Positions 1 to 37,569 of a stretch of DNA of 37,569 nucleotides are shown here, piece after piece (position 1 is the first letter of the stretch; the number at the start of each line of letters is the position of its first letter). Both the position numbers and the translations under genes were made by a program. Under the pieces are notes generated by a model. That model worked only from the letters and a program-made list of their open reading frames with translations, made no database searches and was not told the origin of the DNA. Source of the DNA: Bacteroidaceae bacterium (GTDB lineage Bacteria > Bacteroidota > Bacteroidia > Bacteroidales > Bacteroidaceae); NCBI GenBank assembly GCA_021443415.1, contig JABUTZ010000003.1:1-37569 (forward strand). The letters run 5' to 3'.

Positions 1-10
1 GGGGTAGGAT

Positions 11-76
11 CAGTATACGACTGATGTACCTTCAGTATACGACTGATCCTACATCAGTATAGGACTGATGTACCCT
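11..76. repeat. Tandem array, three 22-bp units with palindromic core
   Basis: Three units start at 11, 33 and 55, exactly 22 bp apart. The first two share CAGTATACGACTGAT; the third differs from it by one base. With the flanking AT each core reads ATCAGT-ATACG-ACTGAT, a 6-bp inverted repeat round a 5-nt centre. Bases 1-10 resemble the tail of a further unit, so the array probably continues left of the window. It lies beyond the 3' end of the efflux operon. No ORF explains it. Its function is unknown. Confidence 0.85.
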
Positions 77-275
77 CGATACGGAAGTGGTTATGCCTTG
101 CCTTTCTACTCGGTTCTTTAAGAGAAGGAAATGATGAGATTTTTCAAGATAGAAAGGCGTCTGCCGAAAACCGGCAGGACAATCTGCTTTTAAGATTCTA
201 TCCCATGCTTAAATCCGGAATTGCACCTTTTGTTAGTTGGATGATAAATTTGATAGTACCTGAATGGAGAAATGT
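77..275. other. Intergenic stretch downstream of efflux operon
   Basis: No convincing gene is present. A short hairpin CTGCCG-AAAAC-CGGCAG lies at 161-177 but has no T-tract on either side. The only ORF reading in (from 205, plus) is antisense to the outer-membrane factor gene and has no recognisable product. Confidence 0.5.
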
Positions 276-298
276 GAGCAGGCTTTTACAGCCTGCTC
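276..298 (-). terminator. Hairpin spanning the stop codon of the efflux operon
   Basis: GAGCAGGC (276-283) and GCCTGCTC (291-298) form a perfect 8-bp stem round a 7-nt loop. The TAA stop of the outer-membrane factor gene (286-288 on the minus strand) lies in that loop. The minus-strand sequence past the stem has only a weak T-run, so this may be an imperfect intrinsic terminator or a 3'-end stabilising hairpin. Confidence 0.45.
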
Positions 299-1509
299 TT
301 GTAGATTTGTGCCATCGCTTTCTGATAGCGGTTCTCCAATTGCAGCAGGTTCGTCTTGCTTTGGTAGACTACGGATACCTCCACGAAATACTCAATCATG
401 CTGATTTGTCCTCCCACAAGTGCTTGCTTCAGCAGGGCGAGGTCTTGCTGTTGGCCGAAGGTGCGTTCGTATTCCTCCATCGAGGCGTGCAGATTGCGTG
501 CCTCTTCGTAAAGCTGCCATAGCGCGGAAGCGGTCTGAAAAGCCGCATTCTCCTTCTGGGCATCAATGTTGAGGACTTGTGCCTTGGCCATTTTCACCTT
601 GCTGCGATTTTCGAATATCGGGAAAGAGAAGCCTACTACCACGCCGTTCAGTGGGCGTCCCGATTCAGTGTTCCGACGATAGCCCAATTCCAGTTTCGGC
701 AACCATCCTTGCCTGCTTGCCAAGGCACGTTGCCGGGCAGCAGAACTTTCGCCTTGCAAAGCTTGCAGCGTGGGGTCGGAAGCCAGTAATTCGGCAACTA
801 CGGGACGGAAATCAGCGGGCAGGGGAACAGCCGGGTACTCCGTCAGATGGAGGGTTCGGGCAGTGGGATAGCTGTCGGGCATGGTACGTCCGGGCACGAA
901 CGACCGATTCCCGTTGAGTGCGACCAACTCTTTTATCTTATTGTCCAAGGCGGTCTGGTTCAAACGGACTTCCGTGCGCACATTCAGTAATTCCAGGTTA
1001 ATCTTGTTGGTTTCCAGTATATTGGCATCGCCTGTTTTAAGACGTTGGGCATACAAGGCAGACAGTTCTTCGGCATTCTTCAGCCGTTCGTCGAGCAGGC
1101 TTTGCAGGCTTTGCAGCATGATGATGTCCAGGCATACCTCTTTTGCTTGGAGCAATATCTGCTGACGGAAAGCGGTGGCTTGCGCGTCGAGCGCATTCGT
1201 CTTGAGGCGGTTCATTTTTCCCCTCGTCACATAAAGGGTGGGGAAGTCGAAACTTTGGGAGACGACCAGTTCACTGGCCGTTTCATTACTACTGCCCGAA
1301 TCCCATAGGTGGGCATAAGACAGTGTAGGGTCGGGCAGGTTGTTGTCGGTCTTGTTCTCCAGCTTCTGCGAAGCGATGAGGTACGCATTGGCTTGCAACT
1401 CTTTATTGTTGGCTTCTATCTGCCGAAGAACGTCATCCATGCCGGATGTTTGTGCGCGCATCCCTGCAAATGAGAGGACGGCTGCACTGAGTAGGAAAAT
1501 CTGTTTCAT
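286..1509 (-). CDS. TolC-family outer-membrane factor of heavy-metal efflux system
   Basis: This 407-residue protein is probably the outer-membrane channel of the tripartite RND pump encoded just upstream. It opens with a Sec signal peptide (residues 1 to about 19, hydrophobic, ending near MRAQ). The rest is rich in long amphipathic helices, including the stretch around residues 120-200 with EVCLDIIMLQ and ETNKINLELLNVR, as expected for the OEP/TolC fold. Its length is normal for a CusC/CzcC-like Bacteroidota protein. It is the last gene of a minus-strand operon and starts 65 nt after the pump gene stops. An ATG start precedes the signal peptide directly. It is not lipidated, because there is no lipobox cysteine, unlike E. 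coli CusC. The family call is firm. The metal is inferred from the neighbours only. Confidence 0.9.
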   Translation of the reverse strand: MKQIFLLSAAVLSFAGMRAQTSGMDDVLRQIEANNKELQANAYLIASQKLENKTDNNLPDPTLSYAHLWDSGSSNETASELVVSQSFDFPTLYVTRGKMNRLKTNALDAQATAFRQQILLQAKEVCLDIIMLQSLQSLLDERLKNAEELSALYAQRLKTGDANILETNKINLELLNVRTEVRLNQTALDNKIKELVALNGNRSFVPGRTMPDSYPTARTLHLTEYPAVPLPADFRPVVAELLASDPTLQALQGESSAARQRALASRQGWLPKLELGYRRNTESGRPLNGVVVGFSFPIFENRSKVKMAKAQVLNIDAQKENAAFQTASALWQLYEEARNLHASMEEYERTFGQQQDLALLKQALVGGQISMIEYFVEVSVVYQSKTNLLQLENRYQKAMAQIYKSRL

Positions 1510-1574
1510 AACGGAAGCCTCTCTCCTGTCCTCTCCTGTAGAGGGGGCAGGATGAGAGTTTTTTTTATTTGTAT

Positions 1575-4500
1575 TTACTTAGTCGGATATCTCTTTCCTC
1601 TCTCTATGGAGGAGAGGCTGTAAACTATCGGTACAATAAACCCGTTCAGGAACGTAGAGGTCAGCAGTCCGCCCAAAATCACTTTGGCCATCGGACTTTG
1701 TATCTCGTTGCCCGGCAGGTCGCCGCCGAGTGCCAGCGGGATGAGTGCCAAAGCGGATGACAAGGCTGTCATCAGAATCGGGTTCAGACGATCCAGCGAA
1801 CCGCGTACAATACTGTCGTGCAGACTGTAACCTTCTCCTTGAAGATGCTTGTAGTGGCTGATGAGCAACATCCCGTTCCGGGTGGCGATGCCAAACAAGG
1901 ATATGAACCCGATGATGGCAGGAATGCTGACCTCGCCCGTTGTGACAAGCAGGGCAAATACACCGCCAATCAAGGCCAATGGCAGATTGATGAGGATGAT
2001 GGCACTCTCTTTCACACTGCGGAACTCATGATAAAGCAGCAGGAAGATGACCACGATGGATATGAACGAGGTCAGTGCCAGTGTGCGGCTTGCAGCTTGT
2101 TCGCTTTCAAACTGGCCTCCATATTCAAGGTGGTAGCCTTCCGGCAGGTTTATCTGGTTGTCCACCCGTTGCTGTATGTCATTCACCACACTTCGCAGGT
2201 CGCGGTCCGCCACATTGGCGGAGATGACGATTTTACGTTTCACGTTCTCTCGGCTGATAGTGTTCGGCCCCATGGCAGAACGGATTTCCGCCACATAGTT
2301 CAACGGGATTTTCTGTCCGTCGCCCGTATCAATCATCAGGTTGCCTATTCGCTCCATCCCGTTGCGAAGGTTCTCTTTGATGCGGACGGTAATATCGAAA
2401 CTCTGTGCCTTCTCATAAACCTGAGAGACGGTTTCGCCTGCCAGACAAATGTTGACCGCTTCTGCGAATTCCGGTAGCGTAATGCCATATTTGGCAAGCA
2501 TCTCCCGCTTGGGCGAGAGGATAAGCTGCGGCCGTTCGATCTGTTGCTCCACGTTTAAGTCGGCAATTCCGGGAATGTCTTGAATGGCGTTCTTGATTTC
2601 GTTGCCTAAAGCGAACATGCGGTTCAGGTCGTCACCAAAGAGCTTGATGGCGATATTGGCCTTCGTTCCGGATAGCATGGCGTCGATGCGGTGGCTGATG
2701 GGTTGTCCTATTTCGATGTTGGCTCCCACGATGTTGCCTAACTTCTCGCGTACTTCGGCCACGAGCTCGCTACGCGGACGATTCTTCAGCTCAAAGGGAG
2801 CTTCAATCTCTGAAACGTTTACGCCCAAGGCGTGCTCGTCCAGTTCGGCACGCCCCGTTTTACGAGCCACGGTCTGTATTTCGGGAATGGAAAGCAGCAA
2901 TTCTTCGGCACGGCGTCCCATCTTATCGCTCTCCTCCAGCGAGATGCCGGGGAGCGATGATAAGTTGATGGTAAACGAACCCTCGTTGAAGGGAGGAAGA
3001 AAAGAGCGTCCCAAAGTGAAGAAACAGGCAAGTGCCGTTATGAACAGCACGATGCTGCCTCCCAGCACGCTTCTTGTATGTGCTAAAACCCAAGTCAGCG
3101 CTTGCTCGTACCATTCTTTCATTTTGCGTGCCACGACGGATTCACCATTTACACATTCTTTTTTCCCGATACTTTCTTTTCCCAGCAGATAGGAGCAGAG
3201 TACCGGTGTGACGGTCAGTGCCACAACGGTGGAGGCGGCCAGTGCCACGATGAATGCAATACCCAAAGGAACGAGCATCCTGCCTTCCATACCGCTCAGG
3301 AAGAACAGGGGCACGAAGCTCACGATGATTATTAATGTAGAGTTGAGGATGGGCATGCGCACTTCTTTGGAGGCGTTGAACACCACTTCTGTGACAGGCA
3401 GTTGTTCCTCGACGGGTTTCTGCCGGTTTTCGCGCAGCCGCTTGTACACGTTTTCCACATCCACAATGGCATCGTCTACCAGCGAGCCGATGGCGATGGC
3501 CATGCCACCGAGGCTCATGGTGTTGATGGTAAATCCCATGTAGTGCAGGGCAAGAACGGAGGTTATCAACGACAGGGGCAGCGATACCAGTGAGATGACC
3601 GTGGTACGTACATTGGCAAGGAATAGGAAAAGGACGATGACTACGAAGATACCACCCTCCAACAGCGACTTCTGCACGTTTCCGATGGAGCTTTCGATGA
3701 AACGGCTTTGACGGAAAATGTCTGTAGATACTTTCACGTCGGGAGGCAGGTTCTTTTGCAGCTCCTTCAGTGAAGTTTCCAGTTTGTCGGTCAGCTCCAG
3801 AGTACTTGTTGCGGGTTGCTTGGTGACGGTCATCAGCACGGCAGCTTTACCGCGCTCCGAGGCAGTACCCAGTCGCGGCAGTTTGGCTCCTGTGCTGATG
3901 TCGGCAATGTCTTCCAGCAAGACGGGGGCGTGTGAAGCGTCCTTGCTGCGCACAACGGCCTTGCCCATACGTTCTGTGCGGTCGGTGGACAATAGGCCAC
4001 GTACAATGTATTCGTTGCCATACTCATAAAGCACTCCGCCGTTGGCGTTCAGATTCATTTGGCGTGTTGCATCCATCACTTCATCGAGACTGATGTCGTA
4101 ATGGCGCATCCGTTCCGGATCTAATTGAATCTGATATTCCTTGATGTCCCCACCCAATACGGCGACCTGAGCCACACCTCCGGTGGAGAGCAGGCGCGGA
4201 CGTATGATGCGGTCGGCGATGGTGCGCAAATCCAGCATGGAAGTAGAGTCTGCCGTCAGGCCCACAATCAGCATCTCGCCTAAGATGGACGATTGTGGCC
4301 CTAATGTCGGTTTACCCACATTGGGCGGTAATGATTCGCTGACTATGGGGAGCTTCTCGCTGACAATCTGACGGGCTAAGTAAATATCCGTATCCCAGTC
4401 AAATTCCACCCACACAACGGAAAACCCGTTTGTGGAAGAGGAACGTACACGGCGTACGCCGGTTGCACCGTTCACGACCGTTTCAACAGGGAAGGTGACA

Positions 4501-4691
4501 AGCTGTTCCACCTCTTCTGCCGCCATACCGTTGGCTTCGGTCATGATGACCACCGTAGTTGCGTTAAGGTCGGGAAACACGTCCACTTCCGTATGCATGG
4601 CGGTATATGTACCGCCAATCAGCAACAGCATGGATGCTGTCAACACCAGCATGCGGTTGCCAAGCGAATAACTGATTATCTTGTTTAACAC
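1575..4691 (-). CDS. CusA/CzcA-type heavy-metal RND efflux pump
   Basis: This is an inner-membrane proton/metal antiporter of the HME-RND family with the usual twelve-helix, two-half layout and large periplasmic loops. The TM4 motif reads GGMAIAIGSLVDDAIVDVEN. Counting from the GTG start chosen here, its acidic residues fall at D406 and E413, matching E. coli CusA D405/E412. The first aspartate of the CzcA-type motif (DFG) is replaced by Ala-Ile-Gly as in CusA, so monovalent copper or silver is a reasonable guess, but His-rich partners also fit zinc, cobalt or cadmium. The longest reading opens with TTG at 4715. GTG at 4691 gives the family-typical opening (M)LNKIISYSLGNR and is preferred; no in-frame ATG exists upstream. 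It follows the membrane-fusion gene by about 50 nt. Confidence 0.92.
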   Translation of the reverse strand: MLNKIISYSLGNRMLVLTASMLLLIGGTYTAMHTEVDVFPDLNATTVVIMTEANGMAAEEVEQLVTFPVETVVNGATGVRRVRSSSTNGFSVVWVEFDWDTDIYLARQIVSEKLPIVSESLPPNVGKPTLGPQSSILGEMLIVGLTADSTSMLDLRTIADRIIRPRLLSTGGVAQVAVLGGDIKEYQIQLDPERMRHYDISLDEVMDATRQMNLNANGGVLYEYGNEYIVRGLLSTDRTERMGKAVVRSKDASHAPVLLEDIADISTGAKLPRLGTASERGKAAVLMTVTKQPATSTLELTDKLETSLKELQKNLPPDVKVSTDIFRQSRFIESSIGNVQKSLLEGGIFVVIVLFLFLANVRTTVISLVSLPLSLITSVLALHYMGFTINTMSLGGMAIAIGSLVDDAIVDVENVYKRLRENRQKPVEEQLPVTEVVFNASKEVRMPILNSTLIIIVSFVPLFFLSGMEGRMLVPLGIAFIVALAASTVVALTVTPVLCSYLLGKESIGKKECVNGESVVARKMKEWYEQALTWVLAHTRSVLGGSIVLFITALACFFTLGRSFLPPFNEGSFTINLSSLPGISLEESDKMGRRAEELLLSIPEIQTVARKTGRAELDEHALGVNVSEIEAPFELKNRPRSELVAEVREKLGNIVGANIEIGQPISHRIDAMLSGTKANIAIKLFGDDLNRMFALGNEIKNAIQDIPGIADLNVEQQIERPQLILSPKREMLAKYGITLPEFAEAVNICLAGETVSQVYEKAQSFDITVRIKENLRNGMERIGNLMIDTGDGQKIPLNYVAEIRSAMGPNTISRENVKRKIVISANVADRDLRSVVNDIQQRVDNQINLPEGYHLEYGGQFESEQAASRTLALTSFISIVVIFLLLYHEFRSVKESAIILINLPLALIGGVFALLVTTGEVSIPAIIGFISLFGIATRNGMLLISHYKHLQGEGYSLHDSIVRGSLDRLNPILMTALSSALALIPLALGGDLPGNEIQSPMAKVILGGLLTSTFLNGFIVPIVYSLSSIERGKRYPTK

Positions 4692-4742
4692 GTTTGCTAT
4701 ATTTATATTTATCAATTCTGCGTTTGTTCAATCGGAGGAGGC

Positions 4743-5942
4743 TTAATGTTCGTGGCTATGAGCCGGGATGCCATTGGCTGCCGAAGCCAGTTTAACCTGA
4801 TAGGCTCCTTGAGTCACCACACGAGCCCCGGCTTTCACTCCGGAGAGTATCTGTACACATTCTCCATTGTCTGCGCCAAGAGTCACCAACTGTTTCCGAT
4901 ACCCCTCTTCGTCCAGTTGCAAGTAGACGAAGAAACTGCCTTGTTCCTCTGTAAGTGCGCTGTGGGGCAGGGCGATGACGTTCTCCATCGGTGAAGAAAG
5001 CAGGAAAACTTCTACGTACGACCCGGGGATGATGTCTCCTTTGTTGTCGAATTCGAAAGTTACGGGGACGTAGTATCCGTTTTCGCCCGAGGCTTTCCCG
5101 TAAGAGAGCATGCGGCCGCCCAAATCTTTCAGCGCATACACCTTATTATTATAAGGAGTACGGAAGTTGGCCGTACCGATGGTGCGCAGGTAAGGATAAT
5201 ACTTTTCAGACACATCGGCACGCAGGAACAATCTTCTGTTTTGAGTGATGCTCGCCAGAGGCTGGCCTATGGCTACGTAGTCGCCTTCTTTCACCAGCAA
5301 GTCCTTCACATATCCGCCGATAGGGGCAACTACCGTTTGTCCACCGGCAGAGTGATTCTTGGCTACCGACTCGTAGCTGATACGGGCGTTCTGATAGGTT
5401 TGTTCGGCTTGGGTAAATTCCTTTTCCGACACTATCTTGTTGTCTACAAGCGCTTTCATGCGCTCGTATTCTTTCTTGGAGGCTTCATAGGCCACACGGG
5501 CTTTTTGTACCGGGTCACCATCGGCCATGCCCTTTGATGACAATATGGCCAGTGCAGTACCTTTGCTTACGTCCATGCCTTCAATCACCTTGCCTTTGAA
5601 TGACACGATGCCTGCCACGGGGGCTACCACCATGCTTTCCTCTCCTTGGGCGGCCAGCACTTGTCCTCCGGTTCTGATAACTTGATGGAAAACTCCCGGT
5701 TCTACAGTGCTCACAACTATGCCGGCAGCTTGTGCTTTGGCAGGGGGAAGGATGATTTCATCGCTTCCGTCATCATTGTTTTTTTGTTCCTCATGCTCGT
5801 GGTTACAATCTTTGTGGGCATGATTATGTTGTTCATGATTGTGAGTCTCATGATTGTGTCCTTCGTGGCAATTTTCGGACTTACTGTTACAGGAGCCTAA
5901 CAGGAATAATCCTATGACTCCCGTGAAAAAGATTTTTCTCAT
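4743..5942 (-). CDS. His-rich membrane-fusion lipoprotein (CusB/CzcB-like) of RND pump
   Basis: This periplasmic adaptor (about 399 residues) bridges the RND pump and the outer-membrane factor. The chosen start (ATG at 5942) gives a clean lipoprotein signal, MRKIFFTGVIGLFLLGSC, with lipobox LGSC and Cys18 as the lipidation site; an in-frame Met 18 codons upstream would bury it. Directly after the lipobox is a low-complexity metal-binding segment of repeated His-Asn/His-Glu pairs with two more cysteines (about residues 25-53). Then come a barrel-sandwich/lipoyl half (VVAPVAGIVSFKGKV), an alpha-hairpin (about 165-205), the second lipoyl half (TVVAPIGGYVKDLLVKEGD) and a beta-barrel. The His-rich leader suggests metal capture or sensing in the periplasm. 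The substrate metal is not proven. Confidence 0.92.
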   Translation of the reverse strand: MRKIFFTGVIGLFLLGSCNSKSENCHEGHNHETHNHEQHNHAHKDCNHEHEEQKNNDDGSDEIILPPAKAQAAGIVVSTVEPGVFHQVIRTGGQVLAAQGEESMVVAPVAGIVSFKGKVIEGMDVSKGTALAILSSKGMADGDPVQKARVAYEASKKEYERMKALVDNKIVSEKEFTQAEQTYQNARISYESVAKNHSAGGQTVVAPIGGYVKDLLVKEGDYVAIGQPLASITQNRRLFLRADVSEKYYPYLRTIGTANFRTPYNNKVYALKDLGGRMLSYGKASGENGYYVPVTFEFDNKGDIIPGSYVEVFLLSSPMENVIALPHSALTEEQGSFFVYLQLDEEGYRKQLVTLGADNGECVQILSGVKAGARVVTQGAYQVKLASAANGIPAHSHEH

Positions 5943-6034
5943 GATGTTTGTTCTTGCTTTTTGTTTGGGTGCAAAATGGGGGAATGGAGCGTGCAATCCG
6001 GTTGCCAGCTCTCAAATAGGTGTAAAAACGGCCT

Positions 6035-6052
6035 TCGATAATTAATTATCGA
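6035..6052. promoter_or_regulatory. Perfect 18-bp palindrome inside efflux operon
   Basis: TCGATAATTAATTATCGA is its own reverse complement over all 18 bases. It sits in the 116-nt gap between the small His/Cys-rich gene and the membrane-fusion gene, just after the former's stop. It has no loop, so it suits a dimeric DNA-binding protein better than an RNA hairpin. No regulator gene is adjacent. Its role is inferred only. Confidence 0.5.
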
Positions 6053-6058
6053 TAGCGT

Positions 6059-6463
6059 TTAAGCAAGAACAGAAGGAGGGGCGCGAAGTCCCGCGACACG
6101 TGTGATAAATGTGCCGTGAAGAGATTCCAGATAGATGCAATCCTGCCTTCGTGAGTCAAGTTCGGGTAGAATTAATAAATTGGAAAGCGGCTCTATGAAT
6201 AAAGTGACCGCCCATAAGGTTTCGGAATGCGAAGAAACGCCGGCTCCGGGAGTTTGTTGCACGAAATGAGTCGTGAGGCATCCGGTGTCGCAACAGCAAT
6301 GTCCGGCGTCGGAAGTATGGTGATGTTCGCAGCAGTCGGCGGTGATATCGTTCTTCATACATATCAGTCCGTCTGCATGATGATGGTGGGGAATGACAGG
6401 GACCATCAGCATGATCAGGCTGATGAAGAGAAGAAGTACGGATATGTGCTGTCTCTTTTTCAT
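6059..6463 (-). CDS. Small His/Cys-rich membrane-anchored protein leading efflux operon
   Basis: The product is about 134 residues from the ATG at 6463 (MKKRQHISVLLLF). It has one N-terminal hydrophobic segment (about residues 8-26), then a HHHH cluster and a Cys/His-rich stretch (CCEHHH, GHCCCDTGC), and a Pro-rich tail. This resembles the small DUF6769-like proteins that precede CusBA-type genes in Bacteroidota, recalled from memory and not searched. The Cys/His run suggests metal binding at the outer face of the inner membrane. An in-frame start at 6487 exists but would overlap the -7 promoter element, so 6463 is chosen. As the first gene of the operon it may be a metallochaperone or sensor. 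The function is unproven. Confidence 0.8.
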   Translation of the reverse strand: MKKRQHISVLLLFISLIMLMVPVIPHHHHADGLICMKNDITADCCEHHHTSDAGHCCCDTGCLTTHFVQQTPGAGVSSHSETLWAVTLFIEPLSNLLILPELDSRRQDCIYLESLHGTFITRVAGLRAPPSVLA

Positions 6464-6484
6464 TCCTTTATCTTTGTATGGGCG

Positions 6485-6515
6485 CAAAGATAAAGGTTCG
6501 TGATTTAATAAGCAA
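6485..6515 (-). promoter_or_regulatory. Bacteroides-type promoter of metal efflux operon
   Basis: On the minus strand TTG (6513-6515), a 20-nt spacer and TATCTTTG (6485-6492) match the Bacteroides -33/-7 arrangement (TTTG, about 20 nt, TAnnTTTG). Transcription would start near 6478 and give a very short leader to the ATG at 6463. Confidence 0.7.
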
Positions 6516-6538
6516 GCGTAGAAAGGTAAAAAAACGGC

Positions 6539-8176
6539 TTATTTCCTCTCCAGTTCGCGCAACGAATCCATTTTCTTCTTCTCGAGGAACTCGTAGATGC
6601 CGCTCAAATGCTCTTTCACCTGCTTGTTGCCGAATTCGTAAACCTTGCTCACCAGCCCGTCCAGAAAGTCGCGGTCGTGGCTTACGAGGATGAGGGTACC
6701 GTCAAAATCCAGAAGGGCTTGTTTCAGGATGTCTTTGGTCTTTATATCCAGATGGTTGGTAGGTTCGTCCAATATCAACAGGTTGACCGGTTCGAGCAAC
6801 AGCTTGATCATGGCAAGGCGTGTGCGCTCTCCGCCCGAAAGCACCTTTACCTTCTTCATGGACTCTTCGGGGCCGCCGAACATGAAAGCACCCAGCAAGT
6901 CGCGTATCTTGTTGCGAATTTCTCCTTTTGCCACATCGTCGATGGTTTGGAACACTGTCAGGTTCTCATCCAGCAAAGATGCTTGGTTTTGTGCAAAGTA
7001 GCCTATCTGTACGTTGTGCCCTATTGTGAGTGTGCCTTCATGTTCTATTTCGTTCATGATGCATTTCACTAAAGTAGATTTTCCTTCGCCGTTCTTTCCT
7101 ACAAAGGCCACCTTGTCGCCCCGTTCTATGGTGAGGTTGGCATTTCTGAACACCACATGCTCCCCATAACTTTTGCCCACGCTTTCCATGATGACAGGAT
7201 AATTGCCCGAACGGGGCGAAGGAGGGAATTTGAGTCGCAGTGCCGAGGTGTCTTCCTCGTCTACTTCAAGAAGTTCCAGCTTTTCCAGCATTTTTACCCG
7301 GCTTTGCACTTGCAGGGTTTTGGAATATGTACCTTTGAAGCGTTCGATGAATTCTTTGGTCTCGGCAATGAACTTCTGCTGTTCGTCGTATGCTTTCTGC
7401 TGTTGTTCGCGGCGTTCTTTACGCAGTTCCAGGTATTTGGAATAGTTTACTTTGTAATCATAAATCCGCCCCATGGTTACTTCGATGGTACGGGTAGTGA
7501 TGTTATCCACGAACTTGCGGTCGTGGCTGATGACGATGACCGCTTTCCCGTTGTTGATAAGGAAATCTTCCAGCCATTGTATGGATTCTATGTCTAAGTG
7601 GTTCGTCGGTTCGTCCAGTAAGAGTACATCAGGCTTTTGCAATAACAGTTTGGCCAGTTCGATGCGCATGCGCCATCCACCACTGAAGTTGCTGGTGGGG
7701 CGGTCGAAGTCTTCGCGCACAAATCCCAGTCCGAGCAACGCTTTTTCTACATCTTCTTCATAGTTTGTAGCGTCTATGGCATAGAATTTCTCGCTCAGGG
7801 TAGATACGTGCTCGATAAGTTCCATGTAGCTGTCGCTTTCGTAGTCGGTACGCGTCTCAAGTTCTTTATTGAGCCGTTCTATTTCAGCCTCCATTTCGTG
7901 CAGATGGGCAAAAGCTTGCGCTGCCTCCTGAAAGACAGTACGCCCGTCTTCTGTCATGAGGTGCTGAGGCAGGTAGGCTATGATGCAATCTTTGGGAGCA
8001 GATATCTTGCCTCGGGTAGGTTGTCTCACACCTGCCAAAATTTTCAATAAGGTACTTTTACCAGCTCCGTTTTTCCCCATCAGGGCAATGCGGTCTTTTT
8101 CGTTGATAACGAATGATATGTCACTGAATAAAGTGGTGCCGCCAAATTCTACGGCCAGTCCGTCTATGGAAATCAT
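6539..8176 (-). CDS. ABC-F family ATPase (ribosome-associated type)
   Basis: This 545-residue cytosolic protein carries two ABC ATPase domains and no membrane segments, the layout of ABC-F translation factors (EttA/Uup/YbiT/YdiF group). Domain 1 has Walker A GKNGAGKST (about residue 35), signature FSGGWRMRIELA and LLLDEPTNHLD. Domain 2 has GKNGEGKST, LSGGERTRLAMIK and LILDEPTNHLD. A charged linker of about 80 residues (ELRKERREQQQKAYDEQQK onward) separates them and is the probable P-site tRNA interaction motif. A longer reading from TTG at 8203 overlaps the -7 promoter element, so ATG 8176 is used. The subfamily cannot be settled here. Resistance function is possible but not indicated by context. 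Confidence 0.93.
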   Translation of the reverse strand: MISIDGLAVEFGGTTLFSDISFVINEKDRIALMGKNGAGKSTLLKILAGVRQPTRGKISAPKDCIIAYLPQHLMTEDGRTVFQEAAQAFAHLHEMEAEIERLNKELETRTDYESDSYMELIEHVSTLSEKFYAIDATNYEEDVEKALLGLGFVREDFDRPTSNFSGGWRMRIELAKLLLQKPDVLLLDEPTNHLDIESIQWLEDFLINNGKAVIVISHDRKFVDNITTRTIEVTMGRIYDYKVNYSKYLELRKERREQQQKAYDEQQKFIAETKEFIERFKGTYSKTLQVQSRVKMLEKLELLEVDEEDTSALRLKFPPSPRSGNYPVIMESVGKSYGEHVVFRNANLTIERGDKVAFVGKNGEGKSTLVKCIMNEIEHEGTLTIGHNVQIGYFAQNQASLLDENLTVFQTIDDVAKGEIRNKIRDLLGAFMFGGPEESMKKVKVLSGGERTRLAMIKLLLEPVNLLILDEPTNHLDIKTKDILKQALLDFDGTLILVSHDRDFLDGLVSKVYEFGNKQVKEHLSGIYEFLEKKKMDSLRELERK

Positions 8177-8200
8177 TGCTTCTTCTTTTGAAATAGGGTG

Positions 8201-8208
8201 CAAAGATA
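8201..8208 (-). promoter_or_regulatory. -7 promoter element of ABC-F gene
   Basis: TATCTTTG on the minus strand, 24 nt before the ATG at 8176, matches TAnnTTTG. No clear -33 TTTG was found at the usual distance. Confidence 0.55.
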
Positions 8209-8535
8209 GTGTAAACCGAATAGAGAATAAAAATAAGTTGTTCGTTTTTTTTGTATGGAGGGGTTGTCGGCCTTCGCTTCATGTGAAATCAAAGCATGCG
8301 GATGAAAGCGAACTCTCATCCTGAAATAATGAATGAGAGACTGTTCTTAGGAGGAGGCAGTGAGCTATGCAGCGAGTTAAAAAGGGGGAAAACGGTCGAA
8401 AAGAAGCCGGATAAAAAACTTTTCAAGGAAAATTAGATCGTTTCTTATGTTAAGAAACAGCTTATCTCCTCTAAAAATAAGAACTTTACATTATTTTTTA
8501 TTATCTTTGCAACTATAAAACGAAACACAAAGGTC
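8204..8535. other. Divergent intergenic region with inverted repeat
   Basis: These 332 nt separate the minus-strand ABC-F gene from the plus-strand receiver gene. They hold both -7 elements (8201-8208 minus, 8502-8509 plus) and an 8-bp inverted repeat GTTTCTTA-TGT-TAAGAAAC at 8440-8458, about 45 nt upstream of the receiver promoter. Nothing else recognisable was seen between about 8230 and 8430. Confidence 0.55.
8502..8509 (+). promoter_or_regulatory. -7 promoter element of receiver gene
   Basis: TATCTTTG lies 26 nt upstream of the ATG at 8536, in an A/T-rich stretch, and fits the Bacteroides -7 consensus. A convincing -33 element is not visible. Confidence 0.55.
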
Positions 8536-8937
8536 ATGGAAACTGAAAAAATGTCGGAAGAGTACCGACCGCTTATTCTGGTCGCAGAAGATGATGAAAG
8601 TAATTTTAAGCTGATAAAAGCTATCATCGGTAAGAAATGCGAGATACTATGGGCAAGAAACGGCGAGGAGATTGTGAATTTATTTAAGGAGAATCGTAGC
8701 AAGGTTGAAGCAGTTTTGATGGATATCAAGATGCCCGTTATGAACGGTCTGGATGCTACGATGCTTATACGTGAGGAGGATAAGGAATTGCCTGTAATTA
8801 TGCAGACAGCTTATGCTTTTATGTCCGATCGTGAGAAGGCTTTGGACTGTGGTGCATCGGAAGTATTAGTGAAGCCGATTACTTTGAATGCTTTACGCAT
8901 GTGCCTAAGCAAGTACCTGCCAAAATTAGTTTGGTAA
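8536..8937 (+). CDS. Stand-alone response-regulator receiver protein
   Basis: This 133-residue CheY-like phosphoreceiver has no output domain. The acidic pocket is E18/D19/D20 (VAEDDES), the phospho-acceptor is D63 (LMDIKMP), the switch residue is T91 (MQTAYA) and the conserved lysine is K113 (VKPI), so all catalytic positions are intact. Such single-domain receivers usually relay phosphate from a hybrid kinase or act by protein contact; no kinase is adjacent. It is transcribed alone from its own promoter and ends at a long hairpin shared with the convergent lipoprotein gene. The partner and pathway are unknown. Confidence 0.93.
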   Translation: METEKMSEEYRPLILVAEDDESNFKLIKAIIGKKCEILWARNGEEIVNLFKENRSKVEAVLMDIKMPVMNGLDATMLIREEDKELPVIMQTAYAFMSDREKALDCGASEVLVKPITLNALRMCLSKYLPKLVW

Positions 8938-8957
8938 GAACGTATCGGTAAAGATTA

Positions 8958-9020
8958 TTAAAACAGCGCTGGGTGGTAAGAATCGTAGTTAGTTACGGTT
9001 TTATCACCCAGTTGTTTTAA
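8958..9020. terminator. Long hairpin between convergent genes
   Basis: TTAAAACA (8958-8965) pairs with TGTTTTAA (9013-9020), and CTGGGTG (8969-8975) with CACCCAG (9005-9011), separated by a small internal loop and a 29-nt apical loop. The A-run and T-run at the two outer edges would suit a bidirectional terminator for the receiver gene (plus) and the lipoprotein gene (minus). Confidence 0.6.
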
Positions 9021-9041
9021 TCCTTGTTGGCAATTTACTTT

Positions 9042-9872
9042 TTATTCTATATTCTTTTTCTCTCTTTCCTCCATCTTCCGCTTTACAAATCCTATCTTCA
9101 GGTTGGCTTCCTCCATGTTCTTTTTAATCTCGGAGATAGACGAGAGCAGTTGTGCCAGTTCATAGACATCGGCAAGGGCTTGGCGGTCTGTGGGAGACAT
9201 GGCGGTGGAATAGGGACGTTCTCCTTGATATTGTATTTTTATGTTTTTGTCCTTATTTAAGTAAAGAAATCCCATGACGTTGCCGTCCTCTCCCATTTTA
9301 TAATCTGCTTTTTCAATCGTTTCGCCGAGGTCGGTGGTTTCGTAGCTGTCTTTGGAGGCAGGTGTTTCGGCGAAGCTTCCGTCGGGAGCAATTACCTTGA
9401 CTGCAATGTGGTGGATGTTGCGGAAGCCGCAATAGATGGAGGTCATACTCATTATGCCGTTTTCGTCTACCTGAAAGCGGAGGAACGAACGGTGCAGGTT
9501 CTTTTCTATGATTTGCGATGGATGCAGGTAGTGCCCGATGTTCTGATATTCGGCATCTTTTTCAAAAACATATTTGCTTTTGATGGCATCGAATACTTGT
9601 TGTTTGGTTTGAAGCATGCTGTCAAGGTAGACCAGACTTCTTTCTTGTTCTTTCAGTTCGATTTCCTGCATCAGCCCGATGCCGGCACGGCGCACATCGA
9701 AAGCTTTGGGATAGAGTGTTTTGATACTGTCAATGAGAATTTTCGCTTCATTGTAGCTGCCTTGCTCGAAAGCATGGCGGGCGGCTTGCAGTTTTTCTTC
9801 GGCTTTTTTCTCGGTGTCGTTGCAGGAGAAGAGTGTGCAGCATAGGCACATCATTAGCAATCCTTTCTTCAT
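9042..9872 (-). CDS. Putative lipoprotein of unknown function
   Basis: The protein has 276 residues from the ATG at 9872. The N-terminus MKKGLLMMCLCCTLFSC is a lipoprotein signal with lipobox LFSC, so it is probably envelope-anchored. Residues about 20-60 (AEEKLQAARHAFEQGSYNEAKILIDSI, cut short here in description) look like one TPR-style helical hairpin. The middle is beta-rich and contains ICYGFRNI-like unclassified sequence, and the C-terminal 50 residues are charged and coiled-coil-like (ISEIKKNMEEANLKIG). A longer in-frame reading to 10283 runs antisense through the cca gene and lacks the signal, so it is rejected. It is divergent from cca with its own -7 element. I do not recognise a defined family. 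Confidence 0.8.
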   Translation of the reverse strand: MKKGLLMMCLCCTLFSCNDTEKKAEEKLQAARHAFEQGSYNEAKILIDSIKTLYPKAFDVRRAGIGLMQEIELKEQERSLVYLDSMLQTKQQVFDAIKSKYVFEKDAEYQNIGHYLHPSQIIEKNLHRSFLRFQVDENGIMSMTSIYCGFRNIHHIAVKVIAPDGSFAETPASKDSYETTDLGETIEKADYKMGEDGNVMGFLYLNKDKNIKIQYQGERPYSTAMSPTDRQALADVYELAQLLSSISEIKKNMEEANLKIGFVKRKMEEREKKNIE

Positions 9873-9899
9873 AATTGTAGTTCTTGGAGTTAGCGGGGA

Positions 9900-9907
9900 C
9901 AAAGATA
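9900..9907 (-). promoter_or_regulatory. -7 promoter element of lipoprotein gene
   Basis: TATCTTTG on the minus strand lies 27 nt upstream of the ATG at 9872. It sits back-to-back with the cca element at 9933-9940, so the two divergent promoters share about 95 bp. Confidence 0.55.
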
Positions 9908-9932
9908 GTGTAAAATTTAGAAATAATATCCG

Positions 9933-9940
9933 TATCTTTG
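9933..9940 (+). promoter_or_regulatory. -7 promoter element of cca
   Basis: TATCTTTG lies 25 nt upstream of the ATG at 9966 and matches TAnnTTTG. No strong -33 motif is visible at 19-21 nt. Confidence 0.55.
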
Positions 9941-9965
9941 TGCCTTCAAACTGATTTATTGACAA

Positions 9966-11396
9966 ATGATAGAGTTGACGGCAGAAGAACTGAAAGCGCG
10001 TTTCAGTGATGATATATTCAAGCAGATTTCCGAAACTGCTGATGAGTTGGGAGTAGAATGCTATGTGGTGGGCGGATATGTGCGAGACATATTCTTGCAA
10101 CGTCCCTCCAAAGATATCGATGTAGTGGTGGTGGGTAGCGGCATTGCAATGGCCGAAGCGTTGGGAAAGCGCTTGGGACACGGCGCGCATGTTTCTGTCT
10201 TCAAGAACTTCGGTACGGCGCAGGTGAAACATCGTGGCGTGGAGGTGGAATTCGTGGGAGCACGAAAAGAGTCTTATACGCACGATTCACGTAAGCCGAT
10301 TGTGGAAGACGGTACGTTGGAAGATGACCAAAACCGCCGCGACTTTACCATCAATGCGTTGGCCGTATGCCTGAACCGTGCACGCTACGGAGAGCTGGTA
10401 GACCCTTTCGGCGGTATGGAAGACATGCGGGAGAGAACCATACGCACGCCGCTCGACCCCGACATAACTTTCAGCGACGACCCTTTGCGCATGATGCGCT
10501 GCATCCGCTTTGCTACCCAGCTGAACTTTTATATAGACGACGATACGTTCGATTCGTTATGCCGCAACCGTGATCGTATCTCCATCATCTCCAAAGAGCG
10601 CATTGCCGATGAATTGAATAAAATCATCCTTTCTCCCATACCCTCCAAAGGATTTATCGACTTGGACCGTTGCGGTTTGCTTCAGCTCATCTTCCCCGAA
10701 TTCGTGGCTTTGCAAGGTGTGGAAACCCGTAACGGACGGGCACACAAGGATAATTTCTACCATACGCTCGAAGTGCTCGACAATATCAGCAAGCAGACCG
10801 ACGACCTTTGGTTGCGCTGGGCGGCAATCCTGCACGACATAGCCAAACCCGTTACCAAGCGTTGGGAACCCCGCGCCGGCTGGACTTTCCATAATCATAA
10901 CTTCATCGGCGAGAAGATGATACCCGAAATCTTCCGCAAGATGAAGTTACCTATGAACGAGAAAATGAAATTCGTTCAGAAGATGGTGAGTCTGCACATG
11001 CGTCCCATCGTGATTGCCGACGATGTAGTGACCGATTCGGCCGTGCGTCGTCTTCTGTTTGAGGCCGGAGATGATATAGACAGCCTGATGACTTTGTGCG
11101 AGGCCGACATCACGTCCAAAAACATGGAGCGCAAGAAGCGTTTTCTGAATAATTTCCAACTGGTGCGCCAAAAGCTGAAAGACTTGGAGGAACGCGACCG
11201 TATTCGCAATTTCCAGCCTCCGGTGAGCGGGGAAGAAATCATGAAAACTTTCGGACTTTCTCCTTGCCGTCAGGTAGGAGCGTTGAAGAGCGCCATCAAA
11301 GATGCCATTCTGGACGGTGTTATCCCCAATGAATACGAAGCCGCCCGTGCATTCATGTTGCAACGGGCGGAAAAAATAGGGCTGAAAGAGGTTTAG
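9966..11396 (+). CDS. cca: CCA-adding tRNA nucleotidyltransferase with HD domain
   Basis: This enzyme of 476 residues adds or repairs the 3' CCA end of tRNAs using CTP and ATP. The class-II nucleotidyltransferase head carries GGYVRDIFL (about residue 36) followed by the catalytic DID (KDIDVVVVG). RRDFTINALA and the RMMRCIRFATQL stretch follow as in the polymerase family. A central HD phosphohydrolase-like domain has HTLEVLDN and HDIAKP (about residues 258-300). The length and domain order match HD-type bacterial CCA enzymes. It is monocistronic and convergent with the phosphate transporter, with only 8 nt between the two stops. Family-level assignment is solid; CCA-adding versus poly(A)-adding cannot be separated by eye, but CCA is the expected activity in Bacteroidales. 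Confidence 0.93.
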   Translation: MIELTAEELKARFSDDIFKQISETADELGVECYVVGGYVRDIFLQRPSKDIDVVVVGSGIAMAEALGKRLGHGAHVSVFKNFGTAQVKHRGVEVEFVGARKESYTHDSRKPIVEDGTLEDDQNRRDFTINALAVCLNRARYGELVDPFGGMEDMRERTIRTPLDPDITFSDDPLRMMRCIRFATQLNFYIDDDTFDSLCRNRDRISIISKERIADELNKIILSPIPSKGFIDLDRCGLLQLIFPEFVALQGVETRNGRAHKDNFYHTLEVLDNISKQTDDLWLRWAAILHDIAKPVTKRWEPRAGWTFHNHNFIGEKMIPEIFRKMKLPMNEKMKFVQKMVSLHMRPIVIADDVVTDSAVRRLLFEAGDDIDSLMTLCEADITSKNMERKKRFLNNFQLVRQKLKDLEERDRIRNFQPPVSGEEIMKTFGLSPCRQVGALKSAIKDAILDGVIPNEYEAARAFMLQRAEKIGLKEV

Positions 11397-11404
11397 AACT
11401 TGTC

Positions 11405-13651
11405 TTATTCGTCTTCAGCCTGAAATTTGCGGCTTACTTTCATCAGGTTGATGGTGTAGGTCACTACGTTTTGGGCTTCTTGCAGCATGGTCAGATAAAC
11501 CATACTTACTTTGATGCTGCTGCTTTGGCTCTGGATGCGTTGCAATTCTTCGCGTTTCAGTTGCGCGAGTTGGCCATTCAGGTCATTGCCTTTGCGTATC
11601 TCTGATTCAAAACCATTATAGTTGTTGGTCTCCAGCTTGTGCCGGCAAGTTTGCAGCAAGGAAGTGATGTTTTCCGTGACGTCGGCAAACTCTCCCTTTT
11701 GTATGGCGTCGAGCGGCTTGAAGTTGTTGTCTATATGTTCCAGACACGGTTCGCAGAGGCGTCCCACGCTGAATACCAATTCGCTGGCAAAGTCGTTGCC
11801 TTGATAGTAGTAAAGACCTTTCTCCAATACGGTATTGTTGTCGAGGCGGCACATGGCGAGTGTTCCTGTGCGCTTCATCTGTTTGATGAGCTGCTTTTCG
11901 AACTTCACCGCTCCCATGGCACGGCGCAGTCCGCGCAGGTTTTCGTGCAGGAAGGAAGTGACGGAACGTTCGAAGTTCTCTTCGGTGAAAGCCATGATTT
12001 TGCTTAGTTCTTCGCGGGTATGATGGCGCAGCAGCTCAAGAATCTCACTGTTATCGTTGCTTTTCATCAGCTGTTTCAGCGTTTCGTTGCCTTGTTCTTT
12101 TGCCTTGCGCTTTTTGTACATCATTTGGCTGCGGATCAGTGAGAATACGGCCAATGCGATAAGGGCTACGATGGCTATTGTACCTCCGAAACTGATAATC
12201 AGCGCCACAAAGAAACAGATGGTGAAAGCTGCACCGGCAGTGATGAACCAGCCTCCCACCACGCTCAGCACACCGGTGATGCGGAATACAGCAGAGTCGC
12301 GTCCCCAAGCACGGTCGGAGAGCGAGGTGGCCATAGCCACCATGAATGTCACGTAGGTAGTGGAAAGGGGAAGTTTCAGCGAGGTGCCCAATGCAATGAG
12401 CAGACTGGCCAATACCAGATTGACGGATGCGCGTACCATGTCGAAGGCGGCACCGTCGGCTATAATGGCTTCGTCTTTGCGGAAGCGGGTTTCTATCCAC
12501 TGCTTGCTGCTTTCGGGTATGATCTTTGAGACGCTATTGCTTAGGTTCATGCTGAAGCGTACCAACGTACGAGCCATCGGGGTGCTTCCAAAGCTTTCTT
12601 CGCCTTCGTCTTGGCGAGCCAAATCTACCGAGGTTTTGATGACGTTGTGTGCTTTCTTCGAAGTGTAGAGGGCGTAGACCATGATGATACCTGCACCGAA
12701 GAGGAAGTACCAAGGGGTGGAGGCCGATCCTTGTAACGAGACCATCAGGAAACCATCCGGACCAACCTCGGTGCCATTGGCGATGTAGTCTGTGAAGGCA
12801 GAATAGCCGGCCAGAGGTACGCCGATGAAGTTCACAAGGTCATTGCCGGCAAAGGCAAGGGCTAAGGCGAATGTGCCCAGCAACACGATGATGCGGAAGA
12901 TGTTTACCTTGAACCAGTGTAATATCTGCATCAGAACGGTGAAAGATGCGAAGATGAGGCCAAGTAGCCACAGGGTGTTCTCCTGAAGCCAATGCTTGTT
13001 TTCGGGGGTCATGAACGAACTGTCTTTCAGCCCCTTGAACAACATGAAGTAGACGATGCTGGTGGCGGCGATGCCCCCGAAGAGGGCAATGCTGTATTTC
13101 ATGTGTTCCTTGTAGTTGAAGGTGAACACGATACGTGCAAGCCATTGCACAACCATACCGAAGAAGAAGGCTATCGCCACGGACATAAAGATGGCCATGA
13201 TGACGGACAGTGCCTTGTCGGTATTGATGAGGTCGCCCAATCCCAATGTGTTATCTCCATACACCTTGATGAGTGCCAAGGCAAACGTACCGCCCAACAG
13301 TTCGAATACCATGGATACGGTGGTCGAGGTGGGTAGCCCCATCGTGTTGAATACGTCCAACAGTACGACATCCGTCAGCATCACGGCTAATAGGATGCAC
13401 ATGATTTCGGCGAAGTAGAAGTGTTGCGGCTGATAAATGCCGTGTCGTGCAATGTCCATCATGCCGTTGCTGAGCGCGGCGCCGATGAAGACACCTATGG
13501 CGGCGATGAACAGTACCGTCTTGAACGAAGCCGCCTTTGCCCCGACGGCCGACTGAAGAAAGTTTACCGCATCGTTGCTGACGCCGACTATAAGGTCGAA
13601 TATTGCGAGTACGAACAGAAAGATGACGATGCCTAAGTAGATTGTTTCCAT
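11405..13651 (-). CDS. PiT-family inorganic phosphate transporter with PhoU-like C-terminus
   Basis: This 748-residue inner-membrane low-affinity phosphate symporter is fused to a regulatory tail. The N-terminal PiT half carries the signature GVSNDAVNFLQSAVGAKAAS (about residues 23-42). The second half has the repeated signature around LKLPLSTTYVTFMVAMATSL (about 425-445) followed by SDRAWG. At least ten hydrophobic segments are visible. After about residue 540 the protein becomes soluble and helical (EELSKIMAFTEENFERSV and onward), as in PhoU-like domains fused to PiT in Bacteroidota. It sits near polyphosphate kinase, which would store the imported phosphate. It starts at the ATG at 13651 with a promoter-like element just upstream. 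Confidence 0.92.
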   Translation of the reverse strand: METIYLGIVIFLFVLAIFDLIVGVSNDAVNFLQSAVGAKAASFKTVLFIAAIGVFIGAALSNGMMDIARHGIYQPQHFYFAEIMCILLAVMLTDVVLLDVFNTMGLPTSTTVSMVFELLGGTFALALIKVYGDNTLGLGDLINTDKALSVIMAIFMSVAIAFFFGMVVQWLARIVFTFNYKEHMKYSIALFGGIAATSIVYFMLFKGLKDSSFMTPENKHWLQENTLWLLGLIFASFTVLMQILHWFKVNIFRIIVLLGTFALALAFAGNDLVNFIGVPLAGYSAFTDYIANGTEVGPDGFLMVSLQGSASTPWYFLFGAGIIMVYALYTSKKAHNVIKTSVDLARQDEGEESFGSTPMARTLVRFSMNLSNSVSKIIPESSKQWIETRFRKDEAIIADGAAFDMVRASVNLVLASLLIALGTSLKLPLSTTYVTFMVAMATSLSDRAWGRDSAVFRITGVLSVVGGWFITAGAAFTICFFVALIISFGGTIAIVALIALAVFSLIRSQMMYKKRKAKEQGNETLKQLMKSNDNSEILELLRHHTREELSKIMAFTEENFERSVTSFLHENLRGLRRAMGAVKFEKQLIKQMKRTGTLAMCRLDNNTVLEKGLYYYQGNDFASELVFSVGRLCEPCLEHIDNNFKPLDAIQKGEFADVTENITSLLQTCRHKLETNNYNGFESEIRKGNDLNGQLAQLKREELQRIQSQSSSIKVSMVYLTMLQEAQNVVTYTINLMKVSRKFQAEDE

Positions 13652-13674
13652 AAATACGTTTTTGATTTCCGGTG

Positions 13675-13704
13675 CAAAGGAACGTAAAGCGTATTGCAGT
13701 ACAA
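13675..13704 (-). promoter_or_regulatory. Probable promoter of phosphate transporter
   Basis: On the minus strand TTG (13702-13704), a 19-nt spacer and TTCCTTTG (13675-13682) resemble the -33/-7 arrangement. The -7 element has TT in place of TA at its start, so this is a near match only. Confidence 0.4.
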
Positions 13705-13880
13705 TGTCATGTATATTACAAAAAGGTTACAAAAAGGTTCTTCGGCGAGGGAGAGGGAAGCCTCTCTCACAAAAAATGGGAGACTACATCCTATCGGACT
13801 CATACGTTTTTAATATGCTGATTTACAGCAATCAGTCAAAAGTAGGAAGAACCTTTTACGTCAACCGGCTAGCCGGTGTT

Positions 13881-13990
13881 TGACAGACACAAGTCTTTGA
13901 GATGACAGACATAAGTGTTCAAGCCGTCAGACACAAGTCTCTGTCACGTCAAATGCAAGTCTTTGACGTGTCAAACACAAGTGTCTGGCA
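13881..13990. repeat. Tandem array, five degenerate 22-bp units
   Basis: Units begin at 13881, 13903, 13925, 13947 and 13969, exactly 22 bp apart. The shared core is roughly CARAYRYAAGTSTYTG. Individual units form short inverted repeats, for example AGAC-ACAA-GTCT, GTCAAA-(8)-TTTGAC and ACAC-AA-GTGT, with mutations that often keep pairing. A 14-bp palindrome lies four bases before the first unit. No spacers of CRISPR type are present. Confidence 0.85.
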
Positions 13991-14133
13991 AAGCGGGTAT
14001 AATCGTTTGATTACCAGAATAGTTCAATCAGAGGGCGGAAGACGTAGGCGAGAGTGCCGTACTTCTTGTCCCGAACTCGTACATCGTTCCTCGGTGTCGG
14101 AGAAAAAGCCCGTTTTCAAGGGGGATAAGGAGG

Positions 14134-14156
14134 CATCCGGCATTGAATGCCGGATG
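14134..14156 (-). terminator. Terminator-like hairpin after ppk
   Basis: CATCCGGCAT and ATGCCGGATG form a perfect 10-bp stem with a 3-nt loop, 11 nt past the ppk stop. The minus-strand downstream bases are pyrimidine-rich without a long T-run. Confidence 0.5.
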
Positions 14157-14167
14157 GATGAAGAACC

Positions 14168-16237
14168 TTAACGATTGTTGCGCTGTTTCAGGTATTCGTA
14201 GAAAGTGTATTGCGAGCGCACCCGCTCCTTTTGCGGATGGGCAGATTTCCAGCAGTTGCGCAAATGGTCGTCTACGAAGCAGGCTTTCCGTTTGTCGGAC
14301 AGCTGGATGGAGAGCATGTCCGTCAGTTCCCTTTTCAAGTCCGGGTCCAGAATGGGAGTGACGGCCTCGATGCGGCGATAAAGGTTGCGGCGCATCCAGT
14401 CCGGCGAGCCGAGGAAGAGCTTCGGATTGCCGCCGTTGCCGAAATACCACACGCGCGCATGCTCCAAGAAAGTGTCTACGATACGTGTGATGCGGATATT
14501 ACGGCTATATGCTTGTCCGGGGATGAGGCAACAAATGCCGCGCACGATGAGGTCTATCTCCACACCGGCTTCAGAAGCCTCGTAGAGCCGGTCTATCATA
14601 GTGGGATCTTGCAGCGCATTCATCTTGAGGATGATTCTGCCTCGTTTTCCGTTTTTTGCCAACTCTATTTCGCGATCAATGAGGCGGTTCAGTTCCGGTA
14701 TCAGGTTGAAGCGTGCCACAAGCAACTGGTGGAATACCGTCTTCTCTTTGCTTTGCAGGGTGCGGAAAAGATTGTGAAGGTCGTTCACAATCACACGATT
14801 GCATGTGAACAGACCACTGTCGGCATAGAGGGTGGCGGTTTTCTCATTGAAGTTGCCCGTGCTGATGTAGGCGTAGCCGGGCAGCTTGTGTCCCTGCCTG
14901 TCGCGGCGCAGCACCAATGCCACTTTGGCGTGTACTTTCAGTTTGGGAATGCTGTATATGATGTTGATGCCGGCACTTTTCATCATTTCGGCCGTGGCAA
15001 GGTTGTTCTCTTCGTCGAAGCGCGCTTTCAGTTCAACGAACACCGTGACCTTTTTGCCGTTCTGGGCGGCGGCTATCAAGGTGTTGATGACGGTGGAGTT
15101 TTCTGCCACGCGATATTGGGTTGCCATGATTTCGCGCACGCTTGGGTCGTGCACGGCTTCGTATAAGAAATGTATGAAATGGTCGAAGGAATGGTAGGGG
15201 TAGTGTAGCAGCAAATCCTTCTTTTCCACATATCGGAAGATGGACTCGTGCTCGTCCAGGCAAGTCAGCTTCATGGGTTGAGGCTTCTTGACGGGGCGTA
15301 CCGATTGGTTGGGATTAGGCAGGTGGCGCAAGTCTTCCATATTGAGATGCTTGTCGCCGGGCACCAACTCGCGGCGGTCTATGCGGTAGGCATCTACCAG
15401 AAAGTTGAGGAAGTCCGCGGGCATGGCACGGTCGTAGACAAAGCGGCAGATGGCGCCTATTTTGCGCTTCTTTACCTTCGTCTTCACCTGCTCTATGATT
15501 TCCGAAGTGGTATTGACCGTTTCGTCTATCAGTATATCCGCATCCCGCGAAATCTTGATGCAATAGCTGCTCTCCACTTCATAGCCGGGGAAGATGGTGT
15601 CGATATTGGCCTTTATGATGTCTTCGATGAACATCAGGTAGTAATTTCTCCCCACTTTGGGCAGTTGGATGAAACGCGGCACTTTGCTGTACGGCAATTT
15701 CATGACGAAATATTGCGTATGGTCGGGCGAACCTGCCGGCAGGTTTTTGGAGTAAAGGCGCACAGCCAGATAGAGGCGGTTGTCGCGCAGGAAAGAGACG
15801 ACTTTGTCTTTACTTACCGGCACGGGTGACAGATAGGGGAATATCTCCTCATAGAAGAAGTTGCGTATGAACTCTTGGTGAAACGGTTCCACATTCCGGC
15901 TCTGATAGAAGATGATGTGGTGTTTCTTCAGGGCGGGCAGAATCTGCCGTTCGTAGATGCGGATGCGGTCTTCCAGTTGGCGGTTCACCTCATCATTGAT
16001 CTCTGCCACCAATTCGATGGCCGACTGCACCGACTCTTCGTCATTCTGCGTCACTCCGCTGGCTATGGCTTTGTGGTCGGCCACCCGTATTTTATAGAAT
16101 TCTTCCAGATTGGAGGAGTATATGGAAATAAAGTTGATGCGTTCATACAAAGGCAGTGTATCGTCTTCGGCCTCCAACAGCACGCGATAGTTGAAAGACA
16201 GCCAACTGATGTCACGCTTGAAGTATCTGTTCTCCAT
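14168..16237 (-). CDS. ppk1: Polyphosphate kinase 1
   Basis: This enzyme of 689 residues reversibly polymerises the gamma-phosphate of ATP into polyphosphate at the inner membrane or in the cytosol. The chosen ATG at 16237 gives MENRYFKRDISWLSFNYRVL, the standard opening of the N domain; an upstream in-frame Met adds 25 unlikely residues. The middle shows FYKIRVADHKA. The phospholipase-D-like catalytic half contains the active histidine in LKVHAKVALVLRR, the loop STGNFNEKTATLYAD, and the second histidine in TFLEHARVWYFGN. The length is that of E. coli Ppk (688). It is divergent from the small phosphoesterase, with interlocking promoters, and about 0.5 kb from the phosphate transporter on the same strand. 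Confidence 0.95.
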   Translation of the reverse strand: MENRYFKRDISWLSFNYRVLLEAEDDTLPLYERINFISIYSSNLEEFYKIRVADHKAIASGVTQNDEESVQSAIELVAEINDEVNRQLEDRIRIYERQILPALKKHHIIFYQSRNVEPFHQEFIRNFFYEEIFPYLSPVPVSKDKVVSFLRDNRLYLAVRLYSKNLPAGSPDHTQYFVMKLPYSKVPRFIQLPKVGRNYYLMFIEDIIKANIDTIFPGYEVESSYCIKISRDADILIDETVNTTSEIIEQVKTKVKKRKIGAICRFVYDRAMPADFLNFLVDAYRIDRRELVPGDKHLNMEDLRHLPNPNQSVRPVKKPQPMKLTCLDEHESIFRYVEKKDLLLHYPYHSFDHFIHFLYEAVHDPSVREIMATQYRVAENSTVINTLIAAAQNGKKVTVFVELKARFDEENNLATAEMMKSAGINIIYSIPKLKVHAKVALVLRRDRQGHKLPGYAYISTGNFNEKTATLYADSGLFTCNRVIVNDLHNLFRTLQSKEKTVFHQLLVARFNLIPELNRLIDREIELAKNGKRGRIILKMNALQDPTMIDRLYEASEAGVEIDLIVRGICCLIPGQAYSRNIRITRIVDTFLEHARVWYFGNGGNPKLFLGSPDWMRRNLYRRIEAVTPILDPDLKRELTDMLSIQLSDKRKACFVDDHLRNCWKSAHPQKERVRSQYTFYEYLKQRNNR

Positions 16238-16309
16238 AAGATTTCGGTTTAAGCAGGCAAGATTCAAAACGGGCACTGAAATAAATCGGGCTCTTGCTCT
16301 TATTTTGTC

Positions 16310-16340
16310 CAAATATAATTACCTTTGTTTAATAAACAAA
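16310..16340 (-). promoter_or_regulatory. Promoter of ppk1
   Basis: On the minus strand TTTG (16337-16340), a 19-nt spacer and TATATTTG (16310-16317) give a full match to the Bacteroides -33/-7 layout. It overlaps the opposite-facing promoter of the phosphoesterase gene. Confidence 0.7.
16320..16327 (+). promoter_or_regulatory. -7 promoter element of phosphoesterase gene
   Basis: TACCTTTG lies 19 nt upstream of the ATG at 16347. It lies inside the spacer of the ppk1 promoter, so simultaneous use of the two promoters should interfere. Confidence 0.5.
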
Positions 16341-16346
16341 AGAAAG

Positions 16347-16838
16347 ATGACAAAAATTGGTTTATTATCGGATACGCATGCCTATTGGGACGAGAAGTAT
16401 CTGCACTATTTCGAGCCGTGCGACGAGATATGGCATGCCGGAGACATCGGTTCGCTCGAAGTGGCGCAGAGGCTGGCCGCTTTCCGCCCGTTCCGTGCCG
16501 TGTATGGCAATATCGACGGGCAGGAAATCCGTCGGTTTTATCCGCAGACGTTGCGCTTCACGATAGACGGGGCGGAGGTGTTGATGAAGCACATCGGCGG
16601 TTATCCCGGCAACTACGACCCTTCCGTCAAAGGTTCTCTTTTGGTGCATCCGCCCAAACTTTTCATCAGCGGACATTCACATATCCTGAAGGTGAAGTAC
16701 GACAAAACATTGGACATGCTGCACATCAATCCCGGAGCGGCAGGCATCTCAGGCTTCCATAAAGTGCGCACGTTGGTGCGCTTCGTTGTGGACAAGGGCA
16801 CATTCAAAGACCTTGAGGTCATAGAGTTGGCAGGCTGA
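16347..16838 (+). CDS. Small metallophosphoesterase (YfcE/MJ0936-like)
   Basis: This 163-residue calcineurin-like phosphodiesterase has a dinuclear metal site. Motifs in order are SDTHAYW (residues 8-14), WHAGDIGS (about 35), YGNID (about 55), MKHIGGYPG (about 80) and SGHSHI (about 105), covering all metal ligands expected in the YfcE group. The ATG at 16347 places the first motif at the very N-terminus, as in the family; longer in-frame readings start inside ppk1 antisense sequence. It is monocistronic. The substrate of this family is not settled in general, so a link to polyphosphate is only suggested by position. Confidence 0.9.
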   Translation: MTKIGLLSDTHAYWDEKYLHYFEPCDEIWHAGDIGSLEVAQRLAAFRPFRAVYGNIDGQEIRRFYPQTLRFTIDGAEVLMKHIGGYPGNYDPSVKGSLLVHPPKLFISGHSHILKVKYDKTLDMLHINPGAAGISGFHKVRTLVRFVVDKGTFKDLEVIELAG

Positions 16839-16917
16839 ACGGCTGTCCGGAATCATTCGTCGCTGTTTCTGCCGAAAAAATCAGCCTGCAATATTTTTTT
16901 ATACATCCGGTTTGCAT

Positions 16918-16925
16918 TATATTTG
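16918..16925 (+). promoter_or_regulatory. -7 promoter element of rmlA-rmlB
   Basis: TATATTTG lies 89 nt upstream of the rmlA ATG and is the only TAnnTTTG match in the gap. The leader of about 80 nt holds no obvious hairpin. Confidence 0.5.
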
Positions 16926-17014
16926 CAACCTGAATAGCAAGTAGAGCCGTGGGGCATCGTCCTCCTTCTTATTTTATTCTCCGTTTGATGTATCACCGAA
17001 AAAAGAACTGAAAT

Positions 17015-17887
17015 ATGAAAGGAATCATTCTTGCAGGTGGCAGCGCCACTCGTCTCTATCCCTTGTCAAAGGCTATCTCCAAGCAGATAATGCCCGTCTA
17101 CGACAAACCCATGATATACTATCCGCTCTCTACGTTGATGTTGGCGGGCATACGCGAAGTGCTGATTATTTCTACTCCGCGTGATTTACCCATGTTCCGT
17201 GAGTTGCTTGGAACCGGCGAAGAGCTGGGTATGTCTTTCTCTTATAAAATACAGGAAAAACCCAACGGGCTGGCACAGGCTTTCGTGCTGGGAGCAGAGT
17301 TCCTGAATGGCGGGCCGGGCTGCCTCATTCTGGGCGACAACATGTTCTACGGGCAAGGCTTCTCTGCCATGCTGAAGCGTGCCGCCTCCATTGATAAGGG
17401 GGCTTGTATCTTCGGCTATTATGTGAAAGACCCGCGTGCCTATGGCGTGGTGGAGTTCGATGACGAGGGGAAAGCCATTTCTTTAGAAGAAAAGCCGGCA
17501 CAGCCCAAAAGCAACTATGCCGTTCCGGGCCTTTATTTCTATGATTCTACCGTGACGGCCAAAGCGGCTTCCTTGAAACCTTCCGCCCGTGGAGAGTATG
17601 AGATAACCGACCTCAACCGTCTGTATTTAGACGAGGGCACGCTGAAGGTGGAGCTCTTCGGCCGTGGCTTTGCTTGGCTCGATACGGGCAACTGCGACAG
17701 CCTGCTCGAAGCAAGCAACTTTGTGGCTACCATACAGAATCGCCAAGGCTTCCGTGTGAGTTGCATCGAGGAAATCGCATGGCGCAAAGGCTGGATAGAC
17801 GTAGACCAACTGTATCGCCTCGGCGAACAGCTTGGAAAAACAGAGTATGGCAACTATCTGATGGAACTTGCCGACTCGCGGAGATAA
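17015..17887 (+). CDS. rmlA: Glucose-1-phosphate thymidylyltransferase
   Basis: This 290-residue cytosolic enzyme makes dTDP-glucose from dTTP and glucose-1-phosphate, the first step to dTDP-rhamnose and related sugars. The nucleotide-binding N-terminus reads [20 protein letters not shown], with the family's G-x-G-T-R-L pattern and catalytic lysine region. [29 protein letters not shown] (metal-binding Asp), GVVEFD and [20 protein letters not shown] follow in the usual order. The length is standard. It is the first gene of an rmlA-rmlB pair, with 64 nt to rmlB. Confidence 0.95.
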
Positions 17888-17951
17888 GAAACGGGAGGAT
17901 AGACCGAACTCTAAAGCTCATAATTTATAATTCAAAAAAACTCATAATTAC

Positions 17952-19091
17952 ATGAAGACGTATCTTGTGACCGGTGCGGCCGGTTTTATCGGAGCTAATT
18001 ATATCAAATATATACTGGCGAAACATGACGACATCAAGGTGGTGGTATTGGATGCCTTGACCTATGCCGGAAACTTGGGAACCATTGCCGACGACATTGA
18101 TGACGTGCGTTGTTTCTTCGCGAAGGGCGATATTTGCGACCGCGCATTGGTGGATGACTTGTTTGCCAAGTATAAATTCGACTATGTGGTGAACTTTGCC
18201 GCCGAGAGCCATGTGGATCGCAGCATCGAAAATCCGCAGCTTTTCCTGATGACGAATATTCTGGGCACGCAGAACTTGCTGGATGCTGCCCGCCGTGCCT
18301 GGGTGACGGGCAAGGACGAGACCGGCTATCCTACTTGGCGCAAAGGTGTGCGCTACCATCAGGTATCGACGGATGAGGTGTACGGCTCGTTGGGTGCCGA
18401 AGGGTACTTCACGGAGCAGACACCGCTATGTCCCCACAGTCCGTACAGCGCATCCAAGACGAGCGCCGATATGGTGGTGATGGCTTATCACGACACTTAC
18501 AAGATGCCGGTGACCATTACCCGCTGTTCCAACAACTACGGGCCCTATCACTTCCCGGAGAAGCTGATTCCGTTGATTATCAAGAACATCTTGGAAGGAA
18601 AGAATCTTCCCGTCTATGGTGATGGCAGCAACGTGCGCGACTGGTTGTATGTAGAAGACCATTGCAAGGCCATCGACCTTGTGGTACGCAAAGGCGTGGA
18701 TGGCGAAGTCTACAATGTGGGCGGCCATAACGAAAAGACCAACTTGGAGATTGTGAAACTGACCGTCTCTACCATTCGCCGCTTGATGGAAGAAGAGCCC
18801 AAGTATCGCGAAGTTTTGAAGAAGAAAGACAAAGATGCCGATGGGCGGATTGATATCAGTTGGATTAATGAAAACCTGATAACGTTTGTCAAAGACCGTT
18901 TGGGGCATGACCAGCGTTATGCCATCGACCCGACGAAGATTAGCAACGCTCTTGGCTGGTATCCCGAAACGAAGTTCGAAGCAGGCATTGTGAAGACCAT
19001 CAAGTGGTATCTGAACCATCAGGACTGGGTGGAGGAAGTGACCAGTGGCGACTATCAGAAGTATTACGAACGGATGTACGGAAAGAGGTAG
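17952..19091 (+). CDS. rmlB: dTDP-glucose 4,6-dehydratase
   Basis: This 379-residue extended short-chain dehydrogenase converts dTDP-glucose to dTDP-4-keto-6-deoxyglucose using bound NAD. The Rossmann motif TGAAGFIGANY starts at residue 7. The catalytic region has STDEVYGSLG and the YxxxK pair in SPYSASKTSAD. The C-terminal substrate part includes RCSNNYGPYHFPEKLIPL and YGDGSNVRDWLYVEDHCKAI. It is slightly longer than E. coli RmlB (361), as is common in Bacteroidales. No rmlC or rmlD follows, so the final sugar is not defined by this locus. A terminator hairpin lies 34 nt downstream. Confidence 0.95.
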   Translation: MKTYLVTGAAGFIGANYIKYILAKHDDIKVVVLDALTYAGNLGTIADDIDDVRCFFAKGDICDRALVDDLFAKYKFDYVVNFAAESHVDRSIENPQLFLMTNILGTQNLLDAARRAWVTGKDETGYPTWRKGVRYHQVSTDEVYGSLGAEGYFTEQTPLCPHSPYSASKTSADMVVMAYHDTYKMPVTITRCSNNYGPYHFPEKLIPLIIKNILEGKNLPVYGDGSNVRDWLYVEDHCKAIDLVVRKGVDGEVYNVGGHNEKTNLEIVKLTVSTIRRLMEEEPKYREVLKKKDKDADGRIDISWINENLITFVKDRLGHDQRYAIDPTKISNALGWYPETKFEAGIVKTIKWYLNHQDWVEEVTSGDYQKYYERMYGKR

Positions 19092-19124
19092 TATTCTTTC
19101 TTGGTCGGATTGAAAAAAAGAAGT

Positions 19125-19161
19125 GTGCCGATGTCTCTACGGAGACGCCGGCACTTTCTTT
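19125..19161 (+). terminator. Intrinsic terminator of rmlA-rmlB
   Basis: A 13-bp stem with one mismatch and one G-T pair (19125-19137 with 19142-19154, loop TACG) is followed by TTTCTTT. It lies 34 nt after the rmlB stop. Confidence 0.7.
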
Positions 19162-19179
19162 GTGGAGACACTGTCTCTT

Positions 19180-19363
19180 TCACTATGGTGACGTTGCTTC
19201 CCTCACTATGATGACGTTGCCTCCCTCACTATGATGACGTTGCCTCCCTCGCTATGGTGACGCTGCCTCCCTCACTGCGGTGACGTCGTTTCCCTCACTG
19301 CGGTGGCGTTGCTTGTCTCACTGCGATGACGTTGCCGGCCTCACTGCGGTGATATTGCCGGCC
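19180..19363. repeat. Tandem array, eight 23-bp units
   Basis: Units start at 19180, 19203, 19226, 19249, 19272, 19295, 19318 and 19341, all 23 bp apart, with a partial ninth. Each begins with the core TCACTRYGRTGACGTT or a close variant. TCAC-TATG-GTGA and TCAC-TGCG-GTGA are 4-bp inverted repeats with a 4-nt centre. The array fills the gap between the convergent rmlB and menA genes, beyond the rmlB terminator. Units 2 and 3 are identical, whereas the outer ones have drifted. Confidence 0.9.
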
Positions 19364-19390
19364 TCGTCATAAGCTCTGTTTTGCCAAGCC

Positions 19391-20338
19391 CTACATCAGA
19401 ATGGCTGCACTGAGCAGCAGTCCCATAAGCAGCATATTGCGTGAGGTTTCGCCTAATATGCTGTTTAGTTGTTTACCGCTTTGTATTTGGCACATCCGTT
19501 GCCACGTGCGTACATGGAAGAAGAGATAGAGCAACGGCATAAGCAGTGCCGCAGGGTTGACGGGCAGGGCAGGGCTGCCTGTGACGGGGTTTATGAGGTC
19601 GTTGTCTATGCCGAACCGGAAAGAGAGCAGAGTGGCGGCAATGCCTAACCCCAAGTAGGCATAGCGTCCGAAAGGTTCGCCCAGACGTACTATCAGTGTA
19701 CGTTTGCCGCTAAGGACATCTTGTTCGCGGTCGCGATAATTATTTACTACCAACAAAGTGTCTATCACCAATCCGCAAACGAGCGAGGCCACAATCACAT
19801 CCATGGTTATTTTGTAAGCCTGTACATAATAAGTTCCTCCCACGGGAATAAAACCGAAGAAAACCAAAACCAGCAAGTCTCCCCATCCGTGATAGGAAAG
19901 TATCGTGGTGTAAAGAAAGGCAAACAGGACACAAAGCGTTCCCAATCCTATCAGCTCCCATCCATCGTATGGCAGTTGCCCCCGGCAGGTGTACAACAAT
20001 CCGCCGCCGGCAAGGCACGAGAGGAGAACGGCAAGCCCGATGCCTTTCTTCATGGCTTCGGGTGTAATCCAGCCTTGTGAGCAGGCACGTTCCGGACCGA
20101 GACGGTCTTCACGGTCTGTTCCTTTCAGATAGTCGTAGAGGTCGTTGATGAAATTGGCGGCCACCTGCATGCCACAGGCAAAGAGCAGGCACAGCAGGGC
20201 GGGCAGGGGAGTGAATACTTCGTCGGCAAGAGCCAGCGAAGTACCTGTCAGTACGGGGATGAAGGCACCCGTCAATGTTTTGGGGCGGGCGGCGAGCATC
20301 CAAGCATGGATTGAGTTGGTTCTTACGGTTTCTATCAT
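19391..20338 (-). CDS. menA: 1,4-dihydroxy-2-naphthoate polyprenyltransferase
   Basis: This 315-residue integral-membrane UbiA-family enzyme attaches the polyprenyl tail to DHNA in menaquinone synthesis. It starts with RPKTLTGAFIPVLTGT as in MenA. The first Asp-rich motif is NFINDLYDYLKGTDREDR (about residues 63-80), and the second is NYRDREQDVLSGKRTL (about 198-213), together binding Mg-diphosphate. About eight or nine transmembrane helices are visible. Its ATG overlaps the stop of the upstream 996-residue gene (ATGA, 20335-20338), so the two are translationally coupled. The MenA label rests on overall resemblance; other UbiA members are possible but less likely. Confidence 0.92.
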   Translation of the reverse strand: MIETVRTNSIHAWMLAARPKTLTGAFIPVLTGTSLALADEVFTPLPALLCLLFACGMQVAANFINDLYDYLKGTDREDRLGPERACSQGWITPEAMKKGIGLAVLLSCLAGGGLLYTCRGQLPYDGWELIGLGTLCVLFAFLYTTILSYHGWGDLLVLVFFGFIPVGGTYYVQAYKITMDVIVASLVCGLVIDTLLVVNNYRDREQDVLSGKRTLIVRLGEPFGRYAYLGLGIAATLLSFRFGIDNDLINPVTGSPALPVNPAALLMPLLYLFFHVRTWQRMCQIQSGKQLNSILGETSRNMLLMGLLLSAAILM

Positions 20339-23325
20339 TGTTTTTCTATTATGGGGAAAAGCGGTTGTTCCGGCATCAGCACTACTCCTTGTTTTTTCTT
20401 TCCGTCCATCTTTACGATGAGTGGATGCTCAAAACGCACGTGGCGCAGATACTTGGTTTCATATACGGCAGGCTGTGCGTTGAGGAAGTCCTGATTGTAC
20501 ACTCCGTCGTTCATGAAGGCATTGATGGTGAAGTAGCCTACGCCGAAGGAAGTCAGGTTCTGGAAGAAGTGGGTTCCTTGGCTCGGGTCTATGCGGTAAT
20601 TGGTCAGTCCTGCCTCCACTATGATGCGGGCTGCGCTGATGTGCGGCCACTTCACCGGAATGCCCAGCCAAGTGTCGCTGCTTCCCCATCGTCCGGGTCC
20701 CACAAGGACATAATTCTTGCCTTCGTCCAGAAACTTCTGGTTCAGCTTTTCTATCTCCCATGCAATCTCCTGATTATGCGAGGCGCTGTAATCATCCGTC
20801 TTTACGTAGACCACATCCTGCATCTCGTTCATGATGCCATGTCCCAGCGAATTGTTGGAGCGAAGCAATATCCGGTCGTCGGAGATGAGCGAGAGGTCTT
20901 CGTCCAGCATCTCCTTGCTGTCTACAATGGGTCGGATTTGCAGCAGGTAGAAAGTTCCGGATTTATCTTTCTCGCGGTTCAATGTAGTGGCGAACTCTAT
21001 TTCTACGGGGCGGCGCATTTCCTGCTGCCCGTATTTCAAGACCAATTGCAGGATGCGTGCCAACGGAAATACATCGTGCTGGAGGATATTGGCAAAGGTG
21101 ATGACTTTGCGTCCGCCGGGATAGAGACCATCACGGATAATCTGGTCGTATGGGTCGTAGGTAGAAGCGATATACTTCAGTGCCCCGTCCTTTTCCGCTT
21201 CCTTTACGTGCAGTTTCAGCAGGTTGAAGCCGTCGTCTATGGAGAAGTCATGGCCGGCATTGCGCAGGTCGAGGGCATAAAAGCGGGTCTGTGTCTCTTT
21301 CAGGGCAATCTCCATCTCGCTGGTTTGCAGCACCTGGGTGGGGTGGTAGGGAGAGAAACGCAGTGTCATGCCTCCGTCCACGATGTACTTGCCCAAGCCG
21401 AGAGCCAGATTTACAGTACCTTCTTCGGCCTTTTCATCTCCGATGGGATAGTAATTGAGCGAGCGTGCCACACCGGACATGGACGGATAGTAACGGTCAC
21501 CGTAATAGTTGCCCGCCACTTCTTGCAGGATGACTGCCATTTTCTCTTGGTCGATGACGTTGCTCGTTGCTTGCATGTATGCTTTTGAGTCGTGGAAATA
21601 GACAGAAGCATACACGCCTTTGATGGCGTCGCCCAGCATGCGCAACATTTCATACTTATCGTCCAGATAGGGAATCATGTAGGTGTTGTAGATACCGGCA
21701 AACGGTTGGTAGTGGGAGTCCTCCAGCAGTGACGACGAGCGGATGGCTATGGGCGACTTCACCACGTCGAAGAACGTGAAGAAGTCTTCCACCAACCGGT
21801 CGGGCAGTTTGGCTTTCAGGAAGTAGCGCAAGATGGTGTCGTCGTCCGCATCCGACAGAGCCACCTGATATAAATTGTTGGTATCCATGAACTCGTCGAA
21901 CACATCCGTGCAGAGCACAACGGTCTTCGGGATGGCCACATTGGCATTCTCAAACTCTTCGAATTCGGGATGATGCTTCACCATATTGTCTATGAATGCC
22001 AGACCGCGCCCTTTGCCTCCCAGCGACCCGTCGCCTATGCGGGCAAAATTGGAGTAGCGGTCGAAGCGGTCGCGCTTGAAGACGGCCACCACTCCCTGAT
22101 TCTTCATCTTGCGATATTTCACGATGGCCTCGAAGATGATTTTGCGGTGTGCATCCACATCCTGCAAACTGTTCCATGTGATGGGTTTCAGAAACTCGGC
22201 CACAGGAAACATGGCACGCGAATAGAGCCATCGGCTGACATGGTTGCGGCTGATATGATAAAGGAACGATTCTGCCGGTACGGCAAAAAGAATGTTCTGC
22301 AATTCCTTGAGGTTCTTTACGCGGGCAATCTCTTCCAGCGTATCGGGATTGCGGAAGATGAAATCGCCGAAACCGAAGTTGTCCGATACGATGCGGCGCA
22401 AGTCCACATCCATCTTTTTGGAATTCTTGTCGATGAAAGAGGCGTCGTACTTGGCTGCATAGGCGGCATTGTCCGATTCGGAAGACTGTATGATAAGCGG
22501 GACAAACGGATCTTCCTTGCGTATGGCGGCACAGAGCTTTATTCCCGCCAGTTCATCCTTCTCGCCACGCTCCGTACGTGGGAAGCGCACGTCGGTGATG
22601 ACGCCTAATATATTGTTTCTGTATTTCTCGTAAATGCCTGTGGCTTCTTCGTAGGTACGCGCAAGCACTATTTTGGGGCGTCCCCTCATGCGTAATGTGC
22701 GTTGATGGGCATTCAGTGCTTCCGTAGAGAACTCTTGGCTCTGTTTCAGAATAAACTTATACAGGTTAGGGAGGATGGAGGAGTAGAAGCGGATGCCGTC
22801 TTCCACCAGCAGGATAAGCTGCACGCCCACTTCATTGACGTCATGCTCCAGATTCATCTTGTCCTCTATCAGCTTGATGATGCTCAGCAGCAGATAGGTG
22901 TCGCCCAGCCAGCAGAACACGTAGTCGAACAGTGTCAGGTCCTCATGCTCCATCCGCTCCGCGATTCCGTGGCTGAAAGGCGTCAGCACCACAATCGGCA
23001 CGTCGGGCGTCGCGCGCTTCACATCACGCGCTATGTCGAAAGCGTCGCTCGAGTCGCTCGCCGGCATCGCGATCACAAGGTTGAACTTGAAACGCCTCAG
23101 GTGGTCATGAGCCTCCTCCAGTGTCGACACGACATGAAACCGCGGAGGATACGTCAGGCCCAGCTGGGTGTATTCGTTGAACATCTTCTCGTCTATACGC
23201 CCGTCATCCTCCAGCATGAAGGCGTCGTAGGGGTTGGCGATAAGGAGTATGTTGAAGATGCGGTGCGTCATGAGTTCCACGAACGAGACGTCGCGCAGAT
23301 AGAGACGGTCGATGGCATTGTTCAT
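20335..23325 (-). CDS. Receiver-like plus PEP/pyruvate-binding domain protein
   Basis: This 996-residue cytosolic protein of a type common in Bacteroidales has an undefined role. Residues about 22-155 form a receiver-like fold in which the phospho-acceptor site is replaced (LVIAMPAS). Residues about 168-305 form a second receiver with its key residues present: acidic pocket VEDG, D245 in VITDVRFP, S281 and K300. A PPDK/PEP-synthase-type ATP-grasp nucleotide-binding region follows, with GDGSLGGKGRGLAFID (about 432-450), IAIRSSSLLEDS (about 520-535) and FAGIYNTY. It ends with GPGRWGSSDTWLGIPVKW (about 875). The phosphohistidine and PEP/pyruvate barrel domains of true PpsA are absent. It is translationally coupled to menA. 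Its first ~190 codons have a different base composition from the rest (see findings). Confidence 0.85.
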   Translation of the reverse strand: MNNAIDRLYLRDVSFVELMTHRIFNILLIANPYDAFMLEDDGRIDEKMFNEYTQLGLTYPPRFHVVSTLEEAHDHLRRFKFNLVIAMPASDSSDAFDIARDVKRATPDVPIVVLTPFSHGIAERMEHEDLTLFDYVFCWLGDTYLLLSIIKLIEDKMNLEHDVNEVGVQLILLVEDGIRFYSSILPNLYKFILKQSQEFSTEALNAHQRTLRMRGRPKIVLARTYEEATGIYEKYRNNILGVITDVRFPRTERGEKDELAGIKLCAAIRKEDPFVPLIIQSSESDNAAYAAKYDASFIDKNSKKMDVDLRRIVSDNFGFGDFIFRNPDTLEEIARVKNLKELQNILFAVPAESFLYHISRNHVSRWLYSRAMFPVAEFLKPITWNSLQDVDAHRKIIFEAIVKYRKMKNQGVVAVFKRDRFDRYSNFARIGDGSLGGKGRGLAFIDNMVKHHPEFEEFENANVAIPKTVVLCTDVFDEFMDTNNLYQVALSDADDDTILRYFLKAKLPDRLVEDFFTFFDVVKSPIAIRSSSLLEDSHYQPFAGIYNTYMIPYLDDKYEMLRMLGDAIKGVYASVYFHDSKAYMQATSNVIDQEKMAVILQEVAGNYYGDRYYPSMSGVARSLNYYPIGDEKAEEGTVNLALGLGKYIVDGGMTLRFSPYHPTQVLQTSEMEIALKETQTRFYALDLRNAGHDFSIDDGFNLLKLHVKEAEKDGALKYIASTYDPYDQIIRDGLYPGGRKVITFANILQHDVFPLARILQLVLKYGQQEMRRPVEIEFATTLNREKDKSGTFYLLQIRPIVDSKEMLDEDLSLISDDRILLRSNNSLGHGIMNEMQDVVYVKTDDYSASHNQEIAWEIEKLNQKFLDEGKNYVLVGPGRWGSSDTWLGIPVKWPHISAARIIVEAGLTNYRIDPSQGTHFFQNLTSFGVGYFTINAFMNDGVYNQDFLNAQPAVYETKYLRHVRFEHPLIVKMDGKKKQGVVLMPEQPLFPIIEKQ

Positions 23326-23359
23326 TGTTCGAATGGGATTTTGCGTGTGTTTGACACGG

Positions 23360-23391
23360 CAAAGTTACGTCTTTTTGCCTTTTCGTGCAAA
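23360..23391 (-). promoter_or_regulatory. Promoter of receiver/PEP-binding gene and menA
   Basis: On the minus strand TTTG (23388-23391), a 20-nt spacer and TAACTTTG (23360-23367) make a full -33/-7 match. The leader to the ATG at 23325 is about 30 nt. Confidence 0.7.
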
Positions 23392-23464
23392 AAAACGCAA
23401 AACAAAAGCTTGAGGCGGCACTTTCACGCGTCATCCGGGGCGAGGGGCAAAAAACGTAGGGGCG

Positions 23465-23472
23465 TAACTTTG
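23465..23472 (+). promoter_or_regulatory. -7 promoter element of HU-like pair
   Basis: TAACTTTG followed by CACC matches TAnnTTTG, 75 nt upstream of the first HU-like gene. It faces away from the minus-strand promoter at 23360-23391. Confidence 0.55.
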
Positions 23473-23547
23473 CACCGTCAAACAGAAAGACCGGTCCTGA
23501 CTGACACAAAGAAAAACATTTTTACTAACCCTAAAACACAAACAATC

Positions 23548-23943
23548 ATGCTTTACGTCAGAGTATCAAAACGCTACAACAAAATCAAGCACATCTACAT
23601 GTACGGAGCATCGCTCATCAGCGAGAGACAGGTGACAATGGACGAACTCGTGGAGCGAATCAACGCACGATGCACCGTCACCAAAAGTGACATCATGGCG
23701 GTGCTCGCCGCATTCCAGGAGCAGGCCATCTACGCCCTCCGAAACGCACAGGGAGTGTCGCTCGGCGAACTCGGCACACTCTACATCCGTGCAAATACAC
23801 GCACAATGGAAACCGCGGCGGACTTCACCATCAACGATGTCCTGGGGCTCCTCGTAGGCTTCCGCCCGAGACAGTCGTTCACAAGGAAACTACAGAAAGG
23901 ACAGGAGGGCATCTCGTTCAAGTGCGCCAAAATCCAAGACTGA
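23548..23943 (+). CDS. HU/IHF-like DNA-binding protein (first of pair)
   Basis: The protein has 131 residues from the ATG at 23548. A basic N-terminal stretch (MLYVRVSKRYNKIKHIYMYG) precedes an HU-type helical and beta-arm region: TMDELVERINARCTVTKSDI, then AVLAAFQEQAIYALRNAQGV and SLGELGTLYI, the last being the turn before the arm in HU relatives. It resembles the Bacteroidota HU-HIG proteins, which are longer than E. coli HU (90). A longer in-frame reading from 22702 crosses the opposite gene and is rejected. It probably bends or packages DNA. It forms a two-gene unit with the next gene, 40 nt apart, ended by a strong terminator. Confidence 0.8.
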   Translation: MLYVRVSKRYNKIKHIYMYGASLISERQVTMDELVERINARCTVTKSDIMAVLAAFQEQAIYALRNAQGVSLGELGTLYIRANTRTMETAADFTINDVLGLLVGFRPRQSFTRKLQKGQEGISFKCAKIQD

Positions 23944-23983
23944 AACCAGGTCAAACCGTTAAACCATCAAAAACCTTACAACT

Positions 23984-24376
23984 ATGATTAAAATCAAGAA
24001 GATCCAGAACAACAACCCTAAGACACCACAGTTCAATGGATGGAGTGGCAGAGTGATCAACAGCGACAGCCTCAGCCTCGACACCGTAGCAGGCCTCTGC
24101 AGTCTCAACAACACCGTCACAAGGGCAGACACCATCGCAGTGCTCGACGCACTCTTCGTGGAGTGCATACACGCACTCAAAAACGGCAACTCCGTGTCTC
24201 TCGGAGACCTCGGCTCACTACACCTCACGGTCTCGGGACCGCTCGCCGCAACGCTTGAGTCGTGGAACGTGAAGGACAACATCGAGAAAATCAATGTGCG
24301 ATACACACCGAGCCCCGCACTCAAACGGGCCGTGAGCCTCACGGCCGAGGGAGTGAATGTGAGGGTGGTGGACTGA
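23984..24376 (+). CDS. HU/IHF-like DNA-binding protein (second of pair)
   Basis: This 130-residue protein is a divergent paralogue of the preceding one: same length, same central pattern (VTRADTIAVLDALFVECIHA followed by GNSVSLGDLGSLHL) and a similar C-terminal half ending in a short basic-acidic tail. The N-terminus MIKIKKIQNNN is again basic and is followed by a Trp-containing insert (QFNGWSG) missing from the first copy. Sequence identity between the two is clearly low outside the core, so they may heterodimerise or have separate targets. Family membership is by pattern only. Location in the cell is expected to be nucleoid-associated. Confidence 0.78.
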   Translation: MIKIKKIQNNNPKTPQFNGWSGRVINSDSLSLDTVAGLCSLNNTVTRADTIAVLDALFVECIHALKNGNSVSLGDLGSLHLTVSGPLAATLESWNVKDNIEKINVRYTPSPALKRAVSLTAEGVNVRVVD

Positions 24377-24414
24377 AACACACACACCGACCTTATCGCA
24401 AAAAACTGTGTACC

Positions 24415-24445
24415 GGGCGGCCCTTTCGGGGGTCGCCCTTTTTTT
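24415..24445 (+). terminator. Intrinsic terminator of HU-like pair
   Basis: A GC-rich hairpin (GGGCGGCCC, loop TTTC, GGGGGTCGCCC, one bulged position) is followed by seven T residues at 24439-24445. It lies 38 nt after the second HU-like stop. Confidence 0.85.
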
Positions 24446-24519
24446 CTGGGGGCAAAAACAGCCCAAAAATCCGACATCTAAACATCTGACTCTCACACAC
24501 ATCACCTCCATCCCTCCGA

Positions 24520-24538
24520 GAAAACACCGGCTGTTTTC
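24520..24538. other. Short inverted repeat in intergenic region
   Basis: GAAAACA-CCGGC-TGTTTTC has a 7-bp perfect stem and 5-nt loop. It lies between the HU-pair terminator and the promoter of the GNAT module. No T-tract follows. Its role is unknown. Confidence 0.4.
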
Positions 24539-24626
24539 CACCCATCCGGCAGACAGGCGGCCGAATTTTCAAGACTCAACCCGAAAAATGCCCACCCGGA
24601 ATGCCTCCCAATCATGGATTTTGTTG

Positions 24627-24634
24627 TAACTTTG
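24627..24634 (+). promoter_or_regulatory. -7 promoter element of small ORF-GNAT module
   Basis: TAACTTTG followed by CACACG lies 31 nt upstream of the 58-residue ORF. It is the same -7 variant as the other right-part promoters. Confidence 0.55.
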
Positions 24635-24665
24635 CACACGGAAAACAACACCACAACATCTTACC

Positions 24666-24842
24666 ATGGCACTCGAAATAAGACCTATCCCCATACTCGA
24701 GGGAGATGCCGCAGAACGATTCATAAAGCAAGCAGAGGAAAACGCAAGAAACCCCAAAAAGTCACAACTGCACTTACTCACTGCAGAACAATTCGAAAGC
24801 ATCAAACTAAAACGGAAAATTCACAACTTACATGAGTCATAA
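24666..24842 (+). CDS. Small 58-residue protein, possible antitoxin partner of GNAT
   Basis: This ORF is too short for ordinary ORF cut-offs. It begins MALEIRPIPILEGDAAERFI and ends in a charged, helix-prone tail (FESIKLKRKIHNLHES). It is placed right behind a -7 element and overlaps the GNAT gene by 11 nt, so the two are translationally coupled. The order (small protein first, GNAT second) matches GNAT-type toxin-antitoxin loci such as TacAT/AtaRT, but the sequence does not look like their DUF1778 ribbon-helix-helix antitoxins. It resembles small proteins preceding GNAT genes in other Bacteroidales, from memory. Base and codon composition match its neighbours. The antitoxin role is inference. 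Confidence 0.7.
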   Translation: MALEIRPIPILEGDAAERFIKQAEENARNPKKSQLHLLTAEQFESIKLKRKIHNLHES

Positions 24843-25422
24843 CATCTACGACTGTGACATGTATATGGTAGAGTCGGAACAAGACTTGGCCAATTTTTCG
24901 TGTGGCAGCAAAGACCTCGACGAGTTCTTTGCGCTCGACGCCTTTTTCTACGACAGACAAATGCTCGGTAAAACTTATTACTTCGAAACAAAAGACACCT
25001 CTCAGGTTATAGCGGCATTCACCGTCGCAAACGACAGCATCAAGGCATCACTCATCTCCAAGTCCACACGAAACAGGCTCAACCGCAAAATACCAAACAC
25101 AAAGCGAACACGCAGTTACCCGGCAGTACTTATCGGACGACTTGGAGTGTCGGGCAACGAAAAAGGCACAGGCGTAGGAAGCCAGGTCATAGACTTCATA
25201 AAGAAATGGTTCTCACAACACAACAACAAAAGCGGATGTAGGTATGTCGTGGTGGACGCATACAACCTGCCACAAGTACTTCAATTCTACGAAAAAAACG
25301 AATTCCAATTCCTCTATGACAATGAACAAGAAGAAAAAGACACATTCGGACTAAAACGCGATGAAAAACTCAATTCAAGAATGATGTACTTCGACCTGAT
25401 CAACTATTCGGATATTAACTGA
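24832..25422 (+). CDS. GNAT-family N-acetyltransferase
   Basis: This 196-residue cytosolic acyl-CoA-dependent acetyltransferase shows motif A as VLIGRLGVSGNEKGTGVGSQ (about residues 99-118), giving the acetyl-CoA pyrophosphate loop K-G-T-G-V-G. Motif B is at about residues 144-157 (LPQVLQFYEKNEFQFL) with the tyrosine expected to act as general acid. The N-terminal half (SGSKDLDEFF-like acidic helix, DRQMLGKTYYF) resembles the TacT/AtaT branch, which acetylates aminoacyl-tRNA, rather than small RimI-type proteins, but this is a by-eye judgement. It overlaps the preceding 58-residue ORF by 11 nt. No terminator is visible after it. The alternative is an ordinary metabolic or protein acetyltransferase. 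Confidence 0.85.
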   Translation: MSHNIYDCDMYMVESEQDLANFSCGSKDLDEFFALDAFFYDRQMLGKTYYFETKDTSQVIAAFTVANDSIKASLISKSTRNRLNRKIPNTKRTRSYPAVLIGRLGVSGNEKGTGVGSQVIDFIKKWFSQHNNKSGCRYVVVDAYNLPQVLQFYEKNEFQFLYDNEQEEKDTFGLKRDEKLNSRMMYFDLINYSDIN

Positions 25423-25477
25423 AATACAACAGCCTCATTTTTAACCACACCCCACCAACTCTTACAAAAACTTTTCG

Positions 25478-25485
25478 TAACTTTG
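25478..25485 (+). promoter_or_regulatory. -7 promoter element of Ig-like protein gene
   Basis: TAACTTTG followed by CAGC lies 140 nt upstream of the ATG at 25626. The long A/C-rich leader between them has no clear hairpin. Confidence 0.5.
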
Positions 25486-25625
25486 CAGCGTCTTTCAGAC
25501 AACACACGAAAGAACAACACACAATACCTTATGCCACACCACTATAATCACACATAGCGGTGACAGGCATACCTTATTATATATACAAGGGCAAACACAA
25601 ACCAACATAACACAAAACAACTCAC

Positions 25626-27728
25626 ATGAAAAAACTCTTACTCACAATCCTCACCACAATCTGCACCGTGGCGGGATTCGCACAAGACATCGCCTACAAG
25701 ACGCTCACCTTCTCGGCTGAGACAAACAGCAAGGCAGTCAGCAGCTACACAAACACATGGTCCGGCACTGTCGGTGGCTTCACATGGGACATCGTCAACT
25801 TCAACAACAACAACAACGGCTGGAGCTACGTCAGGTGCGGCAGCAAGAACGACGCCATCGTGTCATACATCACCACAAGCACTGCCATCGACAAAGCAAT
25901 CACAAAAGTGGAGCTGACTATCGACGCAGTTACCGCCGCTAATGTAAACTCTGTCAAACTTCTCACTTCCACAACAAGCGATTTCACAACACCCAAAGAG
26001 ACTGTTGACATAACAATAGCAAAAGGAACTCAGACAGCCACGCTGACCAACCCTGCCGAAAACCTCTACTACCAGCTGGTATTCGACTGTGCGCAAAAAA
26101 GCAACGGCAGCCTCCAACTCTCCAAGGTCGTTTACTACACCGCCGGCGGCGGAGAGACAAAGACCCCCACAAGCCTCACATTCAGCACCACCGAAGTAAC
26201 ATACGACATGGCAAGCGGAGAGTCTTTCACCGCCCCCACACTCACCACCGCCCCAGCTGACCTCACCGGCGTCACATACACCAGCAGCGACCCCACAGTG
26301 GCAACCGTAAATGAGACAACCGGCGCGGTCACAATACTTGCCAAAGGCACAACCATAATCACCGCCACATTCGCCGAGACAGCCACACACTACGGCTCCA
26401 ACGCCACATACACACTCAAAGTCAAAGACACAACCGTGGCACCCGGATACTTCAACTTCGTCGATTGGGCCTTCCCGGGAGCCGAAGACTGGACTACCTC
26501 ATACGCAGCACGCACAGCAGCATACACCGAGGCAACCGTCACATTCGCAAGCGCCAACAAGCAGAGCGCGACAGCTGTCATCGCCGACTGCCCCGTCACA
26601 AAGAATGACCCTGTCACCGTTGTCCTCACAAATACTGCTAACGACATAGAGTCGTTCAGTGCCAACTTCGAACAGTGGGGCACAAAAGAAAAGACCGTGA
26701 CTCTCTACACCAGCATCGACGGCGTCAACTTCACCGCCACCGACATCACAACCTCCACCTTCGCCTTCACAACCACAACCCTCGAAAAAGGCGTCAAGGC
26801 AATTCGCTTCGTGTTCTCAAAAGACGACAACCAAATCGGCATCGCAGACATCACAATCAAGGAGGTGAAGGGCCAGGGCAAAATACCCACAAACCTCACA
26901 TTCAGCGAGACAAGCGTCACCTACAACATGGCGGGAGAAGACCCGTTCGTCGCTCCAACACTCACCACCGACCCCGAGGGCCTCGCCGGCATCACATACA
27001 CCAGCAGCGACCCCACAGTGGCAACCGTCAATGAGGACGGCGACGTGTCAATCCTCGCGGAGGGAACAACCACCATCACAGCCACATTCGCCGAAAACGA
27101 TACCTACCTCGGCTCAACAGCATCCTACACACTCACCGTGACAAAGTCAAAAGGCACCATAACAGCCGAACTCAACTTCGTGGGCTGGACCTTCCCAGGA
27201 GCAGACTCGGGATGGAGCGCATACAAAGAACAAACCGTCACATTCCCCGAGGCGGTGGTATGGTTCAAGAGTGTCTCAAAACAAGGCGAAGGAATGTCAA
27301 TCACCGACTGCCCGGTCACAAGGGGCGGTGATATCACAGTGACCTTAAACGGCTCCGGCACAAGCGAAATACTCTCATTCAGCGCAGAGTTCGAGCAGTG
27401 GAGTGACAAAAAACAAACCGTCACTCTCTATACAAGCACTGACGGCGAAAACTACACCGCAACCACAACGACCACCAGCAACTTCTCATTCGGCAAGACT
27501 ACGCTCGACAGCGGAGTGAAAGCCATAATGTTCAAATTCTCTTCTACATCCAACCAAATCGGCCTCAGGAGCGTAACACTCGAAATACTCAGCGACACAA
27601 CCCCCGTCAACGGCGTTGAGGCGGCCCCCACCACCGGCAACCGCATCTACAACCTCGCCGGGCAGCGCGTCAGCGCCACCAAGAGCGGACTCTACATCCT
27701 CAACGGCAAGAAGGTCATCATCAAGTAA
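25626..27728 (+). CDS. Secreted Ig-like repeat protein with C-terminal tail
   Basis: This 700-residue exported protein has a Sec signal peptide (residues 1-19, MKKLLLTILTTICTVAGFAQ). Its modules alternate: an N-terminal beta-domain (about 22-175); an Ig-like BIG2 domain (about 178-268, TYTSSDPTVATVNETTGAVT); a beta-sandwich-like module (about 275-420, FNFVDWAFPGAEDW); a second BIG2 domain (about 423-512); and a second copy of the beta-sandwich module (about 517-662, LNFVGWTFPGADSGW). The end (NRIYNLAGQRV, then SGLYILNGKKVIIK) resembles the C-terminal sorting-type tails of Prevotella/Bacteroidales cell-surface proteins. It is probably adhesive or carbohydrate-binding; the ligand is unknown. 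It is monocistronic between its own promoter and a strong terminator, just upstream of the capsule locus. Confidence 0.82.
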   Translation: MKKLLLTILTTICTVAGFAQDIAYKTLTFSAETNSKAVSSYTNTWSGTVGGFTWDIVNFNNNNNGWSYVRCGSKNDAIVSYITTSTAIDKAITKVELTIDAVTAANVNSVKLLTSTTSDFTTPKETVDITIAKGTQTATLTNPAENLYYQLVFDCAQKSNGSLQLSKVVYYTAGGGETKTPTSLTFSTTEVTYDMASGESFTAPTLTTAPADLTGVTYTSSDPTVATVNETTGAVTILAKGTTIITATFAETATHYGSNATYTLKVKDTTVAPGYFNFVDWAFPGAEDWTTSYAARTAAYTEATVTFASANKQSATAVIADCPVTKNDPVTVVLTNTANDIESFSANFEQWGTKEKTVTLYTSIDGVNFTATDITTSTFAFTTTTLEKGVKAIRFVFSKDDNQIGIADITIKEVKGQGKIPTNLTFSETSVTYNMAGEDPFVAPTLTTDPEGLAGITYTSSDPTVATVNEDGDVSILAEGTTTITATFAENDTYLGSTASYTLTVTKSKGTITAELNFVGWTFPGADSGWSAYKEQTVTFPEAVVWFKSVSKQGEGMSITDCPVTRGGDITVTLNGSGTSEILSFSAEFEQWSDKKQTVTLYTSTDGENYTATTTTTSNFSFGKTTLDSGVKAIMFKFSSTSNQIGLRSVTLEILSDTTPVNGVEAAPTTGNRIYNLAGQRVSATKSGLYILNGKKVIIK

Positions 27729-27751
27729 ACCTCCACACACCGCATAACGAA

Positions 27752-27799
27752 GGCGGCATCGCAACTCCAAACAAGGAGACAGCGATGCCGCCCTTTTTT
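27752..27799 (+). terminator. Intrinsic terminator of Ig-like gene
   Basis: GGCGGCATCGC and GCGATGCCGCC form a perfect 11-bp stem with a 19-nt loop, followed by C and six T. It starts 23 nt after the stop codon. Confidence 0.85.
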
Positions 27800-27943
27800 G
27801 CGCCCGCACAAGCCGTGAAACATCCACCACCAACAATAAAATCTAAACGCAACCAAACACTCAATTATTTGAAACAACACACACAAAAAGAGTTAACAAA
27901 TAAAAAAACAAAAGTTTCTTGGGAAACATTAACAACTTTTCCG

Positions 27944-27951
27944 TAACTTTG
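27944..27951 (+). promoter_or_regulatory. -7 promoter element of capsule operon
   Basis: TAACTTTG followed by CACAC lies 63 nt upstream of the first possible start of the antiterminator gene. A TTG at 27919-27921 is 22 nt upstream, slightly beyond the usual -33 spacing. No inverted repeats or invertase gene that would mark a phase-variable promoter were found. Confidence 0.5.
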
Positions 27952-28014
27952 CACACTTGCATAGTGCCAAAACAACAACGGCACAAGCACACACAGGCAC
28001 ACCTCTGAGAAAAC

Positions 28015-28662
28015 ATGCAAACCTGTATCTCAGACACAAAGACGCAAACTCAAGCGCCAAAACAACACAACTGCATGGGCATCAACACTTTATGCCACCA
28101 TGCAGGACTCAATGCCATGCCCATCACGGAGGAACAGACCAAACAATGGTACGTCCTGCGCGACCTCAAACGACCCAACGCACTACTGCCGGCATACAAA
28201 ATGCTCGGCAACCTCAACATCGAGGTCTTCACACCCATGCGCGAACAACTCTCGCGAAAGCGTGAAACATTGCAGCGCACCATGCAGCCCGTCCTCCGCG
28301 ACCTGCTCTTCGCACACACCACACGCAGCGCGCTCGACGGCATCATCCACAACACACCCACCCTCCAATACCGCTTCCTCAAGGGGCACCGGCAGAAACC
28401 CATGACTGTACCCGAACGCGAGATGACAGACTTCATCACCGCCGTCGCCTGCAGCCACACCACACACTTCCTGATGCCCGACGAAATCAACCCCGCAATG
28501 TACGGCAGGCGGGTGCGCATCATAGGAGGGACACTCGACGGACAAGAGGGCATACTCAAAACCGTGCGAGGCTCACGCCGACGGCACCTCCTCGTACAGC
28601 TCGAGGGAATACTCGCCGCCGACATCGAAATCACAGACTGCCAATACACCATCATCGAATAA
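28015..28662 (+). CDS. UpxY-like NusG-family transcription antiterminator
   Basis: This protein of up to 215 residues probably binds RNA polymerase early in the capsule operon and prevents premature termination, as UpxY proteins do in Bacteroides. The NGN domain begins KQWYVLRDLKRPNALLPAYK (about residue 43) and passes through EVFTPMRE; the KOW motif GRRVRIIGGTLDGQEGIL is at about 163-180. The start is uncertain: ATG codons at 28015, 28075 and 28117 are in frame, and the last puts MPITEEQTKQWYVLR close to the usual N-terminus, so the first 34 residues may be leader RNA instead. It is the first gene of the locus, 36 nt before the export lipoprotein. No upxZ partner follows. Confidence 0.82.
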   Translation: MQTCISDTKTQTQAPKQHNCMGINTLCHHAGLNAMPITEEQTKQWYVLRDLKRPNALLPAYKMLGNLNIEVFTPMREQLSRKRETLQRTMQPVLRDLLFAHTTRSALDGIIHNTPTLQYRFLKGHRQKPMTVPEREMTDFITAVACSHTTHFLMPDEINPAMYGRRVRIIGGTLDGQEGILKTVRGSRRRHLLVQLEGILAADIEITDCQYTIIE

Positions 28663-28698
28663 CACACAACACCAACACCCGAAAACAATACAAACACA

Positions 28699-29511
28699 AT
28701 GAATATCAAACGACTGATCCCAACAATCGCCATAGCAGCAATGCTCGCAGCCTGCGGCACACCAAAGGACATAGCCTACTTCCAGGACTCCGACCAGTAC
28801 AACGACATCGTCGTCAAAGCGCACGAAATCACAGTCAAGCGAGGAGACAAACTCTCCATCATCATCAACAGCAAAGACCCAGCGCTCGCCAGCATGTTCA
28901 ACATGCCCATCGTCACATACCGAGTAGGCTCCACACAGCAGGCGTCAACACTCGGCAGCTCCAGCCAGCAAATGGCCCTCTACTGCGTTGACAGCAACGG
29001 AGACATCGACTTCCCCGTCATAGGCAAAATAAAAGTCGTGGACAAAAGCCGAGAGGAGATAGCAAACATCGTCAAGGAAAGGCTCGTCAGCGAGGAACTC
29101 ATCAAAGACCCCGTCGTGACCGTCGAGTTCGAAAACCTCTACTTCTCCGTACTCGGAGAGGTAAAAAACCCCGGACGATTCGACATCAAGCACGACCGAG
29201 TCACACTCCTCGACGCCATCAGCATGGCCGGAGACCTCACCATCAACGGCATGCGACACAACGTCACCGTACTCCGCGAGGAGGGAGACCACCACAAACT
29301 CTACAAGGTGGACCTCACATCAGCCAACGACCTCTACAACTCGCCCGTCTTCTACCTGCAGCAGAAAGACATCGTGTACGCCGAACCCAACGACGCGCGG
29401 AAGCGACAGGCCACCGTCAACGGAAACAACGTACGCAGCACATCATTCTGGATATCAGTCGCATCGCTACTCACCAGCGTCGCAATTCTCGTCACAAACG
29501 CAGTCAAATAA
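28699..29511 (+). CDS. Wza-like polysaccharide export lipoprotein
   Basis: This 270-residue outer-membrane polysaccharide exporter has a lipoprotein signal MNIKRLIPTIAIAAMLAAC (lipobox LAAC). The poly-export domain follows (about residues 30-130: EITVKRGDKLSIIINSKDP onward, with VDSNGDIDFPVIGKIKV), then an SLBB domain (about 150-230: FSVLGEVKNPGRFDI, VTLLDAISMAGDLTINGMR). A hydrophobic segment near the C-terminus (FWISVASLLTSVAILVTNAV) is of the kind seen in Bacteroidota exporters, which are shorter than E. coli Wza (379). It is three bases upstream of the kinase gene, so they form one translational unit. Confidence 0.92.
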   Translation: MNIKRLIPTIAIAAMLAACGTPKDIAYFQDSDQYNDIVVKAHEITVKRGDKLSIIINSKDPALASMFNMPIVTYRVGSTQQASTLGSSSQQMALYCVDSNGDIDFPVIGKIKVVDKSREEIANIVKERLVSEELIKDPVVTVEFENLYFSVLGEVKNPGRFDIKHDRVTLLDAISMAGDLTINGMRHNVTVLREEGDHHKLYKVDLTSANDLYNSPVFYLQQKDIVYAEPNDARKRQATVNGNNVRSTSFWISVASLLTSVAILVTNAVK

Positions 29512-29514
29512 ACC

Positions 29515-31926
29515 ATGGCAAACAACAATAACAACTACAACAAAAAGAGCGAAAACGACCTCCTGCAACTCCAGGACCTCATCGTCTCATGCATGAGCCA
29601 CTGGAGGTGGTTCATACTCTCCATACTGCTCTGCGTCGGAGCCGCCGTCTTCTACGTCCTCCGCACCGAACCCAAATACACACGCACAGCATCACTACTC
29701 ATCAAGGAGAGCAACGACAACGGCATACAGTCACAGCTCAGCACATTCTCCGACATGGGAATGTTCAGCACAAACACCAACGTGCACAACGAACTCCGCT
29801 CCATACAGTCCATATCAGTCATGGCAGAGGTGGTCAACCGCATGAAACTCTACATGGACTACAAGACCGACAACAAATTCCACAAAAAGTCGCTCTACGG
29901 AGTCAACCTACCCATCAACGCCGAAATCGTCGGACCATCCGAGAACGACGGAGTGACATGGGACATGGACGTTGACCCCAACGGCTCCGTCATCATCACA
30001 CGGCTCAAGCACAAGAGCAAATGGGTGGGGGAAAAGTCCGACGAATACAAAGGAACCATAGGAGACAGCATCACAACACCCATCGGCAAAATCATCGTAA
30101 CAAAAACCGCCGCATTCTCAACACTCACAGAGCCTACGACGTTCTACATCAAGCGTCTCGGACTCGTGTCATGCATCGAGAGCTACCTCAAACGTCTCAA
30201 AGCCACATTCCTCGACAAGGAGCAGACCACAATCATCGACCTCGAATACACCGACGTCTCAATACAGCGCGCAGAGGACTTCCTCAACACCGTCATAGCC
30301 GTTTACAACGAAAACTGGGTCAAGGCCAAAAACCAAATCGCCGTCAACACATCACAATTCATCGACGACCGCCTGAAAATCATCGAACAGGAACTCGGAA
30401 ACGTTGACAACGACATATCATCATACAAGAGCGAGCACAACATACCGAACGTCGAGGCGGCTGCCAACATGTACATGACAAACGCCAATGAGGCAAACGC
30501 ACGCGTCATGGACCTCAACAACCAACTCTACATGGCGCGGTACGTGCGAAGCTACATGAGCAACGAGGCGAACAACCACCAACTGCTGCCCGTCAACTCA
30601 GGCATCAACAGCCAGTTCATCGAACAGCAAATCTCCGAATACAACAACAAACTGCTCCAGCGCAACACTCTCGTCGCCAACAGCAGCGAGAGAAACCCGC
30701 TCGTCGCCGACATCGACAACTCACTGCGAAACCTGAGAATCGCCATCATCACATCCATCGACAACCAAATCAACTCACTCAACAACCAGATAGCAACCTT
30801 CCGCACCGAAGAGCGAACAAGCAACGCACGCATCACATCAAACCCACAGCAGGCCAAATACCTCATCAGCGTCGAGAGGCAGCAGAAGGTCAAGGAGTCT
30901 CTCTACCTCTTCCTCCTGCAGAAACGCGAGGAGAACGAACTCTCGCAAGCCTTCTCCGCATACAACACACAGGTCATCAACCCGCCACACGGACTGCTCA
31001 ACCCAACCGCACCGAAGAAGTTGAAAATCTTCCTCGCCTCAATCCTGCTCGGCATAATCATACCCATCGGCATCCTCTACCTCAAAGAGAACCTCAACAC
31101 CAAAATACGCGGCAAGAAGGACCTCGAGAGCTGCCCCATACCGTTCATCGGAGAGATACCGAGCTTCACTCTCAAGAAACGGCGCGTCCACAGACGGACA
31201 ACCATCGGAAACAACACCGTCGTCGTCGGAAGCGGACGGCGAGACATCATCAACGAGGCATTCCGCGTGCTGCGCTCAAACCTCGAGTTCATGAGCGAGA
31301 ACGGAGGCAAGTCCAACATCATAGCCATCACATCATTCAACCCGGGAAGTGGTAAATCACTCATATCACTCAACACAGCCGTCAGCCTCGCAATACGAAG
31401 CAAACGCGTGCTCCTCATCGACGGAGACCTCCGACACTCGTCAACATCAGCCTACATCAACAACCCCTCTACGGGTCTCAGCAACTACCTCAACGGCTCA
31501 ATAGCCGACTACCACGACATCATCGTCAAGGACATCGACCACGACAACCTGCACTTCCTCCCCGTGGGAACAATCCCGCCAAACCCCGCCGAACTGCTAC
31601 TCAACGACCGTCTCAAACAACTGCTCGACGCCGTACGCGAGGAATACGACTACGTCATGCTCGACTGCCCGCCAATCGAAATCGTCGCCGACACACGCAT
31701 CATCAGCAAATACGCCGACCGCACCATCTTCGTCGTCCGGGCAGGACTCTTCGAGCGAAGCATGCTACCCGAACTCGAGAACATATACAAAGAGGGCAAA
31801 TACAGCAACCTCGGACTCATTCTCAACGGCACGGCAAACGGCAACGGACGACTCGGATACTCCTACGGATACCGCTACGGATACCACTACGGCAGCTACT
31901 ACGGAGAGGAGAAAAAGAAAAAGTGA
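29515..31926 (+). CDS. Wzc-like polysaccharide co-polymerase and tyrosine autokinase
   Basis: This 803-residue inner-membrane protein controls capsule chain length and export. A Wzz-type N-terminus has TM1 at about residues 34-53. A long periplasmic coiled-coil region includes the GNVR-type segment SERNPLVADIDNSLRNLR. TM2 lies at about 503-522 (KIFLASILLGIIIPIGILYL). The cytosolic BY-kinase domain shows Walker A FNPGSGKSLIS (about 606-616), Walker A' VLLIDGDLRHSS (about 631) and Walker B VMLDCPPIE (about 713). The C-terminal Tyr cluster (about 780-797, pattern YSYGYRYGYHYGSYYG) is the autophosphorylation site. All key residues are present, so it should be active. Its stop overlaps the start of the phosphatase gene that would reverse its phosphorylation. 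Confidence 0.95.
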   Translation: MANNNNNYNKKSENDLLQLQDLIVSCMSHWRWFILSILLCVGAAVFYVLRTEPKYTRTASLLIKESNDNGIQSQLSTFSDMGMFSTNTNVHNELRSIQSISVMAEVVNRMKLYMDYKTDNKFHKKSLYGVNLPINAEIVGPSENDGVTWDMDVDPNGSVIITRLKHKSKWVGEKSDEYKGTIGDSITTPIGKIIVTKTAAFSTLTEPTTFYIKRLGLVSCIESYLKRLKATFLDKEQTTIIDLEYTDVSIQRAEDFLNTVIAVYNENWVKAKNQIAVNTSQFIDDRLKIIEQELGNVDNDISSYKSEHNIPNVEAAANMYMTNANEANARVMDLNNQLYMARYVRSYMSNEANNHQLLPVNSGINSQFIEQQISEYNNKLLQRNTLVANSSERNPLVADIDNSLRNLRIAIITSIDNQINSLNNQIATFRTEERTSNARITSNPQQAKYLISVERQQKVKESLYLFLLQKREENELSQAFSAYNTQVINPPHGLLNPTAPKKLKIFLASILLGIIIPIGILYLKENLNTKIRGKKDLESCPIPFIGEIPSFTLKKRRVHRRTTIGNNTVVVGSGRRDIINEAFRVLRSNLEFMSENGGKSNIIAITSFNPGSGKSLISLNTAVSLAIRSKRVLLIDGDLRHSSTSAYINNPSTGLSNYLNGSIADYHDIIVKDIDHDNLHFLPVGTIPPNPAELLLNDRLKQLLDAVREEYDYVMLDCPPIEIVADTRIISKYADRTIFVVRAGLFERSMLPELENIYKEGKYSNLGLILNGTANGNGRLGYSYGYRYGYHYGSYYGEEKKKK

Positions 31927-32639
31927 TGTGGCCCTTCACACGAACACAGCGACTCGACCGGTGCGGCATACTCCAGGGAGCCACCGACTGGCACTCACAC
32001 ATCCTCCCCGGCGTTGACGACGGGGTCAAGACGATGGAGGAGTCACTCGAAATCCTCGACATCTACGAGGCGCTCGGCATACACAAGGTATGGCTCACAC
32101 CGCACATCATGGAGGACATACCAAACACCACCTCCCACCTCCGCCAACGCTTCGAAGAGCTGCGCGCCGCCTACACCGGACCCATCACCCTCCGCCTCAG
32201 CGCCGAGAACATGATCGACGCGCTCTTTCAGCGACGCCTCGACTCAGGCGACCTCCTACCCTACGGAGACCAGGCCGACGCACTCCTCGTCGAGACATCC
32301 TACTTCACACCACCCATGAACCTCTACGGCACACTCGAGCAGATCAAGGCACACGGATACCACCCCGTGCTCGCACACCCCGAGCGATACGTCTATATGA
32401 CCGACGACGACCACCGACGGCTCCGGAAACTCGGCGTACGATTCCAACTCAACATCGGCTCACTCCTCGGAACCTACGGACCCAACGTCCAGAAACTCGC
32501 ACGCGAACTGCTCCGCGACTCACAATACGACTGCGCCGGCTCCGACATACACACCATCCGATGCCTGCAACGGCACCGGCACGCACCACTCCCATACAAA
32601 GACATCGTAGCACTCAACAAAATCCCGCAAAACCAATAA
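31926..32639 (+). CDS. PHP-type tyrosine phosphatase (CpsB/CapC-like)
   Basis: This 237-residue cytosolic metal-dependent phosphatase is expected to dephosphorylate the Wzc-like kinase. PHP motifs in order are DWHSHILPGVDDG (about residues 21-33), WLTPHIMED, AENMID, LAHPERYVYM (about 155) and GSDIHTI (about 208), covering the three-metal site. The ATG at 31926 overlaps the kinase stop in a TGATG junction; a GTG one codon earlier (31923) is possible and adds one residue. This PHP class is typical of Firmicutes CpsB and of Bacteroidota, in contrast to the low-molecular-weight Wzb of Proteobacteria. It is tightly coupled to the kinase gene. Confidence 0.92.
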   Translation: MWPFTRTQRLDRCGILQGATDWHSHILPGVDDGVKTMEESLEILDIYEALGIHKVWLTPHIMEDIPNTTSHLRQRFEELRAAYTGPITLRLSAENMIDALFQRRLDSGDLLPYGDQADALLVETSYFTPPMNLYGTLEQIKAHGYHPVLAHPERYVYMTDDDHRRLRKLGVRFQLNIGSLLGTYGPNVQKLARELLRDSQYDCAGSDIHTIRCLQRHRHAPLPYKDIVALNKIPQNQ

Positions 32640-32657
32640 CACAAACATCATATATAT

Positions 32658-33749
32658 ATGTCAGTATTCAAAGACAAAGTCCTCCTCATCACAGGAGGCA
32701 CAGGCAGCTTCGGCAACGCAGTCCTCCGCCGCTTCCTCGACAGCGACATAAAGGAAATACGCATCCTCTCGCGCGACGAGAAAAAGCAGGATGACATGCG
32801 ACACCACCTCCAGGCCAACCGCCCCGACGTGGCGAAGAAAGTCAAGTTCTGCATCGGAAACGTGCGACAGCGCGAGGCCGTTGACTTCGCAATGGCCGGA
32901 GTGGACTATGTCTTCAGCGCGGCAGCACTCAAGCAGGTGCCATCATGCGAGTTCTTCCCCATGGAAGCCGTGCGAACAAACGTCGAGGGCACCAACAACG
33001 TCCTCCTCTCCGCCATCGCGCACGGAGTAAAAAACGTCGTCGTGCTCTCAACCGACAAGGCAGCATACCCCATCAACGCCATGGGCATATCAAAAGCCAT
33101 GATGGAGAAAGTCGCCATCGCACAGGGACGAGCGCTCGGACCTGACGCCAAGACAACAATCTGCTGCACACGATACGGAAACGTCATGGCAAGCCGAGGC
33201 TCCGTCATACCCCTCTGGGTAGAGCAGATGATGGACGGAAAACCCATCACCATCACCGACCCCAACATGACACGATTCATGATGACACTCGACGACGCCG
33301 TTGACCTCGTCATCTACGCGTTCACACACGGCGAGAACGGAGACCTCTTCGTGCAGAAAGCCCCAGCAGCAACACTCGACACACTCGCCCAGGCACTCAA
33401 GGAGACCTACGCGCAGGTCAACCCCAAATACGCCGACACCGAGGTACGCGTCATCGGAACACGACACGGAGAGAAACTCTACGAGACACTCGTCACACGA
33501 GAGGAAATGGCCAAAGCCATCGACATGGGAGGATACTACCGCATACCATGCGACAGCCGGGACCTCAACTACGACAAATACTTCATCGAGGGCAGCGAGG
33601 AACTCAGCGCAATCGAGGACTACCACAGCCACAACACCGCACGCCTCGACGTCGAGGGCATGAAGGCACTACTCCTCAAACTCAACTTCATACGAGAGGA
33701 CCTCGGACTCCAACCAAGAGCGAAAGGAAAGGAAATACGCAGCGAGTGA
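32658..33749 (+). CDS. capE: UDP-GlcNAc 4,6-dehydratase, CapE-type
   Basis: This 363-residue short-chain dehydrogenase makes UDP-2-acetamido-2,6-dideoxy-beta-L-arabino-hexos-4-ulose from UDP-GlcNAc, with C5 inversion, the first step to UDP-L-FucNAc. The Rossmann motif TGGTGSFG lies at residues 12-19. The active-site stretch STDKAAYPINAMGISK puts D133, K134 and an MxxxK pair (M142, K146) where most SDRs have YxxxK; from memory this Met substitution also marks S. aureus CapE, unlike FlaA1/PseB. The C-terminal DSRDLNYDKYFIEG and DYHSHNTARLD stretches are typical of CapE. It is followed one base later by capF, and both belong to one operon with the export genes. Confidence 0.92.
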   Translation: MSVFKDKVLLITGGTGSFGNAVLRRFLDSDIKEIRILSRDEKKQDDMRHHLQANRPDVAKKVKFCIGNVRQREAVDFAMAGVDYVFSAAALKQVPSCEFFPMEAVRTNVEGTNNVLLSAIAHGVKNVVVLSTDKAAYPINAMGISKAMMEKVAIAQGRALGPDAKTTICCTRYGNVMASRGSVIPLWVEQMMDGKPITITDPNMTRFMMTLDDAVDLVIYAFTHGENGDLFVQKAPAATLDTLAQALKETYAQVNPKYADTEVRVIGTRHGEKLYETLVTREEMAKAIDMGGYYRIPCDSRDLNYDKYFIEGSEELSAIEDYHSHNTARLDVEGMKALLLKLNFIREDLGLQPRAKGKEIRSE

Positions 33750-33750
33750 A

Positions 33751-34962
33751 ATGAAGATACTGGTAACAGGCGCGAAAGGCTTCGTCGGAAAAAACCTCTG
33801 CGCCCAACTGAACAACATAAAGGAGGGAAAAGCCAAATGCTACGGCGACCTCGTCATCGACAAGGTCTATCAGTACGACATAGACTCCACAACGCAAGAA
33901 CTTGAGGAGGCATGCCGCAACGCCGACTTCGTGTTCAACCTCGCCGGCGTGAACCGCCCGCAGAACACCGAGGAATTCATGCAGGGCAACTTCGGCTTCG
34001 CATCAACACTGCTCGACACCCTGAAGAAGCACGGCAACACCTGCCCCGTAATGCTCAGCTCAAGCATTCAGGCCACACTCGCCGGACGCTTCGGCACATC
34101 CGAATACGGCAAAAGCAAAAAGGCGGGCGAGGAACTCTTCTTCGACTACGGCAAGGAGACCGGAGCCAAAGTCCTCATCTACCGCTTCCCCAACCTCTAC
34201 GGCAAATGGTGCCGACCCAACTACAACAGCGCCGTGGCCACCTTCTGCCACAACATCGCCCACGACCTCCCCATACAGGTCAACGACCCATCGGTGGATA
34301 TGGAGTTGCTCTATATCGACGACCTCGTGGAGGAAATGATATGCGCACTGAAGGGTGAAGAGCACCATTGTGAATTTGACGGAGTGGAAACAATACTTAA
34401 AACGGACGGCAGATATTGCGCCGCACCGATAACCCACCACGTCAAACTCGGTGAGATCGTTGATCTGCTCCATAAGTTCGCCGAAATGCCAAAGACGCTG
34501 ATGATACCCGAAATACCCGCAGACTCCTTCGCCAAGCGGCTCTTCAGCACATACCTCAGCTACCTCCCGAAGGAAAAGGCCGTCTTCGACCTCACGATGA
34601 ACACCGACCAGCGAGGCTCCTTCACCGAACTCGTACACACGCTCAGCTGCGGGCAGGTCAGCGTCAACATCTCCAAACCGGGCATCACAAAGGGCGAACA
34701 CTGGCACCACACCAAATGGGAGCAGTTCATCGTCGTCAGCGGACACGGACTCATACAGCTCCGCAACGAAAACGACCCGGACGCGGAAATCCTCAACTAT
34801 GAGGTCTCGGGCGACAAAATACAGAGCGTCATAATGCTCCCGGGCTACACACACAACATCATAAACCTCTCACCCACACAAGACCTCGTCACAGTCATGT
34901 ACTGCAACGAAATCTTCAACCCACAACGTCCCGACACATATTTTGACAGGGTCACAAAGTAG
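33751..34962 (+). CDS. capF: CapF bifunctional epimerase/reductase
   Basis: This 403-residue enzyme acts after CapE in UDP-L-FucNAc synthesis. Its C-terminal cupin epimerises C3 and its N-terminal SDR domain reduces C4, giving UDP-6-deoxy-L-talosamine. The Rossmann motif is TGAKGFVGKNL (residues 6-16) and the catalytic pair is YxxxK (Y119, K123 in SEYGKSKKAGEE). The cupin begins at about residue 285, with metal-binding GEHWHH at 325-330 and PGYTHNIINL at about 354. It is longer than S. aureus CapF (369) but has the same domain order. Bases of about 34300-34500 (residues 185-250) have more T- and G-ending codons than the rest, suggesting a mosaic segment. It is the last gene before the foreign-looking insertion. 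Confidence 0.92.
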   Translation: MKILVTGAKGFVGKNLCAQLNNIKEGKAKCYGDLVIDKVYQYDIDSTTQELEEACRNADFVFNLAGVNRPQNTEEFMQGNFGFASTLLDTLKKHGNTCPVMLSSSIQATLAGRFGTSEYGKSKKAGEELFFDYGKETGAKVLIYRFPNLYGKWCRPNYNSAVATFCHNIAHDLPIQVNDPSVDMELLYIDDLVEEMICALKGEEHHCEFDGVETILKTDGRYCAAPITHHVKLGEIVDLLHKFAEMPKTLMIPEIPADSFAKRLFSTYLSYLPKEKAVFDLTMNTDQRGSFTELVHTLSCGQVSVNISKPGITKGEHWHHTKWEQFIVVSGHGLIQLRNENDPDAEILNYEVSGDKIQSVIMLPGYTHNIINLSPTQDLVTVMYCNEIFNPQRPDTYFDRVTK

Positions 34963-34985
34963 AAAGTATGAAAGTATGAAAGTGG
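34962..34985. repeat. Short direct repeat after capF
   Basis: GAAAGTAT occurs twice back-to-back (34962-34969, 34970-34977), followed by a degenerate third copy GAAAGTGG. It marks the left edge of the insert between capF and capG. No terminal inverted repeats or target-site duplications were found. Confidence 0.5.
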
Positions 34986-35082
34986 AAGGATGATGCGTTT
35001 TAGTGTCTTGAATCTTGGCTAAAAGATAAGGCACTGCTTCTGCTCGTGTGTTTGACTGCATAAAGGAAATGACATTGAACCA

Positions 35083-36528
35083 ATGACCAAGGAAGAACTG
35101 ATCGTCCGTATCCATGACCTCGAATGGGAAGACTTTGAGGTCAAGGAAGCCAAGTCAGAACTTCCAAAAAGTATTTGGGAAACAGTGTCTGCCTTTTCCA
35201 ATACCAGTGGCGGATGGATTGTGCTTGGAATCAAACAGATAGGGAAAAACTTTGACATACAAGGTGTTGACAATATAGAAAAGTTAGAACAGGATTTTCT
35301 CGGCACGCTTCGCAGCCAGAAATTCAACATGCCCCTCGTGGCAATGCCAAAGCGATATGATATTGGCGGAAAGAGAATACTGGCTTTCCATATTCCATCC
35401 TCACCATTCAAACCAATATATTACAGCAACCCAAGAAACAGCTTCATACGCATGGGTAGTGGCGACCATCATGCCACGGACACAGAAATAATGCAGATGT
35501 ATCATGACCAGTCGTTCGGCATTCGTTCGGAGATGGTGGTTGAAGGTTCTGACATCAAGATGCTGAGTCAGGATTCAATCCGCAGCTATCGCGATTACCT
35601 CAGATCATACGATTCGCTCAAGGACACCGAGAAACTCAACAAGAGAGATTTTTGCTCTCGATTGAATATCTGCAACGACAAAGGCGAACTGACTTATGCC
35701 GGACTTTTGATGTTTGGCAAGGAACCATACACCAATCGTTATGTCCCCACGTTTTGTATCGACTATATTGAAGTTCCGGGTAATTCACTTGCCGATGCGA
35801 CCACTCGTTACACCTACCGCATTCCTGAACAGTCCAATATCTGGGACGCGTTCCAGATAATACTGCGACGTTTGAGGAATGTAGTGGACACCCCGTTCAA
35901 ACTCAACAAGATGGGAGTGGCTGTAAATGATATGCGACAGTTTGAAGTCATTCGCGAAGCTATGCTGAACTTCTGCATGCATTCAGACCAATTCAGTCCG
36001 ATACGCTCATGCATTCATGTGTTCAATGACCGCGTCGAATTTATCAATAGCGGGTGTTTCCCCAAACCGGTGGAGACAATTGCAGGGCATTTCTATTCCA
36101 GCCTGCGAAATCCTACCATTGCCAAACTGTTCAGATACACAAAGATGTGTGAGAACGTGGGGTATGGGATTGACAAACTGAAGACATGGAAGCAACTGAC
36201 GGGCTATGACATCGTATTTGAGAATCAAAGAGATATGGTTTGCCTTACACTTCCATTCAAGGACATTATTGACATACAAAGAACTGATGTCACCCAAAAT
36301 GTCACCCAAAATGTCACCCAAAATGTCACCATAAACCTGACAGTGAGGCAGAAAAGAATCCTTGAAATCTTGGATGCGGACAACAACCAAACGGCCAGCG
36401 AAATAGCAGTGATGCTATCCGCCAACATCCGCACAATCAGAAGAGACCTCGCCTCTTTACAGAGCAAAGGCATCTTGCGCCGGGATGGCGGCAGCAAAAC
36501 AGGTCACTGGGTGACATTGCAGAAATAA
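35083..36528 (+). CDS. AlbA_2/Schlafen-type ATP-binding putative regulator
   Basis: This 481-residue soluble protein has an N-terminal AlbA_2 DNA/RNA-binding domain (about residues 8-130; EDFEVKEAKSE, FSNTSGGWIVLGIK, SFIRMGSGDHHAT). A GHKL ATPase-like region follows, with the modified motif IREAMLNFCMHSDQ (about 293-306), VFNDRVEFINSGCFPKPV and NPTIAKLFRYTKMCENVGYGIDKLK. A linker of VTQN repeats (about 403-416) leads to a C-terminal winged helix (RQKRILEILDADNNQTASEI). This layout is a known 'ATP-binding/putative transcriptional regulator' family. Its codons are mixed A/T/G/C, unlike the C/A-biased capsule genes on both sides, which suggests separate acquisition. Defence or regulatory roles have been proposed for relatives; none is shown here. 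Confidence 0.88.
   Translation: MTKEELIVRIHDLEWEDFEVKEAKSELPKSIWETVSAFSNTSGGWIVLGIKQIGKNFDIQGVDNIEKLEQDFLGTLRSQKFNMPLVAMPKRYDIGGKRILAFHIPSSPFKPIYYSNPRNSFIRMGSGDHHATDTEIMQMYHDQSFGIRSEMVVEGSDIKMLSQDSIRSYRDYLRSYDSLKDTEKLNKRDFCSRLNICNDKGELTYAGLLMFGKEPYTNRYVPTFCIDYIEVPGNSLADATTRYTYRIPEQSNIWDAFQIILRRLRNVVDTPFKLNKMGVAVNDMRQFEVIREAMLNFCMHSDQFSPIRSCIHVFNDRVEFINSGCFPKPVETIAGHFYSSLRNPTIAKLFRYTKMCENVGYGIDKLKTWKQLTGYDIVFENQRDMVCLTLPFKDIIDIQRTDVTQNVTQNVTQNVTINLTVRQKRILEILDADNNQTASEIAVMLSANIRTIRRDLASLQSKGILRRDGGSKTGHWVTLQK
36289..36330. repeat. 12-bp in-frame tandem repeat in regulator linker
   Basis: GTCACCCAAAAT is repeated exactly three times (36289-36300, 36301-36312, 36313-36324) plus a half copy, coding Val-Thr-Gln-Asn. 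Copy-number change would alter the linker length in 4-residue steps without a frameshift. Confidence 0.85.
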
Positions 36529-36626
36529 CGAGGAGAGCCTTGACGAGGAGGCAAAGAGAAAATTACGGAGAATAAAACAAAAAACAGTGAGGTCATATAT
36601 AGTAACAGAAACTGCAGACTGCATAG

Positions 36627-36717
36627 GAAGCAACTTTCGACGAACTCCACGCCATCTGCTATGAAATCTCCCAAATCCTATCCGGATTAATAAAAACGCT
36701 TGAAACACTTGAAAAAA
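36627..36717 (+). pseudogene. Probable remnant of four-helix-bundle (S23-like) protein
   Basis: The frame opens directly after a TAG (36624-36626) and reads EATFDELHAICYEISQILSG followed by LIKTLETLEK, then runs into the capG start. This resembles the last helix of the small four-helix-bundle (S23/IVP-like) proteins often found as cargo in Bacteroidales capsule loci. No start and no upstream helices remain. The match is by eye only, and chance similarity is possible. Confidence 0.35.
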
Positions 36718-37569
36718 ATGAAAAACTACTCCGACATACACTGGCAGGAGAACGGAAAACTCAAACTCCTCATCATCGTCGGCACACGACCCGAAATCAT
36801 ACGCCTCGCAGCCGTAATCAACAAGTGCCGCGCATACTTCGACACAATCCTCGCCCACACCGGGCAGAACTACGACTACAACCTCAACGGCATCTTCTTC
36901 CGAGACCTCAAACTCGCCGACCCCGAAGTGTACCTCGACGCCGTGGGAGACGACCTCGGAGCAACCATGGGCAACATCATCAGCGCCAGCTACAAACTCA
37001 TGGCGCAGACACGACCCGACGCACTCCTCGTCCTCGGAGACACCAACTCATGCCTCAGCGTCATCGGAGCGAAACGCCTCCACATACCCATCTTCCACAT
37101 GGAAGCCGGCAACCGCTGCAAAGACGAATGTCTGCCAGAAGAAACCAACCGCCGCATCGTCGACATCATCTCCGACGTCAACCTCGCCTACTCCGAGCAC
37201 GCCCGCCGCTACCTCGCCGACTGCGGACTACCCAAAGAGCGCACCTACGTCACCGGATCACCCATGGCAGAGGTGCTCCACGAAAACCTACCGCAAATCG
37301 AGGCAAGCGACATACACCGCCGACTCGGACTCGAGAAAGGACAATACATCCTACTCAGCGCACACCGCGAGGAGAACATCGACACCGAAGAAAACTTCCG
37401 ATCACTCTTCAACGCAATCAACACAATGGCCGAGAAATACAGGATGCCCATCCTCTACTCATGCCACCCGCGCTCAAGAAAACGACTCGAACTCTCCAAC
37501 TTCCAGCTCCACAAACTCGTGCGAATGCACGAACCACTCGGCTTCCACGACTACAACTGCCTGCAGATG
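36718..37569 (+). CDS. capG: UDP-N-acetylglucosamine 2-epimerase-like CapG (3' truncated)
   Basis: The gene is open to the window end, with 284 residues visible of the usual ~380. The ATG at 36718 gives MKNYSDIHWQENGKLKLLII. GT-B/epimerase motifs are VGTRPEIIRLAA (about 21-32), HTGQNYDYN (about 47), VLGDTNS (about 107), HMEAGNRC (about 126) and PEETNRRIVD, with the catalytic acids of WecB relatives, and SAHREENI (about 220). After CapE and CapF this should be the C2 epimerase giving UDP-L-FucNAc. WecB (UDP-ManNAc formation) is the alternative, less likely given the neighbours. It returns to the C/A-biased codon use of capE/capF, so the intervening regulator interrupts an ancestral capEFG set. 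Confidence 0.88.
   Translation, partial: MKNYSDIHWQENGKLKLLIIVGTRPEIIRLAAVINKCRAYFDTILAHTGQNYDYNLNGIFFRDLKLADPEVYLDAVGDDLGATMGNIISASYKLMAQTRPDALLVLGDTNSCLSVIGAKRLHIPIFHMEAGNRCKDECLPEETNRRIVDIISDVNLAYSEHARRYLADCGLPKERTYVTGSPMAEVLHENLPQIEASDIHRRLGLEKGQYILLSAHREENIDTEENFRSLFNAINTMAEKYRMPILYSCHPRSRKRLELSNFQLHKLVRMHEPLGFHDYNCLQM

Follow-up and report, generated by a model that had tools for sequence, protein, structure and literature searches.

A Bacteroidaceae metagenome contig that probably joins two species inside a conserved PPDK_N gene

The contig analysed here (the window, 37,569 nucleotides in full) consists of about 22.8 kb of essentially Bacteroides heparinolyticus followed by about 14.7 kb of a different, strongly strand-skewed member of the Bacteroidaceae. 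The two parts meet inside a single gene (20335–23325, minus strand). For a compositional boundary in this gene, the original prediction had offered two explanations, homologous recombination between different Bacteroidales and an assembly chimera; our results support this pair of readings, and the evidence favours the latter. Judged from the sequence, an assembly chimera between species is very probably the best explanation of the contig. Its features are collected in Table 1.

Table 1. Features of the window, from left to right
Feature	Position	Strand	Basis and content
B. heparinolyticus-like chromosome	1..22345	.	Colinear DNA match, 200-bp identity profile to 22.4 kb, Pfam; AcrB-type efflux operon, ABC-F, PcnB, PHO4 transporter, PPK, presumed RmlA, RmlB and MenA (named from sequence), PPDK_N codons ~328–996
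PPDK_N gene, codons ~162–327	22345..22840	-	Bacteroides; not clearly nearer any other sampled species than B. heparinolyticus
Junction zone, conserved stretch IIKLIEDKMNLEHDV	22837..22884	-	Cumulative affinity, exact-match scan, codon alignment
PPDK_N gene, codons 1–165	22831..23325	-	Lineage sister to the bin's C18 locus; fourfold-site strand skew
Intergenic region with divergent TAACTTTG promoter-like motifs	23326..23546	.	Visible raw skew begins here
HU-HIG DNA-binding protein gene pair	23547..24376	+	Pfam PF18291; ATG starts near 23.55 kb and at 23984
Right-parent block	24832..34962	+	Pfam, fourfold sites, homologues; plus strand strongly A/C-rich; weak GNAT match, Big_2 protein, NusG-like (UpxY-type) regulator, polysaccharide export protein, Wzz/AAA kinase, CpsB phosphatase, and two ORFs presumed to be nucleotide-sugar enzymes

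The left part of the window is the chromosome of a known species. Positions 1–11487 are colinear with contig C3 of B. heparinolyticus DSM 23917 at 97% DNA identity, the colinearity continues at 99% over 14086–15000, and high identity to this strain (~97%) extends up to 22.4 kb, with the exception of a patch at 18.8–19.4 kb. That patch (18800–19400), which covers the end of the presumed RmlB gene and the gap behind it, is 80–92% identical to B. heparinolyticus. At 11488–14085, the window has 2,598 bases against ~253 in DSM 23917, and the ~2.3 kb of extra DNA holds most of a PHO4-family transporter gene (11405–13651). Overall, the left 22.3 kb is colinear with DSM 23917 at ~97%, and the differences are this extra DNA (11.5–14.1 kb) and the other DNA that begins at 22.84 kb and continues rightwards. 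At the join, the native continuation of the left parent is not that of the window: upstream of the gene, B. heparinolyticus has an ORF that we take, from its sequence, to encode glutamate dehydrogenase, and the HU pair has no match in DSM 23917.

The gene in which the two parts meet encodes a PPDK_N domain (PF01326, 141 bits against a gathering score of 27); a response-regulator domain (PF00072) scored 25.0 bits, below the Pfam gathering score of 30.2. The whole protein is 92% identical to that of B. heparinolyticus DSM 23917, a figure that hides an internal break. We profiled DNA identity along the gene in 33-codon bins and also in 50-bp and per-codon profiles. In the 33-codon bins, codons 1–132 are only 52–69% identical to B. 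heparinolyticus and codons ~298–990 are 89–98% identical to it. The copy on C18, a contig of the same metagenome bin, is 77–82% identical over codons 1–132, dropping to 50–77% past codon 165. Codons ~166–297 are of Bacteroides type, with DNA identities of 78–83% in the 33-codon bins, and codons ~162–327 are ~75–91% identical to B. heparinolyticus in the finer profiles. Protein identity over codons 1–165, 166–297 and 298–996 is 87.7%, 60.0% and 64.6% to C18, and 68.5%, 94.7% and 98.6% to the best Bacteroides-group sequence. Trees of the separate pieces group the window with C18 for codons 1–165 (support 0.995) and with B. heparinolyticus for the middle codons (0.767) and for codons 298–996 (1.0). 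For codons 1–165, the next-best match after C18 (88% of amino acids) reaches 71% among 399 genomes of the family. The two ends of the gene, as had been anticipated, have different closest relatives: C18 for codons 1–165 and B. heparinolyticus for codons 298–996. The segment at 22345–22840 is possibly a third source or an intragenus patch, and ordinary recombination between Bacteroides could also account for it; the gene may come from three sources, codons ~166–300 being the candidate third.

Composition changes along with affinity. A plus strand rich in C and A and poor in G and T had been described for the right side, in genes and non-coding DNA alike, and the windowed skews agree. GC and AT skew are weak up to ~23.3 kb (about +0.06 and about −0.06, respectively) and strong beyond ~23.3–23.4 kb (about −0.2 to −0.3 and about +0.3 to +0.4); with the division set at 23.33 kb, the right side has a GC skew of −0.20 and an AT skew of +0.31. 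The non-coding DNA at 24377–24831 (GC skew −0.29, AT skew +0.30) and at 25423–25625 (−0.54 and +0.34) shows the same. The raw shift becomes obvious only from ~23.4 kb because the gene at 20335–23325 runs on the minus strand. Fourfold sites, in contrast, place the turn within this gene: coding-strand frequencies of A/C/G/T are.04/.24/.58/.14 in codons 1–160 and.16/.42/.31/.11 after them (chi-square p = 3e-5), and the best change-point, after codon 174, was equalled in 0 of 500 permutations. The skew is therefore present already in the first codons of the minus-strand gene, as originally noticed. Applied to the orthologues of B. heparinolyticus and of bin contig C18, the same test detected no significant change. 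Both GC and AT skew change sign, as they would at a replication origin or terminus at ~23.3 kb, where a single genome switches between leading and lagging strand. However, the strength of the skew is very unequal on the two sides (about 0.05 versus 0.2–0.3), and the different relatives of the two ends of one gene contradict this reading, to which we give practically no credence. The skew change is a difference between the parents in mutational strand bias, not a replication origin or terminus.

The affinity switches at codons ~148–163, with the cumulative affinity peaking at codon 148 (window position 22,881). The change, expected near residues 180–193, does fall inside the gene, although the affinity break is slightly closer to the gene start; the reading frame is intact across it, in line with expectation. 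An exact 36-base word (22847–22882) is common to the window and Bacteroides fluxus, and exact words of 29–31 bases at the join are common to the window and several other Bacteroides. C18, which carries a sister copy of the right parent's gene and the only such copy found, differs from the window at several positions within 22,847–22,882. The exact junction 57-mer is absent from IMG/VR contigs, which says little because this collection is viral.

On the right side, the window aligns from 23359 with bin contig C35 (69%), which is the only match of the intergenic region and carries the sole homologous HU-HIG pair in the genomes searched, and the polysaccharide genes have homologues in bin contig C42 and in relatives of the genus (67–77%). 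For the gene start and the HU pair, no right-hand parent closer than C18 and C35 was found in 139 genomes of the genus and 399 of the family. A plasmid as the source of the right side was rejected: the sole match was a weak one to a kinase. Neither tRNAs nor Rfam families were found in the window. Fourfold sites over 24832–34962 have A of.21–.41, C of.32–.58, G of.09–.18 and T of.01–.10. The plus-strand A/C bias is extreme over 22831–34962 (T 1–4% and G 9–18% at fourfold sites in most genes), and a bias of such strength and length was not seen in the bin or in the other loci scanned. An ORF of 481 aa within the skewed region (35083–36528), presumably an AlbA-type DNA-binding regulator as judged by eye, has no skew (fourfold T.18, G.24), as for a recent arrival, and neither has the gap before it. 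The skew might reflect nothing but the coding orientation of a plus-strand operon, since the right-hand genes lie mostly on the plus strand and skew in the bin does follow gene orientation. Yet genes of either orientation tested, including minus-strand codons 1–165, give an A/C-rich plus strand, and so do three of the four non-coding gaps tested; pure orientation is contradicted for most of the region, and we consider it exceedingly improbable. Only one short minus-strand piece (71–90 fourfold sites) speaks for strand rather than orientation in the bias of the right parent, which makes this a lead and not a result. As the general bacterial pattern, a passage in PMC5291525 gives leading strands rich in G/T and lagging strands rich in A/C.

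The bin was sampled by taking 20 kb from the start of each of its other contigs, or all of a contig where it was shorter. Most sampled contigs have 55–61% G+C, compared with 50–52% in the window contig, and most are without strand-level bias, their skew tracking gene orientation. The bin also has its own copies of the PPDK_N gene, on C18, and of menA, on C66 (48%). Given this base composition and these copies, the window contig is foreign to the bin, and it lies outside the main species of the bin on both sides: B. heparinolyticus on the left and a sister lineage on the right. The low-G+C bin contig C20 was considered as a further piece of B. heparinolyticus and rejected, as it is not that species. 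Contig C35 starts in a repeat that is also present upstream of the gene in C18, and C18 then enters a long stretch of N. Since the start of C35 and the break in C18 fall in this shared repeat, the order gene–repeat–HU in the genome of the bin is likely, albeit not proven. Tandem and dispersed repeats occur at or near these contig breaks (L004 2940–3190; L005 1–60), namely GGGAGTTATC units and GCGCCGCAGGCGCATAACTCC, the latter, common to C18 and C35, being found on 14 sampled contigs.

How the two parts came together can be proposed as follows. Reads of a B. heparinolyticus strain and reads of a Bacteroidaceae sister to the main species of the bin would have been joined in a conserved gene carried by both parents, encoding the PPDK_N protein of ~996 aa. 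A short identical word at codons ~148–163 was probably common to both, and at this shared k-mer node the assembler would have come in along one genome and gone out along the other; the frame would be kept because the parental genes are orthologous. In a de Bruijn graph, sequence that two species have in common, with two incoming and two outgoing paths, forms a chimeric node, and chimeric contigs were frequent in benchmark assemblies (PMC8171044). The window resembles such contigs in that its non-overlapping parts match different species, the join lies in conserved sequence and the contig is foreign to its metagenome bin. It differs in that the gene is possibly three-sourced and in that the window was judged from sequence, not from reads.

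Homologous exchange in cells would explain the same join differently: a B. heparinolyticus-like strain would have gained the HU pair and the capsule locus by a crossover inside the conserved gene. The intact frame and a junction in a conserved, near-identical stretch fit such a recombination mosaic of a core gene, recombination in cells also prefers short identical stretches, and the 80–92% patch in the left block suggests that exchange within the genus does occur. However, the contig has a single boundary, beyond which the B. heparinolyticus order does not resume over the remaining 14.7 kb (to 37.5 kb), and the entire flank differs in gene order. On the right, the genes follow the order found in the bin's own relatives, which is what a mixing of reads from co-sampled species would produce. 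Four things make us regard exchange as unlikely: there is only one boundary, the flank of 14.7 kb is unrelated, the bin mixes species and a third source is possible. A live B. heparinolyticus-like cell whose chromosome was fused to the capsule-locus region of another Bacteroidaceae through core-gene recombination is likewise unlikely. A chimera is favoured because the left is the chromosome of a known species whereas the right comes from a different lineage, its genes ordered as in the bin's relatives, and because there is only one junction, with Bacteroides-shared exact words at it and a possible third source. The data establish the two affinities, where the join lies, the words it has in common with Bacteroides and the foreign nature of the contig in its bin. 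From these we infer that the join originated in assembly rather than in a cell, and most likely it is an artefact and not biology.

An in-frame chimera internal to a gene can thus sit in a contig of normal appearance within a bin that serves as species representative, here one with a low estimated contamination of 1.96%. Fourfold-site skew together with affinity profiles places such a join to within about 50–80 bases. The 996-aa fusion protein should not enter analyses as if it were a natural sequence. What remains as real is a Bacteroidaceae lineage, its genome absent from the sets searched, with a very strong strand bias.

What the first reader, a model, noticed from the sequence alone, without database searches (positions are those of the whole stretch)
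24627..25422. Coupled 58-residue ORF and GNAT acetyltransferase: possible new-type toxin-antitoxin module
A tiny ORF (24666-24842) with its own promoter overlaps the GNAT gene by 11 nt. The order and coupling match GNAT toxin-antitoxin loci, and the acetyltransferase resembles that branch by eye, but the small protein lacks the ribbon-helix-helix pattern of DUF1778 antitoxins. If real, it would be a distinct antitoxin family in Bacteroidales.
Basis: partly seen in the sequence, partly recalled or inferred. Interest (0 to 1): 0.6.

Follow-up and report, generated by a model that had tools for sequence, protein, structure and literature searches.

The report
Small-protein-paired GNAT, probable toxin-antitoxin module
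A 58-residue protein gene and an acetyltransferase gene sit together as an almost inseparable pair in many gut and environmental bacteria and their phages; the enzyme is related to toxins that stop protein synthesis, and the small partner belongs to a conserved, unnamed family that is probably its antidote, though nobody has yet shown that the enzyme is toxic.

Summary
In detail: a 58-codon ORF (24666-24842) overlaps a 196-codon GNAT gene (24832-25422) by 11 nt, with a Bacteroidota-type -7 promoter element 5' of it. The pair is real. Homologous small ORFs lie directly 5' of homologous GNATs in 161 fetched loci (Bacteroidota, Fibrobacterota, a Kiritimatiellae MAG, plasmids, phages), with shared promoter spacing and purifying selection on the small ORF. 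Searching with the small family alone, 42 of 44 examined places have this GNAT next to them. The small proteins share I-[KR]-x-x-P-x-L-x-G-x-x-A-x-x-F (P9 and F19 invariant), have no Pfam or NCBIfam match and no detectable relation to DUF1778/RHH antitoxins. By profile and fold the GNAT is nearest to TacT/AtaT/KacT toxins, including the catalytic tyrosine, but on a separate branch. Bikmetov et al. 2022 noted such 'short ORFs' before GNATs outside the 'true TA clade' and left their role open. Toxicity and neutralisation are untested. A caution: these GNATs are near neutral and the small proteins basic, the reverse of canonical TacAT. AlphaFold gave no evidence on binding. Best reading: a type II-like GNAT toxin-antitoxin with a new antitoxin family.

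The parts
24415..24438 (+). terminator-like hairpin followed by T-run, separating the module from the upstream HU-like gene
   Evidence: 10-pair stem, 8 GC pairs, TTTTTTT tail
24627..24634 (+). TAACTTTG, match to the Bacteroidota -7 promoter element TAnnTTTG, 31 nt before the small ORF start
   Evidence: sequence; same element 20-50 nt before most of 159 related small ORFs, 127 of 159 against 10 expected
24666..24842 (+). 58-residue small protein, candidate antitoxin (non-RHH family)
   Evidence: no Pfam/NCBIfam match; PHROG 16712 (unknown function) matches 19 of 26 family members
24678..24722 (+). conserved motif I5-R-P-I-P9-I-L11-E-G13-D-A-A16-E-R-F19
   Evidence: P9 and F19 100%, A16 99%, L11 96%, G13 93%, I5 91% of 119 non-redundant homologues
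24832..24842 (+). 11-nt overlap of the two reading frames (translational coupling inferred)
   Evidence: same overlap in the paralogue L023
24832..25422 (+). 196-residue GNAT acetyltransferase, candidate toxin of the TacT/AtaT superfamily branch
   Evidence: phrog_1758 acetyltransferase
25288..25290 (+). codon of Tyr153, aligned with catalytic Tyr144 of AtaT
   Evidence: alignment; invariant in 112 non-redundant GNATs
25478..25485 (+). TAACTTTG element of the next transcription unit (boundary of the module)
   Evidence: sequence

Best explanation
The locus is a two-gene toxin-antitoxin module of the GNAT kind with a new antitoxin family. The GNAT (toxin) would use acetyl-CoA and Tyr153 to acetylate an amine in the translation machinery, most likely the aminoacyl group of a charged tRNA as in TacT/AtaT, and stop growth. 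The small protein, made first from the shared promoter and coupled to the GNAT by the overlapping frames, would bind the GNAT (type II-like) and block its active site; the conserved N-terminal motif IKxxPxLxGxxAxxF is the likeliest toxin-binding part. With no recognisable DNA-binding domain, autoregulation, if any, would work differently from RHH antitoxins. Shown: the pair, its conservation and near-obligate linkage, homology and fold of the GNAT, conserved catalytic Tyr, shared promoter, distinctness from DUF1778. Inferred: toxicity, target, binding, neutralisation.
For: Linkage: 79 of 80 GNAT loci from named genomes have the small ORF directly 5' (the other is cut by the contig end), as do 24 of 27 viral loci. 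In the reverse direction, 42 of 44 examined places found with the small family alone have this GNAT or its remains next to them. Spacing -60 to +40 nt in 157 of 161 pairs, 65 overlapping. GNAT: the top 15 PDB matches of its profile are TacT/AtaT/KacT-type toxins at 1e-17 to 1e-11 while other GNATs start at 1e-4; the top 33 fold matches are all GNAT TA toxins. Tyr153 aligns with catalytic Tyr144 of AtaT and is invariant in 112. TA-like behaviour: patchy (33 of 393 genomes of the order), several copies per genome (2 in this one, 5 in G165), unrelated neighbours of the two own copies, on plasmids and phages. Distances in the two proteins co-vary (r 0.67, permuted maximum 0.08). About ten loci keep the small ORF while the GNAT is broken, and none of the family's loci shows the reverse.
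Against: No toxicity test exists. These GNATs lie outside the DUF1778-partnered clade, and PMC9177977 says GNATs outside that clade may have evolved other functions. Median GNAT pI is 6.6 (window 5.8) against 9.3 for DUF1778-partnered ones, and the small proteins are basic (median 9.65), so tRNA binding as in TacT is not obvious. AlphaFold of the two chains joined gives the motif block hardly more confidence (96) than the small protein alone (94), so it does not support docking. The broken-GNAT asymmetry is only weakly significant once gene length is allowed for, and some breaks may be assembly errors.
Confidence: 0.72

Rival explanations
1. The pair is an acetyltransferase with a small regulatory or substrate-presenting subunit, not a toxin-antitoxin. 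The basic small protein could guide the near-neutral GNAT to its substrate, or be acetylated itself, in a function such as modifying ribosomal proteins, a drug or a phage component.
For: Charge pattern reversed with respect to TacAT; branch separate from DUF1778-partnered GNATs; PMC9177977 leaves 'different physiological functions' open.
Against: Patchy, multicopy, mobile distribution and loss of the GNAT but not of the small ORF look like TA rather than a subunit; nearest relatives of solved structure are all toxins.
Confidence: 0.2
2. The small ORF is a leader or upstream ORF that only sets translation of the GNAT, and its protein sequence does not matter.
For: Tight overlap and shared promoter.
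Against: Amino-acid conservation across phyla with invariant P9 and F19, dN/dS 0.02-0.25, co-variation of protein distances.
Confidence: 0.03
3. The small protein is a very divergent ribbon-helix-helix antitoxin, so this is an ordinary GNAT-RHH pair.
For: Predicted order extended segment, helix 13-28, helix 35-56 resembles the strand-helix-helix order of RHH; a strand formed only in the dimer would not show in a monomer model.
Against: No RHH family of Pfam matches any of 26 members even at E 1; profile comparison with DUF1778 gives 0.4-2.6% probability; invariant Pro9 lies where the strand would be; no fold match in the PDB.
Confidence: 0.05

Closest known systems
GNAT-DUF1778 toxin-antitoxin (TacAT, AtaRT, KacAT, ItaRT)
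   Same: GNAT fold and catalytic Tyr, two-gene operon with the small gene first, close spacing, mobile and multicopy
   Different: antitoxin of another family, mostly 50-65 aa without detectable RHH; GNAT branch separate; charges of the two proteins reversed; toxicity untested
GNAT-DUF4065 (VcaAT, PMC9177977)
   Same: GNAT of the same superfamily with a non-DUF1778 partner
   Different: no DUF4065 domain found in the small protein; VcaT lies inside the 'true TA clade'
TA-like GNAT loci with 'short ORFs' outside the 'true TA clade' (PMC9177977, Discussion)
   Same: short ORF without DNA-binding domain preceding a TacT-related GNAT; the present locus fits this description
   Different: there the ORFs were called divergent and left undefined; whether they are the same loci could not be checked because that paper's supplement was not available here
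PHROG 16712 / phrog_1758
   Same: small family and acetyltransferase family of phage proteins that match these two proteins
   Different: PHROG 16712 has no assigned function

Membership tests
GNAT-DUF1778 type II toxin-antitoxin (TacAT) | GNAT toxin of the TacT/AtaT/KacT kind | tested here: met
   profile against PDB and fold; but a separate branch in the quick tree
GNAT-DUF1778 type II toxin-antitoxin (TacAT) | DUF1778/RHH antitoxin | tested here: not met
   conversely the small-family profile finds nothing in the DUF1778 loci
GNAT-DUF1778 type II toxin-antitoxin (TacAT) | basic toxin that binds tRNA | tested here: inconclusive
   whole-protein pI median 6.6 against 9.3; local surface charge not examined
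type II toxin-antitoxin in the broad sense | two-gene operon of small protein and toxin-like protein with mobile, patchy spread | tested here: met
type II toxin-antitoxin in the broad sense | toxin inhibits growth and antitoxin neutralises it by direct binding | not testable with these tools
   needs expression and binding experiments; AlphaFold gave no evidence either way
GNAT-DUF4065 (VcaAT) | DUF4065 antitoxin | tested here: not met
   no such match in Pfam
Arc1 (AvrRxo1 antitoxin) | sequence relation of the small family to Arc1 | tested here: inconclusive
   profile hit E 1.3 over an LTGxDAxxF-like stretch, at chance level

The most novel reading that the evidence does not exclude
A large, separate branch of GNAT toxins, controlled by a small basic protein without a DNA-binding domain whose IKxxPxLxGxxAxxF motif plugs the active site, and acting on something other than the aminoacyl-tRNAs hit by TacT. 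The motif may be a general antitoxin element, since a motif protein without a GNAT also follows a HigBA-type pair (L216).
Probability: 0.25. Interest if true: 0.75.

Novelty: new variant of a known kind. Interest (0 to 1): 0.58.

Why it matters
GNAT toxins are described with DUF1778 (RHH), Xre or DUF4065 partners (PMC2701414, PMC9177977). A 2022 survey left open whether GNATs outside the 'true TA clade', preceded by unclassified short ORFs, are toxins at all. The present family gives those ORFs, or a large part of them, a definition (motif, profile, promoter, near-obligate linkage) and a list of pairs in isolates and phages to test. If toxic, it adds a widespread module in gut Bacteroidales and their phages.

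Tried and rejected
AlphaFold of small protein and GNAT joined by the four-letter word CATG=H with the small protein alone as control: motif confidence 96 against 94, no coordinates available, so no inference on docking. Coupling analysis: top inter-protein pair small residue 8 with GNAT residue 100 (T-K against I/S-L, z 7.3), but it mostly follows the two main clades, so it is kept as a lead only. Search for an inverted-repeat operator in front of the window copy: none. HU gene used to look for an empty site: not syntenic in relatives. Arc1 similarity: chance level. Small protein of the window against viral contigs: no hit with the single sequence, solved by using alignments. A variant small protein (from L172) against plasmids: no match. 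GNAT loci L035, L036, L169 and L172 have other short upstream ORFs not detected by the profile. Careful tree did not finish; the quick tree was used.

Full report
Observation. The window holds a 58-codon ORF (24666-24842) and a 196-codon GNAT ORF (24832-25422) that overlap by 11 nt. A Bacteroidota -7 element, TAACTTTG, lies at 24627-24634. A terminator-like hairpin (24415-24438) and a further TAACTTTG (25478-25485) bound the module. The genome carries a second, diverged copy (G000:C44) with the same 11-nt overlap. The two copies have unrelated neighbours: HU-like and Big_2-domain proteins here, an AAA/DUF4143 protein next to the other.

Conservation of the pair. In the first relatives searched, nearly all close GNAT homologues are preceded by a 50-72 aa ORF beginning MAxxIKxxPxLxGxxAxxF. 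The small family was then searched alone in 393 genomes of the order: 53 places in 33 genomes. Of the 44 places whose DNA was read, 42 have the GNAT or its remains directly downstream; the other two (L215, L216) do not. Searched with the GNAT in named genomes, 79 of 80 loci have the small ORF and the last is cut by the contig end. In viral contigs 24 of 27 do, and one more (L159) has a weak match, MARPITPTPKLNVRESEAFLAMV. In all, 161 pairs were extracted (a few are the same place fetched twice): 157 within -60 to +40 nt and 65 overlapping. As a negative control, the small-family profile finds nothing in 22 loci fetched with DUF1778. The family is common in Bacteroidales and rare in a sample of the wider phylum (2 of 296 other genomes, both with the GNAT).

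The small protein is a real protein. Close pairs of homologues give dN/dS 0.02-0.25. Across 119 non-redundant members P9 and F19 are invariant, A16 99%, L11 96%, G13 93%, I5 91%; the C-terminal half is variable in sequence. It has no Pfam or NCBIfam family; PHROG 16712, of unknown function, matches 19 of 26 members. Profile-profile comparison with DUF1778 antitoxins from the same order gives 0.4% and 2.6% probability. The model shows an extended start and two helices, with no significant PDB fold match.

The GNAT. Its profile finds TacT/AtaT/KacT-type toxins first (15 sequences, 1e-17 to 1e-11), other GNATs only from 1e-4. The predicted fold (mean pLDDT 89.8) matches 33 chains of GNAT TA toxins before anything else. 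Tyr153 aligns with AtaT Tyr144, the residue changed in the AtaT Y144F structures, and is invariant in 112 GNATs. In a quick tree the DUF1778-partnered GNATs of the order form one clade (support 98), apart from the small-partnered ones.

Function. Patchy presence, multiple copies, plasmid and phage carriage, linked evolution of the two proteins (r 0.67), and about ten loci with broken GNAT but intact small ORF against none of the reverse fit a toxin-antitoxin module. The greater length of the GNAT makes that asymmetry only suggestive (roughly 0.78 to the 11th power, about 0.07, my own estimate), and assembly errors are possible. Against a simple copy of TacAT stands the charge pattern: GNAT pI median 6.6 against 9.3 for DUF1778-partnered ones, small protein 9.65. 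The joined AlphaFold model gives no evidence of binding beyond the small protein alone. I therefore put about 0.72 on toxin-antitoxin function, with aminoacyl-tRNA as the likeliest but unproven target.

Known literature. Makarova et al. 2009 list GNAT-RHH and GNAT-Xre (PMC2701414). Bikmetov et al. 2022 add GNAT-DUF4065 and state that short ORFs before GNATs outside the 'true TA clade' lack predictable DNA-binding domains and may be unidentified antitoxins or serve other functions (PMC9177977). No paper found here defines this small family; only open-licence PubMed Central papers were searchable. The result is a new variant of a known kind, not a categorically new system.

Noticed in passing
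L216:1321-2285 (+): A HigBA-type pair (Gp49/DUF891 toxin and HTH_3 protein) is followed by a small protein with the same motif (DRPTPVLRGEDAVRF) and no GNAT: possibly the motif serves other toxins or forms a third component.
   Followed up: partly
L215:2237-2437 (+): Another small-family-like protein (HKPIPMLYGSEGKRF) without a GNAT nearby; its neighbour has no Pfam match.
   Followed up: partly
L169:3778-3975 and L172:480-695 (+): Distant GNATs on viral contigs are preceded by short ORFs with a related but different motif (L172: SFGGLHLSGEDARKF), perhaps an outlying branch of the same antitoxin family.
   Followed up: partly
L033:2357-2608 (+): In a faecal phage scaffold (MT836071, flagged UNVERIFIED) the small ORF runs into the GNAT start in one frame and the GNAT is broken further on.
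   Followed up: no
window 28015-31926 (+): The module lies a few kb upstream of a NusG-like antiterminator gene and what look like capsule export genes.
   Followed up: no
window 23602-24376 (+): Two adjacent HU-like proteins precede the module, and a similar pair lies at G000:C35.
   Followed up: no
small residue 8 and GNAT residue 100 in homologues: Strong correlated change (T with K, I/S/V with L) between the two proteins; residue 100 is in the strand before the acetyl-CoA loop, but the signal may be clade-driven.
   Followed up: partly
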